Origin: Pegea sp. RAD2-039
Lineage: Eukaryota; Chordata; Thaliacea; Salpida; Salpidae
Reading direction: 5' to 3'
DNA: 64,000 nt
Assembly (NCBI GenBank): GCA_034620365.1
Contig: JAQGEQ010000332.1
Span: 310,001-374,000, forward strand
A program made the position numbers and the translations under genes. The notes below the pieces were generated by a model that was not told the DNA's origin, did no database searches, and saw only the letters and a program-made list of their open reading frames with translations. This document shows positions 1 through 64,000 of this stretch, in pieces; positions within the stretch are counted from its first letter, which is position 1, and every line of letters begins with the position of its first letter.

Positions 1-3000
1 CTTACGGTCTACTGTAAAGAAAAATCCTAAAAAACCGAGTTTACATTACATCATATTACATCTTTGTCGGTTTACTTGTTTATTTATTAACGAGTTTTTC
101 GGTTTAATTGTTTATCGGTTCTTTTGTTAGATGTTTATATCTTTACTTGTTTTGTTATTTAGTTGTTTATCTTTTAATTTGTTTATCTGTAGGTGTTTAT
201 CTGTTTACTTGTTAAATTGTATGTAGCATGTTTTTCTATCTACTTGGTTATCTATTTACGTTTTATTCTCTTTATTTGTTTATCAGTTTTTTTTACTTAG
301 TTGTTTAAATGTTTAATTGTTTTTCTGTTTACGTTTTTATCAAATTACTTATTTATCTGTTTACTTGTTTATCAGTTTACTTGTTTATTTGTTTACCTGT
401 TCATCTTTACGTGTTTATCTGTACGTGTTTATTTATTTACGTGTTTTCCTGTTTATTTATTTTAATATTATTTTATTAAATATTTTTTGTCTGTTTAATT
501 GTTTATCAATATACTTGTTTCTCTGTTTATCTGTTTAATTTTTTAAATGCTTGCGTTTTTACGATTTGCGTTTTTACAATTTTGCGTTTTTACTTGTTAG
601 CATGTTTATCTTCATATCTTTTGGACTGTTTTCTTCTTTATCACTGTACTGGTTATTCTGTAAAGTTGTTTATCTGTTGAAATATTTAATTTTTACATAT
701 TTGCGTGTTTATGTTTTTACAATTTTTCGATTTTGAGTTTTTACATTGTAGGCGTGTTTATTTTTTTACTTGTTTATCTGATTCATTGTTTACCTGTTTA
801 TCTATATACTTATGTTTTTCTCTTTAGTTATTTTAATGAAATTTTTGTTTAGGTGTTTATGTGTTTATATATTTACCTGTATACGTGTTTTTCTAATTAA
901 TTGTTTATGTATTAAAGTGTTTTTCGGTTAACTTGTTCAATTGTTTTTTATTAGATGTTTATGTATTTAATTGTTTATCCATTTAATTGTTTTACTTTTT
1001 GCATGTTTGTCTATTTACATGTTTATTTAATTACGTGTTTTTTTGGGTTATTTGTTTATTTATTTTTTCTTTGTTTATCTGTTTATTTGTTTACGTGTTT
1101 ATCTATCTTTCTGTGGTTTTCAGTTTACTTGTTTAACTGTTTTTTTTGTTTAGATGTTTATGTGTTTAGTTGTTTACCTGTATACATGTTTTTCCAATTA
1201 CTTGTTTATGTATTTAATTGTTTTTCGGTTTACTTGTTTATTTATTTTTAATTTGTTTAGATGTTTATGTGTTTACTTGTTTATCCGTTAACTTGTTCAT
1301 TTGTTTACATGTTTACATGTTTATCTGTTTAATTGTTTATATTTGTATTTGTTTAACTGTAGGTGTTTATCTGTTTACTTGTTTACCTGTATAGGTGTTT
1401 TTCTATCTTCTTGGTTATCTATTTACGTTTTTTTTCTTTATTTGTTTCTCTGTTTTTTTTACTTAGTTGTTTATATGTTTATTTGTTTTTCTGTTTACTT
1501 GTTTACTTGTTTATCGGCTTAATTATTTATTGGTTTACTTGTTTATTAGTTTACTTGTTTATTTGTTTACTTGTTCATCTTTACGTGTTTATCTATACGT
1601 GTTTGTTTATTTAAGTGTTTTCCTGTTTATTTATTTAATATTTTTTTATTGAATATTTACCCTTTAAATTGTACTTGTTTCTCTGTTTATCTGTTTTATT
1701 GTTTAATTTTTTAAATGCTTGCGTTTTTACGATTTGCGTTTTTACAATTTTGCGTTTTTACTTGTTAGCATGTTTATCTTCATATCTGTTGGACTGTTTA
1801 CTTCTTTATCACTACTGGCTTTTCTGTAAAGTTGTTTATCTAATGAAATATTTAATTTTTACTTTCTTGCGTGTATGCGTTTGTACAATTTTGTGTTTTT
1901 TGGTTTTTACATATTAGGCGTGTTTAGTTGTTTACTTGTTTATCTGATTCATTGTTTACCTGTTGATCTATTTACTTGTGTTTTTCTCTTTATTTATTTA
2001 TATGTTTTTTTGTTTTGTTTAGGTGTTTATGTGTTTATGTGTTTACCTGCATACGTGTTTTTCTAATTAATTGTTTATGTATTAAAGTGTTTTTCGGTTA
2101 ACTTGTTCATTTGTTTTCTTTTGTTCAAATGTTTATGTGTTTACTTGTTTATCCGTTTAATTGTTTTACTGTTTACATGTCTGTCTATCTACTTGTATAT
2201 CTAATTTCGTCTTTTTTTGGTTTACTTCTTTATTTATTTTTTCTTCGTTTAGATGTTTTTGTGTTTATTTGTTTATCTGTTTATTTGTTTTCGTGTCTAT
2301 CTATTTACCTGTGTTTTACAGTTTACTTGTTTAACTGTGTTTTTTTTGTTTAGATGTTTATGTGTTTATGTGTTTATTTGTTTACCTATGTACGTGTTTT
2401 TCCATTTACTTTTTTATCTATTTAAGTGGTTTTTGGTTTACTTGTTTTTTCGTTTTTTTTATTAGATGTTTATGTGTTTACTTGTTTATCAGTTTACTTG
2501 TTTATTTGTTTACTTGTTCATCTTTACGTGTTTTTCTGTACGTGTTTATTTATTTATGTGTCTTCCTGTTTATTTATTTTAATATTATTTTATTGAATAT
2601 TTACTTTTTTATTTGTTTAATTGTTTAACAATGTACTTGTTTCTCTGTTTATCTGTTTAATTGTTTTATTTTTAGGATGCTTGCGTTTTTACGATTTGCG
2701 TTTTTACAATTTTGCGTTTTTACTTGTTAGCATGTTTATCTGCATATCTGTTGGACTGTTTACTTCTTTATCACTTTACTGGTTTTTCTGTAAATTTGTT
2801 TATCTGTTGACATCTTTAATTTTTACATATTTGCGTATTTGCGCTTTTATAATTTTCCGTTTTTGGGTTTTTAAATTTTAGGCGTGCTTAGTTGTTTACT
2901 TGTTTATCTGGTTCATTGTTTAACTGTTTATCTATTTACTTGTGTTTTTCTCTTTAATTATTTCAATGTTTTCTTGTTTAGGTGTTTATGTGTTTATGTG

Positions 3001-6000
3001 TTTACATGTTTATCAGTTTACTTGTTTATTTGTTTACTTGTTCATCTTTACGTGTTTATCTGTACGTGTTTATTTATTTAAGTGTTTTCATGTTTATTTA
3101 ATTTAATATTATTTTATTTAATATTTTTTGTCTGTTTAATTGTTTATCAATATACTTGTTTCTCTGTTTATCTGTTTAATTTTTTGAATGCTTGCGTTTT
3201 TACGATTTGCGTTTTTACAATTTTGCGTTTTTACTTGTTAGCATGTTTATCTGCATATCTGTTGAACTGTTTACTTCTTTATCACTGTACTGGTTTTTCT
3301 GTAAAGTTGTTTATCTGTTGACATATTTAATTTTTAAAAATTTGCGTATTTGCGCTTTTACAATTTTCCGTTTTGGGTTTTTACATCTTAGGCGTGTTCA
3401 TTTGTTTACTTTTTATCTGTATAGATGTTTTTCTACTACTTGGTTATCTTTTTACGTTTTTTCTCTTTATTTGTTTATCTGTTTTTTTTTTGATTAAATG
3501 TTTATTTGTTTAATTGTTTATCCGTTTAATTGTTTATCCGTTTAATTGTTTATATTTTTATTTGTTTATCTGTAGGTGTTTATCTGTTTACTTGTTTACC
3601 TGTATAGGTTTTTTTCTATCTACTCGGTTATCTATTTACGTTTTTTTCTATTTATTTGTTTATCTGTATTTTTTTACTTAGTTGTTTATATATTTACTTG
3701 TTTATCTGTTTACTTGTTTATCTGTTTACTTGTTTATTTGTTTACGCGTTCATCTTTACGTGTTTACCTGTACGTGTTTTTTTATTTAGGTGTTTTCCTG
3801 TTTATTTATTTTAATATAATTTTTTTTTGAATATTTAATTTTTTATCTGTTTAATTGTTTATCAATGTACTTATTTCTCTGTTTATCTGTTTAATTTTTT
3901 AAATGCTTGCGTTTGTACGATTTGCGTTTTTACAATTTTGCGTTTTTACCTGTTAGCATGTTTATCTTCATATCTGTTGGACTGTTTTCTTCTTTATCAC
4001 TGTACTGGTTATTCTGTAAAGTTGTTTATCTGTTGACATATTTAATTTTTAAATATTTGCTTACTTGCGCTTTTATAATTTTCCGTTTATGGGTTTTTAA
4101 ATTTTAGGCGTGCTTAGTTGTTTACTTGTTTATCTGTTTCAATGTTTAACTGTTTATCTATTTACTTGTGTTTTTCTCTTTAATTATTTCAATGTTTTCT
4201 TGTTTAGGTGTTTATGTGTTTACTTGTTTATCAGTTTACTTGTTTATTTGTTTACTTGTTCATCTTTACGTGTTTATCTGTACGTGTTTATTTATTTAAG
4301 TGTTTTCCTGTTTATTTAATTTAATATTATTTTATTGAATATTTTTTGTCTGTTTAATTGTTTATCAATATACTTGTTTCTCTGTTTATCTGTTTAATTT
4401 TTTGAATGCTTGCGTTTTTACGATTTGCGTTTTTACAATTTTGCGTTTTTACTTGTTAGCATGTTTATCTGCATATCTGTTGAACTGTTTACTTCTTTAT
4501 CACTGTACTGGTTTTTCTGTAAAGTTGTTTATCTGTTGACATATTTAATTTTTAAATATTTGCGTATTTGCGCTTTTACAATTTTCCGTATTGGGTTTTT
4601 ACATCTTAGGTGTGTTCATTTGTTTACTTTTTATCTGTATAGATGTTTTTCTACTACTTGGTTATCTTTTTACGTTTTTTCTCTTTATTTGTTTATCTGT
4701 TTTTTTTTTTTATTAAATGTTTATTTGTTTAATTGTTTATCCGTTTAATTGTTTATATTTTTATTTGTTTATCTGTAGGTGTTTATCTGTTTACTTGTTT
4801 ACCTGTATAGGTTTTTTTCTATCTACTCGGTTATCTATTTACGTTTTTTTTCTATTTATTTGTTTATCTGTATTTTTTTACTTAGTTGTTTATATATTTA
4901 CTTGTTTGTCTGTCTACTTGTTTATTTGTTTACGCGTTCATCTTTACGTGTTTACCTGTACGTGTTTTTTTATTTAGGTGTTTTCCTGTTTATTTATTTT
5001 AATATAATTTTTTTTTGAATATTTAATTTTTTGTCTGTTTAATTGTTTATCAATGTACTTATTTCTCTGTTTATCTGTTTAATTTTTTAAATGCTTGCGT
5101 TTGTACGATTTGCGTTTTTACAATTTTGCGGTTTTACTTGTTAGCATGTTTATTTTCATATCTGTTGGACTGTTTTCTTCTTTATCACTGTATTGGTTTT
5201 TCTGTAAATTTGTTTATCTGTTGACATATTTAATTTTTAAATATTTGCTTACTTGCGCTTTTATAATTTTCCGTTTATGGGTTTTTAAATTTTAGGCGTG
5301 CTTAGTTGTTTACTTGTTTATCTGTTTCAATGTTTAACTGTTTATCTATTTACTTGTGTTTTTCTCTTTAATTATTTCAATGTTTTCTTGTTTAGGTGTT
5401 TATGTGTTTACTTGTTTATCAGTTTACTTGTTTATTTGTTTACTTGTTCATCTTTACGTGTTTATCTGTACGTGTTTATTTATTTAAGTGTTTTCCTGTT
5501 TATTTATTTTAATACTATTTTATTGAATATTTTTTGTCTGTTTAATTGTTTATCAATATACTTGTTTCTCTGTTTATCTGTTTAATTTTTTGAATGCTTG
5601 CGTTTTTACGATTTGCGTTTTTACAATTTTGCGTTTTTACTTGTTAGCATGTTTATCTGCATATCTGTTGAACTGTTTACTTCTTTATCACTGTACTGGT
5701 TTTTCTGTAAAGTTGTTTATCTGTTGACATATTTAATTTTTAAATATTTGCGTATTTGCGCTTTTACAATTTTCCGTATTGGGTTTTTACATCTTAGGTG
5801 TGTTCATTTGTTTACTTTTTATCTGTATAGATGTTTTTCTACTACTTGGTTATCTTTTTACGTTTTTTCTCTTTATTTGTTTATCTGTTTTTTTTTTTAT
5901 TAAATGTTTATTTGTTTAATTGTTTATCCGTTTAATTGTTTATATTTTTATTTGTTTATCTGTAGGTGTTTATCTGTTTACTTGTTTACCTGTATAGGTT

Positions 6001-7440
6001 TTTTTCTATCTACTCGGTTATCTATTTACGTTTTTTTTCTATTTATTTGTTTATCTGTATTTTTTTACTTAGTTGTTTATATATTTACTTGTTTATCTGT
6101 CTACTTGTTTATTTGTTTACGCGTTCATCTTTACGTGTTTACCTGTACGTGTTTTTTTATTTAGGTGTTTTCCTGTTTATTTATTTTAATATAATTTTTT
6201 TTTGAATATTTAATTTTTTGTCTGTTTAATTGTTTATCAATGTACTTATTTCTCTGTTTATCTGTTTAATTTTTTAAATGCTTGCGTTTGTACGATTTGC
6301 GTTTTTACAATTTTGCGGTTTTACTTGTTAGCATGTTTATTTTCATATCTGTTGGACTGTTTTCTTCTTTATCACTGTATTGGTTTTTCTGTAAATTTGT
6401 TTATCTGTTGACATATTTAATTTTTAAATATTTGCTTATTTGCGCTTTTATAATTATCCGTTTTTGGGTTTTTAAATTTTAGGCGTGCTTAGTTGTTTAC
6501 TTGTTTATCTGATTCCTTGTTTACCTATTTATCTATTTACTTGTTGTTTTCTCTTTACTTATTTATATGTTTTTTTGTTTTGTTTAGGTGTTTATATGTT
6601 TACCTGTATACGTGTTTTTCTAATTAATTGCTTTTGTATTAAAGTGTTTTTCGGTTTAATTGTTCAATTTTTTTTTTCGTTTAGATGTTTATGTCTTTAA
6701 TTGTTTATCCGTTTAATTGTTTTACTTTTTGCATGGTTGTCTATTTACTTGTTTATCTAATTACGTGTTTTTTTGGTTTGCTTGTTTATTTATTTTTTTT
6801 TGTTTAGATATTTTGGTAATTTCTTATTTATCTGTTTACTTGTTTATCTGTTTTCTTATTTATCTTTTTACTTGTTTATCTGTTTACTTGTTTATCTGTC
6901 TACTTGTTTATTTGTTTACCTCTTTACGTGTTTATTTATTTAGATGTGTTCCTGTTTATTTTTTTGTTCGTTAATTTGTTTAAATTTTTACTTTTCATCT
7001 GTTTAGTTGTTTGTCTGATTAATTGTTTATCAGTATACTTGTTTCTCTGTTTATATTTTTAGTTTTTTACTTTTTTGTATGATTGCGTTTTTATGATTTA
7101 CGTTTTTACAATTTTGCGTTTTTACTTGTTAACATGTTTATCTGCATATCTGTTGGACTGTTTACTTCTTTATCACTGTTCTGGTTTTTCTGTAAAGTTG
7201 TTTATCTGTTGACATTTTTAATTTTTACTTATTTGCGCATTTACTTGTTAGCATATTTATTTGCATATTTGTTTTACTGTTAACTTGATTATTGGTGTAA
7301 TGGTTTTTCTGTAAATTTGTTTATCTGTTGACATATTTACTTGCTTACATGTTTGCGTTTTTGCATTTTTTTGTAATAGGCGTGTTTATCTGATTAATTG
7401 TTTATCTGTTTACTTGTTAATCAGTTTTTTTAACTTTTAA
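1..7440. repeat. Satellite-like array, copy 1 (8/16-bp unit, ~1.19-kb higher-order period)
   Basis: The plus strand is a nearly continuous run of T-rich octamers of the form TTTAYYTG, mostly TTTACTTG alternating with TTTATCTG. Every few hundred bases it is broken by a distinct module rich in TTGCGTTTTTAC. I find this module near 549, 1717, 2678, 3188, 3904, 4407, 5092, 5595, 6279 and 7082. Spacings in the regular part are about 503 and 685 bp alternating, which gives a higher-order unit of about 1188 bp; 4407-5594 and 5595-6781 are almost identical. The first ~50 bases are not array but the tail of a LINE ORF1 fragment (compare 22474-22550). Many stop-free frames exist, all encoding Phe/Leu/Tyr/Cys-rich strings; I regard them as artefacts of the 8-bp period (24 nt = 3 units), not genes. 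Confidence 0.93.
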
Positions 7441-8160
7441 TTATATAAAAAATAAATTTTTTGAAAAAATATTTGTAACTGATTTCTTAAAGTAAAAAAG
7501 TTATCACTAAATAAATTAAATTGAATTATTTCTCCTTGTTAATTTTAAGAATTTTAAAAATTTGTTAAATTTATATTCATTAGTTTATTAGTTTATTATA
7601 AATAATTATTAGTAAATACAATAGAAAAACTGCTTGGTTTGCCATGAGGTCAAATCAAGATCAAAAATGATATATTATTAAGAAGTTTTGTTTAAGGTTA
7701 CTCTTTGAGAAATAAAATTTGATAAAAAAATATCAAAATAGAAAGCAAACTATAATCTAAAGATAAACTCATAAAAATATTTTATTTTTGAACACAATGA
7801 TAATATAGATATAAAATAATCAAGTTCACTGTATAAACCTAACCCAATCAAAATCAAAACTGTAATCCAAATTCTTGAAATTTATCTTAATTTGGCGTTT
7901 TATAGAAAATGAATAGAAATAAATACGACAATAATTTGAGGTTTTAATAATAATAATTTTAATATTTTTTAATAATAATTTTAATCAAACATTAATAATG
8001 TCAAAAATAATAACAGCTGATTTTACAAATAATAAAATAAAATGTATAAGGTATCTTGTTGGTTTAAGATGAATAAAGGTTTTTATCTTGTAGAATTATG
8101 GAGAGCTTTTTTAAGCCGTTTTAATTACTGATATCTGAGGAAATTTTATTATTTTTATTG
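7441..8160. other. AT-rich non-coding spacer
   Basis: Homopolymer-rich AT DNA with many stops in all frames. I see no gene or RNA signature. It is repeated at about 29225-29950 as part of the segmental duplication. Confidence 0.6.
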
Positions 8161-8164
8161 ATGC

Positions 8165-8870
8165 TGAATAATACATTTATTTATTTATTACAATGAATGC
8201 AAAGGAGGGTACCGAAAGAGAGTTCCTCTCACTAGCCTACATTCTCACAAATAACATATATTTAATACAAAGTATAGAAAGTAACAGATGTAAAACATGG
8301 TATTTCAATAGCACTCAAAGCATATAACTGTGAAAAATTACATGGAATGTTAAAAATGTATAAAAGGAAAAAAATCACAGTTTAGAAATAACAATGTTGG
8401 CAATATTATAACGGTTCAAATTCTGCTTGAACAACGTGAGCGACTTCGATATGGCAATGTTTGATGGCAGCTGGTTCCATATACTAATTGTGCGAAATGA
8501 GAAAAAATTTGCTATAACCGATGTACCAGGTGATATTGGCTTTTTAAGGTGTAATGGTTGTCGTTTGAGCAGAGATAACTTGAAGGAAGGACTAATGGAA
8601 AAGAGATAATCAAACTGAAGGCCAATTAAATTGTAGATAATTTAAAAAATAAGAATTAAGTCGTATTTTATCTGTCAAATTTCTAAAGTATCTAAATTGA
8701 AGAAACTGAGACGATGTTTATAACTATCATAATTAATATTAAGTTTTCTTCATTCTAATCTCGTAAATGTGGCCTGAACACACTCGATTTTTTAATATCA
8801 CTAGCTTGATATGGCATCCATTCACTAACATTGTATTGAAGAATACATAAGTGCATTATAAAAATAGATG
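8165..8870 (-). mobile_element. 5'-truncated LINE 3' end (CR1/L2/Jockey-like)
   Basis: Read on the minus strand, this matches the 3' end of the element at 61215-62840: the end of the reverse-transcriptase ORF (remnants of the 'TISTWN.LPS' and 'AMSKSL' segments) followed by the 3' UTR. The terminus on the plus strand is an ATTTATTTATTTATT tract next to AAAGGAGGGTACC; on the element strand this is a (TAAA)n-type tail instead of poly(A). A 60-codon plus-strand frame at 8427 is simply the antisense of this RT tail. Homology to the long copy ends near 8850-8870. Confidence 0.8.
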
Positions 8871-10205
8871 GTTTGTAACGAGTGATGAAAAGATGAGTTT
8901 TATAAGCATTTTTACTAGATAAAAAAGTTATATAGAATTGTGGTCATCTTAAATTTTATTTCAATTTGATTTTACTTTTTAACCGTTTGGTGGAACAAGG
9001 AGCACCCGTTACAAAATCAATGATCCTGTTTGTTCAAATTGTCTTCATGCTGCAAATAAGCTGAAATTTGTTTCTAGTCAAAATATTTCCATAAAGAAAT
9101 GCTAGAGCAGCTAGAAGGCTAGTAGTATTCAGAAGTTTGCGTGGCTTTTCACAAATTTAAAGTTAAATCAGATGAATTTTAGTTTCAAGACAGGGTTTAG
9201 CATAGAACCTCATATTTTAAATCAGAAACAGAAATACTTTGCTCATAAATCAGTATGCATCTCTATTTTGTATCTTGTAGATTTTTTATTCCAGGTGTTT
9301 TGTTGTTTCATACAAAGAGAGAATGAACAAAATGGTACAATGTTTTAAAATCTTTTCTTTTCGTTTTCTTGTTTGATTCCATTTTGAGAGATGACAATGA
9401 GTTCTAGCAATCAACGATCTGTTTTTAATATTAATAGATGTATATCCTCAATAAAGATTATTACTAATTTAACAATATTTTAAATAACTAATTTTAAGTC
9501 GTGGTAGTTTTAATAATAGTTTACAACAATATTATTTATCAAATGTAACATGCCACAGTTTTTTTCAAAAAATTTATTTTTAAGATCGAATTTTGAGCAA
9601 TATCTACAAAAACTTTTCCATCTATAATAAAACCATTGTTGTTTACAATATTTTTTGTCGTAAAGCAAAGATTAAGTAAATAAAAATGTTCTTATAAAAA
9701 CTTTATTTTTGAACATTGTTTTTAGAGATATATTTGAGTATTCTTTATTGAAAAAGATGAAAACTTATATTGATGAATTTCATTAATTAAAGTCTTAATT
9801 TAAGCAATCCGATTTAATCTATCTTTTGAAAATGAGATATGCAAGTCAACTTTAAAGAAAAAAATTTATAAGGTAAATGTAAATGTTTATTAACATAAAT
9901 TCGTCTAGGATTAAAGGTTTTTTGGCTAAAGAACTTTGTTATTGATCAGCAAGTTAATTTATTTTCTTTATCAAATCTAAAAAATAGAACTTTAGAAATG
10001 AGAACTTTAACTTTAAAATTTGGAAGATAAACATTTTGTTTTCAGTTTGAATTTTATCATTTGATTTAATCTATTTTTACTTTTCTTTAAATTCATTTTA
10101 AAATTTTTAGCAGTAAATCTAATCATTTAAAACTATTATTAGATCTTTTTCTTAAGTTTCCTTTTTTAGAAATTTTTTTTTAACTTTCTTTTTTTTTGGT
10201 ATTCC
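8871..10205. other. Spacer between LINE fragment and 193-aa gene
   Basis: AT-rich DNA present in both duplication copies. A short open stretch around 8985-9110 is less AT-rich and could be an old coding or transposon scrap, but I could not identify it. Confidence 0.5.
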
Positions 10206-10787
10206 ATGCCTATGGTTGTAGGCAAATGTTTTGATTTTATTTTGTTGAAGAGTATCCAGAAAATGTCTTTAATAAGGATGGATAAAAAGGTTTTTGAAAA
10301 TAATACAAAATCTGAGCAATTAAAAGATTGGAAGATAAGACATAGTAGAATAAAGTTAGAAAAGTTTTTTGAAGTTCATTCTAGTATGCAAGATGTTGTG
10401 TATGGTTGCGAAAATGGAAGCAAAGGATTCCGTATAAAGACAACCATTAGAATTATTGAAGGTAGTATTTTAAAATATGAAGTGTTTATTCGTGTTACGT
10501 ACGGTCAACAGTTCAACTTTGTTGATAAAAATAATATAGAGAGAACGACCATATATGTTGGTACAGCAAATAAGTTTTGCTTGGAAACTAAGGATGACGT
10601 CATCGTTGGATTTACTGGTTTTATAAGTAATCAACTTGGTTCCATTGAGTCAATACAGAGTTACACTCTTACTTTAGATGATCTTCAATTAAGAAATTTA
10701 ATTAATTTTACAATGGAGTCATTAGAAAAGTTCTTCAAAAATAAGTCTTCTGACGATCAAGTTGGATTACCTCAGATTGTTTACTGA
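10206..10787 (+). CDS. Unrecognised 193-aa protein, possibly a jacalin-like beta-prism lectin domain
   Basis: Single open frame of 193 codons ending TGA at 10785-10787. The first Met is at 10206; an alternative start is the Met at codon 20. There is no signal peptide or membrane segment. The N-terminal ~60 residues are basic (KKVFENN, KDWKIRH). Residues ~60-160 look like a beta-rich domain with alternating hydrophobics and the segment VIVGFTGFISNQLGSIESI near residues 132-150. That pattern resembles the final strands of jacalin-type domains (GF.G.....LDSIG), with an upstream YVGTANKF stretch matching the usual GG..G..F.L region. The lectin call is inference and should be tested by structure search. 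The second copy, 31991-32572, has a nonsense codon, so this may be the only functional copy. The upstream region is T-rich with no clear promoter element. No splice sites are needed to read it. Confidence 0.6.
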   Translation: MPMVVGKCFDFILLKSIQKMSLIRMDKKVFENNTKSEQLKDWKIRHSRIKLEKFFEVHSSMQDVVYGCENGSKGFRIKTTIRIIEGSILKYEVFIRVTYGQQFNFVDKNNIERTTIYVGTANKFCLETKDDVIVGFTGFISNQLGSIESIQSYTLTLDDLQLRNLINFTMESLEKFFKNKSSDDQVGLPQIVY

Positions 10788-12543
10788 TCGCATGATGGCG
10801 AATAAGTAAACTAGTATTCAATGTTTTCATTTCTTTGCTAATCATTCACTATCTTTTCGCGGCAACACTAATTTAAAAATTAAGATAATATCTTTGCTAG
10901 AGCTGTCTATAAACCTTATATATCTTTCTATTTAAATCTCAACTAAGAAATAAATTAAAGTTTATCACTTTATCTACAACACTAAACACTTGAATAAGTT
11001 AAGTACAAACGTTTGTAATATTCTTACATTCTATCTCATTTAAAAGCTTTGAACGTCTTAGTAAGCTTATTCTATTTCCAGAAGATTGTGTTTCTGCTGC
11101 TAATTAAAAGGTTTTATGTTTCATGACAAACAATTTTTTCTGTAATGATACAAGTAAAAATAAAACTGTTTTAAACTTGTTGTGATTATGGTTAAGTTAA
11201 TTTAATGTTAACATCCATAAGTGCTTCAGTATAGAAAAGTTTAATGGTGTATTTAATTTTATTCTATATTATCTGACGATAATGTCCAAAATTAATAAAT
11301 TTATTTACTAGGTTAGAAACCATCTTTGGCGCAAGCAACCTAATAAATTTCTAATTGAGAATATTCTTGTGAATTTTCAAATAATGAAATAAACCATAGA
11401 ATAGAGTAAAAAGAAACAAAAGTAAGTTATTATTCAGAAAATTGTATTTATCATCCTCATAAAACAATTAGTACTAACAAGATGAAATAAGTATTTTCAA
11501 CAACCTACAGAGTCAGTGAATTTCATTAATCTGCTGTTTAATCTAAATTGTCCAAGCTTAGTTTTATTGAGCTGATTAACAATAAAAATCTCAAATTATT
11601 CCAAATGAAGTTAATTTAAACTAATTTTCTGCGAAAGAAAATAATTAACTTTGCAGCCACCTAATCAGAATCAACTGTTTGATTGTGATTTTTTTTAGAT
11701 TAATATGTAAATTAAACCGTAAGTCAACATAACTATTTGATAGAACAGAATACCTAACTAAGGTTGTTAAGTAAAAGTCTAATTACTTTTAGTTTAAGTT
11801 ATTAGTTTTGTTTTAGCATTACCGCTGCTTTTTTACTAATAACTTCACAAATTATAAAACCAAGGAACTGTATCTAACTTTTAAAGTTTTAATAACTGGA
11901 GTTTCTCTATAAATATCAATTAATTGATTAGGTTAGTCTACGCTGAAATAGATATTACCTTAAAAATAATTTGTTTTCAAAAAACTTTAGAAAAATGACT
12001 GGAAAAATATCAATATGATTTTATTTTTAATGAGTTAGATATTTTAATTCAAAGATTTTTTAAAGTTATTATTTTAAAAAATGCAGTTTAAGTTGTATAA
12101 ATTTTTACCAGAATTAAATTGCGCGAAAAATATTAAAAACTAGAAAGCAGTGCTGTCCAACTTAAAAATCTGATATCTTAGAAATCTAACATAAATTGAA
12201 TTAAAAAATTATTCTAAACGTTACTTCAAAAATCTATTTTTCAAACTTTTAAGAAATTTAATCAGCATGTAATCAATAATATCAGTATCTAATTAACAAA
12301 AACAAAAAAAATTTTAGAGTTTAAGAAATCACTTTTATAAATAGGTGAATCTTTTTTTCTACATTATAGCATAAAAACGTGTTACTTTTTAATGAAAAAA
12401 CTCTTTCTTTTAAAAAAACTATCAACCAAACGTTGCAGTTGTTTAAAGAAAAGATAAAGAATTATTCTTCTTTAAATAAGAAACATGGGAAAAATGCTTT
12501 TTTTAAACTAAAATAAAATTTATCGTAAAGAAAGGCATTCTAC
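10788..12543. other. AT-rich spacer, no gene seen
   Basis: About 1.75 kb of AT-rich DNA with stops in all frames. It is conserved at a few per cent divergence at 32573-34330. No RNA gene or transposon recognised. Confidence 0.6.
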
Positions 12544-13803
12544 TTATTGACTTAAAACAGGACTTTGGAGCAGTTTAGAAACAGATGGTCTTTCAGACTC
12601 CTTTATTTTAAAGCAGGAACTGACAAAATTGATTATTTCTTTGTCTTTAGAAACAAAGTGTAAAACACTACTACAGTCTTTCTGCGTCCATTCATTTTTT
12701 AAGAGTTTGTTCTGGAATTTTCTAGATGAATAAAGGCGATAAAAAGGGTTTTCTTTCGTTAAAATGTAAAAAAATGTTGCCCCAATGGACCAGATATCTG
12801 TAAATTTATTATAACAGACATTTGGTAGATTAAATAAAAGAAGTTTTGCTACTTCTGGAGGTAACCAGTGTATTGACCCCTGTAATTTCAACAACAAATT
12901 TTCGTCAGAAGTTTTACATGCTGATGCAAAATCTGCCAGTTTAAGTTTGATATCACCTTTTTCTTGAAAAACAAGAATATTTAATGGCTTTATAGCTCGA
13001 TGTAAAATTTCATTATTATGTAAATATTCAACAGCTAACAGAATTTGACGAAAAAATGATTTTGATAAACTCTCACTTATGTTGTTATTAAGAACATATC
13101 GTTTACAACTACCTCTATTTGCATATTCAAGACAAAAATAACTGTCATAGATGTTTTTTTCTCGCTCAAGAACTTTTACAATATTAGGATGTTGAAATTG
13201 GCGTAGATAGTCCAGTTCATGTTGTATCATTTTTGACTTTTCGTTATCACGATCTCCATTTAATTTTACTGCTTTTACAACAACAAGCTTCCGACTTATT
13301 AGTGAAAATACAATATTAACAAAAGCAAAACAACCTTCGTTCATTTCCTTAACTATTTTCATATTTTGTTGGACAAAAGGTGGCAAATGATCATTTTCAT
13401 TATCGAAAACCATCAAGTGAATATCATAATGAATAAAAATAAAAACTCTGCAGCTTGCTTTTAGAGTAATAATACCAGGCTGGTCATGCCTATACCCAAA
13501 TAGTACTGGATCTATTTTCTTGCTGGTTTCCATAATTATTTTGAATTTATTTTTTTCTATAATTCGCTTCAATACAAAAACTGGAAAATCTGATTCTCCT
13601 GTTGTAAGTTCTTTTTCATAAAGTTGTAGCTGTTCAACGATTATGTTGCCTTTGAAAATTTTAAGTTTGTATAAGGCTTCATTTTCTTGTAATAAATGCA
13701 TTAAACTCTTTGTGCGATGATTCCAAAGTACTCCCCAAAGTTGCTGCCCGTCAATTGATGGTAAATTATCTCTTATTTCCATTATTAGAGTTCTCAAAAA
13801 CAA
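12544..13803 (-). CDS. Intronless protein-kinase-like gene, predicted pseudokinase (419 aa)
   Basis: One uninterrupted frame of 419 codons (Met at 13803; a second Met at codon 8 could be the true start). Residues 1-150 are an N-terminal region with no domain I recognise. Residues ~151-415 are a protein kinase fold. The VAIK-type lysine is present (VVVKAVK, about K177), as is the alpha-C glutamate (HELDYL, ~E196). The catalytic loop reads HRAIKPLNIL (268-277), so the HRD aspartate is Ala while K272 and N275 remain. The Mg-binding DFG is DFA (291-293), the APE motif is PPE (315-317), and the glycine loop is poor (one Gly). DIWSIG in the F helix is kept. Loss of the HRD Asp and the DFG Gly together predicts very weak or no phosphotransfer. 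The overall form (GSIHWLPPEVA, TDIWSIG) recalls MAP3K/IRE1-like Ser/Thr kinases, but I cannot assign a family. Lack of introns suggests a retrocopy or a lineage-specific expansion. A 3' fragment recurs at 34330-34538. Confidence 0.85.
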   Translation of the reverse strand: MFLRTLIMEIRDNLPSIDGQQLWGVLWNHRTKSLMHLLQENEALYKLKIFKGNIIVEQLQLYEKELTTGESDFPVFVLKRIIEKNKFKIIMETSKKIDPVLFGYRHDQPGIITLKASCRVFIFIHYDIHLMVFDNENDHLPPFVQQNMKIVKEMNEGCFAFVNIVFSLISRKLVVVKAVKLNGDRDNEKSKMIQHELDYLRQFQHPNIVKVLEREKNIYDSYFCLEYANRGSCKRYVLNNNISESLSKSFFRQILLAVEYLHNNEILHRAIKPLNILVFQEKGDIKLKLADFASACKTSDENLLLKLQGSIHWLPPEVAKLLLFNLPNVCYNKFTDIWSIGATFFYILTKENPFYRLYSSRKFQNKLLKNEWTQKDCSSVLHFVSKDKEIINFVSSCFKIKESERPSVSKLLQSPVLSQ

Positions 13804-15500
13804 AATTTTTTTCTTCTAAAGTTTGAACAAATTCTACATAAAAAATGACTTTTAAATTTTTGTGATCAACTAAATTTTAAAAATTACAAATAAAGTGCAT
13901 ATTTTTTATTTCATTTTTTTCTAAAATATTTGAAAAAAACATCTGCTTAGAAACTTTACGATAAACTTTTAAAAGCAGCTGTATAAAAAAGTTTTTTTTG
14001 TTATTGTCACAAACCACGATCACGAAATAAGACAAAATATTGCAAGTTTTTGTTAAATAAATTAATCTTAGAAGAAAAGTGCTACAACATTATTCCATCA
14101 CTAATACTGTAGTTTACTTTTACAAACATTTGCTAACTTATTTAACAAACTGTAATTGCAAATGCTTAGAGATGTTCACTAATAAAAAAACAAAAACTTA
14201 CTGAAAAAACATATTCTTTAATCATTATTCGTTGAGAAAAGAAAAAAAAGCAGAAAAGTTTTGAAATCTCTCATAAAATGCAAACATCTACTGTAGTTTT
14301 TTCTTTAATAAAAAATTTAAAAATAAATAAATTAACGAAACATACTAAGGTTTGAATAAAAGCTGTAATATTACAGGTAGAAATAAAATATTGTCTAAAT
14401 AATTTCCGTAGTTTGATAAATAACTCTTTGAGTAGTTGGCTGCAAATTGTCAACAAAACTAAAAAAGCTCAAATAGTACATTTTTAACATAATAGCTTAC
14501 AAAAAACGAAATTATGATCAGAAAATAAAGCAAAAAAAAAATACAATTTTAGAAGTTATTCAAACTATTATTTCGATAAGACAACACAACTTTCTGATAC
14601 TTTAATCATTTTGAGAAGAACATTCCATAATTACAGGATATTGTTAATACTTTACAGCTTTAAAATGATAAGACTTTAAGCTGTTAATACTTTAAAATTT
14701 GGCTCTATAGAAGTTAGAATAAATCATTTCACTATTAAGTTAAGAAAAAAATTTTTTTGAAGGACTAAAAGATATAAAAAAATAATCATAGTTGGACGAG
14801 ATGAGAAAATTGTCTAAGAAGATTTGTTGAGTCTTGGCTACGAAATAAAAAATCCAAAATGTGATATTTTAATTAGAGATTTAGTAGTTGTAAAATTGAG
14901 AAACTATTCATTGTATCCTGCTCATATGTCACATTTCACTAAATTGGTCATATTTAACATATTTTTTTCAGTGAAAAGTTTGTTTTTTCTGCTTACTATT
15001 TTTAAAACAAAGCACAAAGTAATAAGGTTTACTTAATTAAGACTTCTTTTATCATTATCTGTAGTAACTATTTATAAATTTAAATGAAACCTTGTTGAAA
15101 TCATAATAAGCTGATATTATACGGAAAATATGATTTTGTTAAAAGGTTTCCATGTCTTGTCATCTAATCAGAAAAGTCCTATAAGTAACGAAAGTTTTGG
15201 AAATATAACTAAATAAAAAATTGTATGCAACTTTGTATACAAACTAAATTAATCTCGATGTTTTATAGAATTTGTTAAAAAACTTCATTATTTACAGAGT
15301 TATTAACTTTTTGACAAATGTTTTTAAGTAAAATTAAGTTATTTATAATTTAACCTACTGACATATGTCAGCTAAAAAAAGCAATACAGATGCGAATATT
15401 TATCAGTACACAGTATATTTTGCAAAGTTCAAGTAATAAAATCTGTTATAAAACTTAGTGGTTACAATATTAGGTGCAGTGAACAAATAAGATCATTTTC
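13804..15500. other. AT-rich spacer upstream of the pseudokinase
   Basis: No convincing gene. Two short open frames (14271-14456 minus and 14824-15036 plus) have no recognisable domain or codon pattern. The stretch just upstream of 13803 would hold the pseudokinase promoter, but no TATA or initiator can be singled out in such AT-rich DNA. Confidence 0.5.
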
Positions 15501-15775
15501 AAATCCTAAATGAAACGGGTTTTTTTGACATGATTATAATAACTCAAATCTTTGTAATAACTTAAAACGTTGAAAATAGTATATCTCTTAACAAAGGTGG
15601 TAACTATGTAAGAAACTAACTTAAAAACCTAATTTATAAAATAAATATTTGCTTTTTGCAAAATATTCAGCTCGGAATTTGATTATTGAGATGGTATTAC
15701 AGGATACTGGTGTTAAGTTGTACTATAAAGAAAGCATTATGTTGAATGATTGGAAAGATTAACAAAAGATAAAAT
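15500..15775. repeat. Dispersed repeat related to 36460-36900
   Basis: Blocks here (for example the stretch with gttgaaaatagtatat near 15570, taactatgtaagaaacta near 15600, and ttcagctcggaatttg near 15668) recur in the same order at about 36490, 36525 and 36820, at an estimated 75-85% identity. The block abuts a LINE in both places, so it may be part of a larger retrotransposon or a diverged duplication. Confidence 0.55.
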
Positions 15776-15802
15776 TGAAATAATAATAAAAAAATCAATG
15801 AT

Positions 15803-16486
15803 TTATTTATCGCTATCCAAGTTAAACGATTTTCCAGTAAATGGTAAATTCGGGTTTGTCAAATCAATTTTACCAAAAATAAAATCTCCCAAAATGTATA
15901 ACTCAGGACACACAACATTCTTCAGAGCCTTCAATAAGGCCTTAACAGTATCCTCATCATTAGTTTTAGAGGGTGGTAGGTAGGTACATTTAAAACGAGA
16001 AAAATTGGACTTTGAGTAATGAAAATCAAAGGCGATTATCTCAAACCCTGGACAATTAATGGGATCGATCTGAATTCTAGAGATCTTTGGTGCAAGCGAT
16101 ATTTTGTAAATTACGCAAACACCGCCGCCTCTATCATACAGTCTATCACAATGCAAAACACAAAAAAGATTATCGTTAACCAGAAAAGAATCAGGATAAA
16201 ACGGTTTCAACCAAGTTTCAGTAATACAAACAACTGTGAACACTTGGGAATGCAAAAAAGCTTTCAATTGAAAAATTGTGTTAATAATCGACCTTGCGTT
16301 GAAGAACATACCTAATGTGATAGAAGATTTGTCTTCTTGATGCTTGTGAGATTTGATGATGGGCTTCTGTAAATTGATATCTTGGGTATTAACAATTGTG
16401 TCCGGAGAGAGTTTGAAAAAAAAAGATGTGGGCCCAGTGATTATTTGCCACTTCCGTTTTTTGAAAAAAATGTTGACAAATCTCAA
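15803..16486 (-). pseudogene. LINE ORF2 N-terminus: AP-type endonuclease (EEP) domain, truncated
   Basis: A 227-codon frame. Conserved endonuclease landmarks are visible: FFNARSI (N of motif I), CITETWL (catalytic Glu), RGGGVCVIY, FEIIAFDF and the LGDF motif near the end, all as in the EEP endonuclease of CR1/L2/Jockey elements. It normally nicks target DNA to prime reverse transcription. The frame stops at 15803 without reaching the reverse transcriptase. Two plus-strand frames here (16019-16315, 16353-16564) are antisense shadows. Confidence 0.82.
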
Positions 16487-16501
16487 GGCCCATGGTGGAC
16501 C

Positions 16502-17293
16502 TCAGACTTTGTATTTGAAATCAGTTGGTTGTTTCTTCTGATTTCGGTTATACGCTTCTTTTAGAAGACGCTTTTTTTCTAAGCGATCTTCTTCACACAT
16601 ATCATGTGCTACTCTTATGTGATAAAATTTTTTCTCAAGCTTTAGCTTATACAGCTTGGCAAATAACTTGCGTTTGTTCCAACTTTCCTGAATGAACACT
16701 TTAAAGGTCTTTGATGATCTGAGCTTTTTGCTCCGTCTAGTGATTGATACCTTTGGAATGTCAACAATGGCAAGAAGCTGCACCATGTTAGCATTTTTTT
16801 CAGAATCGGGATCACCGACCACCGAGGCCAAAGTGACTTGTTTCTTTGTAGAGGCATTCAGTTCGTCCATTGATTTGGACAAACTGGATACCTTCTTGTC
16901 AATCTTGGCAACAACTTTGGCAATTTCCAATTTACGTTTTTCTTAGTCAGCAGATAGCGATTTGCTAATATCTGATAATAGGTTTCCATCAGAATTGGTC
17001 GAAGCAGCTGTTGGGTCCATGGTTCTACATTTAATGCAAAACCATTTAAATCCCATTTGCTTCGTCTGGGTTTTATTAAATATATCATACAATTTTTTGC
17101 TCACATCACTACCGGTGACATGAAAGCAGGGGAGACATTTGAAGCATTCTTTTACCGAATCTTCACCGGAGCAAACTTTATTGCAGGATTGGCAATTGCA
17201 ATCTTGCTTTGATGAAGTCGGTCTTCTGTATTTTTCTATACAGAAGACCGTAAGGTCTTGACACTTTTATGTGAATCCACCATAGCTTTCATA
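16502..17293 (-). pseudogene. LINE ORF1 relic: PHD-like zinc finger plus coiled coil
   Basis: Reading from the Met near 17293 (or the MVDSHKS start a few codons later) gives a basic leader interrupted by TAG. A +1/-1 frame change is needed to enter a Cys-rich segment: C.C..C, C, C..C, H, then ...WFCIKC, which is the spacing of a PHD finger. After an in-frame TAA comes an alternating charged helical stretch (EKRKLEIAKVVAKIDKK), then a Lys/Arg-rich tail ending at 16502. CR1-type ORF1 proteins with PHD-type fingers are known; such proteins bind the element RNA. Two stops plus the frame change mark this copy as broken. Confidence 0.75.
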
Positions 17294-17400
17294 AAAGATT
17301 TTTACTGTCACCAATCACAGTACATATATATTATTCAAATCACTTCCGATGAATAACTATATCACTACTTATAAGCACTTATTCTAATAGAATATAACCT

Positions 17401-18930
17401 ACAACTTGAAACTTATTCGAAGAGAATGGAAAAATCCAATTAAAACTTCTTTTTTTTTAAGTTTTATGAATATTTTGTTTATTTATATAAATAATGGTTT
17501 GTATAAATGAGTTAAATTTGGGTTTCAGCTCATTAACAGAGTATATATATCTTTTAGAATTAGTTATTTACTACTACCTTCAGAATGGTTAGTGCAACCA
17601 TAATTTATTTCAAAAGTAAAGTAGAACTAACAACTTGTACTAATGACTGATTAAGTTGAATTGGTATATAGCAAAAATATTTACGATTGTGCAGCTGAAA
17701 TGTAAGGATTAGAAAGCTAATCACTGTTAATCTTTTAAAGTGATATATTTCAAATAAATTTATCATTTTAGTACTTAAGCTTTCTTTTCTGAAAAATTAT
17801 TGTTTTTTAACCCGAGATTACTTAAGGATTTTTAATCAGCTAATTAAGATATTGATTTCTTTGAGGTCCTATTTTTTATTTAACATCAAAATATTGGTGA
17901 TTAAATTAGTTTAATTTTGTTTATTCTATGATGTAAATTTTTGTAGAAGGATCCAACTATTAATATAAATCGATTTCTCATGTCTTGGAAAAAGCGGTAT
18001 TTTATTAGCTTTCGTTTTTTTTTAAATGTCAAATTTATAAAAGAAATAAACACTTTTTTCTTCTAAAACGAATTTTTTTAAGTGTAAAATTTGAGACTAT
18101 TTTACAATTAGAAAATAAAAAAATATATGAAAAATCGTTTTTACTGTATTGGATTTATACTTTCCTCGATAATTTTTTTTAGTTAAGTAAAATTTGGATT
18201 CAAGTTGTATGAGTATTTTTCACTTTATTCACTTTATTCATTTTTTAATCCGTTACCTGATCTAGTTCTCAATCAATTAATCAATTTCTAATCAATATGG
18301 ATTACTTTAATTTTTGTCTACTTTAATAAGGAGTTTTATTTATTATACCCTTTGCAGCCAAATAAATAGTTTTTAAATTAGAATAATGCGTTTGATCATC
18401 AAAGACATAACAAAACATTAGTATAATGTTATTTTTTTAACATTTAGCTGCCAATGATTTACAGCAAAATAAGAATAATAAGTAATAAATCATATAGTTG
18501 TTCTTAAATTATAAAAAATATTAGAAATTCGGTAACCTATTCAACACCAACTAAAAGTCATTATCAATATATTAAATGAATGAGTTAAATGCTTTTAATA
18601 AATTAAATATATTCATGGATGTGTAAGTTTATAAGGTTTTCAAATATATTTAGTTTTAAAATTTTTTTATACTTTAAGAATGTCTGTTAGTTACAAAATA
18701 ACTATTTGTAAAACAGCCGTACTATTTTGGAGTTTTTCCTACCTACTAGTATTTATTTCATTGTTGGAAACATATTTAATGAAAAATTTAGTTTTTCTTA
18801 GTTTATTTAAAAATCATCATTAACAATTTTCTTCATTAGTGAAAAAGCTATGTTTTCTGAAGAGGCTTTTTGGCTTTGATTTCAAATGCAAAATCCATTA
18901 TTACTATTGAAATATTTATTAGTTTTGTAA
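17401..18930. other. AT-rich spacer, no gene seen
   Basis: Stops in all frames; no domain, RNA or repeat recognised. Confidence 0.6.
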
Positions 18931-18934
18931 TTTA

Positions 18935-19410
18935 ATTGTAAAAATTTTTAATTTATTTCGTATATTAATTGAAAAAGTAGGGTGCTTTAAGAGATCACCT
19001 CTCGTAACACAGAATCTCACATAAAACAATTATTAAATTAGAAATATAGAAAGAAAATCATTTAACACATGGTATTTCAGTAGTCCTCAAAACACATAAA
19101 ATAAAATATTTACAGACGTTGTGAATAATAATAAAAATAAAACGGAAAAAAGTTTTTTATCGATAATTGTGGCAAAGATAAAACAGTTCGACTTTTGTTT
19201 CAACAACACGAGTGATTCTAACATGATGATGTCTGATGGCAGCTGGTTTGAAGTACTAATTGTACGAAATGAGAACGAATTTGCTCTGATTACCTTACTA
19301 GAAGCTATGGGCTAATTAAGATGTAATGTATATCGTCAAAGGTGTAAATTGAGAACAAGATTAATGATAAAGAGAATATTAAATTGAAAGGCAACTAAAA
19401 CGAAAAAACG
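18935..19410 (-). mobile_element. LINE 3' fragment, older copy
   Basis: Minus-strand match to the RT tail and 3' UTR of the element at 61215-62840. The block around 19200-19260 is antisense to the 'TISTWN.LPS...MSKSL' end of ORF2, and GATCACCTCTCGTAACAC near 19000 matches the 3' UTR. More diverged than the copy at 8165-8870. The plus-strand 64-codon frame at 19121 is its antisense. Confidence 0.72.
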
Positions 19411-20340
19411 TTTTAACTTTAATTAAAGTAAAACTACAACCAATTATCTCATTTAAATGTAATTTAGATTTTATTAAATCATTTTAGTTTTAACTGTTGT
19501 GTAAAATTTAAATTGTTTTCAATTCTGTTGAGTTCTTGTTCTTATTAAAAAGCTTGTATAAGCATTTGTGGAAACTTATTTATCATACACATTCCGTTTC
19601 AGATTCATTTAATAAGTTTTGTAGAAAGCATACAAAAGTGATCTTTAATCTAAATTAAGTTTCCTTTTATAAATCCATATAAATAAACAGATAACATATA
19701 TATGAAAATGTTTACTCCAAATTAACTATAACAATTTTATGACTTTTACAATTATAGAAATTTAAAATTCGTTAAAGTAATAGTCATAGCAGTAATGCCC
19801 TTTGAAAAAACAATGCAGCATAATTATATCAATAGATAAACATACATGAATAAAAGCAGTATAAAGTAATATTTTAATTTCAAAATAAACTTAAAATGTT
19901 TTATTTATTTCATTGTTCAAATTTGCACTAAGTGAATTATTTAAACTTTAGAAACGCCATTTTAGTTAAAATTTAATTATTTTGTATTCTTCTAAATAAG
20001 CCGTGTTAGGTTTCACGTTGTCATATGTTAATAATCTTTTCTTAAAAGTGGTTTTTATTTTTAAAATTATGGTAATAATTTTAATTTTTGTTAGGAACTA
20101 TTTAAATTTAAAACTTTTTCATTGATATTATGCAGAGTTATTATTGTATGCAGACTGCTGTTTCGTTTCATTTCTTAGTCAAATCTTTCTCTCCATGTGG
20201 TCTCAAACGATTGGTTTTTGTCTTTGTTAAAGTGAATATGTTATATAGTCGTTTTGTTTAATCTCTTATGGTACAAATATTTAATGTTGATCTTAAAAGT
20301 TTCCCTAAATGTCACTTATTAAAATCCAAGTTGATATTAA
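19411..20340. other. AT-rich spacer, no gene seen
   Basis: No coding signal, RNA gene or recognisable repeat. Confidence 0.55.
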
Positions 20341-20349
20341 AGGATGGGA

Positions 20350-20440
20350 CGTTTATTTATTTATTTATTAAAATAAATGTGAAGGAGGGTGCCTAAAGAG
20401 AGCATCTCTCGCTAACACACATTATCACAAATTAGATAAT
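20350..20440 (-). mobile_element. LINE 3' terminus only (~90 bp)
   Basis: The plus-strand TTTATTTATTTATTTATT tract runs into GGAGGGTGCCTAAAGAGAG and CTCTCGCTAACACAC, which is the same 3' terminus as at 61217-61300. The rest of the element is absent; this is a severely 5'-truncated insertion. Confidence 0.75.
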
Positions 20441-20994
20441 TTTTTTATAAGAGACAAAAAAAATTAACTTAAATTTTTTCAAAAGGACTTTTGGTTTCAG
20501 AATTAAACAAAATTTTAAATTAAAAATATTTTAAATACTATCACCGTTAAATCGTGTGTTTACAATCTCAAGGATGATTTCAATATTTGAAACCAACTCA
20601 TTCTGACATTTATAGAATGAAATAACAGTCAAAGTAGTATTCAATTTATTCAAGTTTTAGGGAAAAACAGTTAAGATCCTCACCTAAATCTATCCTCAAC
20701 GAAAAGTTCTTTCATTTTGGAGGAAGAAAGATTAATCGCCATTGAACAAATAAATTCTCAAAAGAAATAGTCTTAAAATTTATTTAAGCAAAAATGATTT
20801 GATCATGTTTTTAGTTGACAGTTAGACACATCAGTTTGATAATTTTCTCAGTGATAATACGTTGAGCCTCACAAACTTTTTTATAATGTCCTGTAAAAAA
20901 GATAATTTTTGCAAACACAAATAACTTACACTAAAGTTTAGTAATCTAAAAGTTGAAATACATATTCAAGTGAAATGTAATTTATCAGCCCGTT

Positions 20995-21692
20995 TCATAA
21001 ACACCAATGCTTCATAAAAATGTCGAAATAACCTTTAATGATCACAGGAAAGTTCCGATTGTCAGTAATGACAATTTTAGTTTCTGATAATTGCTCGATC
21101 TCTTCTAACTGACCTTCGTCATCACCTACTATATGAAAAAGATATCGAAACGGTATAAACTGAAAGGCATATGTGATGGTAGCTGTACGATTTGGAAGAT
21201 ACACAGACCAAGGACTACACCTACAATTTGATATAAAATTGTTAATCAAAAGCTAGCTAGTAGAATCTGTTAAAGCTAACCTTAAAAATTTACAGTCACT
21301 ATTGTCTTTTAATATTTTGGTTATTGTATGATCAACATCAAGAGTAGATCCAAATATTTTTGCTGTAAGGCTTCCATATAAGTTGAATGCTCTTATCCAT
21401 GTATTACTCACTTCCATTAGTTGTTTAATGTTATTATCTGTTGAAAAATCTGGTAAAAAGAATAAAATAAAATCATTTAGACAAAACCTCTAAAATCATC
21501 ACCTTTAGTAAAACTGTTTAGAGCTTTTTCACTGGAAAAGGAAACCTCTGCTGTAACAAGACCATTTATTTCAGTTTCTTTTAAGTCCTTGTTAGGAATG
21601 TTAAATGAAGAATCTGGAGGAAGATGAAAAATGTCTTCTTCTTGTCCACAAAATTTGTCTCTTGTCAAGATTCCACGGACACATCTAGGCAT
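20995..21692 (-). CDS. Three-exon gene, ~194-aa protein with a KH-like segment
   Basis: I join three minus-strand exons: 21692-21503, 21449-21281 and 21220-20995, stop at 20995. Phases agree (1, then 2). Borders are AAAG|GTGATG, TTTTTACCAG|AT, TTTAAG|GTTAGC and ATTGTAG|GTGT. A donor at 21488 in the same phase is also possible. The product starts MPRCVRGILTRDKF and has a low-complexity acidic N-terminus. The middle exon is helical (NTWIRAFNLYGSLTAKIFG). In the last exon, FHIVGDDEGQLEEIEQLSET followed by KIVIT and VIIKGYF resembles the core of a KH domain (IVG..G..I..I...T...I.I), though the G-x-x-G loop is stretched to G-D-D-E-G, so RNA binding is uncertain. The gene lies alone between LINE scraps and the LINE 5' fragment ahead of array 2. 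The KH call is inference. Confidence 0.62.
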
Positions 21693-22364
21693 CTTTTAGT
21701 CTAAGCACTAAAAACAGTAAGATATTTTGAAGAAATTGAATACACCAGGTAAGAACAGCTGACAGCGTTGAAGATTTTCAAAATTACGATAATATTTTTT
21801 CTAATCAAAATAAGTAATAACCAATCTTAATTATTATTTAAAAGCATTTACTTAGGGAGTAATAACTAAAAATAGTGGCTTTTCAATGTATACAAAGTTC
21901 TAAGAACTGTACAAATAAAAATATGATGATTTCACACAAGGCTACAAACAAAAGTCAACAAAATTCATGAATAAGCTAGTCTATCGCTTCCAGAAAATAT
22001 TTGAAAAGCAAATATTATTAGCTTCAGTATTTGAAAAAATAGCACTTCACCCAGTATTTAAACCTTGTATAAATGAAAGAAAAACTTTTATCATTTTATA
22101 GTTTTGATGAAGAGCTAAAAGGAAAAAGTTTTGATAGAAGGAAGACTTTTTAAATTATATTTTTCGCTAAACAATCAATCAAACCTTATGGAAAATGATT
22201 AGACATTGACCAAACTTTGCTTATACAGAAAAAGGGAAATTGAAAACACTTATCTTATAAAAACATTTGTTTAAAAGGTGTTTCTCAAAACTCCAATGAA
22301 ATTGAATTTCTTTTTAAATAATTTTACTCCTTCTATTTGAATAAATTTCAAGTTATAGGTTATC
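21693..22364. other. AT-rich spacer / probable 5' flank of the KH-like gene
   Basis: No gene seen. It would hold the promoter of the minus-strand gene that starts at 21692. Confidence 0.5.
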
Positions 22365-22550
22365 TTCTAATAGAGTAAGTGCTTATAAGTTGTGATATAG
22401 TTATTCATCGGAAGTGATTTGTAAAGTATATATATACTGTGATTGGTGACAGTAAAAATCTTTTATACAAAATATGGTAGATTCACATAAAAGTGGCAAG
22501 ACCTTACGGTCTACTGTAAAGAAAAATCCTAAAAAACCGAGTTTACATTA
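22365..22550 (+). mobile_element. LINE 5' leader plus start of ORF1, running into satellite array 2
   Basis: This is the inverted counterpart of 17400-17235: it shares the block near gtgcttataagttgtgatatag, the ctgtgattggtgacagtaaa block and the ORF1 start. ORF1 here begins with ATG at 22474 and reads MVDSHKSGKTLRSTVKK, with a Lys codon where the 17.2-kb copy has TAG. Homology stops near 22530 and the frame runs on into the array. Position 1 of the window equals 22503, so array 1 probably starts the same way. Confidence 0.8.
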
Positions 22551-22556
22551 CATCAT

Positions 22557-25500
22557 ATTACATCTTTGTCGGTTTACTTGTTTATTTATTAACGAGTTTT
22601 TCGGTTTAATTGTTTATCGGTTCTTTTGTTAGATGTTTATATCTTTACTTGTTTTGTTATTTAGTTGTTTATCTTTTAATTTGTTTATCTGTAGGTGTTT
22701 ATCTGTTTACTTGTTAAATTGTATGTAGAATGTTTTTCTATCTACTCGGTTATCTATTTACGTTTTATTCTCTTTATTTGTTTATCAGTTTTTTTTACTT
22801 AGTTGTTTAAATGTTTAATTGTTTTTCTGTTTACGTTTTTATCAAATTACTTATTTATCTGTTTACTTGTTTATCAGTTTACTTGTTTATTTGTTTATTT
22901 GTTTACCTGTTCATCTTTACGTGTTTATCTGTACGTGTTTATCTATTTACGTGTTTTCCTGTTTATTTATTTTAATATTATTTTATTAAATATTTTTTGT
23001 CTGTTTAATTGTTTATCAATATACTTGTTTCTCTGTTTATCTGTTTAATTTTTTAAATGCTTGCGTTTTTACGATTTGCGTTTTTACAATTTTGCGTTTT
23101 TACTTGTTAGCATGTTTATCTTCATATCTTTTGGACTGTTTTCTTCTTTATCACTGTACTGGTTATTCTGTAAAGTTGTTTATCTGTTGAAATATTTAAT
23201 TTTTACATATTTGCGTGTTTATGTTTTTACAATTTTTCGATTTTGAGTTTTTACATTGTAGGCGTGTTTATTTTTTTACTTGTTTATCTGATTCATTGTT
23301 TACCTGTTTATCTTTATACTTATGTTTTTCTCTTTAGTTATTTTAATGAAATTTTTGTTTAGGTGTTTATGTGTTTATATATTTACCTGTATACGTGTTT
23401 TTCTAATTAATTGTTTATGTATTAAAGTGTTTTTCGGTTAACTTGTTCAATTGTTTTTTATTGTTTAGATGTTTATGTATTTAATTGTTTATCCATTTAA
23501 TTGGTTTACTTTTTGCATGTTTGTCTATTTACATGTTTATTTAATTACGTGTTTTTTTGGCTTGTTTATTTATTTTTTCTTTGTTTATCTGTTTATTTGT
23601 TTACGTGTTTATCTATTTTTCTGTGGTTTTCAGTTTACTTGTTTAACTGTTTTTTTGTTTAGATGTTTATGTGTTTAGTTGTTTACCTGTATACATGTTT
23701 TTCCAATTACTTGTTTATGTATTTAATTGTTTTTCGGTTTACTTGTTTATTTATTTTTAATTTGTTTAGATGTTTATGTATTTACTTGTTTATCCGTTAA
23801 CTTATTCATTTGTTTACATGTTTACATGTTTATCTGTTTAATTGTTTATATTTGTATTTGTTTAACTGTAGGTGTTTATCTGTTTACTTGTTTACCTGTA
23901 TAGGTGTTTTTCTATCTTCTTGGTTATCTATTTACGTTTTTTTTCTTTATTTGTTTCTCTGTTTTTTTTTTACTTAGTTGTTTATATGTTTATTTGTTTT
24001 TCTGTTTACTTGTTTACTTGTTTATCGGCTTAATTATTTATTGGTTTACTTGTTTATTAGTTTACTTGTTTATTTGTTTACTTGTTCATCTTTACGTGTT
24101 TATCTATACGTGTTTGTTTATTTAAGTGTTTTCCTGTTTATTTATTTAATATTTTTTTATTGAATATTTACCCTTTAAATTGTACTTGTTTCTCTGTTTA
24201 ATTGTTTAATTTTTTAAATGCTTGCGTTTTTACGATTTGCGTTTTTACAATTTTGCGTTTTTACTTGTTAGCATGTTTATCTTCATATCTGTTGGACTGT
24301 TTACTTCTTTATCACTACTGGCTTTTCTGTAAAGTTGTTTATCTAATGAAATATTTAATTTTTACTTTCTTGCGTGTATGCGTTTGTACAATTTTGTGTT
24401 TTTTGGTTTTTACATATTAGGCGTGTTTAGTTGTTTACTTGTTTATCTGATTCATTGTTTACCTGTTGATCTATTTACTTGTGTTTTTCTCTTTATTTAT
24501 TTATATGTTTTTTTGTTTTGTTTAGGTGTTTATGTGTTTATGTGTTTACCTGCATACGTGTTTTTCTAATTAATTGTTTATGTATTAAAGTGTTTTTCGG
24601 TTAACTTGTTCATTTGTTTTCTTTTGTTCAAATGTTTATGTGTTTACTTGTTTATCCGTTTAATTGTTTTACTGTTTACATGTCTGTCTATTTACTTGTA
24701 TATCTAATTTCGTCTTTTTTTGGTTTACTTCTTTATTTATTTTTTCTTCGTTTAGATGTTTATGTGTTTATTTGTTTATCTGTTTATTTGTTTTCGTGTC
24801 TATCTATTTACCTGTGTTTTACGGTTTACTTGTTTAACTGTGTTTTTTTTGTTTAGATGTTTATGTGTTTATTTGTTTACCTATGTACGTGTTTTTCCAT
24901 TTACTTTTTTATCTATTTAAGTGGTTTTTGGTTTACTTGTTTATTCGTTTTTTTTATTAGATGTTTATGTGTTTACTTGTTTATCAGTTTACTTGTTTAT
25001 TTGTTTACTTGTTCATCTTTACGTGTTTTTCTGTACGTGTTTATTTATTTTTGTGTCTTCCCGTTTAATTATTTTAATATTATTTTATTGAATATTTACT
25101 TTTTTATTTGTTTAATTGTTTAACAATGTACTTGTTTCTCTGTTTATCTGTTTAATTGTTTTATTTTTAGGATGCTTGCGTTTTTACGATTTGCGTTTTT
25201 ACAAATTTGCGTTTTTACTTGTTAGCATGTTTATCTGCATATCTGTTGGACTGTTTACTTCTTTATCGCTTTACTGGTTTTTCTGTAAATTTGTTTATCT
25301 GTTGACATCTTTAATTTTTACATATTTGCGTATTTGCGCTTTTATCATTTTCCGTTTTTGGGTTTTTAAATTTTAGGCGTGCTTAGTTGTTTACTTGTTT
25401 ATCTGGTTCATTGTTTAACTGTTTATCTATTTACTTGTGTTTTTCTCTTTAATTATTTCAATGTTTTCTTGTTTAGGTGTTTATGTGTTTATGTGTTTAC

Positions 25501-28500
25501 ATGTTTATCAGTTTACTTGTTTATTTGTTTACTTGTTCATCTTTACGTGTTTATCTGTACGTGTTTATTTATTTAAGTGTTTTCATGTTTATTTAATTTA
25601 ATATTATTTTATTGAATATTTTTTGTCTGTTTAATTGTTTATCAATATACTTGTTTCTCTGTTTATCTGTTTAATTTTTTGAATGCTTGCGTTTTTACGA
25701 TTTGCGTTTTTACAAATTTGCGTTTTTACTTGTTAGCATGTTTATCTGCATATCTGTTGAACTGTTTACTTCTTTATCACTGTATTGGTTTTTCTGTAAA
25801 GTTGTTTATCTGTTGACATATTTAATTTTTAAATATTTGCTTACTTGCGCTTTTATAATTATCTGTTTATGGGTTTTTAAATTTTAGGCGTGCTTAGTTG
25901 TTTACTTGTTTATCTGGTTCATTGTTTAACTGTTTATCTATTTACTTGTGTTTTTCTCTTTAATTATTTCAATGTTTTCTTGTTTAGGTGTTTATGTGTT
26001 TACTTGTTTATCAGTTTACTTGTTTATTTGTTTACTTGTTCATCTTTACGTGTTTATCTGTACGTGTTTATTTATTTAAGTGTTTTCCTGTTTATTTATT
26101 TTAATACTATTTTATTGAATATTTTTTGTCTGTTTAATTGTTTATCAATATACTTGTTTCTCTGTTTACCTGTTTAATTGTTTGAATGCTTGCGTTTTTA
26201 CGATTTGCGTTTTTACAATTTTGCGTTTTTACTTGTTAGCATGTTTATCTGCATATCTGTTGAACTGTTTACTTCTTTATCACTGTACTGGTTTTTCTGT
26301 AAAGTTGTTTATCTGTTGACATATTTAATTTTTAAATATTTGCGTATTTGCGCTTTTACAATTTTCCGTTTTGGGTTTTTACATCTTAGGCGTGTTCATT
26401 TGTTTACTTTTTATCCGTATAGGTGTTTTTCTACTACTTGGTTATCTTTTTACGTTTTTTCTCTTTATTTGTTTATCTGTTTTTTTTTTTATTAAATGTT
26501 TATTTGTTTAATTGTTTATCCGTTTAATTGTTTATATTTTTATTTGTTTATCTGTAGGTGTTTATCTGTTTACTTGTTTACCTGTATAGGTTTTTTTCTA
26601 TCTACTCGGTTATCTATTTACGTTTTTTTCTATTTATTTGTTTATCTGTATTTTTTTACTTAGTTGTTTATATATTTACTTGTTTATCTGTTTACTTGTT
26701 TATCTGTTTACTTGTTTATTTGTTTATTTGTTTACGCGTTCATCTTTACGTGTTTACCTGTACGTGTTTTTTTATTTAGGTGTTTTCCTGTTTATTTATC
26801 TTAATATAATTTTTTTTTGAATATTTAATTTTTTATCTGTTTAATTGTTTATCAATGTACTTATTTCTCTGTTTATCTGTTTAATTTTTTAAATGCTTGC
26901 GTTTGTACGATTTGCGTTTTTACAATTTTGCGTTTTTACCTGTTAGCATGTTTATCTTCATATCTGTTGGACTGTTTTCTTCTTTATCACTGTACTGGTT
27001 TTTCTGTAAATTTGTTTATCTGTTGACATATTTAATTTTTAAATATTTGCTTACTTGCGCTTTTATAATTTTCCGTTTATGGGTTTTTAATCTTTAGGCG
27101 TGCTTAGTTGTTTACTTGTTTATCTGTTTCAATGTTTAACTGTTTATCTATTTACTTGTGTTTTTATCTTTAATTATTTCAATGTTTTCTTGTTTAGGTG
27201 TTTATGTGTTTACTTGTTTATCAGTTTACTTGTTTATTTGTTTACTTGTTCATCTTTACGTGTTTATCTGTACGTGTTTATTTATTTAAGTGTTTTCCTG
27301 TTTATTTATTTTAATACTATTTTATTGAATATTTTTTGTCTGTTTAATTGTTTATCAATATACTTGTTTCTCTGTTTATCTGTTTAATTTTTTGAATGCT
27401 TGCGTTTTTACGATTTGCGTTTTTACAATTTTGCGTTTTTACTTGTTAGCATGTTTATCTGCATATCTGTTGAACTGTTTACTTCTTTATCACTGTACTG
27501 GTTTTTCTGTAAAGTTGTTTATCTGTTGACATATTTAATTTTTAAATATTTGCGTATTTGCGCTTTTACAATTTTCCGTTTTGGGTTTTTACATCTTAGG
27601 CGTGTTCATTTGTTTACTTTTTATCTGTATAGATGTTTTTCTACTACTTGGTTATCTTTTTACGTTTTTTCTCTTTATTTGTTTATCTGTTTTTTTTTTT
27701 ATTAAATGTTTATTTGTTTAATTGTTTATCCGTTTAATTGTTTATATTTTTATTTGTTTATCTGTAGGTGTTTATCTGTTTACTTGTTTACCTGTATAGG
27801 TTTTTTTCTATCTACTCGGTTATCTATTTACGTTTTTTTTCTATTTATTTGTTTATCTGTATTTTTTTACTTAGTTGTTTATATATTTACTTGTTTATCT
27901 GTTTACTTGTTTATTTGTTTACGCGTTCATCTTTACGTGTTTACCTGTACGTGTTTTTTTATTTAGGTGTTTTCCTGTTTATTTATTTTAATATAATTTT
28001 TTTTTGAATATTTAATTTTCTGTCTGTTTAATTGTTTATCAATGTACTTATTTCTCTGTTTATCTGTTTAATTTTTTAAATGCTTGCGTTTGTACGATTT
28101 GCGTTTTTACAATTTTGCGGTTTTACTTGTTAGCATGTTTATTTTCATATCTGTTGGACTGTTTTCTTCTTTATCACTGTATTGGTTTTTCTATAAATTT
28201 GTTTATCTGTTGACATATTTAATTTTTAAATATTTGCTTATTTGCGCTTTTATAATTATCCGTTTTTGGGTTTTTAAATTTTAGGCGTGCTTAGTTGTTT
28301 ACTTGTTTATCTGATTCCTTGTTTACCTATTTATCTATTTACTTGTTGTTTTCTCTTTACTTATTTATATGTTTTTTTGTTTTGTTTAGGTGTTTATATG
28401 TTTACCTGTATACGTGTTTTTCTAATTAATTGCTTTTGTATTAAAGTGTTTTTCGGTTTAATTGTTCAATTTTTTTTTCGTTTAGATGTTTATGTCTTTA

Positions 28501-29222
28501 ATTGTTTATCCGTTTAATTGTTTTACTTTTTGCATGGTTGTCTATTTACTTGTTTATCTAATTACGTGTTTTTTTGGTTTGCTTGTTTATTTATTTTTTT
28601 TTGTTTAGATATTTTGGTAATTTCTTATTTATCTGTTTACTTGTTTATCTGTTTTCTTATTTATCTTTTTACTTGTTTATCTGTCTACTTGTTTATTTGT
28701 TTACCTCTTTACGTGTTTATTTATTTAGATGTTTTCCTGTTTATTTTTTTGTTCGTTAATTTGTTTAAATTTTTACTTTTCATCTGTTTAGTTGTTTGTC
28801 TGATTAATTGTTTATCAGTATACTTGTTTCTCTGTTTATATTTTTAGTTTTTTACTTTTTTGTATGATTGCGTTTTTATGATTTACGTTTTTACAATTTT
28901 GCGTTTTTACTTGTTAACATGTTTATCTGCATATCTGTTGGACTGTTTACTTCTTTATCACTGTTCTGGTTTTTCTGTAAAGTTGTTTATCTGTTGACAT
29001 TTTTAATTTTTACCTATTTGCGCGTTTACTTGTTAGCATATTTATTTGCATATTTGTTTTACTGTTAACTTGATTATTGGTGTAATGGTTTTTCTGTAAA
29101 TTTGTTTATCTGTTGACATATTTACTTGCTTACATGTTTGCGTTTTTGTATTTTTTTGTAATAGGCGTGTTTATCTGATTAATTGTTTATCTGTTTACTT
29201 GTTAATCAGTTTTTTTAACTTT
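22557..29222. repeat. Satellite-like array, copy 2 (one ~716-bp interval shorter)
   Basis: Same units as array 1. TTGCGTTTTTAC marker modules lie near 23059, 24219, 25173, 25684, 26187, 26894, 27397, 28081 and 28868: nine against ten in array 1. After the marker at 25173 the spacings are 511, 503, 707, 503, 684 and 787; array 1 has 510, 716, 503, 685, 503, 684 and 803. Loss of a single ~716-bp interval explains the ~718-bp difference and points to unequal exchange or replication slippage after duplication. Confidence 0.92.
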
Positions 29223-29950
29223 TAATTATATAAAAAATAAATTTTTTGAAAAAATTTTTGTAACTGATTTCTTAAAGTAAAAAAGTTATCACTAAATAAA
29301 TTAAATTGAATTATTTCTCCTTGTTAATTTTAAGAATTTTAAAAATTTGTTAAATTTATATTCATTAGTTTATTAGTTTATTATAAATAATTATTAGTAA
29401 ATACAATAGAAAAACTGCTTGGTTTGCCATGAGGTCAATTCAAGATCAAAAATGATATATTATTAAGAAGTTTTGTTTAAGGTTACTCTTTGAGAAATAA
29501 AATTTGATAAAAAAATATCAAAATAGAAAGCAAACTATAATCTAAAGATAAACTCATGAAAATATTTTATTTTTGAACACAATGATAATATAGATATAAA
29601 ATAATCAAGTTCACTGTATAAACCTAACCCAATCAAAATCAAAACTGTAATCCAAATTCTTGAAATTTATCTTAATTTGGCGTTTTATAGAAAATGAATA
29701 GAAATAAATACGACAATAATTTGAGGTTTTAATAATAATAATTTTAATATTTTTTAATAATAATTTTAATCAAACATTAATAATGTCAAAAATAATAACA
29801 GCTGATTTTACAAATAATAAAATAAAATGTATAAGGTATCTTGTTGGTTTAAGATGAATAAAGGTTTTTATCTTGTAAAATTATGGAGAGCTTTTTTAAA
29901 CCGTTTTAATTACTGATATCTGAGGAAATTTTATTTTTTTTATTGATGCT
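29223..29950. other. AT-rich spacer (copy of 7441-8160)
   Basis: Nearly identical to the copy 1 spacer with scattered substitutions. No gene seen. Confidence 0.6.
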
Positions 29951-30655
29951 GAATAATACATTTATTTATTTATTACAATGAATGCAAAGGAGGGTACCGA
30001 AAGAGAGTTCCTCTCACTAGCCTACATTCTCACAAATAACATATATTTAATACAAAGTATAGAAAGTAACAGATGTAAAACATGGTATTTCAATAGCACT
30101 CAAAGCATATAACTGTGAAAAATTACATGGAATGTTAAAAATGTATAAAAGGAAAAAAATCACAGTTTAGAAATAACAATGTTGGCAATATTATAACGGA
30201 TCAAATTCTGCTTGAACAACGTGAGCGACTTCGATATGGCAATGTTTGATGGCAGCTGGTTCCATATACTAATTGTGCGAAATGAGAAAAAATTTGCTAT
30301 AACCGATGTACCAGGTGATATTGGCTTATTAAGGTGTAATGGTTGTCGTTTGAGCAGAGATAACTTGAAGGAAGGACTAATGGAAAAGAGATAATCAAAC
30401 TGAAGGCCAATTAAATTGTAGATAATTTAAAAAATAAGAATTAAGTCGTATTTTATCTGTCAAATTTCTAAAGTATCTATATTGAAGAAACTGAGACGAT
30501 GTTTATAACTATCATAATTAATATTAAGTTTTCTTCATACTAATCTCGTAAATGTGGCCTGAACACACTCGATTTGTTAATATCACTAGCTTGATATGGC
30601 ATCCATTCACTAACATTGTATTGAAGAATACATAAGTGCATTATAAAAATAGATG
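29950..30655 (-). mobile_element. 5'-truncated LINE 3' end (copy of 8165-8870)
   Basis: Same truncation point and tail as the copy 1 element, so the insertion predates the duplication. The 60-codon plus-strand frame at 30212 is antisense RT. Confidence 0.8.
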
Positions 30656-31990
30656 GTTTGTAACGAGTGATGAAAAGATGAGTTTTATAAGCATTTTTAC
30701 TAGATAAAAAAGTTATATAGAATTGTGGTCATCTTAAATTTTATTTCAATTTGATTTTACTTTTTAACCGTTTGGTGGAACAAGGAGCACCCGTTACAAA
30801 ATCAATGATTCTGTTTGTTCAAATTGTCTTCATGCTGCAAATAAGCTGAAATTTGTTTCTAGTCAAAATATTTCCATAAAGAAATGCTAGAGCAGCTAGA
30901 AGGCTAGTAGTATTCAGAAGTTTGCGTGGCTTCTCACAAATTTAAAGTTAAATCAGATGAATATTAGTTTCAAGACAGGGTTTAGCATAGAACCTCATAT
31001 TTTAAATCAGAAACAGAAATACTTTGCTCATAAATCAGTATGCATCTCTATTTTGTATCTTGTAGATTTTTTATTCCAGGTGTTTTGTTGTTTCATACAA
31101 AGAGAGAATGAACAAAATGGTACAATGTTTTAAAATCTTTTCTTTTCGTTTTCTTGTTTGATTCCATTTTGAGAGATGACAATGAGTTCTAGCAATCAAC
31201 GATCTGTTTTTAATATTAATAGATGTATATCCTTAATAAAGATTATTACTAATTTAACAATAGTTTAAATAACTAATTTTAAGTCGTGGTAGTTTTAATA
31301 ATAGTTTACAACAATATTATTTATCAAATGTAACATGCCACAGTTTTTTTCAAAAAATTTATTTTTAAGATCGAATTTTGAGCAATATCTACAAAAACTT
31401 TTCCATCTATAATAAAAACATTGTTGTTTACAATATTTTTTGTCGTAAAGCAGAGATTAAGTAAATAAAAATGTTCTTATAAAAACTTTATTTTTGAACA
31501 TTGTTTTTAGAGATATATTTGAGTGTTCTTTATTGAAAAAGATGAAAACTTATATTGATAAATTTCATTAATTAAAGTCTTAATTTAAGCAATCCGATTT
31601 AATCTATCTTTTGAAAATGAGATATGCAAGTCAACTTGAAAGAAAAAAATTTATAAGGTAAATGTAAATGTGTATTAACATAAATTCGTCTAGGATTAAA
31701 GGTTTTTTGGCTAAAGAACTTTGTTATTGATCAGCAAGTTAATTTATTTTCTTTATCAAATCTAAAAAATAGAACTTTAGAAATGAGAACTTTAACTTTA
31801 AAATTTGGAAGATAAAAATTTTGTTTTCAGTTTTAATTTTATCATTTGATTTAATCTATTTTTACTTTTTTTTAAATTCATTTTAAAATTTTTAGCAGTA
31901 AATCTAATCATTTAAAACTATTATTAGATCTTTTTCTTAAGTTTCCTTTTTTAGAAATTTTTTTTTAACTTTCTTTTTTTCTGGTATTCC
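30656..31990. other. Spacer (copy of 8871-10205)
   Basis: Duplicated AT-rich DNA with a few per cent of differences; no gene identified. Confidence 0.5.
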
Positions 31991-32572
31991 ATGCCTATGG
32001 TTGTAGGCAAATGTTTTGATTTTATTTTGTTGAAGAGTATCCAGAAAATGTCTTTAATAAGGATGGATAAAAAGGTTTTTGAAAATAATACAAAATCTGA
32101 GCAATTAAAAGATTGGAAGATAAGACATAGTAGAATAAAGTTAGAAAAGTTTTTTGAAGTTCATTCTAGTATGCAAGATGTTGTGTATGGTTGCGAAAAT
32201 GGAAGCAAAGGATTCCGTATAAAGACAACCATTAGAATTATTGCAGGTAATACTTTAAAATATGAAGTGTTTATTCGTGTTACGTACGGTGAACAGTTCA
32301 ACTTTGTTGATAAAAATAATATAGAGAGAACGACCATATATGTTGGTACAGCAAATAAGTTTCGCTTGGAAACTAAGGATGACGTCATCGTTGGATTTAC
32401 TGGTTTTATAAGTAATCAACTTGGTTCCATTGAGTCAATATAGAGTTACGCTCTTACTTTAAATGATCTTCAATTAAGAAATTTAGTTATTTTTACAATG
32501 GAGTCATTAGAAACGTTCTTCAAAAATAAGTCTTCTCACGATCAAGTTGGATTACCTCAGATTGTTTACTGA
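31991..32572 (+). pseudogene. Second copy of the 193-aa gene, with a nonsense codon
   Basis: Aligned codon for codon with 10206-10787. A CAG Gln codon has become TAG at 32441-32443, after codon 150, just past the GFTGFISNQLGSIESI segment. The frame stays open beyond it to the same TGA at 32570-32572. Other changes include Glu to Ala, Ser to Asn, Ile to Thr, Gln to Glu and Cys to Arg, so several replacements accompany the stop. A 150-aa product lacking the last ~43 residues is possible, but I read it as a decaying duplicate. Confidence 0.75.
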
Positions 32573-34329
32573 TCACATGATGGCGAATAAGTAAACTTGT
32601 TTTCAATGTTTTCATTTCTTCGCTAATCTTTCACTATCCTTTCGTGGCAATATTAATTTTCAAAATTAAAATAATAACTTTGCTAGAGCTGTCTATAAAG
32701 CTTATATATCTTTCTATTTAAATCTCAATTAAGAAATAATTTAAAGTTTATCACTTTATCTACAACACTAAACACTTGAATAAGTTAAGTACAAACGTTT
32801 GTAATATTCTTACATTCTATCTCATTTAAAAGCTTTGAACATCTTAGTAAGCTTATTCTATCTCCAGAAGATTGTGTCTCTGCTGCTAATTAAAAGGTTT
32901 TATGTTTCATGACAAACAATTTTTTCTGTAATGATAAAAGTAAAAATGAAACTGTTTTAAACTTGTTGTGATTATGGTTAAGTTAATTTAATGTTAACAT
33001 CCATAAGTGCTTCAGTATAGAAAAGTTTAATGGTGTTATTAATTTTATTCTATATTATCTGACGATAATGTCCAAAATTAATAAATTTATTTACTAGTTT
33101 AGAAACCATCTTTGGCGCAAGCAACCTAATAAATTTCTAATTGAGAATATTCTTGTGAATTTTCAAATAATGAAATAAACCATAGAATAGAGTGAAAAGA
33201 AACAAAAGTAAGTTATTATTCAGAAAATTGTATTTATCATCCTCATAAAACAATTAGTACTAACAAGATGAAATAAGTATTTTCAACAACCTACAGAGTC
33301 AGTGAACTTCTTTAATCTGCTATTTAATTTAAATTGTCCAAGCTTAGTTTTATTGAGCTGATTAACATTAAAAATCTCAAATTATTCCAAATGAAGTTAA
33401 TTTAAACTAATTTTCTACGAAAGAAAAAAAATTAACTTTGCAGCCACCTAATCAGAACCAACTTTTTGATTGTGAATTTTTTTAGATTAATATGTAAATT
33501 AAACCGTAAGTCAACATAACTATTTGATAGAACAGAATACCTAACTAAAGTTGTTAAGTAAAAGTCTAATTACTTTTAGTTTAAGTTATTAGTTTAGTTT
33601 TAGCATTACCGCTGCTTTTTTACTAATAACTTCACAAATTATAAAACCAAAGAACTGTATCTAACTTTTAAAGTTTTAATAACTGGAGTTTCTCTATAAA
33701 TATCAAATAATTGATTACGTTAGTCTACGCTGAAATAGATATTACCTTAAAAATAATTTGTTATCAAAAAAACTTTAGAAAAATGACTGGAAAAATATCA
33801 ATATGATTGTATTTTTAATGAGTTAGATATTTTAATTCCAAGATTTTTTAAAGTTATTATTAAAAAAAATGCAGTCTAATTTGTATAAATTTTTACCAGA
33901 ATTAAATTGCGCGAAAAATATTAAAGACTAGAAAGCAGTGCTGTCCAACTTAAAAATCTGATATCTAAGAAATCTAACATAAATTGAATTAAAAAATTAT
34001 TCTAAACGTTACTTCAAAAATCTATTTTTCACACTTTTAAGAAATTTAATCAGCATGTAATCAATAATATCAGTATCTAATTAACAAAAACAAAAAAAAT
34101 TTTAGAGTTTAAGAAATCACTTTTATAAATAGGTGAATCTTTTATTCTACATTATGGCATAAAAACGTGTTACTTTTCAATGAAAAAACTCTTTCTTTTA
34201 AAAAAAACTATCAACCAAACGTTGTAGTTGTTTAGAGAAAAGATAAAGAATTATACTTCATTAAATAAGAAACATTGGAAAAATGTTTTTTTTAAACTAA
34301 ATCAAAATTTATCGTAGAGAAAGGCAATC
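32573..34329. other. Spacer (copy of 10788-12543)
   Basis: Duplicated AT-rich DNA; no gene seen. Confidence 0.55.
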
Positions 34330-34538
34330 TACTTATTGACTAAAAACAGGACTTTGGAGCAGTTTAGAAACAGATGGTCTTTCAGACTCCTTTATTTTAA
34401 AGCAGGAACTGACAAAAATTGATTATATCTTTATCTTTAGAAACAAAGTGTAAAACACTACTACAGTCTTTCTGCGTCCGATCATTTTTTAAGAGTTTGT
34501 TCTGGAATTTTCTAGAAGAATAAAGGCGATAAAAAGCC
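34330..34538 (-). pseudogene. Truncated 3' end of the pseudokinase gene
   Basis: Corresponds to 12541-12747, the last ~68 codons (C-lobe end) of the kinase-like gene. It carries an extra base in the run near 34417 and other changes that shift the frame. It is cut at 34538 by the duplication breakpoint, so no kinase core is present. Confidence 0.85.
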
Positions 34539-34539
34539 T

Positions 34540-34640
34540 TATTTCCAGCTTCATATAAAAATTTTCAACAAACTCTAAACTGTCATCATCTCAATTCATC
34601 TTCTGAAGACATAACTGCTCCCAAAACGTAAGATCTTTTG
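34540..34640 (+). pseudogene. Exon-like block repeated at 41988-42075
   Basis: A 3' splice site (ATTTCCAG, exon from 34549) and a 5' splice site (AAAAC|GTAAGA, exon to 34627) frame a Ser-rich open stretch containing LNSSSEDITAP. The same block, with the same acceptor, lies at 41994-42075, where it is cut by a LINE. This indicates a duplicated host exon, protein unrecognised. Confidence 0.5.
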
Positions 34641-35017
34641 TTGTAAAAACTTTTATTTGTTAAATTTCAAAAGCTACCTACTTATATAGTTTAATCTAAT
34701 CAAATTCTAATTAACAGAACAAAACATTTTTAAATAAATTTTTTTTAACTTTTCAATACAAGATAAAACTTAAAGATATGGAAGTTGGTGGATTGATTGT
34801 GTTGATTAAATATCAAGCTTTCAAAATTGTCAATTCGAAATCAAATCTTTCATTTTAGTCGTTCAAAGCAACAAGTCGTTTTTCTGATGATTTCAAAAAT
34901 TTCAAAATCATATTTGCTGTAACCAATCACAACAAAGAGATCTCTTTCAACCAATCAGGTAGCAGCATTTAGTTAAAACCTTATTTAAAAATCTTTTTAA
35001 ATCAATTTTTCTTCAAG

Positions 35018-35168
35018 AAAACTGCTGATGTGGCTCGACTTCAAGACTTTTATTGTTTCAAAACTACTTTTGAAAACGATGGAACTAAACAAGCTACTTC
35101 TAATCTTCGGGAATTTTTAAATCACTCAAACGTAACGAACAAAAATCGTCCAATCACAGACAAAGCTG
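35018..35168 (+). other. Candidate coding exon, unrecognised
   Basis: An open stretch of 50 codons plus 1 nt between TTCTTCAAG|AAA and GCTG|GTAAGT. It encodes a polar sequence including LQDFYCFKTTFENDGTKQAT and ending ...RPITDKA. Composition is clearly less AT-rich at codon positions 1 and 2 than the flanks, which suggests real coding. I do not recognise the protein; its neighbours are decayed coiled-coil exons. Confidence 0.45.
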
Positions 35169-35714
35169 GTAAGTTTACATTTTGTCTCAAACCTTTGTTA
35201 TAAACTTGTTGATAATTTTTTATTCTTTAAAGATATTTATATTTCAGATATTTTGAAGCTGAAAGCGTCAGAAGCAAATTGAAGCTCTTTATTCTTCCTT
35301 TATTTAGTTGTAGATGTCTTTCTTTCAATTTTATAACATTTCTATCTAGATAAAAGTTTGCTAACAATTTGTAAAATTTTGTTTACTTCCAATTCGTTTT
35401 TTAGATGCAAATAAAAATTAAAATTGTAAAACTGGTTTTAATGCTAAACATTTAACTAAGTTTGTAAGATTTTTTTGTAGAAACTGTTAGATGCTCATTA
35501 GACTAAAATGGAAATATTTCTGTTTCATATTATGTCAAAATTCAATCTTAAATAAAAAGTGACGTTTCATAAAATAACGTTTAAATAAAAAGATTTTCTA
35601 TTTAGGGAGAGAAAGTGCGACAGGCGATAATCGTAAATTTTACAAACTAAAGATTATATAATTTATAAGAAATGTATTACTAATTTCTACTTAAGAATAT
35701 AAAGTGTCTTATCT

Positions 35715-35895
35715 TCACTTAGCAAGAAAACGTTGTTTGGCTTCATAAATCGTGAGGCAAGATCTCAATTAACCTCCTTGCTTGATAACAGCAACCAGCT
35801 TTTAATGAAACCAGAGAATAAAGCTGAAATGCTAACCAATTCGTTTAATAGCGTTCGTATAATTGCCTTAAATTTAAAAAAATAATAAAGTTACT
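35715..35895 (+). mobile_element. LINE ORF2 linker fragment (between endonuclease and RT)
   Basis: A frame of ~57 codons starting near 35724 and ending TAA near 35886 contains KTLFGFINREARSQL, LLDNSNQLLMKPENKAEMLT and NSFNSV. The 'L.d..g.l....eKAe.LN..F.SVF' pattern is the standard stretch just ahead of the reverse transcriptase in CR1/Jockey-type ORF2. Isolated fragment, plus strand. Confidence 0.6.
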
Positions 35896-36459
35896 TCTCA
35901 GTATCAGACTTGATGTCAAAATGTTCGATTGTGTAATTGAAAAGGCAGTTATTCGGCCTGTTGACAAATGTCATCGACTCACAAAGAATTGTATTTAGTT
36001 TTTTAAATTTCTGTATAAATACAAATATTTTAAAATTGGTCTGGTCCAAAACAGGTGGATGAAGTCTTCCAAAGATGTGATCGAAGAAGCCTAAAAAGAG
36101 ATTGAAATTTCTCAGGTTTGTAATTGACTGGTTTAATTGCTCTCCAAGTTATTATCTTCAACAATCGTGTCTTGTTGTTTTAATGATTTTAATAAATTAT
36201 TTCAAAATTCAACATTTACCAGAATTCTTTGTTATTGATATTTAACCAAAACTAATTCAAAGATTATCAAAGATCTCTAAGTAATCAAAATAAATCCAAT
36301 GAAGTTTTTCATCTTTTCAAAACATTTTCTTTAATAAATAGAGTTAATGTAAAATAAAATAGTTTTTGTTTTATCCTACAACCTTTGAAAAAAATAAGAA
36401 AATTGTATTTTGTTAATCATTTTCACATTAACCAGTTTGCTTGCTAACGCGATTTTAGT

Positions 36460-37030
36460 AACTCAAATGTTTTTAATAACATGAAACGTTGAAAATAGTA
36501 TATTTATTTACAACAGTAGTAACTATGTAAGAAACTAATGTTAACGACCTGATTGATGAAATAAATAAGTTTCTTTCCATTTATTTTTATTTTATCTGAC
36601 ACACTATTGTGTTCTACATAACATAATCCTCGTACATTTCTTATATTTTTGGATTTATGTTGAACGTAATCGATATTAGTCCTAGACGTCGTCTTTCACC
36701 AGAGGAAACTTCATTTCTTCTAAATTTCAGAAAGTTTAAAAATATTTGTTTGTATTGAAAATTGGGTCATCTGTTATAGGCTAGAGGATGTTGAAAATAA
36801 ATAAGTTGATTGATTTCAGCTCGTTGCAAAAGTTTCATCTCAGAATTTGACTATTGGAATGATAATAAAAGACACTTCTTTTAAGTTGTTCTTCATTGAA
36901 GACATTTTATTAATTTGTTGAGTTGTTTCTATTGATTTTTCATAATTACCTTGACAATGCTCAAGGCCCAACTTCAAACTTTGAATGTGAAATCAGTTGG
37001 TTGTCCTGCTGATTTCGGTTAGATGCGAGA
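36460..37030 (-). repeat. Repeat related to 15540-15760 plus a LINE ORF1 tail fragment
   Basis: 36470-36560 and 36800-36910 match 15540-15640 and 15660-15760. Then 36950-37020 (gaaatcagttggttgt, ctgatttcggtta) matches 16480-16550, the end of LINE ORF1. The order is kept but the endonuclease segment is absent, so this is a deleted relative of the 15.5-17.4-kb element and its flank. Confidence 0.55.
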
Positions 37031-37539
37031 TATTGGTGCAGTATATTGTGACATTACATTTAGTTATAAAAATTTTTCAAATTAATAATTTTAAATAACG
37101 TTTGAGTAAGCAAAATTAATTTTGGATTGATAGTTACCTTCTAACATTTACCTGATAACTTAAACGAAATTTCCAATCACCATTTAGCTTGTGGGATAAA
37201 TTTTGCCTTCTTTGTTTTATAGATTATTATTAGTTTATTTCTTTTATTTGCAATTGACCAATTTAAGTCTACTCTAAATTTCAACAAATTCAATCTGTAA
37301 GAACTATTTTTGACACTTTCTGCCTTTAACCAATAATTAATGATTTAGTGAAATAGTTTCTGCCGTAATAACTAGTCTAATTTGTCTATATTTTTTAATA
37401 ATTATACACTGGTAGTAAATAACTTTTTATTAAAGCAAAACGTTTACTTTCTTAGGATCATTCTTTAAAAAGAATCTTTTTTAAAGTCATGATTCATGAT
37501 TTTAAGATCGCCTTAAATAAGGTTTTCTAATTCGTCAAA

Positions 37540-37920
37540 TGGAAGACGGAGGGTTTCCCAGCGATCTGTTGTTTGGAAAGATATCAAACGGTAAGGACAA
37601 CCTCGCCTTCCCCTTTCTCCGTCTTACAGATACATGCAAGCGTGATTTGAATTTGCCTGCGAGATCAATACCAGCAAATGGGAGGATATCGCAGCGGATC
37701 ATTCCAAATGGCGTCTAAATTCTACTCTGCAAACAATTGAAAGAGAGGAAATAAAAACCAGCTTCATTGAAAAGGAAAGGGAGAAAACTCTTAAGACTTT
37801 TTTTTGCTAACTGTGTCTTGCTTTGTTTTAACAAAACTTGTGCACAACCAACATGGCCATTTTTGGCCAAGTCAGGCCATTATTATTGCTATTATTATTA
37901 GAGCCTCATGAGAGAAAATA
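37540..37920 (+). mobile_element. Distinct LINE 3' end with (ATT)n tail
   Basis: A conspicuously GC-richer island. Frames with one shift give FLRLTDTCKRDLN and then SKWEDIAADHSKWRL. The 'y.D.cKrdl....W...A.DR..WR' signature is typical of the C-terminal end of RTE/Jockey-type reverse-transcriptase polyproteins. It ends in ATTATTATTGCTATTATTATTA at 37883-37904. The composition is unlike every other element in the window, so this is a separate and probably later-arriving family. Confidence 0.65.
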
Positions 37921-38174
37921 ATATGTCATTTTGTTTTATAAAGTTCACAGTTTTTGTAAATACATATTTACATTTTTTGATGGTTTTATTAGTTATATTA
38001 ATTAGTTTTGAGAAACCTTTTTCGTAACCCCTATTAATTCTTAGCTTTATTTATTTCCATAATTTGATAAAAAGCACATTTCAGTTAGTTCCTGAAACTT
38101 AATTTCATTTATTTTAAAACTTCTAATTTTTTAAATTTAGCTTGTTTATTAATGCTATCTTTTGGTTTTTTTAC

Positions 38175-38250
38175 AACTTAAAATTCATTTGAGTAACTAG
38201 ATATTATTATTATTATTATTATAGATTATTATTATTAGATATAACAATTT
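38175..38250. repeat. (ATT)n microsatellite
   Basis: Runs of TATTATTATTATTATTATAG interrupted once, then ATTATTATTAG. Confidence 0.85.
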
Positions 38251-38929
38251 TGTTATTGGAAAATAAAAAATATAAAAGACTTTTGTTCTTACAAATAATT
38301 TTGAAAAGATTTTCTTTCAGTTTATATTTCATAACTTATTTATTTATTTATTTAATTTTTTATTTGTAGTAAAACTTGTTCAATATCAATCAGACTTTTG
38401 TTACTTATTCTTTTCAATTCTAATTTTTTGTTTTAAAATTGTTTAAATTTCTAACAAAGTTAAAAAAATAATAACGAGTTAATATAAATATAAATTATTT
38501 TTTGAGATATCACATTAATAAATCAGATTATGTTTTATATTTATTAGTGATCATTACTTTTTTCTACTACAACTTTTAGAAATATTTTAAGAACTATTTT
38601 TTATTTTCTTTACAAAAGTATTGATTACTTTAAGTTGTATATTATACCCTAAATTATAATGGCTATCTTGATAATGTCTAATGAAAGTTTATACTTCAAA
38701 ATCTTTAAATGAATTATTTTTGAAAGTAAAAAGTTCATCTTTTTCTCAATTTGCTAGACTCTTTCTATGGGTCCTTTTAAAATTAACATGAAAAAAGAGT
38801 TATAATTTTTCCATTTTGGTCTCAGAGCCAATTATATTCATCACTTTAATTCATCAATTTTTTTCTAGCAGCAACATCATGGTTTCTGATAGTAAAAATC
38901 AACATTTATTCTTGTATAGAGTAAAAAAC

Positions 38930-39780
38930 AGGGATCAACAAAGAGTAGAAGCAGAAGAAAGTTACTCCAAGTGAAGAAACAAAAGTTGGGAAATCACTTC
39001 GCATGCTCTAGATGGAGAATCTTAGAAATCATCTACACTCAGTTGGTTATCATGAGAACAAATCAGGTTCAAATTGCAAATTTATCTACTTTTGTTCTGC
39101 TTCTTTCATTTAGAATATACAATAACATTTCAGGTTAGAAAAACATTTGAATTTCAAATTCAATAAAATCGAATTTAATTTAGAGTAAGGCTCTTCAAAT
39201 TCAAGCTGCTATTGAAGAAAAACAGAAGAATGTTGAACATTCAAAACAAGAAAGATCTCATCTTCGAAATAATGTCAGCATCCAGAAGAGGAGGCTGAAA
39301 GAACTGAATGAAGACCTTGATGTAAGCTTCACTTTTCCAATTTAGTAGCAGATAGCTTTTTACAATTTTTTTATATCTATAACATCGTGCAAAATATATA
39401 ATATTTCAATTAATATAAAAAGTTTTCTTTAATTGAGTCCTATCAGAAGTTTATGTAGAGTTTTTGAAAAGTTTCAATTCGGAAATTTTTTGTTTTTGTA
39501 GAAGAAGGAAAAACGTTTTGTGAAGAAGAGTTAAAATAAATGAACTCTTCTAAAGCGATGATCGAAAAACCCTAAAAAGAGATTGAAAGAGATCAACAAA
39601 AAGTAGAAGCAGAATTAGGCTACTCGAAGTTAAGAAACAAAAGTTGTGAAATCACTTCCAATGCTCTAGATGGAGAATCTTAGAAATCATCTGTAATCAG
39701 TTGGTTATCATAAGAACAAATCAGGTTCAAATTGCAAATTTATCTACTTTTGTTCTGCTTGTTCTTATGTTACTTATAAG
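38930..39780 (+). pseudogene. Decayed coiled-coil gene, block 1
   Basis: Three exon-like pieces are visible. (i) ~38936-39030 encodes RDQQRVEAEESYSK with a stop soon after. (ii) 39184-39321 is a clean 46-codon exon (TAGAG acceptor, GAT|GTAAGC donor), fully open, with a strong heptad character: SKALQIQAAIEEKQKNVEHS, then a basic RRLKELNEDLD end. (iii) ~39537-39690 encodes SSKAMIEK, a stop, then KEIERDQQKVEAELGYSK. Pieces (i) and (iii) are copies of each other. An SMC/myosin-like coiled coil is the best description; I cannot name the protein. Confidence 0.5.
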
Positions 39781-40679
39781 AAACTTCCAAGTTTTTGATT
39801 ATTGTTCTTTATCATTTCTTAAAATGATTGAAGTTGTCTTTTAATGCTCTCAATTATAAGATGAAAAAAAATCATTGTTCATTTTAATCTTTAAATTTAT
39901 GTGAAATTAGAGCTACAAAATTTTTTAAAAGACTAAAATTTAAACTTTCATTTTTAATTTAAGTTGAAATTAATGTTACTTTCTTGATAAAAGTATGTTT
40001 GTCAAATACTTTTGTAATATATCTGATTAAATTAACTTATATTAATTAAATTCGATTAAATCTCACTAAGAAATCAAATAAATAATTCATGCTGAATCAC
40101 CAAGGTTGCTACTTTGGGGCTTGTGTCTTTAGTTAAAAGTTTATATAAGTTTGTAGAGAAATAAAAAGCTCAACTAAGAGATTGTATAAGTTAAATGATG
40201 TTTCTGAGGTCATCAACAATTTTCATTCAATTTCAATTTTGGGTTTGATCAAATTTTGAAACAACTTTCTTTCTAGAATATGAAGTGGACTCTTACACCT
40301 CTGATCATCGATAAGTCATCTGTCCACCGGTGATGTTGTCAGTAACTTTGAAGGTTCAACTGTGGAAACTGGAATGTTATAAATGAGGAGAATGATGAGG
40401 TGACGGTAAACATCACTTCACAAATGATGAAGAAGTTGAAATAAGCAAGGTCTCAACATCAACATCGATCAGATGAGAATGATGGTGAAGCCTAAAGATC
40501 ATTTTTCCACGAATTAATCTTCGATTAATTTTGCCGTGGCTTATAAACTCTTTTCACTTGTTTTAAAATTGAGAATTTGATTTAATTTAAAAGAATTCAG
40601 CGACTTTATAAAGTATTTCTGATTTTTGAATTTCAAAAATTTGCTTTTATCTTAGATGTTACTTCAAATGTTGGTAAAA

Positions 40680-41400
40680 GTTTCACGAAGAAAATTTGCT
40701 GAAAATAATTCCGAAATTGAATTTCGAGAAACAAGAGTATGAAGCTGAGAAAAGGTCTTTGAAAAAAGTAGAAATTGAATCAAATCTTACTTCAATTAGC
40801 TTTGTATCTTCTTCTAGATGATCAGATATCTTGAAGATGATCTTGCTCATGTCTTGGAGAAGTTGGAACATGATATACAAAAGTTAGTTTCAGCAGAAGA
40901 GTTTTATAAAGAAATTAGAAGAACTTTTCAGGTTAGAAACAGATTTGAATTTTAAATTCAATAAAATTGAATTTAATTTAGAGTAAAGCTCTTCAAATTC
41001 GAGTTGCCAATGAAGAAAAATGGAAGAATGTTGAACCCTCAAAACAAGGAAGTTCTCATCTAGGAGGCTAAAATAACTGAAAGAAGATGTAAGCTTTACT
41101 TTTCCAATACAGTAGCAGGAGAACTTTGTGCATTTTTGTATATCTATAATTTCATGCAAATTATATCATATTTTAAATAATATGAAAGATTTCTTTAATT
41201 GAGTTTTTACAGAAGTTTATGTAGAGTTTTTGAAAAGTTTTAATTCGGAAATTTTTTGTTTTTTTAGAAGCAAGAAAAAACTTTTTATGAAGAAGAGGTA
41301 AAATAAGTAAAGTCTTCCAAAGAAATGATCGAAGAACCCTAAAATGTGAATAAAATTTCTCAGGATTGTGATTGGCTGGCTTAGTTGCCCTTCAAGTTTT
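40680..41400 (+). pseudogene. Decayed coiled-coil gene, block 2 (paralog of block 1)
   Basis: 40725-40931 holds helical coding: FEKQEYEAEKRSLKKVEIES, then MIRYLEDDLAHVLEKLEHDI to a CAG|GTTAGA donor. 40982-41070 repeats the 46-codon exon of block 1 (SKALQIRVANEEKWKNVE...) but carries a deletion and a stop. 41305-41350 repeats the SSK.MIEE.. piece, also found at 36060-36115. The intron sequence between pieces is conserved as well (tttccaat.cagtagcag), so this is genomic duplication, not retrocopying. Confidence 0.5.
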
Positions 41401-42067
41401 TATCATGGTTAAGAAATGATTTAAATTTAGTTTGGAATTATAGATATAGAAAGGTAGATTAGAGTTTTGTGAATTTTTGTTCGAATCCAATTAATCCTAA
41501 ACAAGATTTTTGATAAAATTTAATTTCTTTTAAATTACATTTAATTACTCAGATAATCATAAGTCTGATTTTCAAGGCTATAAAATTGAATAAAATTTCA
41601 TCAGTAAAAAACTACAGGATGAACAATTGATAGTTGTAGATTTAAGCGAGGAGTTGAAAGTAAAACAATCAGATGTTTGTCGATAATCTCTTCCTCACAG
41701 ATCGATGACCTTAGAGCATTCACCTCCAACAAAACTCGCTTCTATTACTTTTGAAGTTAATCAAAAACAATATTTAAAACATTGTATATAGCTACTAATT
41801 ATATTGGAACAAAAACGAGCTTTTCCTAGAGAGGCCTAGTTTTAATCATCTTGTCTTAAGCTTCTTTATTCAAACTCTAATCTTCAACCAAGTCTTTCAT
41901 CGTAAAACAGATGCTCAAATGATGCAAGAAATATCAATTGTGGGTTTTAGTAGCTGATTTATATGATATAAATTTGATTTTTATTATTTCCAGTTTCATA
42001 TAAAATTTTTCGACAAACTCAAAACTATTGTCATCTCAATCCATCTTCTGAAGACATAACTATTGCT

Positions 42068-43236
42068 CCCAAAAAGACTTTAAAATCATAAGCTTTATCT
42101 TACAATGTATTAAAGATTATCAGGTAGAACACAACAAACTTGTGTAGAAAGGTCTTTATCTACTTCTAGTCAAAAAACTAGTGGTGTTCCTCAGGGTTTT
42201 GTTCTGGGTCCCCTTCTCTTTTTAATTGTAATCGAAGATCTCATCAGAAGATTACTAGCAGTCGATGATGTCAGTGTGTTGGTGTATGCATATGATATCA
42301 AGCTATTATCTTGCAATCCTTCAAAACTTCAAACTGCACTACACACGGTAGAAGACTGGTCTGCAAATTGGCAGCTCAGAATCCAGCCGACAAGGTCTGT
42401 ACTTATAACTTCGCCATCAATACATTTATTATTCAACGAATATCTTCGGTCGTAGACCTTGGCATTACTCCATCATCTGACTTTGAATGGCGAAATTAGT
42501 TTTCCAAATTCTTTGGAAAATCAATCAACCTTGTCTTCCTTATTATAAAGACCTTTAATTCCAAGGACCCAGGCTTTTTTATCCATCTTTTCAAATTGTA
42601 CGTACGTCCAATTCTTGAATACAATGTTAGTGTATGGATGCCATACCAAGTTAGTGATATCAAAAAAATCGAATGTGCTTAGGCCACATTTACAAGACTA
42701 GTACGTAGAAAATTTAATATTTAATATGATATTTATAAACAGCGCATCAGCTTCTTCAATTCAGATACTTTGGAAATTCGACAAATTAATTACTTAATTC
42801 TTATTTTTAAAATTATCCACAATTTAATTGACATTCAGTTTGATGATTTCTTTTCGATTAGTCCTTTCCTCAAGTTATATCAGCTCAGACGACACCCTTT
42901 ACATTTTAATAAGCCTATATCACCTGGTACATTTGTCAGAGCTAATTTTTTCTCATACTGCACAATTAGTACATGGAACCAGCTGCCATCAGACATTGCC
43001 ATGTCGAAGTCGCTCGCGTTGTTCAAGCAGAAGTTGAACCGTTATAATATTGCCAACATTTTCATTTCTAAACTTTGTTTTTTTTTCGCTTTTTTATATT
43101 ATTAACATTCCATATATTTGTTCTCTGTTATATGCTTTGAGCGATATCGAAACACCATGTGTGACATTTTTTACTTTCTATATTTTTGACTAAATAGATG
43201 TTATTCGTAAGAATGTGTGTTAGCGAGAGGTGCTAA
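42068..43236 (+). mobile_element. Degenerate LINE 3' half (RT core to 3' UTR)
   Basis: Plus-strand relic of the family at 61215-62840. Visible in order: the SGRTQ-like region, TSGVPQGFVLGPLLF (RT motif B), VYAYDIK where the active element has YADD, NWQL.IQPT, SVWMPYQVSD, then an open frame 42770-43105 ending in the 'TISTWNQLPSDIAMSKSLALF' tail region and 3' UTR. Multiple stops and a deletion after 'IQPT' (shared with the 62.9-kb relic) show that it is dead. Confidence 0.85.
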
Positions 43237-43631
43237 ACTTACTTAAATCCTTTTAATAATTAGTTAACAAAATGTCAGCTTGAGTTTTTATTGCTTTCTG
43301 GTATATTCTATACAAAAAAATACATACAGCTTTGATTATCAACAATAACTAGTTTGACTTTAAGAAACGCTTCAAAAATTTGATAAATTAAATTTTGCAA
43401 CACATAGACAATTATTTTATTTGTTAATTTGATGTAATTATAATTTAACCAAATTCAGCTTCCAAAAACATTTTTGATTGGATTAAAAGAAATCAAAAGA
43501 TGTCTTAAATAAATGGGTTATTTAAAATGATGATTAAAGTGGTGAAATAGTTTTTAAAAGATGGGCAGGTGATCAACAACTTGAAGAAAACCAAGATTTG
43601 ATATATAGATAATACAGAAAAAATTTTTGTT
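43237..43631. other. Spacer, probable 3' flank of the minus-strand membrane gene
   Basis: AT-rich, no gene. The minus-strand gene ending at 43632 would place its poly(A) signal here. Confidence 0.45.
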
Positions 43632-44611
43632 TTACACCCGCGGTGAAGAGTTGTTATCTTGAAGAATTTCGTTAGCTCTAACATAAAGATAAGCATTAGA
43701 TCTAACAGGATCTGGATGACGGTTTACTGGCCATGAAACTATTGGTCGTTGCTTTGGCCAGGATGTTCTTTCTTGGTATGGAACTTTTCCTCGCTGTTTG
43801 GAATACAAGTTGTAGGTAAAGACTGCAATAAATATAGGAGCTACTGCTGCTATCCAGTCAATCACCAGCATATATGTATTGTGTACTTTGAAGGTTGAAG
43901 GGTAACTTGCTGCGTAGACCAATGAAGATGTATATAAAAATCCTGCGTTTAGATAAATAAATTAAACTTGTAAATAAAACATTTTTTGATATAATTCAAG
44001 TGCAGAAATTATAGTTACACTTTTAAATATTATCCTATTATTTTTTAATGTTAGCTTAATTAAGTAATTCATAATAATTTTTTATTGCGAAATTAAAGTA
44101 GTTACAGTCAATAAAATAAAAACTTTTATTTTCACCAGCAACAGCATTTCCTATCCCACTAATACAATTAAGAGTTCTTTGTAACTTCTGATGATTATTC
44201 ATCCATGAGGTTAACAAGGCCATGGACGTAGTTAAGACTAGAATAAAAAGCGATGTCGAGATGCAACAACCAAATAGATTTTCTGCTGAGGTGTTTAAAA
44301 TTTATTTCTTTTGTTTTATGTAAAATATTTTTGTAATAAGTAATAACATTAAAAGATACATGTGTTGAAATTTTATTATACTTACATAGATATAATTCAA
44401 ACTTCATAAAATTACAAGTTAACGCATAATGCCAGTTTAAAAAAACAAATAGGAAAATTCACCGTTCAAAGAATAAGAACCAGAGCTGCATACATATATG
44501 GATTTATTATATGCAGAATGAGGAGTGATATAACTGATGATGAACATTATGAGCGTTAGCAAGCTCATAAGACAGATACATCGTCTGCCAGGCTGGCAAA
44601 AAGTTCTGTAG
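43632..44611 (-). CDS. Four-pass membrane protein, gene C (three exons seen, first exon not found)
   Basis: Joined minus-strand exons: 44611-44463, 44282-44136 and 43942-43632. Borders are TTTAAAG|C, AACG|GTGAAT, CTCAGCAG|AA, GCTG|GTGAAA and AACGCAG|GA. Phases are 2 (incoming), 1, 1 and the frame is open throughout. TM1 is CLMSLLTLIMFIISYI, followed by a loop with YVCSSGSYSLNG. TM2 is LFGCCISTSLFILVLTTSMA, TM3 is around GIGNAVAGFLYTSSLVYAAS, and TM4 is VIDWIAAVAPIFIAVFTYNL. A ~60-residue Pro/Arg/Asn-rich cytoplasmic-type tail ends in SSPRV. The topology faintly recalls FRAG1/DRAM- or claudin-type proteins, but no diagnostic motif is present. Phases and TM placement match genes A and B, which makes it a likely distant relative. 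The short initiator exon should lie above 44.65 kb. Confidence 0.66.
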
Positions 44612-44619
44612 CTTTAAAT

Positions 44620-46550
44620 AAAAAATAATTTTTCAGTTAATTATTTTTAACTTAGTATATATTTTAAGCATTTTATATACTTTGTATAATGTGTTTCAAT
44701 ATTAAAAGGAACGAAGTAATTCAAAACTAAAAAAACAATGTTACTACAAAATAATATCATAAACATTTTTCTTACATATCCATTGTCAAAAAAGTAAATA
44801 TTGATGTAATTATTCCCTTGCAACTTTCTCAAAAGTTACTGAACAAATGTCTTACAAATAAAATCACTGCAAAAAGTAAAATGATAAATTTTGAAATATA
44901 AACATAATTATAACAACAGGTTAACGTTATTTTTCAGTCACCTCTTATTGAGTAAAAAAATATCAAAAATATACATTCTTACAGCAACATGCAAAAACAA
45001 CAATACTATCTATCCAAATGGATTTTGCTATAAAACCATGTTGAACGAGCTTAAAACGACTGCAATGTACTTTAAAACTTAAGAAAAAGGCTGTATGGCC
45101 TAAGGCTGTAACTTTTTTGTGATAATTTTCCTAAGAAAATTTTGTAACGCCTGAAAAATTCCTTAAATATTATATAATACATGTAAATCAAAGTGTAATT
45201 TGTTGATTTGTGTAATTCTAATGCAGCTTGTAGTACATTTTAAAAGATTGTTTAATATAGCTTATCTAATCCAGTTAATAATTATTTGGTGACAATAATT
45301 AAATTGCCTATCAATATTTAAAGTTTAGATGTTTGAATATATAGACTTGATCTCACAAAGTATGAAAACAATTAAACAATAAACCTTTTCTCATAACGCT
45401 ACACTCTTAGCGTTTTAAAAAGGCGTACATGAAAAAACTCATACTAAGTTTTATATACAAAACATTTATATTTGGCCCAAATTTGTAACAAATTTATCTC
45501 AAATTTTGCGCCAAATTTGTTGTTAGCCAGTATTACCACTTAAAACCTTATTTCTAAAACGCACAGGTTTAAAATCAAATATTTATTATAAATCAGTAAG
45601 TGATTAATTCGTTAAAAAGTAAAAATAAGTAAAATTTTTATAAACTAGTACAAACTAATCACCTTATATATAAAAATTATTAATTAATTTCCAGACTGTT
45701 CTTATTTATCATACTGACTTCAAAGAATAAAGTGAAACAAGTTTAAACAACAAGTTTAGCAAAATTAGTCTTTTTAAACTTATAAACTTCCCAAGTGGTA
45801 ACAACTTTGTAAGAAAATATTAATTCAAAGTTAGTTTAACAGAAAAAAATTGATTTACACTTTATATCCTTGACATAAATTTTAATACATCAACAACACA
45901 AAAATAAAATATTTATTTTAATTAATTTATTTATTTTAAATTTTTATTTTAATTATTAATATTATTTATAATTAAATATTTATTTTTAATTTAGCCCTTT
46001 GATTAATACTATTTTTATAGAAAATATATTTTGGTCTTTTTAGATTTCATAAGATAGAAAAAGTAGATTATAGATTTTGGATACTGTTGACGTTCGAAAG
46101 GTGAAAAGTTCATAATAGGAAGTGCTGATAAATCACTTTTCGTTCATTATCTGGCGCCATTGAACTGGAAGCTACTCCTCTTGCAGACAAATCACATAAA
46201 TATTATTAACTTTAATTTTAAACGTTTAATATTAACCTAGTATCATAAAAACTGCATCAAACTTATGTAATGAAATGTAAGTTGACATATAATATAAACA
46301 ATTACTCGTTGTGCCACAGCTCCTTTTATTTTTTAAACTTTTCTTTTTTTTTTTTTTTTTTTGAATTTTTATTGAATTGTTCAATAAAACAGTAAACAAC
46401 TATTTATGGGACATTATGGAACATAAACATTTTAAGGAACTTGAAGGGAATTCCCCGATTAAGAAATTAATTTCAAACTCTCAAACAAATTAATTTTTAA
46501 ACAAATTATTTGGATGCTAGGCAGCAAACGACCATGACAACCACCAATAA
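44620..46550. other. AT-rich spacer upstream of gene C
   Basis: Short open frames at 44647-44832 (minus) and 44891-45082 (plus) have no recognisable features. 45896-45990 is extreme AT low complexity. A run of ~20 T at 46343-46364 may be a retroposon tail. Any first exon of gene C should be in this stretch. Confidence 0.45.
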
Positions 46551-46573
46551 TCGTCTAAATTGGTATAAATAAA

Positions 46574-46850
46574 TCAACTCACGTTGACTCGAGTGCTTGC
46601 TGATAGCGAAAGAACCCCATGGTCTCGTGCAGTGACATTAAAAAGAAACCAATGTCTTTCTGTCTTAGCATCAAAACTCATCACGGTCTGCTGTATCAAA
46701 ATAAGTCCTTTATCTTCATCCAGTTCAAATTGATCTTCCCGACGAATAATGTCGGCGATGACGTCATGAATTTCCATTCGTAAGTAAATCACTTACTTTC
46801 CTTGCTGTCTAAATCGCGCGCGAAAACTTCACCAATCTTCCGGAAGATAA
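46574..46850 (-). pseudogene. Cadherin-repeat-like exon, probably frameshifted
   Basis: On the minus strand, GEVFARDLDSKE near 46830-46795 fits the start of a cadherin repeat (V.A.D.D). It is followed, in another frame, by FELDEDKGLILIQQTVMSFD and then WFLFNVTARDHGVLSLSAS and TRVNV, ending at a GT donor (AACGTGAGT near 46577). The order F.LD...G.I, ..V.A.D.G, LS.....V.V is that of an extracellular cadherin domain. The two halves are one base out of frame at AGTAAGTG (46790-46797), which could be a mutation or a sequencing error. Surrounding bases are GC-richer than the flanks, supporting former or present coding. Confidence 0.45.
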
Positions 46851-46859
46851 TTTGTTTGA

Positions 46860-49540
46860 CATTCTATAACATTTTGATAATAACATTAATAGGATATTAA
46901 GTAGCTATCGATTATAGCTGTGAATTGAATTTAATTTGGGTTATTTTAATAACAACGGCTAATTTTTTGTGTCTAAGTTTTTACAAACATATTTCAAAAA
47001 CTGATCACAATTAAAGCATCCCTTTTTAGTTTTGCCAAAAAGATATAAAATATAATTTTAGTAAAAAGTATAAAGCAAACTGTTTGACTGGCAGCAGATC
47101 ACTCAAAAAACGGCTGTAAAAGTAAATATTTTATTTTACAGTTAAAGTACCTTTTTAAACAAGCATTATATAAGCAATAATGTAAAATGTTATCATTACA
47201 AATTCTATTGTTAAAAAATTATTAAAATTGAAATTTTAAGATATATTCCTTCTGAAACCTTTTTTTTCAGAATTTAGTTTATTTCAGTTAAGATCTCTGT
47301 AGTTTATCACCGAAAATATCATTAGGATGTTGCATTTCACTTTACTATTAAAGGAATGACTTGAAAGTTTAAATTCAGGACAAATGATAAGAACTATGAC
47401 TGTAATTGTTGGCGCCAGCCAATTTGCAATTCTTTACCATTCCCTTTAGTTATACTATTGATTTGCATGGTAGATAAGAAGAAATTTAAACTGAGAGGTT
47501 TTCTGTGGTCCTTATCAAATGTTTTTGATAAAAATATTATTACTTTCATACTACAGATTTCAAAAGAGAAAAGTTTATTTTGAGATTAATTTAGTCAAAT
47601 CTTGAATTTTATTAAAATATATATAAATATATTTAAAATTTCAATTTTCAACCATTGAATCCGCATCTTTAATTAGCTTTTGCTTTACATTCAGTATTTC
47701 TTCAGAATTATTTGAAGTATAATTATTTTTTTTAACTCTAAACGGCTTAATTAGAAAAAAAGTTAATATACAAACTAAGGAGCTAAGATATTTTGCCATA
47801 ATTATGCTTTTACATAAGTAATAAACAAAACAAAGAGTTAGTTTGAGTGGTTTATTCTATTTTTTGTATGTTTTAGAAGAAATCACGTGACACGAAAAAT
47901 CTGTTTTGACAGTAAATATCGAAATAAAATTTATAATTGCTCATAATTAAAAAATAACTTCAACTCTCAAACATCAAACAGCTTAAAATACACGTTTTGA
48001 CCTCGTTTTAAATGTTATTACGGGTATTTTTTTACTGAATGTTACTAGTTTCTCATTATGTTTCATTTTTAATGGAACTAAGTTACATTTTTAGAGGTTT
48101 TTTCACTTGTTAAAAAATTGTTTTTATAGAAGTGCAGTTTAACAGATATTATATCAAATGGAACTAATGATACGTTGCAAAACAAAAAAGAGCGAATAAA
48201 AGGAATTATTAAAGAAATTGTTTGTTGAAGTTTCAAGAATATATTTAAAAAACTAAAAATAAATTAACTGCTCGACATAAAAAAGATTAATCTTTATTTT
48301 TACTTTTTTTGTATCTAATCATTCATTATCTATACCCTCAATCTGCTTACGCCCATCAGTATACTTTTTGGATATCGTTATCATTTGAAAATAGGCATTA
48401 CAACAACTAGACGTATAAATAACAGGAGAGGTTTAGACTGTCAATTTTCTTCAGAGGCGATTTACATCAGTTATATATTAATTAAATAGTTAATTATAAT
48501 GAAATAGATGATTAAATGATATTTAACAAAATATAATTAGATATGCTGGTGAAGTTATAAGAAAGAACTATTTTATTTAATGACTCAGTAATAGTTAAAG
48601 TAGTCTTTTCCATGAAATGTAATTTTGCTAATTTGAACAAAACCTTTCTACTCTCTATGCTTTACTAATTCCTCAACAGCTGTAGTGAGTTTTTAAGTTT
48701 AAAAAAAAATATCCTGATATGGTTTTCTACACTAGTTTCAGTTTTTAAACTTATTCAAAAAATTGTTGTTATTAAAGTGTTTTAAAGCTATAAGCAGGAA
48801 ATGAATTCAAAATTCTTCTTTCTAGAGAACTACCAAAGTAGTGCGACAATATAAAAAAAGCTTTCTTATTTCAAGAGGCTTATATTTTTAGTTTTATTTT
48901 TGCTAATTTGTTTTATTTCTGAGGATTTTTCTGGAAATTTTACTCTATATAAGTTTGGTGTTTCATAAAAGTTATAAAAATGATATATTTTTATAAACTA
49001 TAATTAGAAATCTGATTTAGATTTACTTTTAGAAGATATACAAATTTGATAATAAATAATTAATCATAAGATGTTTTGATTATAACTAAATATTTATAAA
49101 ATTAAAAATAATATTTTGACAAATATATAGCCAGTTTATAAGTTATCTTTGAAATCTGTAAATACTGATTTTATCAGGCGCCAAGTTAAGCTTTTTTAGC
49201 TATTCTGATTAAATAGATTTATGATTTTTGCCAAAAGGAAGTAGTTTATTGTAATTCAACATTATTCATATTAAGAGGTACCTTTGCCTAAAGTCAAATT
49301 TGCGAGATTCATTATCGGTAGAACGAATAAAAAATTAGAAATTCGTATAATCTTGATAAGGCCTAACATTTCCATTGCAGAACTTTGATAAGCTTATCAA
49401 TTTTATACCAATATTTATTTTGTCTTTTTGGTATCTGTGGTTTATGATGATACTTTTACCGAAGTGAATTGATTATGAATAAAACTAGGATAATTTAAAT
49501 AATTCTGACCAGTTTCTTTTTTTCTTTTAGAAAATAAACT
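46860..49540. other. AT-rich spacer, no gene seen
   Basis: About 2.7 kb with stops in all frames. At the end, TTTCTTTTTTTCTTTTAG|AAAATAAAC (near 49514-49539) is a good 3' splice site just before the gene A start codon. It implies a 5' UTR intron or a trans-splice acceptor. Confidence 0.5.
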
Positions 49541-49546
49541 TTCAAT

Positions 49547-50744
49547 ATGTTTTCCTATGAACAAATCGAAAGAATGATAGTCGAAATTGAAAACTGCGTT
49601 TTGATTGTAATAGAAAAGTAAGTTTAAGCTAAATAACAAGTTTTTTCTAAAAGAATTTCATATCAGATAATGTCTTTGATTTTCTAGCTTTATATGTAGT
49701 TGCAAGACCTAAAACGATTTATTTGTAATAAAAAATCTTTTATAAAATGCAATATTTGCTTAAGGTAATGTAATATTTGGTTGTAATCAATTAAAATATT
49801 TTAGCTCATCAGTTAAAATTTGCAATTAGTTAATTAGCTTTTACTAAAATGTTTAAAGTTGCCGTTTTACTGAGTTTCTGAAAGATGGCGCTTGTAATGG
49901 ATCATCACTTAAATGGGACAGTTTCTTTGTTGTAATTATGCAATGTACCCTTCTACTTTCACCAGTTTCTGGGTTCTTTTTTCTGGATATATTGTGGACA
50001 AAAAGTAAAATGTTGATCGAAGGTTAATTGAATAATACAACTTTTATATTATAACAACATTATATTTGTCTTATGTTTTTGGTTACTTTTTTTTAGTAAA
50101 TTATTAATTTATTGAGCAAACTAATTATTTTTGTTATTGACGATGATAGAAGAAAATTCAACCTTTGTTGCGTTAGCGTTGGTTGCAATAGGATTGGAGC
50201 AGATTTCATTAATGATTAGCATGATCATAGATTATTTCAAACTTTCTCCAATGAAGGTTTTTATTCTACAAACATTCATGCTTTGCTTGACTTGTTTATC
50301 AGGTAAGATAACGTTTGTTATCTGATTAAATCTTTTAAAAGATGCTAAATAAATAAAAAACTTTTTAGTTATTAATCTTTCATTTCTCCTATTCTCTTTT
50401 TCGATAATATCTTTTATATTATTTTATAATGTAATTTCAACATAAACAACTCAGCTCAAAAATTTACAAGAACTAACTTTTCCTAAGATATTACTTACAA
50501 TTCAAGCTTTTGTTTTTCAGTATCTTGTTTGATCGAAGGCATCCTTTTCCAGCGAGGTAGTCTTGAAGTAGACAATCTTTTGGTATTTTTTCTTTTTTGG
50601 CTCATACCAGCTTTTCAAGTTTTTTTGTGTGTCCGAACAAGTCTTGCAATTATGCATACTTATCATTTCTTTATTGCCGAACCAGAATCCTCCGACTCTC
50701 TTGATGAGCAAAAAGATATCAAAAAAATGGAAATCAAAGAATAA
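49547..50744 (+). CDS. Four-pass membrane protein, gene A (four exons, ~203 aa)
   Basis: Joined exons: 49547-49617, 49859-50022, 50150-50302 and 50521-50744. Borders include GAAAA|GTAAGT, GTTTAAAG|TT, GAAG|GTTAAT, GATGATAG|AA, TCAG|GTAAGA and TTTTTCAG|TA. Intron phases are 2, 1, 1. The start MFSYEQIERM gives a short charged N-terminus. TM1 (~42-66) follows SSLKWDS. TM2 (~84-107) is ALALVAIGLEQISLMISMI, TM3 (~113-138) is around ILQTFMLCLTCLS, and TM4 (~148-174) is LLVFFLFWLIPAFQVFLCV. A ~30-residue charged tail ends KKMEIKE. It is a clear paralog of gene B: FLK, SLKW, EE..TF, the QRGSLEVD/QAGSLDIN loop, W(L/F)IP and LAIMHT(Y/F)H are shared, with identical intron phases. Exon 2 has the weakest donor. 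No known family recognised; the protein is probably a small membrane scaffold or channel-like tetraspan. Confidence 0.75.
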
Positions 50745-52396
50745 ATTACAAAATTGATTATATTTGAAGTAACTTCGGAGTTAATAAAAAATAAATTTTT
50801 AATTGTTCATTATGTCAGCCAGTTGTCAGAAAAATAGTTATTAGATATTATGGTAACGAGATAGAATGCGAGTTTAGTCGATTGGATTGTGTTGTGTAAA
50901 AGTGGGTTTGAATCCTACTGTCTTCACAATTACAGCGTTCTGTTACGCCATCTATCGAACAAAAATATTTCTAAACTATAGGTTAAAATCGCTACTGCTT
51001 GGTGATTGCTTCGTGATATAAAAAGCTACAAAAGTAAACCCAGACAAAATAGCAATAATCCGTTGACTTTGACACTACTGTTTCTGGTATCTACACCGTA
51101 TCACTAGTAATAATAGATGAGGATAAGGAATAGTTAACCATATAATTAAAGCCAATATGCATGCATAAGGGAAGTATAAGTGCCAATGTACTATTTCAAT
51201 AGTCATAAGTCGGAACATATCATCTAAAAGCTACGATTCTGCTTTTAGGCGGTTCAGCGTATATACGGTTCAGCTGTATGACGTTTGACAGCTGTATCAA
51301 CATAAGCAGTACTGTTAGATAACGAGCTTTAATTTGATGGAAAGCTTTGTAGCTCTAATGTAATAGCATTTTAATACCATACTGTTAACTAATTTTTTTA
51401 AAGATTCTCATTAGCCAGTCAATAGCTATAGTGATTATATATCACTCAGATCAGTATTCATTAAAACAAAGAAGTACAGCAACAAAGAGTAAAAACTACA
51501 AATATGACAATTGGTAAAATAGAACAACACATAAATATTTTGTTAGGTAGTATTAGGAAATGGTAAATACCTTGAAGTCATTATAGGATCATATAAGATT
51601 TAAAGAAATTTTAAATAAATAGCTTCTTCAATTAAAGCATTGAATTTTTTTATTAATATAAAAAATTGTACTGATACGGGCTGTAACATTTTAAAGTTGT
51701 GTTTAAGGTAAATTTAGTGCATTAATCATGCTGGAAACATTTTTGGTTAAGAAGAAAAGTAAAAAAAATACTATTAACAATAATATTAAATAAGAGCAAC
51801 AACAGAAAAATACAATGATAAACTAGAGGTCCTAGAACAAGAAACTGTTTTAAAACAACTTGTAACGTAGAAAACAACAATACTTTTTTTACACTTACAA
51901 AAAACCTTTAAGGCCATTTCAAAATGTTTTTAATTTCAGATGAAAATTAACTTTAAAAATCATAGTTACTAGTTACTTCAAGTAAACAAAAAAAAAGTAG
52001 TCGTTCTTACAATTTTCGGTAGATTATATTTATTTTACAAAAGAAAGTTGTGCTAAGGTAAAGCAAATTAATTAAACTTTTGAAGGAACCCAGTAAAAAA
52101 ATTCCAAGAGAAATAAAAAGAAATACCATACATACCTTACAGCAATAAACTTTTTTAAAATTTTCTTGTCGACTGTGAATTTTATGACAAATTGTACAAA
52201 ATCATTACACTAGAAATATATTTCTAAACCTTTTTTAATATTTATATCTAAGGTAAATCAGCAGATAAAGATGATTTTGGAAATATATAGGTGAAGTATT
52301 TTACAAACAGGCCTTTTTTAATTTTAACCAAAATAGCACCAAATATTAAAATAGAACACTCAATCAAGAAAAAGGTTCTGCTTAAATTTTCATTAC
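50745..52396. other. Spacer between gene A and the nuclear-type gene
   Basis: AT-rich. 50845-50935 has a tRNA-Ser-like outline (see findings). The rest shows no coding signal. Confidence 0.5.
50848..50928 (+). other. Degenerate tRNA-like sequence (tRNA pseudogene or SINE head)
   Basis: Contains GTGGGTTTGAATCCTAC, a near-perfect T-arm: five-base stem, and a loop close to the B-box GGTTCRANTCC. About 50 bases upstream is GCGAGTTTAGTCGATTGGATTG, resembling the D-arm/anticodon arm of tRNA-Ser. No acceptor stem pairs with the 3' TGTCTTC, so it is not a working tRNA. Confidence 0.35.
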
Positions 52397-54583
52397 ATGT
52401 CTAAAGAAATTAGTATGGATGAGAAAAGTATTAGAAAAGAAATAAGAAGGAACAGTGAACAAGCTAAAGATTTTAATTGGAAGAAATCTCCTCATATTTA
52501 TTTTGATATTCAAAGTGGTGTTGAGAAAAAATCTGATAAATCCACTAATTCAGAGAACGAAGTTAATCCTGGAACTTACAATGAAGATCAACCGTTATCT
52601 GCTTTAAAAGTAGAATGGCAGGTCAAAAGTTTTGAAGAAAACCAGAAAGACATATCAACAGAAAAAATGTCATGTAAGTATAATAGATGTGGTCAGTGCC
52701 AAATTTTTCAGCACTTCATGACCTTTTTAATTAATTAGATGATGGAAAAAATCAAGACAAAAATAATTCTGAGGATGATGATAAGCCTTTATCGCAATAT
52801 GGATCCAGCAGCCACCGACAACAGCTTGTAAAAAGGTAAGTGCACAAATTTGTTATAATAAAGGTAAAAATGATATTTTTGTTTAAGATTTTTATGTTTT
52901 TATTTATATTTTTGTTGACAAATGTTTATAAATATTATATATTGTGAATGTTTCATTATATATTAGAAATTATAAAGCTCCTCTAACCTTTATGTTAAAA
53001 AATAATTAAAGTTTGTCTATTAGAATTTATTTAAGCTATAGCTTTTGTTTATCAGGTGGTTTCATCAAAAAATTATGTTTTGAAAATTTTTAATCCATAT
53101 ATTTTTGGATGATATTAAAGAAATTTATACAGAGATAGTTTTTATCAATATACTTCTTCTTATTTATAACTACAACTTTTCATGATATATTTAAATGAAG
53201 AATTGTATAATCTTAAATATTTAATAAGTAATTATTCTCTTTATTGTGGTTATAAATGTTTTAATTAGTATGATACTTATACTATGAAGTGATTTAATTT
53301 TACTGATATGGTAAAACTTGTTCCCTTTTTTAGCTTGACCTTGTAAGTTTTTAATTGTCAATTAAATTAATCTTAGTAATCTTCTTATATCCTATTAAAA
53401 TAATAGCAATTAAATATGAAGATAAATTTATAGATTAACTTAATAGTCTTGGTGTTTACTTTAAATTTGTTTGTCTTGGGGATATTGATTAATATAAAAA
53501 ATGAATACTCTTAAATCTGTTATGAGATCATATAAATACATCCTTAACCATTTATTTAATAAAATAGATTCATACTTTCTGATTAGTTAATGAGTTTTAT
53601 ATTGTTTTATAATGAAAGCTATTAACCATCTTAATAAGTTATTATATATTATTTTGAATTTGTTCTAAGTTACATGAAATCAAATTGTTATTTATCAAAT
53701 ATATTGTTACTTCCAAATACTTCCCCACATTAAAACATTATACTTGCAGTGAAGTTCCTGCTGAAGTTCGAACAAAAATTAGAGAGCAAGAAATACCACG
53801 CCGCCAAAAATCTTCTAGAGTTAGAAGAGTTCTACTGGAGCGATTGGTAGATAGTAGTGACTCATGCAGTTCAGTATCAGGTGATGAAAGAAGTGGCATG
53901 TTCCTTAGAAATAAGGATTGTTCAGAAAGTAGAGAATTTATTATTTCATTTAATAAGTCCAATCTTTAATCTCTCTAAAGAACCTAGGTTCTAATAAATT
54001 TGAAAAAGAAGTATAAAAATATAGCAAAAAAAGAGATATTGTAACTTTTTGGTAACTACAAGTAAAGCCTTACATTCAATTTTATTTATAGTTAAAGAAT
54101 AGATTTAATTCTTGATGTAACTTATATATTTCCTACAATTTTTTTTAATATGTAATTTGATTCAAGCTGTATTCTATGAACTATTTTGTCAACTTTGATA
54201 TATAATTTTGTTGTTGAATATTTAGATGTTATCGACTCTTTTATCTTTGTATCGTTTATGTTTCTATCCAACTTGCTATATATACACTTATTGTAAGTAT
54301 TTATAACTATTCTCATGATAGTGCGTCAACAAAGATCTCATATTTATCAAATCAAGCTAAAGTTATCGAATTTAGTTTCCTGCAATTATTTTTTTTTATT
54401 TCTAAATAGCTCACTTAAATTCAAAACAAATTATCAAGCCCATGAAGTTTGTGTAAATTTAAGTTCAAAGGAATGATTATTTTATTAATTACTTTTTTTG
54501 TCTTAGGTGAAGATTCTGATTGGGAACCAAGAGTCAAAAAGAAAAAAACTCGTCGTTCAAAGCCAAAGACAAAAGAGACTTGA
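52397..54583 (+). CDS. Four-exon gene, ~193-aa charged nuclear-type protein
   Basis: Joined exons: 52397-52673, 52739-52835, 53750-53880 and 54507-54583. Borders are TCAT|GTAAGT, TTAATTAG|AT, AAAAG|GTAAGT, TACTTGCAG|T, ATCAG|GTGATG and GTCTTAG|GT. Phases 1, 2, 1 keep the frame open to TGA at 54581-54583. The product begins MSKEISMDEKSIRKEIRR. It has an acidic/Ser/Asn-rich middle (NSEDDDKPLSQYG), then a basic segment EVRTKIREQEIPRRQKSSRV, a Ser cluster (VDSSDSCSSVSGEDSDWEP) and a C-terminal Lys/Arg block VKKKKTRRSKPKTKET that looks like a bipartite nuclear localisation signal. There are no membrane segments or zinc-binding Cys/His. It is largely disordered by composition. I do not recognise the family; a chromatin- or RNA-associated role is inference from charge pattern alone. 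Intron 2 is ~0.9 kb. Confidence 0.7.
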
Positions 54584-56750
54584 TTTGGAACCCCATATCT
54601 TTGAAGGAGATCATATATAAAAATGAAACTTTCTTAAATACAAAAAATGATATAATTTTAAATGCAATTTCTTACCCATTTCATTATAATTTTTTTAATA
54701 TAAACTTTTCTGCTACATAATATTTGCCGTCTTGGTGACAGTATAGAAACTTCTTAATTATGGGAAATCATTTTTTAAATTTATATGGTAGTTGCGATCT
54801 CTGTAATTTATTTTGATTATGTTTTATGATGTTAAAGTTACTTATTGAGTAAATTTAGTGCATGTTGCCATTATGACAGATTTTAATTTTTTTGCTATAA
54901 TATTCGTAAAGTTTAACAAACGTAGTATTCGTAGTATTTATTTCGAAGTTAGTCAATGCACAATAAACCTTCAAACAGTTTATAATGAAATCCATTTATT
55001 GGGTCTTTATGATTTTGTTTAGTTTTTTTATTCATCGAATAAAGGAATAAGTTACCAGTTTATAACAAGTTTTATTTTATAATAAGTTTATAACAAGTTG
55101 AAAATTCAGCAGTTGTTTTAAAGAAACAAAACTAAATTAAACGATCAAGTAGATGGTTGGAATGTCTTAGGTATATCATAATTTGAGATTAATACAGAAA
55201 AAAATAAACAAAGGTAAAATGAAAAATAGGAATAAAAACATCATAACAAATCAATTATTCAGAAAACTGCTCAAATCTTGTTTTGTGACAAAATTGTAAA
55301 AGAGTTGATAAATTTTGTTGTAGTATTAGATATTGTAAATGACTTTTAAACTTTAGTTATCTGAGTAAAAAACTGTTGCTTTACTTGGTGTTATTAAAGT
55401 TATTAATCAGTTTGATTAATTTTTTTATTCCTATTTTTAATTTTACCTTTGCTTCTACTGTGTTCATTTTTTCAGTTTTGAGCGTTGAAGATTTCAAGAT
55501 CTGTAATTATTTCGCATTGAAAAACGTTATTCCTGTCTAATGAAAGTCAGTTGATGCTGCGTCTTCGCTTAAAACTTTCTTTTCTACTTTTTTGACATTT
55601 GTTGGTGGCGAACTTGATGTGTCTTGATTGAAGCTGTAAAATAACGAACTTTGAAGAAGATTGAAGAGCAACAGATTTATATCAAAAAGTACTTTGTTGG
55701 CCCAAAAGTTTAAAAAACAAGTGTCATTTAATGATGCAAGCTCATTGTTATAAATATTAGAATGGGCAAATAATACTGCTTCGAGTAAAATTGCTGAAAA
55801 TGTTGTTTTCTATCTTTGATAAATTACAAAATCAACAAATAAGAGTGGGACTAATTGTATTATGATGGCGTTACACATGACCAAGCAATAAATATCTATT
55901 TTAAGACTTTTTACAAAAATCAGAAATGATCACTAATTTTTAGATGAGTCTGTACAGTCTTACATTTCATACTGAAAACATATTTTGAATATCTTACTTA
56001 ATTAGATAAAAACATTTAAAATTCCTTTTTATATTCTTTGAATAATTGAAAACACCTAGATTAGTTTGATTATACTTTACACTAAAATAAACTAAGGCCC
56101 AAATAAGCAGTCAAATAGCTATGAAAGAAATAGAAGTACTTTGAAAAAACAAAGAAAGAAATTTAAATCTTTAAGATTGATATTGGTGACGAAAGTGAAT
56201 TTTTATATTTAGTTTACCTGCTGAATTGTTCAATAGTAAAATTTAGGACAGGTTATCAAATTTTGGTTTATTCATTTAAATCTCTAAAATTGAAAGATTT
56301 TATTAATTTTAAAGTTAATTCAAATCAAAATTATTTACAATTTTTTAATGGCTCATAACGTTAAAGAGCTGAATTATTTTATTATTGAGGGTAATGGTAA
56401 TCATTTCTGTATCATAATGTGGTTCACGAAATACGGAGCTATGTGAACAAACAAAGCTGTTAAAGTAACTCTTATACTTATTTTAAAAGTATTTAGTATC
56501 GAACTTGAAAATTGACTAAAACTGTTTTGGCGTAACGAGAAAGGTGAGTTTATAGCTTCTACTCCTTAATAACAACTAAATTATATTAATATTAATTATT
56601 AGCTAATAAACAAATTCTGCAGAAATCATGTCGATGTTTCTGAGATTTTAATTCTCGAAGATATAAACAGTTAGAAAGGAATAGCAACTAGAGAAAGCTT
56701 TTATAAGAATAAAAGCAAATAAACTAACAAGTTGTTCAAGTCGTTCAAGT
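54584..56750. other. AT-rich spacer, no gene seen
   Basis: About 2.2 kb. It has some duplicated short phrases (tataacaagttttattttataataagtttataacaagttg near 55060) but no coding or RNA signal. Confidence 0.55.
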
Positions 56751-56751
56751 C

Positions 56752-57990
<1,239 letters not shown>

Positions 57991-57994
57991 TGGC

Positions 57995-58095
57995 TTTATA
58001 CTTTCTTAGTAAGAATTTCTACGAAAGAAGATTTTGCTTTAAGCAAAGAATCTACAAACGTATCATCAAAATTCGTACTCTTAAGCTATAAATAA
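57995..58095 (-). other. Possible terminal coding exon, unrecognised
   Basis: Minus strand: after a TATAGCTTAAG acceptor, ~28 open codons (STNFDDTFVDSLLKAKSSFV then EILTKKV) end in TAA near 57998. It could be the last exon of a minus-strand gene or chance. Confidence 0.3.
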
Positions 58096-58211
58096 AATGA
58101 GTAAAAACTTGTTTGTTGATTTTTAAATAATGACGTTAAGGTCTTGTAAAAAATTTCATATGTAAATATAAACTTAAAAAAATAATTTTTTAAGCACTAC
58201 AGTTTACAGAA

Positions 58212-58800
58212 ATGTCTTTTTGTAGAAATCAAACAATGTTTACAGTATTTACTCGAGCCCTGGGACATTCCAAAGAGATAGACGCCGCGCCATCCAACGC
58301 TTATATACAAAAAGTTAATCAAAAAGGAAACGTTAAAGTTAGTTTAATTTTAGAATTACTTTGTATGGGGTTTTTCTTCATTATATAGAAGTTTATTTAC
58401 TTTACATTAGTACGATCCCTTACAGAAATAAATATATTACAAACATTTTCTTAAAATATACAGCTTTTGTAATTTTTATGGTTGAAGCTACATGCAACTT
58501 CAATCACCTACTATTCACTGGTCTTGCACTCATTGCATCACTGATGGAGACGTTTCTATGTTTAAACAAATTTTGAACACTTAAGGCACTACTGAGCATT
58601 TCATGTGTTACAAAAGTAAAAGCTGTGACGAATCAAGTTTTAACTGAAACTTCCTGGACTAATTATATTAATAGTAAAGCTGATGAATACGCCTTAAGCG
58701 TAGAGGATATTTAGATGCAGAAAATGCGAGATGAAATTACAAAAACTATAAATTAACCTCTGAAAACTGTTGATGAATATGGAAAATATTCATGACTGTC
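58212..58800 (+). pseudogene. Possible decayed membrane-protein gene
   Basis: An ATG at 58212 opens 58 codons (MSFCRNQTMFTVFTRALG..., ending in the hydrophobic ILELLCMGFFFII) to TAG at 58386-58388. A second frame, 58361-58576, overlaps and continues with two hydrophobic stretches (AFVIFMVEATCNFNHLLF, GLALIASLMETFLCL). After a stop, further codons read TSWTNYINSKADEYALSVED. Read as one gene it needs a frame change and two stop bypasses, so I call it a decayed gene with several membrane spans. It lies 0.5 kb from gene B and might be a distant, broken relative. Confidence 0.35.
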
Positions 58801-59029
58801 TTTCAAATATACTTTACACTTACTTTTAGCATTAAGTAAAATATCAAGCTAAGGATAAAGTAAGATTTTCAATTAAAACTATTTTTAGTAGTTATAACTT
58901 CTACCTAAGATCAATTAATATAAAATCAGATAAAAATCAGACACACCAAGTATAATTTATACAGCGATATTTATTATCAGCTTTTAAAAATGCGAAATTT
59001 TTTAATTTTTTTAAATCAGAATTTAAAAA

Positions 59030-60162
59030 TTAAACAAGAGCAATATTTTCATTGTTCAAGACAGAGAATCTTCTATCTTTAATATAATAATGAAAAGTAT
59101 GCATTATAGCCAAGGTTAATCGAAAACATATAAGAAGATTCCACAACGGAATAAACCAGCAAATGAAATAAACAAAATAACTGTTTATATCTAAACTGCC
59201 AGCTTGAAAGATGATGTCCTCAAACATGAGTGAACCTAAAAAAAGGATATCATAGATCAAAATTAGTAACTTAAGAATTTCATTGTGATAGAAAGTTTTG
59301 GGTACATTTTTTCAGACTAAGATATTCTTTATACTCATTTGAAATATTAATTTAATCAAAAATAATTGATTAGAATTAAAACAATTAAAGCATAAATAAG
59401 AGATAAGCTTAACTTAAGTAAAACTCTTATCACGCTTCAATCAGATAAAAATACTTACTAGAAATGATGTTCAAAACAAGCATAGCTACTTGTAGGCTTA
59501 AAATATTTCTTGAAGAAAGTTCGAGGTGACAAAGTGTTATGCTTAATGTCAACGATATCAATTGCAGCAAAAGAGTTGACACTGCAATCAGGATAAACGT
59601 TGCTGCCTCCTCATTCATAAGCTCTGATAAATGTTTGCAAATTTATAAGTAATTCATCGAAAATATGATTTATTAGGAGAATTATTTTTCAAATAAACAC
59701 TTTTACTGACTTACCAGTTATCAATATGTCATCCTTTTTCTCCGATTTTTTCTCAGAAGTAAAGTTGGATATAGGTACAAATAGCAATATACCATGTAAC
59801 AGAATTATTAAACCGTTATTCCATTTCAGGGATGGACCAGTCCAAGCTTTATTCTTCAAAAACTGAAGACACCTGCTTTTTAAGAGTTTGATAAAACAAT
59901 CTATCCAAAAGTTATCTTTAGAAAGGTGAACATAAAGATTACAGTTATGCAGAAATATTTAAATTCAGTTTATAAAATGAACATAGATAGTAACTTTGTT
60001 AGCGCTTGCCCATTACTATACTCGCTATTTTTTAATAATTAGTTGCATTAAAAATTACCAACAGAAATATTGTTCAATAAGATAATTTCGTCATATCCTA
60101 GATAGCTAAGTAAGCAATTAAACTTACCTGTCATTGATATTGATATCTTCATCATCTGACAT
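59030..60162 (-). CDS. Four-pass membrane protein, gene B (four exons, ~187 aa)
   Basis: Joined minus-strand exons: 60162-60128, 59872-59715, 59623-59459 and 59235-59030. Borders: GACAG|GTAAGT, AAAAGCAG|GT, AACTG|GTAAGT, TTATCAG|AG, TTCTA|GTAAGT and TTTTTTAG|GT; phases 2, 1, 1. The start MSDDEDININD is acidic. TM1 follows GPSLKW (NGLIILLHGILLFVPI), then a Lys/Ser loop. TM2 is FILIAVSTLLLQLISLTLSI, TM3 is ILSLQVAMLVLNIIS, and TM4 is SYFVYFICWFIPLWNLLICF. The short tail YYIKDRRFSVLNNENIALV is basic, then polar. All donors are strong GTAAGT. It is a paralog of gene A (shared motifs listed there) in the opposite orientation, ~9 kb away. Function unknown; with four spans, a short N-terminus and no Cys pair in the loops it is not a classic claudin or tetraspanin. 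Confidence 0.8.
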
Positions 60163-60924
60163 TGTAATATTTTACAGCCAAACAATTTTTAAATTATAAT
60201 AATATGACCGACAACAAAATGAAATTCTAAACAATAGAACAAATTAAATTTATTCATAAATTTGTTTTTTGCTAATACTTGTTGACAATAACTGTACAAA
60301 CGCTGCTTATAAAGATAATAATAAAAAAAGAGACAAATACATAAGTCTAACTCAATGTAAATAAAAGTAATTAGTAACAATTAAAAATTAAGTAAAGAAT
60401 TAGTAACATCTAATTTTTATAAACTGATTTTTCTAACAGACGTAGTATTTACTTTTGATCTACTGGTTGATCGACACAGCTGAATATAAAATATATCTGT
60501 AGGCTATAAATAATCTTTTATTTAGAGAAATTTTAAACAATTTATGATTCATTTTTATGTTTATCTAAACATTAGTCTCAACTTTATAACTATTTATGAA
60601 AAAAAAAACATCACAAAAGAATTATTTACATACAAAATTATACTTTATAAAGTAAATATTATTCATACCTAACGTATTTTTATAAAAGTTAATAAACAAA
60701 AGTTTTCTTAAATAAACATAAGGAGCAAAAATATATTCTAAAAGTCTTTTATAAAGAAACGGCAGTTATCAAGAGTATTAGTAGAGTTTACTTGTTTTCC
60801 AGGTAAACATCTGCAATTTACACTGAACTTTTTAGTTTTCTTACAATAAAAATCTTTAATAAAACTAAAAACTTTGGTGGACCCAAAAATAGAATGGAGA
60901 ATAACCTACGTTCCAAAATACAGA
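60163..60924. other. 5' flank of gene B, no gene seen
   Basis: AT-rich. The short frame at 60189-60380 (minus) is upstream of the gene B start codon and lacks support. Confidence 0.5.
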
Positions 60925-61215
60925 AATTATTGTCTGGAGATTTCCCTGACTCAACATCTCACTTTTCTTAATGAGCTTACTACTAATTAACATGGTAATG
61001 TGTAAAATCATAAACCTCTATTTTGCAAAAGCGTTTGATTCTTTCTCACACAGCAAACTCATTACTGCATTGAAAACCCTAAAAATCTATAGCTTTATAT
61101 TACAGTGGATTGAAAATGACTTATCCCAACAAGCTCGTGTAAAAAGATATTCATTTACTTCTAGTCAAATTACTAGTGGTGTTCCTCAGGGTTTCGTTCT
61201 GGGTCCCCTTCTCTA
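60925..61215 (+). mobile_element. Older LINE, left half, split by the element at 61215-62830
   Basis: Plus-strand RT fragment: LTQHLTFLNELT, then YFAKAFDSFSHSKLI (motif A region, with Asp kept), then TSGVPQGFVLGPLL ending abruptly at CCCCTTCTCT (61214). The next part of the domain resumes at ~62834. Confidence 0.82.
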
Positions 61216-62830
61216 TTTATTGATTTATTTATTTATTAAAATAAATGTGAATGAGGGTGCCTAAAGAGGGCACCTCTCGCTAACACACATTCTCACAAAT
61301 TAGATCTATTTGACGTGTAAACGAAAAAGCATATGACAATGAAGAATTGCACAGAATCATAGTATTGTAAAAGAGAAAAATTCACAGTTTAGAAATGGCA
61401 ATCTTGGCGATATTATAACAATTCAGCTTTTTTTGAACAACACAAGTGATTTTGACATGACAATCTCTGATGGCAGATTGTTCCATGTACTGATTGTGCG
61501 GTATGAGAAAAAAATTAATCTTGTTAACGTAGCTGGTGGAGTGGGCTTATTAAGATGTAATTTATGTCTTCTAAGTTGATATAACTTGAGGGAGGGACTA
61601 ATGGAGAAAAAGAAATCATCAAACTGAAGATCAATTAGGTTGTGAATAATTTTAAAAATCAGAATATGGTCGTATTTAATTCTTCGGATTTCCAAAGTAT
61701 CTAGATTGAAGAAGCTGAGACGATGCTTATAACTCTCGTATTTGATATTAAGTTTCCTGCAAACCAATCTCGTAAATGTTGCCTGAACAGATTCGATTTT
61801 TCTGATATCACCAACTTGATATGGCATCCATGCACTGACATTGTATTCAAGAATAGGGCGTAGGTACAGTTTGAAAAGGTTGACGTAAAACCATGGATCT
61901 TTAGAATTAAAAGTCTTTATGATGAGGTGGACAAGCTTGATAGATTTTCCAAAGATTCTGGAAACATAACTGTGCCATTTGAAGTCAGATGTCAAAGTAA
62001 TGCCGAGGTCTATGACTGAGGATACTCGTTCAAGAATAGATCCATTGATGTAGTATTGGTTGCTGAAGTTGGCAGCTGGCTTACGGGAGAATGTTATAAC
62101 TTCAGACTTTGTTGGCTGGATTTTAAGTTGCCAATTCGCAGACCAGTTTTCTACAATATTTAGTGCAGTTTGGAGTTTTGAGTGAGAACCAGATAATAGC
62201 TTGATGTCGTCTGCATACACAAACACACTGACATTGTCTACTGTTATTAGTCTTCTGATGAGGTCTTCAATGAAATTCAAAAAGAAAAGTGGACCCAGGA
62301 CGGAACCTTGAGGAACGCCGCTGGTGACTTTACTAGGAGTAGATAAAGATCTTTCTACACGGTTTCGTTGGGTTCTACCTGATAAGAAATCTTCAATCCA
62401 TTTTAAGATAGAGTTGCTGATTTTTATGATTTTCAATACAGTAATGAGCTTGTTGTGTGGAACAGAATCAAAAGCTTTAGCAAAATCAAGGTATATGATG
62501 TCACATGGAGTATTACTTTCGTAATGAGCTGTAAGCTCATTGAAAAAAGTGAGATGTTGAGTCAAAGAAGATCTTTGCTTAACAAAGCCATGCTGGACAT
62601 CAGATATTAGATGATGCTTCGTCAAATGGCTAGTTATATGGTTGTGAATGATATGTTCTTGAGTTCTGCAGATAACCGAAGTCAGCGAAACTGGTCTGTA
62701 GTTAAGTGCAGTGTTTCTGGGAGCCTTCTTATAAATTGGAGTAATAATAGCATTCTTCCAAATTTGTGGAAGTCTTCCCTTCTTAAGAGTCATGTTAAAG
62801 AGTAGCGATAAGGGTAGCGCTAAAGAAGAA
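61215..62830 (-). mobile_element. Younger 5'-truncated LINE (CR1/L2/Jockey-like) with intact RT core
   Basis: Minus-strand element with 3' terminus at 61215-61300 (ATTTATTGATTTATTTATTT tail, then the 3' UTR shared with the copies at 8165, 18935 and 20350) and RT ORF 62793-61423. The 5' end lies around 62815-62835. It is inserted into the older plus-strand copy in the opposite orientation. It is the best-preserved member in the window and can serve as reference for the others. Confidence 0.88.
61423..62820 (-). CDS. Reverse transcriptase, C-terminal part of LINE ORF2
   Basis: An open frame of 456 codons from the Met at 62793; the frame actually stays open ~9 codons further up (SLALPLSLLFN), so that Met is internal. 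RT motifs: PIYKK and NYRPVSLTSV (~20-40), CDIIYLDFAKAFDSVPH (catalytic Asp of motif A), TSGVPQGSVLGPLFF (motif B), FVYADDIKLL (catalytic YADD), then LGITLTSDFKW and the C-terminal WMPYQ..., ISTWNNLPSEIVM. The endonuclease is missing through 5' truncation. The final residues run ...LFKKS and stop, whereas relatives continue FKQ.LN.YNI; an extra A in an A run near 61430 explains it. It makes cDNA by target-primed reverse transcription in the parent element; this copy cannot mobilise itself without the endonuclease. Confidence 0.9.
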   Translation of the reverse strand, partial: ALPLSLLFNMTLKKGRLPQIWKNAIITPIYKKAPRNTALNYRPVSLTSVICRTQEHIIHNHITSHLTKHHLISDVQHGFVKQRSSLTQHLTFFNELTAHYESNTPCDIIYLDFAKAFDSVPHNKLITVLKIIKISNSILKWIEDFLSGRTQRNRVERSLSTPSKVTSGVPQGSVLGPLFFLNFIEDLIRRLITVDNVSVFVYADDIKLLSGSHSKLQTALNIVENWSANWQLKIQPTKSEVITFSRKPAANFSNQYYINGSILERVSSVIDLGITLTSDFKWHSYVSRIFGKSIKLVHLIIKTFNSKDPWFYVNLFKLYLRPILEYNVSAWMPYQVGDIRKIESVQATFTRLVCRKLNIKYESYKHRLSFFNLDTLEIRRIKYDHILIFKIIHNLIDLQFDDFFFSISPSLKLYQLRRHKLHLNKPTPPATLTRLIFFSYRTISTWNNLPSEIVMSKSLVLFKKS

Positions 62831-62833
62831 GTA

Positions 62834-63115
62834 CTTCAGAAGAATAGTAGCAGAAGAAAATGTCATAGTGTTTGTGTATGCAGATGATATCAAGTTATTA
62901 TCTTGCAATCCTTCAAAACTTGAAACTACACCTGTATGAGTTACGAAAACTGTAGAAAACTGGTCTACGAATTTGCAGCTCAGAGTCTATCAATGGAGTT
63001 ATTATTTAACGAATATCTTTGGTCCTAGACCTTTACATTGCTTTATTATCTGACTTTAAATGGCACATTTATGTTTCCAATATCTGTAGAAATTCAATGA
63101 AGCTTATGATATATT
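62834..63115 (+). mobile_element. Older LINE, right half
   Basis: Resumes the plus-strand RT: TTTGTGTATGCAGATGATATC encodes the FVYADDI motif, followed by NPSKL.T, ENWSTNLQLRV, then a deletion and the LTSDFKW region. It ends near 63115. Together with 60925-61215 it is one element, minus ~15 bp at the junction. Confidence 0.8.
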
Positions 63116-64000
63116 TCATTAATTCTAATTAATGACCATGAAATGATTAGCTAATCTAAATTAAACAATACAAATTTTCAAAAGTTGCACCTGTTGAATA
63201 GCAGTACTAATTTTTTTTTACCCACATGAAACAAATTCTTTTTACATTAGGTTCATAGACGTTAGAAGAAATCTGTAATTTTGCTCTTGATTTATTATTA
63301 GTCTTTTTAAAAACCATTCTTACTTTACAGATTCTCACCTGAGTATGTAAAGAATAGTTGTAAGCATTGATATTGCACTTGATATATTGTAACAGCTTGC
63401 CATAGTCATTTAGTATTTTTCATTAATGATCAAGTAAGAACTTCAAAAGCATAGAGAAATAAGGAACATTTTATTAAGTTGACTGTTATTTTCATACTTG
63501 ATAAACGTAATCAGTTAATGAAATTTTTAAATAAAACTGAATATAACTCAATTGTTAACAAATGTGATCCTGTCAATAGTTTTATTAAATTTACAGTTAA
63601 TTCCCGTAAAATGAAATTTGAGTTAGTAATAAAATCTCACAATGTGTATATTTAATGAAAATACGTTGTAAGCTTTATATACAATCGAAAATAAACCATT
63701 TGATGTTTAACGTCAATATGAATTACAATTTTATTGATGTTTTGGTATTATTTTCGACATGGCAAAACATATATTTGTAGTATTAAAGATAATTTGTTGT
63801 TTCTCATCTTATTTTAAACTTTCTTAAAATTAAGTTATAATTTCTTTTAAATTTTTATATTCAGGACTAAACTTAACTAAATGTTGGTCTGGAATCTTAT
63901 TATGAGCTTCTAAATATTAAAACTTTCTGGTATTTTAGTATTTAATTTAAAATAGAAAAGCGTGGTTTGCAATAATATTTTATCGTTTCATAAATATTTA
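63116..64000. other. AT-rich spacer to the window end
   Basis: No gene, RNA or repeat recognised. Confidence 0.55.

Follow-up and report, generated by a model that had tools for sequence, protein, structure and literature searches.

A cluster of small four-pass membrane genes in Pegea sp. RAD2-039 raises the question of whether these genes form a family of their own lineage or belong to a known superfamily whose sequence signal has faded. The initial annotation described two spliced paralogs (genes A and B) and a far more diverged third gene (C), and did not recognise their family. The window, i.e. the whole stretch of 64,000 nucleotides that was analysed, is JAQGEQ010000332.1 310,001-374,000 (C43:310001-374000), from a genome assembly of 105.7 Mb in 387 contigs. 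Going by a shared phase 1-1 exon plan, the cluster, which includes a gene D outside the window, probably branched off the claudin superfamily and then diverged strongly.

Gene models and surroundings

Spliced models of A, B and C were re-derived from the DNA and then checked by script (Table 1). Every intron in the three models is GT-AG and the joined frames have no internal stops, the spliced products of A and B being 203 and 187 aa long. A third paralog, gene D, lies 12 kb outside the window and has introns in phases 2-1-1, the same as A and B, and exon 4 of A matches gene B in genome tblastn (E 3e-10). The checked models and this match bear out the earlier description of A and B as four-pass paralogs with phases 2-1-1, and they are real spliced paralogs. 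It is very improbable that the models of A-D do not represent genes: they were built on DNA alone, and the second donor of A (gttaat) and the first exon of C are weak, but A, B and D, at a protein identity of just 28-37%, have all kept frame, splice sites and phases. Each of A-D has four hydrophobic segments, of which the third in C (1.31) and the fourth in D (1.44) are weak, and the C-terminal residue is Val in B, C and D and Glu in A. Across 124 kb, comprising the window and its flanks, profiles of A/B/D and A/B/C/D detected nothing beyond the exons of A, B and D (and C by construction); the next-best match there, an ORF at 48319-48486 with 10.7 bits, was judged to be noise.

Table 1. Exons of genes A, B and C, in positions of the window
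Gene	Exon	Position	Strand	Content
A	1	49547..49617	+	Phase 2 donor; open frame, donor gtaagt
A	2	49859..50022	+	Span 1 and first outer loop; LKW alignment with B and D; phase 1 end
A	3	50150..50302	+	Span 2 and first half of span 3; phase 1-1
A	4	50521..50744	+	Rest of span 3, span 4, tail, stop
B	1	60128..60162	-	Phase 2 donor
B	2	59715..59872	-	Span 1 and first outer loop
B	3	59459..59623	-	Span 2 and most of span 3; phase 1-1
B	4	59030..59235	-	End of span 3, span 4, tail ending ...ALV, stop
C	Candidate first exon ATGGATAT	44776..44783	-	Speculative; 8 nt; from donor gtaaga and fitting phase only
C	Span-1 exon	44463..44611	-	Span 1 and first outer loop
C	Span-2 exon	44136..44285	-	Span 2 and first half of span 3; phase 1-1
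C	Last exon	43632..43942	-	Rest of span 3, span 4, long basic tail ending ...PRV, stop

Gene C was previously given the same 2-1-1 introns as A and B. Its four spans and two phase-1 introns are as described, but the phase-2 intron is a guess that depends on the candidate upstream exon, and an internal Met of the span-1 exon could also serve as the start of translation. The proposed kinship of C with A and B draws on gene structure and nearness only; no sequence kinship of C to A, B or D was detectable, nor was there any further match to C elsewhere in the genome. There is a real chance, though we lean slightly the other way, that C is a separate diverged claudin-type gene which lies 5 kb off by chance and is not close kin of the others, and this would be compatible with a claudin origin of the cluster. 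Against it stand the shared cluster, the same 1-1 exon and the similar length of exon 3 (50 versus 51-55 residues).

The GC content of the window is about 22-33% per 2 kb step. A direct duplication (1-12746 and 22503-34536; 9.1 kb at 97.6% and 3.7 kb at 96.3% identity) contains TGTTTATC-type minisatellite arrays and an ORF in two copies, at 10170 and 31955, the copy at 10170 being without a Pfam match. A protein kinase domain lies in a single open frame of 423 aa on the minus strand (12544-13815; PF00069, E 2e-46). Between A and B there are exons of a RIO-domain kinase (57250-57628, minus strand; PF01163, E 1e-12 and 1e-5), adjoined by a AACCATCTACCAACCAATCAGC-like array of 22/44-base repeats (57738-57976). 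A reverse-transcriptase ORF on the minus strand (61423-62835; PF00078, E 6e-37) appears by eye to belong to a non-LTR element; near 42114-43105 and 60950-61264 lie fragments that look akin to it.

Sequence searches

At the sequence level, the claim of an unknown family stood, as searches with the joined proteins gave no credible match. A, B, C and D gave zero Pfam matches above cut-off, and neither PF00822 nor PF13903 appeared for any of them at E up to 10 (HMMER filters drop most weak matches); weak matches of A, B and C to GCK, GtrA, DUF2254 and Chromate_transp all fell below cut-off. Nothing credible was found among PDB sequences with phmmer (B and C) or the A/B/D profile, the best phmmer rows being E 1.5 for B and E 0.019, to titin, for C, or among PHROGs and NCBIfam with A-D, where the best rows (E 0.053 and E 0.012) involved one member each. 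A viral or bacterial origin of A/B/D was rejected, as no relative was found in viral or prokaryotic contigs: the alignment gave 51 pattern stretches in the former and 119 in prokaryotic genome contigs, with 0 confirmed in both cases.

In claudins, the first outer loop carries a W-GLW-C-C motif and seals or lines paracellular pores. By reading, no motif of this type is present in the first outer loops of A-D, A having just an ILW and C a CSS...GCC stretch, and GLW or GLF with Cys is visible in the first loops of a claudin panel from the same genome. Because the sequence tests for claudin membership (Pfam, PDB profile, hhalign and shuffle tests) failed, we do not place A-D in PF00822.

Intron plan of claudin and PMP22 genes

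Searches of the genome with PF00822 and PF13903 gave 15 and 6 rows, respectively, at E up to 10, corresponding to 14 distinct loci, and seven of these were modelled as the panel (C12, C83, C30:948 kb, C80:64 kb, C11, C48 and C3; C83 and C3 without 5' ends and C48 without its 3' end). All seven are above the PF00822 gathering score, and the profile built from six panel proteins matched claudins and TARPs in PDB (claudin-3, E 2e-28). Two phase-1 introns recur in every panel gene: one interrupts the first outer loop just ahead of span 2, the other the middle of span 3. The span-3 intron was found in 11 of the 14 candidate loci, only the panel seven having been Pfam-scored as spliced proteins; one locus was without it and two were unclear (C371, acceptor only; C21, ambiguous). 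C121 and C80b, in which the first-exon joins were wrong, were kept outside the panel and their span-3 junctions read separately, and for C80b and C42, where two phases stayed open along the short stretch at this junction, the span-like phase was chosen. The one locus with an unsplit span 3 is L035 (C30:1558600-1561677, C30:1560 kb), a claudin-type gene that passes the cut-off together with its neighbours. The frame of L035 ends ...DVYV, which resembles a PDZ ligand.

Genes A-D show the same pair, one phase-1 intron ahead of span 2 and one in the middle of span 3, a feature that was derived here and is no textbook criterion. The first lies 6-12 residues before span 2 (4-10 in the panel), the second 9-15 residues into span 3, and the two are separated by 50-55 residues, compared to 43-55 in the panel. 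In an intron-blind alignment of 11 proteins every span-3 intron fell within columns 184-187. Ten of these proteins, among them those of six of the seven panel genes, share a Trp in span 4. When three introns were placed randomly, both claudin intervals were hit in 0.23-0.31% of simulation trials, a lenient and post hoc figure, because the intervals had been made wide enough to take in the observed cases. A, B and D count as one case. Small residues at the span-3 junction were not counted as evidence because they largely follow from the donor consensus.

The variants c.78+1, c.179-1, c.319+1 and c.320-1 of human PMP22, as named in PMC9321036 and PMC10545620, give introns of phase 0, 1 and 1, the last one splitting codon 107, which is Gly according to p.G107Vfs in the same sources. 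As human PMP22 and the PMP22/claudin genes of this genome have the phase 1-1 plan in common, the family is probably a diverged branch of this well-known superfamily, and to that extent would not be the unknown one it had been taken for. The exon plan is not strange, being that of the claudin/PMP22 genes; the sequence divergence is the unusual part. Among the papers listed by literature searches on intron phases and positions in relatives of claudin and PMP22, none treats the plan as a superfamily marker, judging by titles or the opening of abstracts.

The resemblance to PMP22/EMP/MP20/Claudin (PF00822) thus covers four spans, small size, the two phase-1 introns and the span-4 Trp, whereas the profile match and the first-loop motif are missing. 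In addition, A, B and D carry an extra phase-2 intron before span 1, unlike human PMP22 with its phase-0 intron at c.78, and five panel genes start in the span-1 exon, depending on the start codon chosen. The LHFPL gene of the genome (PF10242) also has a phase-1 intron in span 3, but its match crosses the first loop in one open frame with no stop-bearing intron there, and A-D do not match this profile either.

Alternative explanations

The failed sequence tests are what would be expected if A, B and D were an orphan, lineage-specific four-pass family with no claudin kinship, whose intron plan arose by chance or is a common trick of four-span proteins. We regard this as unlikely, though it is the most serious of the alternatives for these three genes, since both phase-1 introns are at claudin places, which was rare in the post hoc simulation, and the span-4 Trp aligns with the claudin panel. 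Neither was the plan shared by the six tetraspanin and three MARVEL loci that were read. In tetraspanins a phase-0 donor was found at the border of spans 2 and 3 in 6/6 loci read (of 20 matched places), and span 3 lies in one open frame in the five loci where it was read (L048, L049, L050, L053 and L047, the last with its frame open throughout). Similarly, span 3 is in one open frame at the three MARVEL loci read, from four matched places.

These exon plans, different from that of A-D, also bear on the idea that A-D belong to another known tetraspan family, such as tetraspanins, MARVEL, pasiflora/fire exit or Frag1/DRAM, in which span number and size are equal. This we consider improbable, as A-D have no Pfam match. 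Tetraspanins (PF00335) share the four spans but have a large, cysteine-rich second loop, and A-D show neither the profile match nor the phase-0 intron at the span 2/3 border. The pasiflora and fire exit tetraspans of arthropods and others offer a parallel, being small four-pass proteins of claudin-like topology without sequence similarity to claudins (PMC4582180). However, the PW at the start of span 3 and the VxSQYQ described there are absent from A-D, the former by reading.

Proposed origin, function and meaning

We therefore favour, with reasonable though limited confidence, the explanation that the PMP22/claudin/LHFPL superfamily gave rise to A, B, D and probably also C. They would be four-pass proteins of the plasma membrane that arose by local duplication and no longer carry the first-loop signature. 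This superfamily origin, a topology with both ends cytosolic, the surface location and the expression of A-D are all inferred. It is unlikely that A-D have a role as barrier pores because the claudin-type W-GLW-C-C loop is missing. Instead of sealing or lining paracellular pores, they may act as membrane-organising partners: the four-helix bundle could pack in cis, next to further copies or to partners within the same membrane, and might organise or escort partner proteins at cell contacts or channels in the manner of PMP22/EMP, TARP and pasiflora-type tetraspans. The C-terminal Val of B, C and D could also bind a PDZ scaffold, a weak suggestion given the thin basis of four proteins.

More tentatively, and with somewhat more doubt than belief, the genes may represent a claudin-superfamily branch restricted to their lineage, one which lost the first-loop signature and any recognisable sequence identity, acquired a phase-2 intron of its own, expanded in one cluster and took on a new non-barrier task. 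Such a branch would be traceable only through its intron skeleton. If A-D were merely an orphan family, their interest would be local. If the claudin-superfamily origin is true, conserved intron positions can place orphan four-pass proteins in the superfamily after the sequence signal has faded, which would help in sorting 'lineage-specific' tetraspan genes of invertebrates, and the claudin superfamily would gain a branch without the pore-forming loop.
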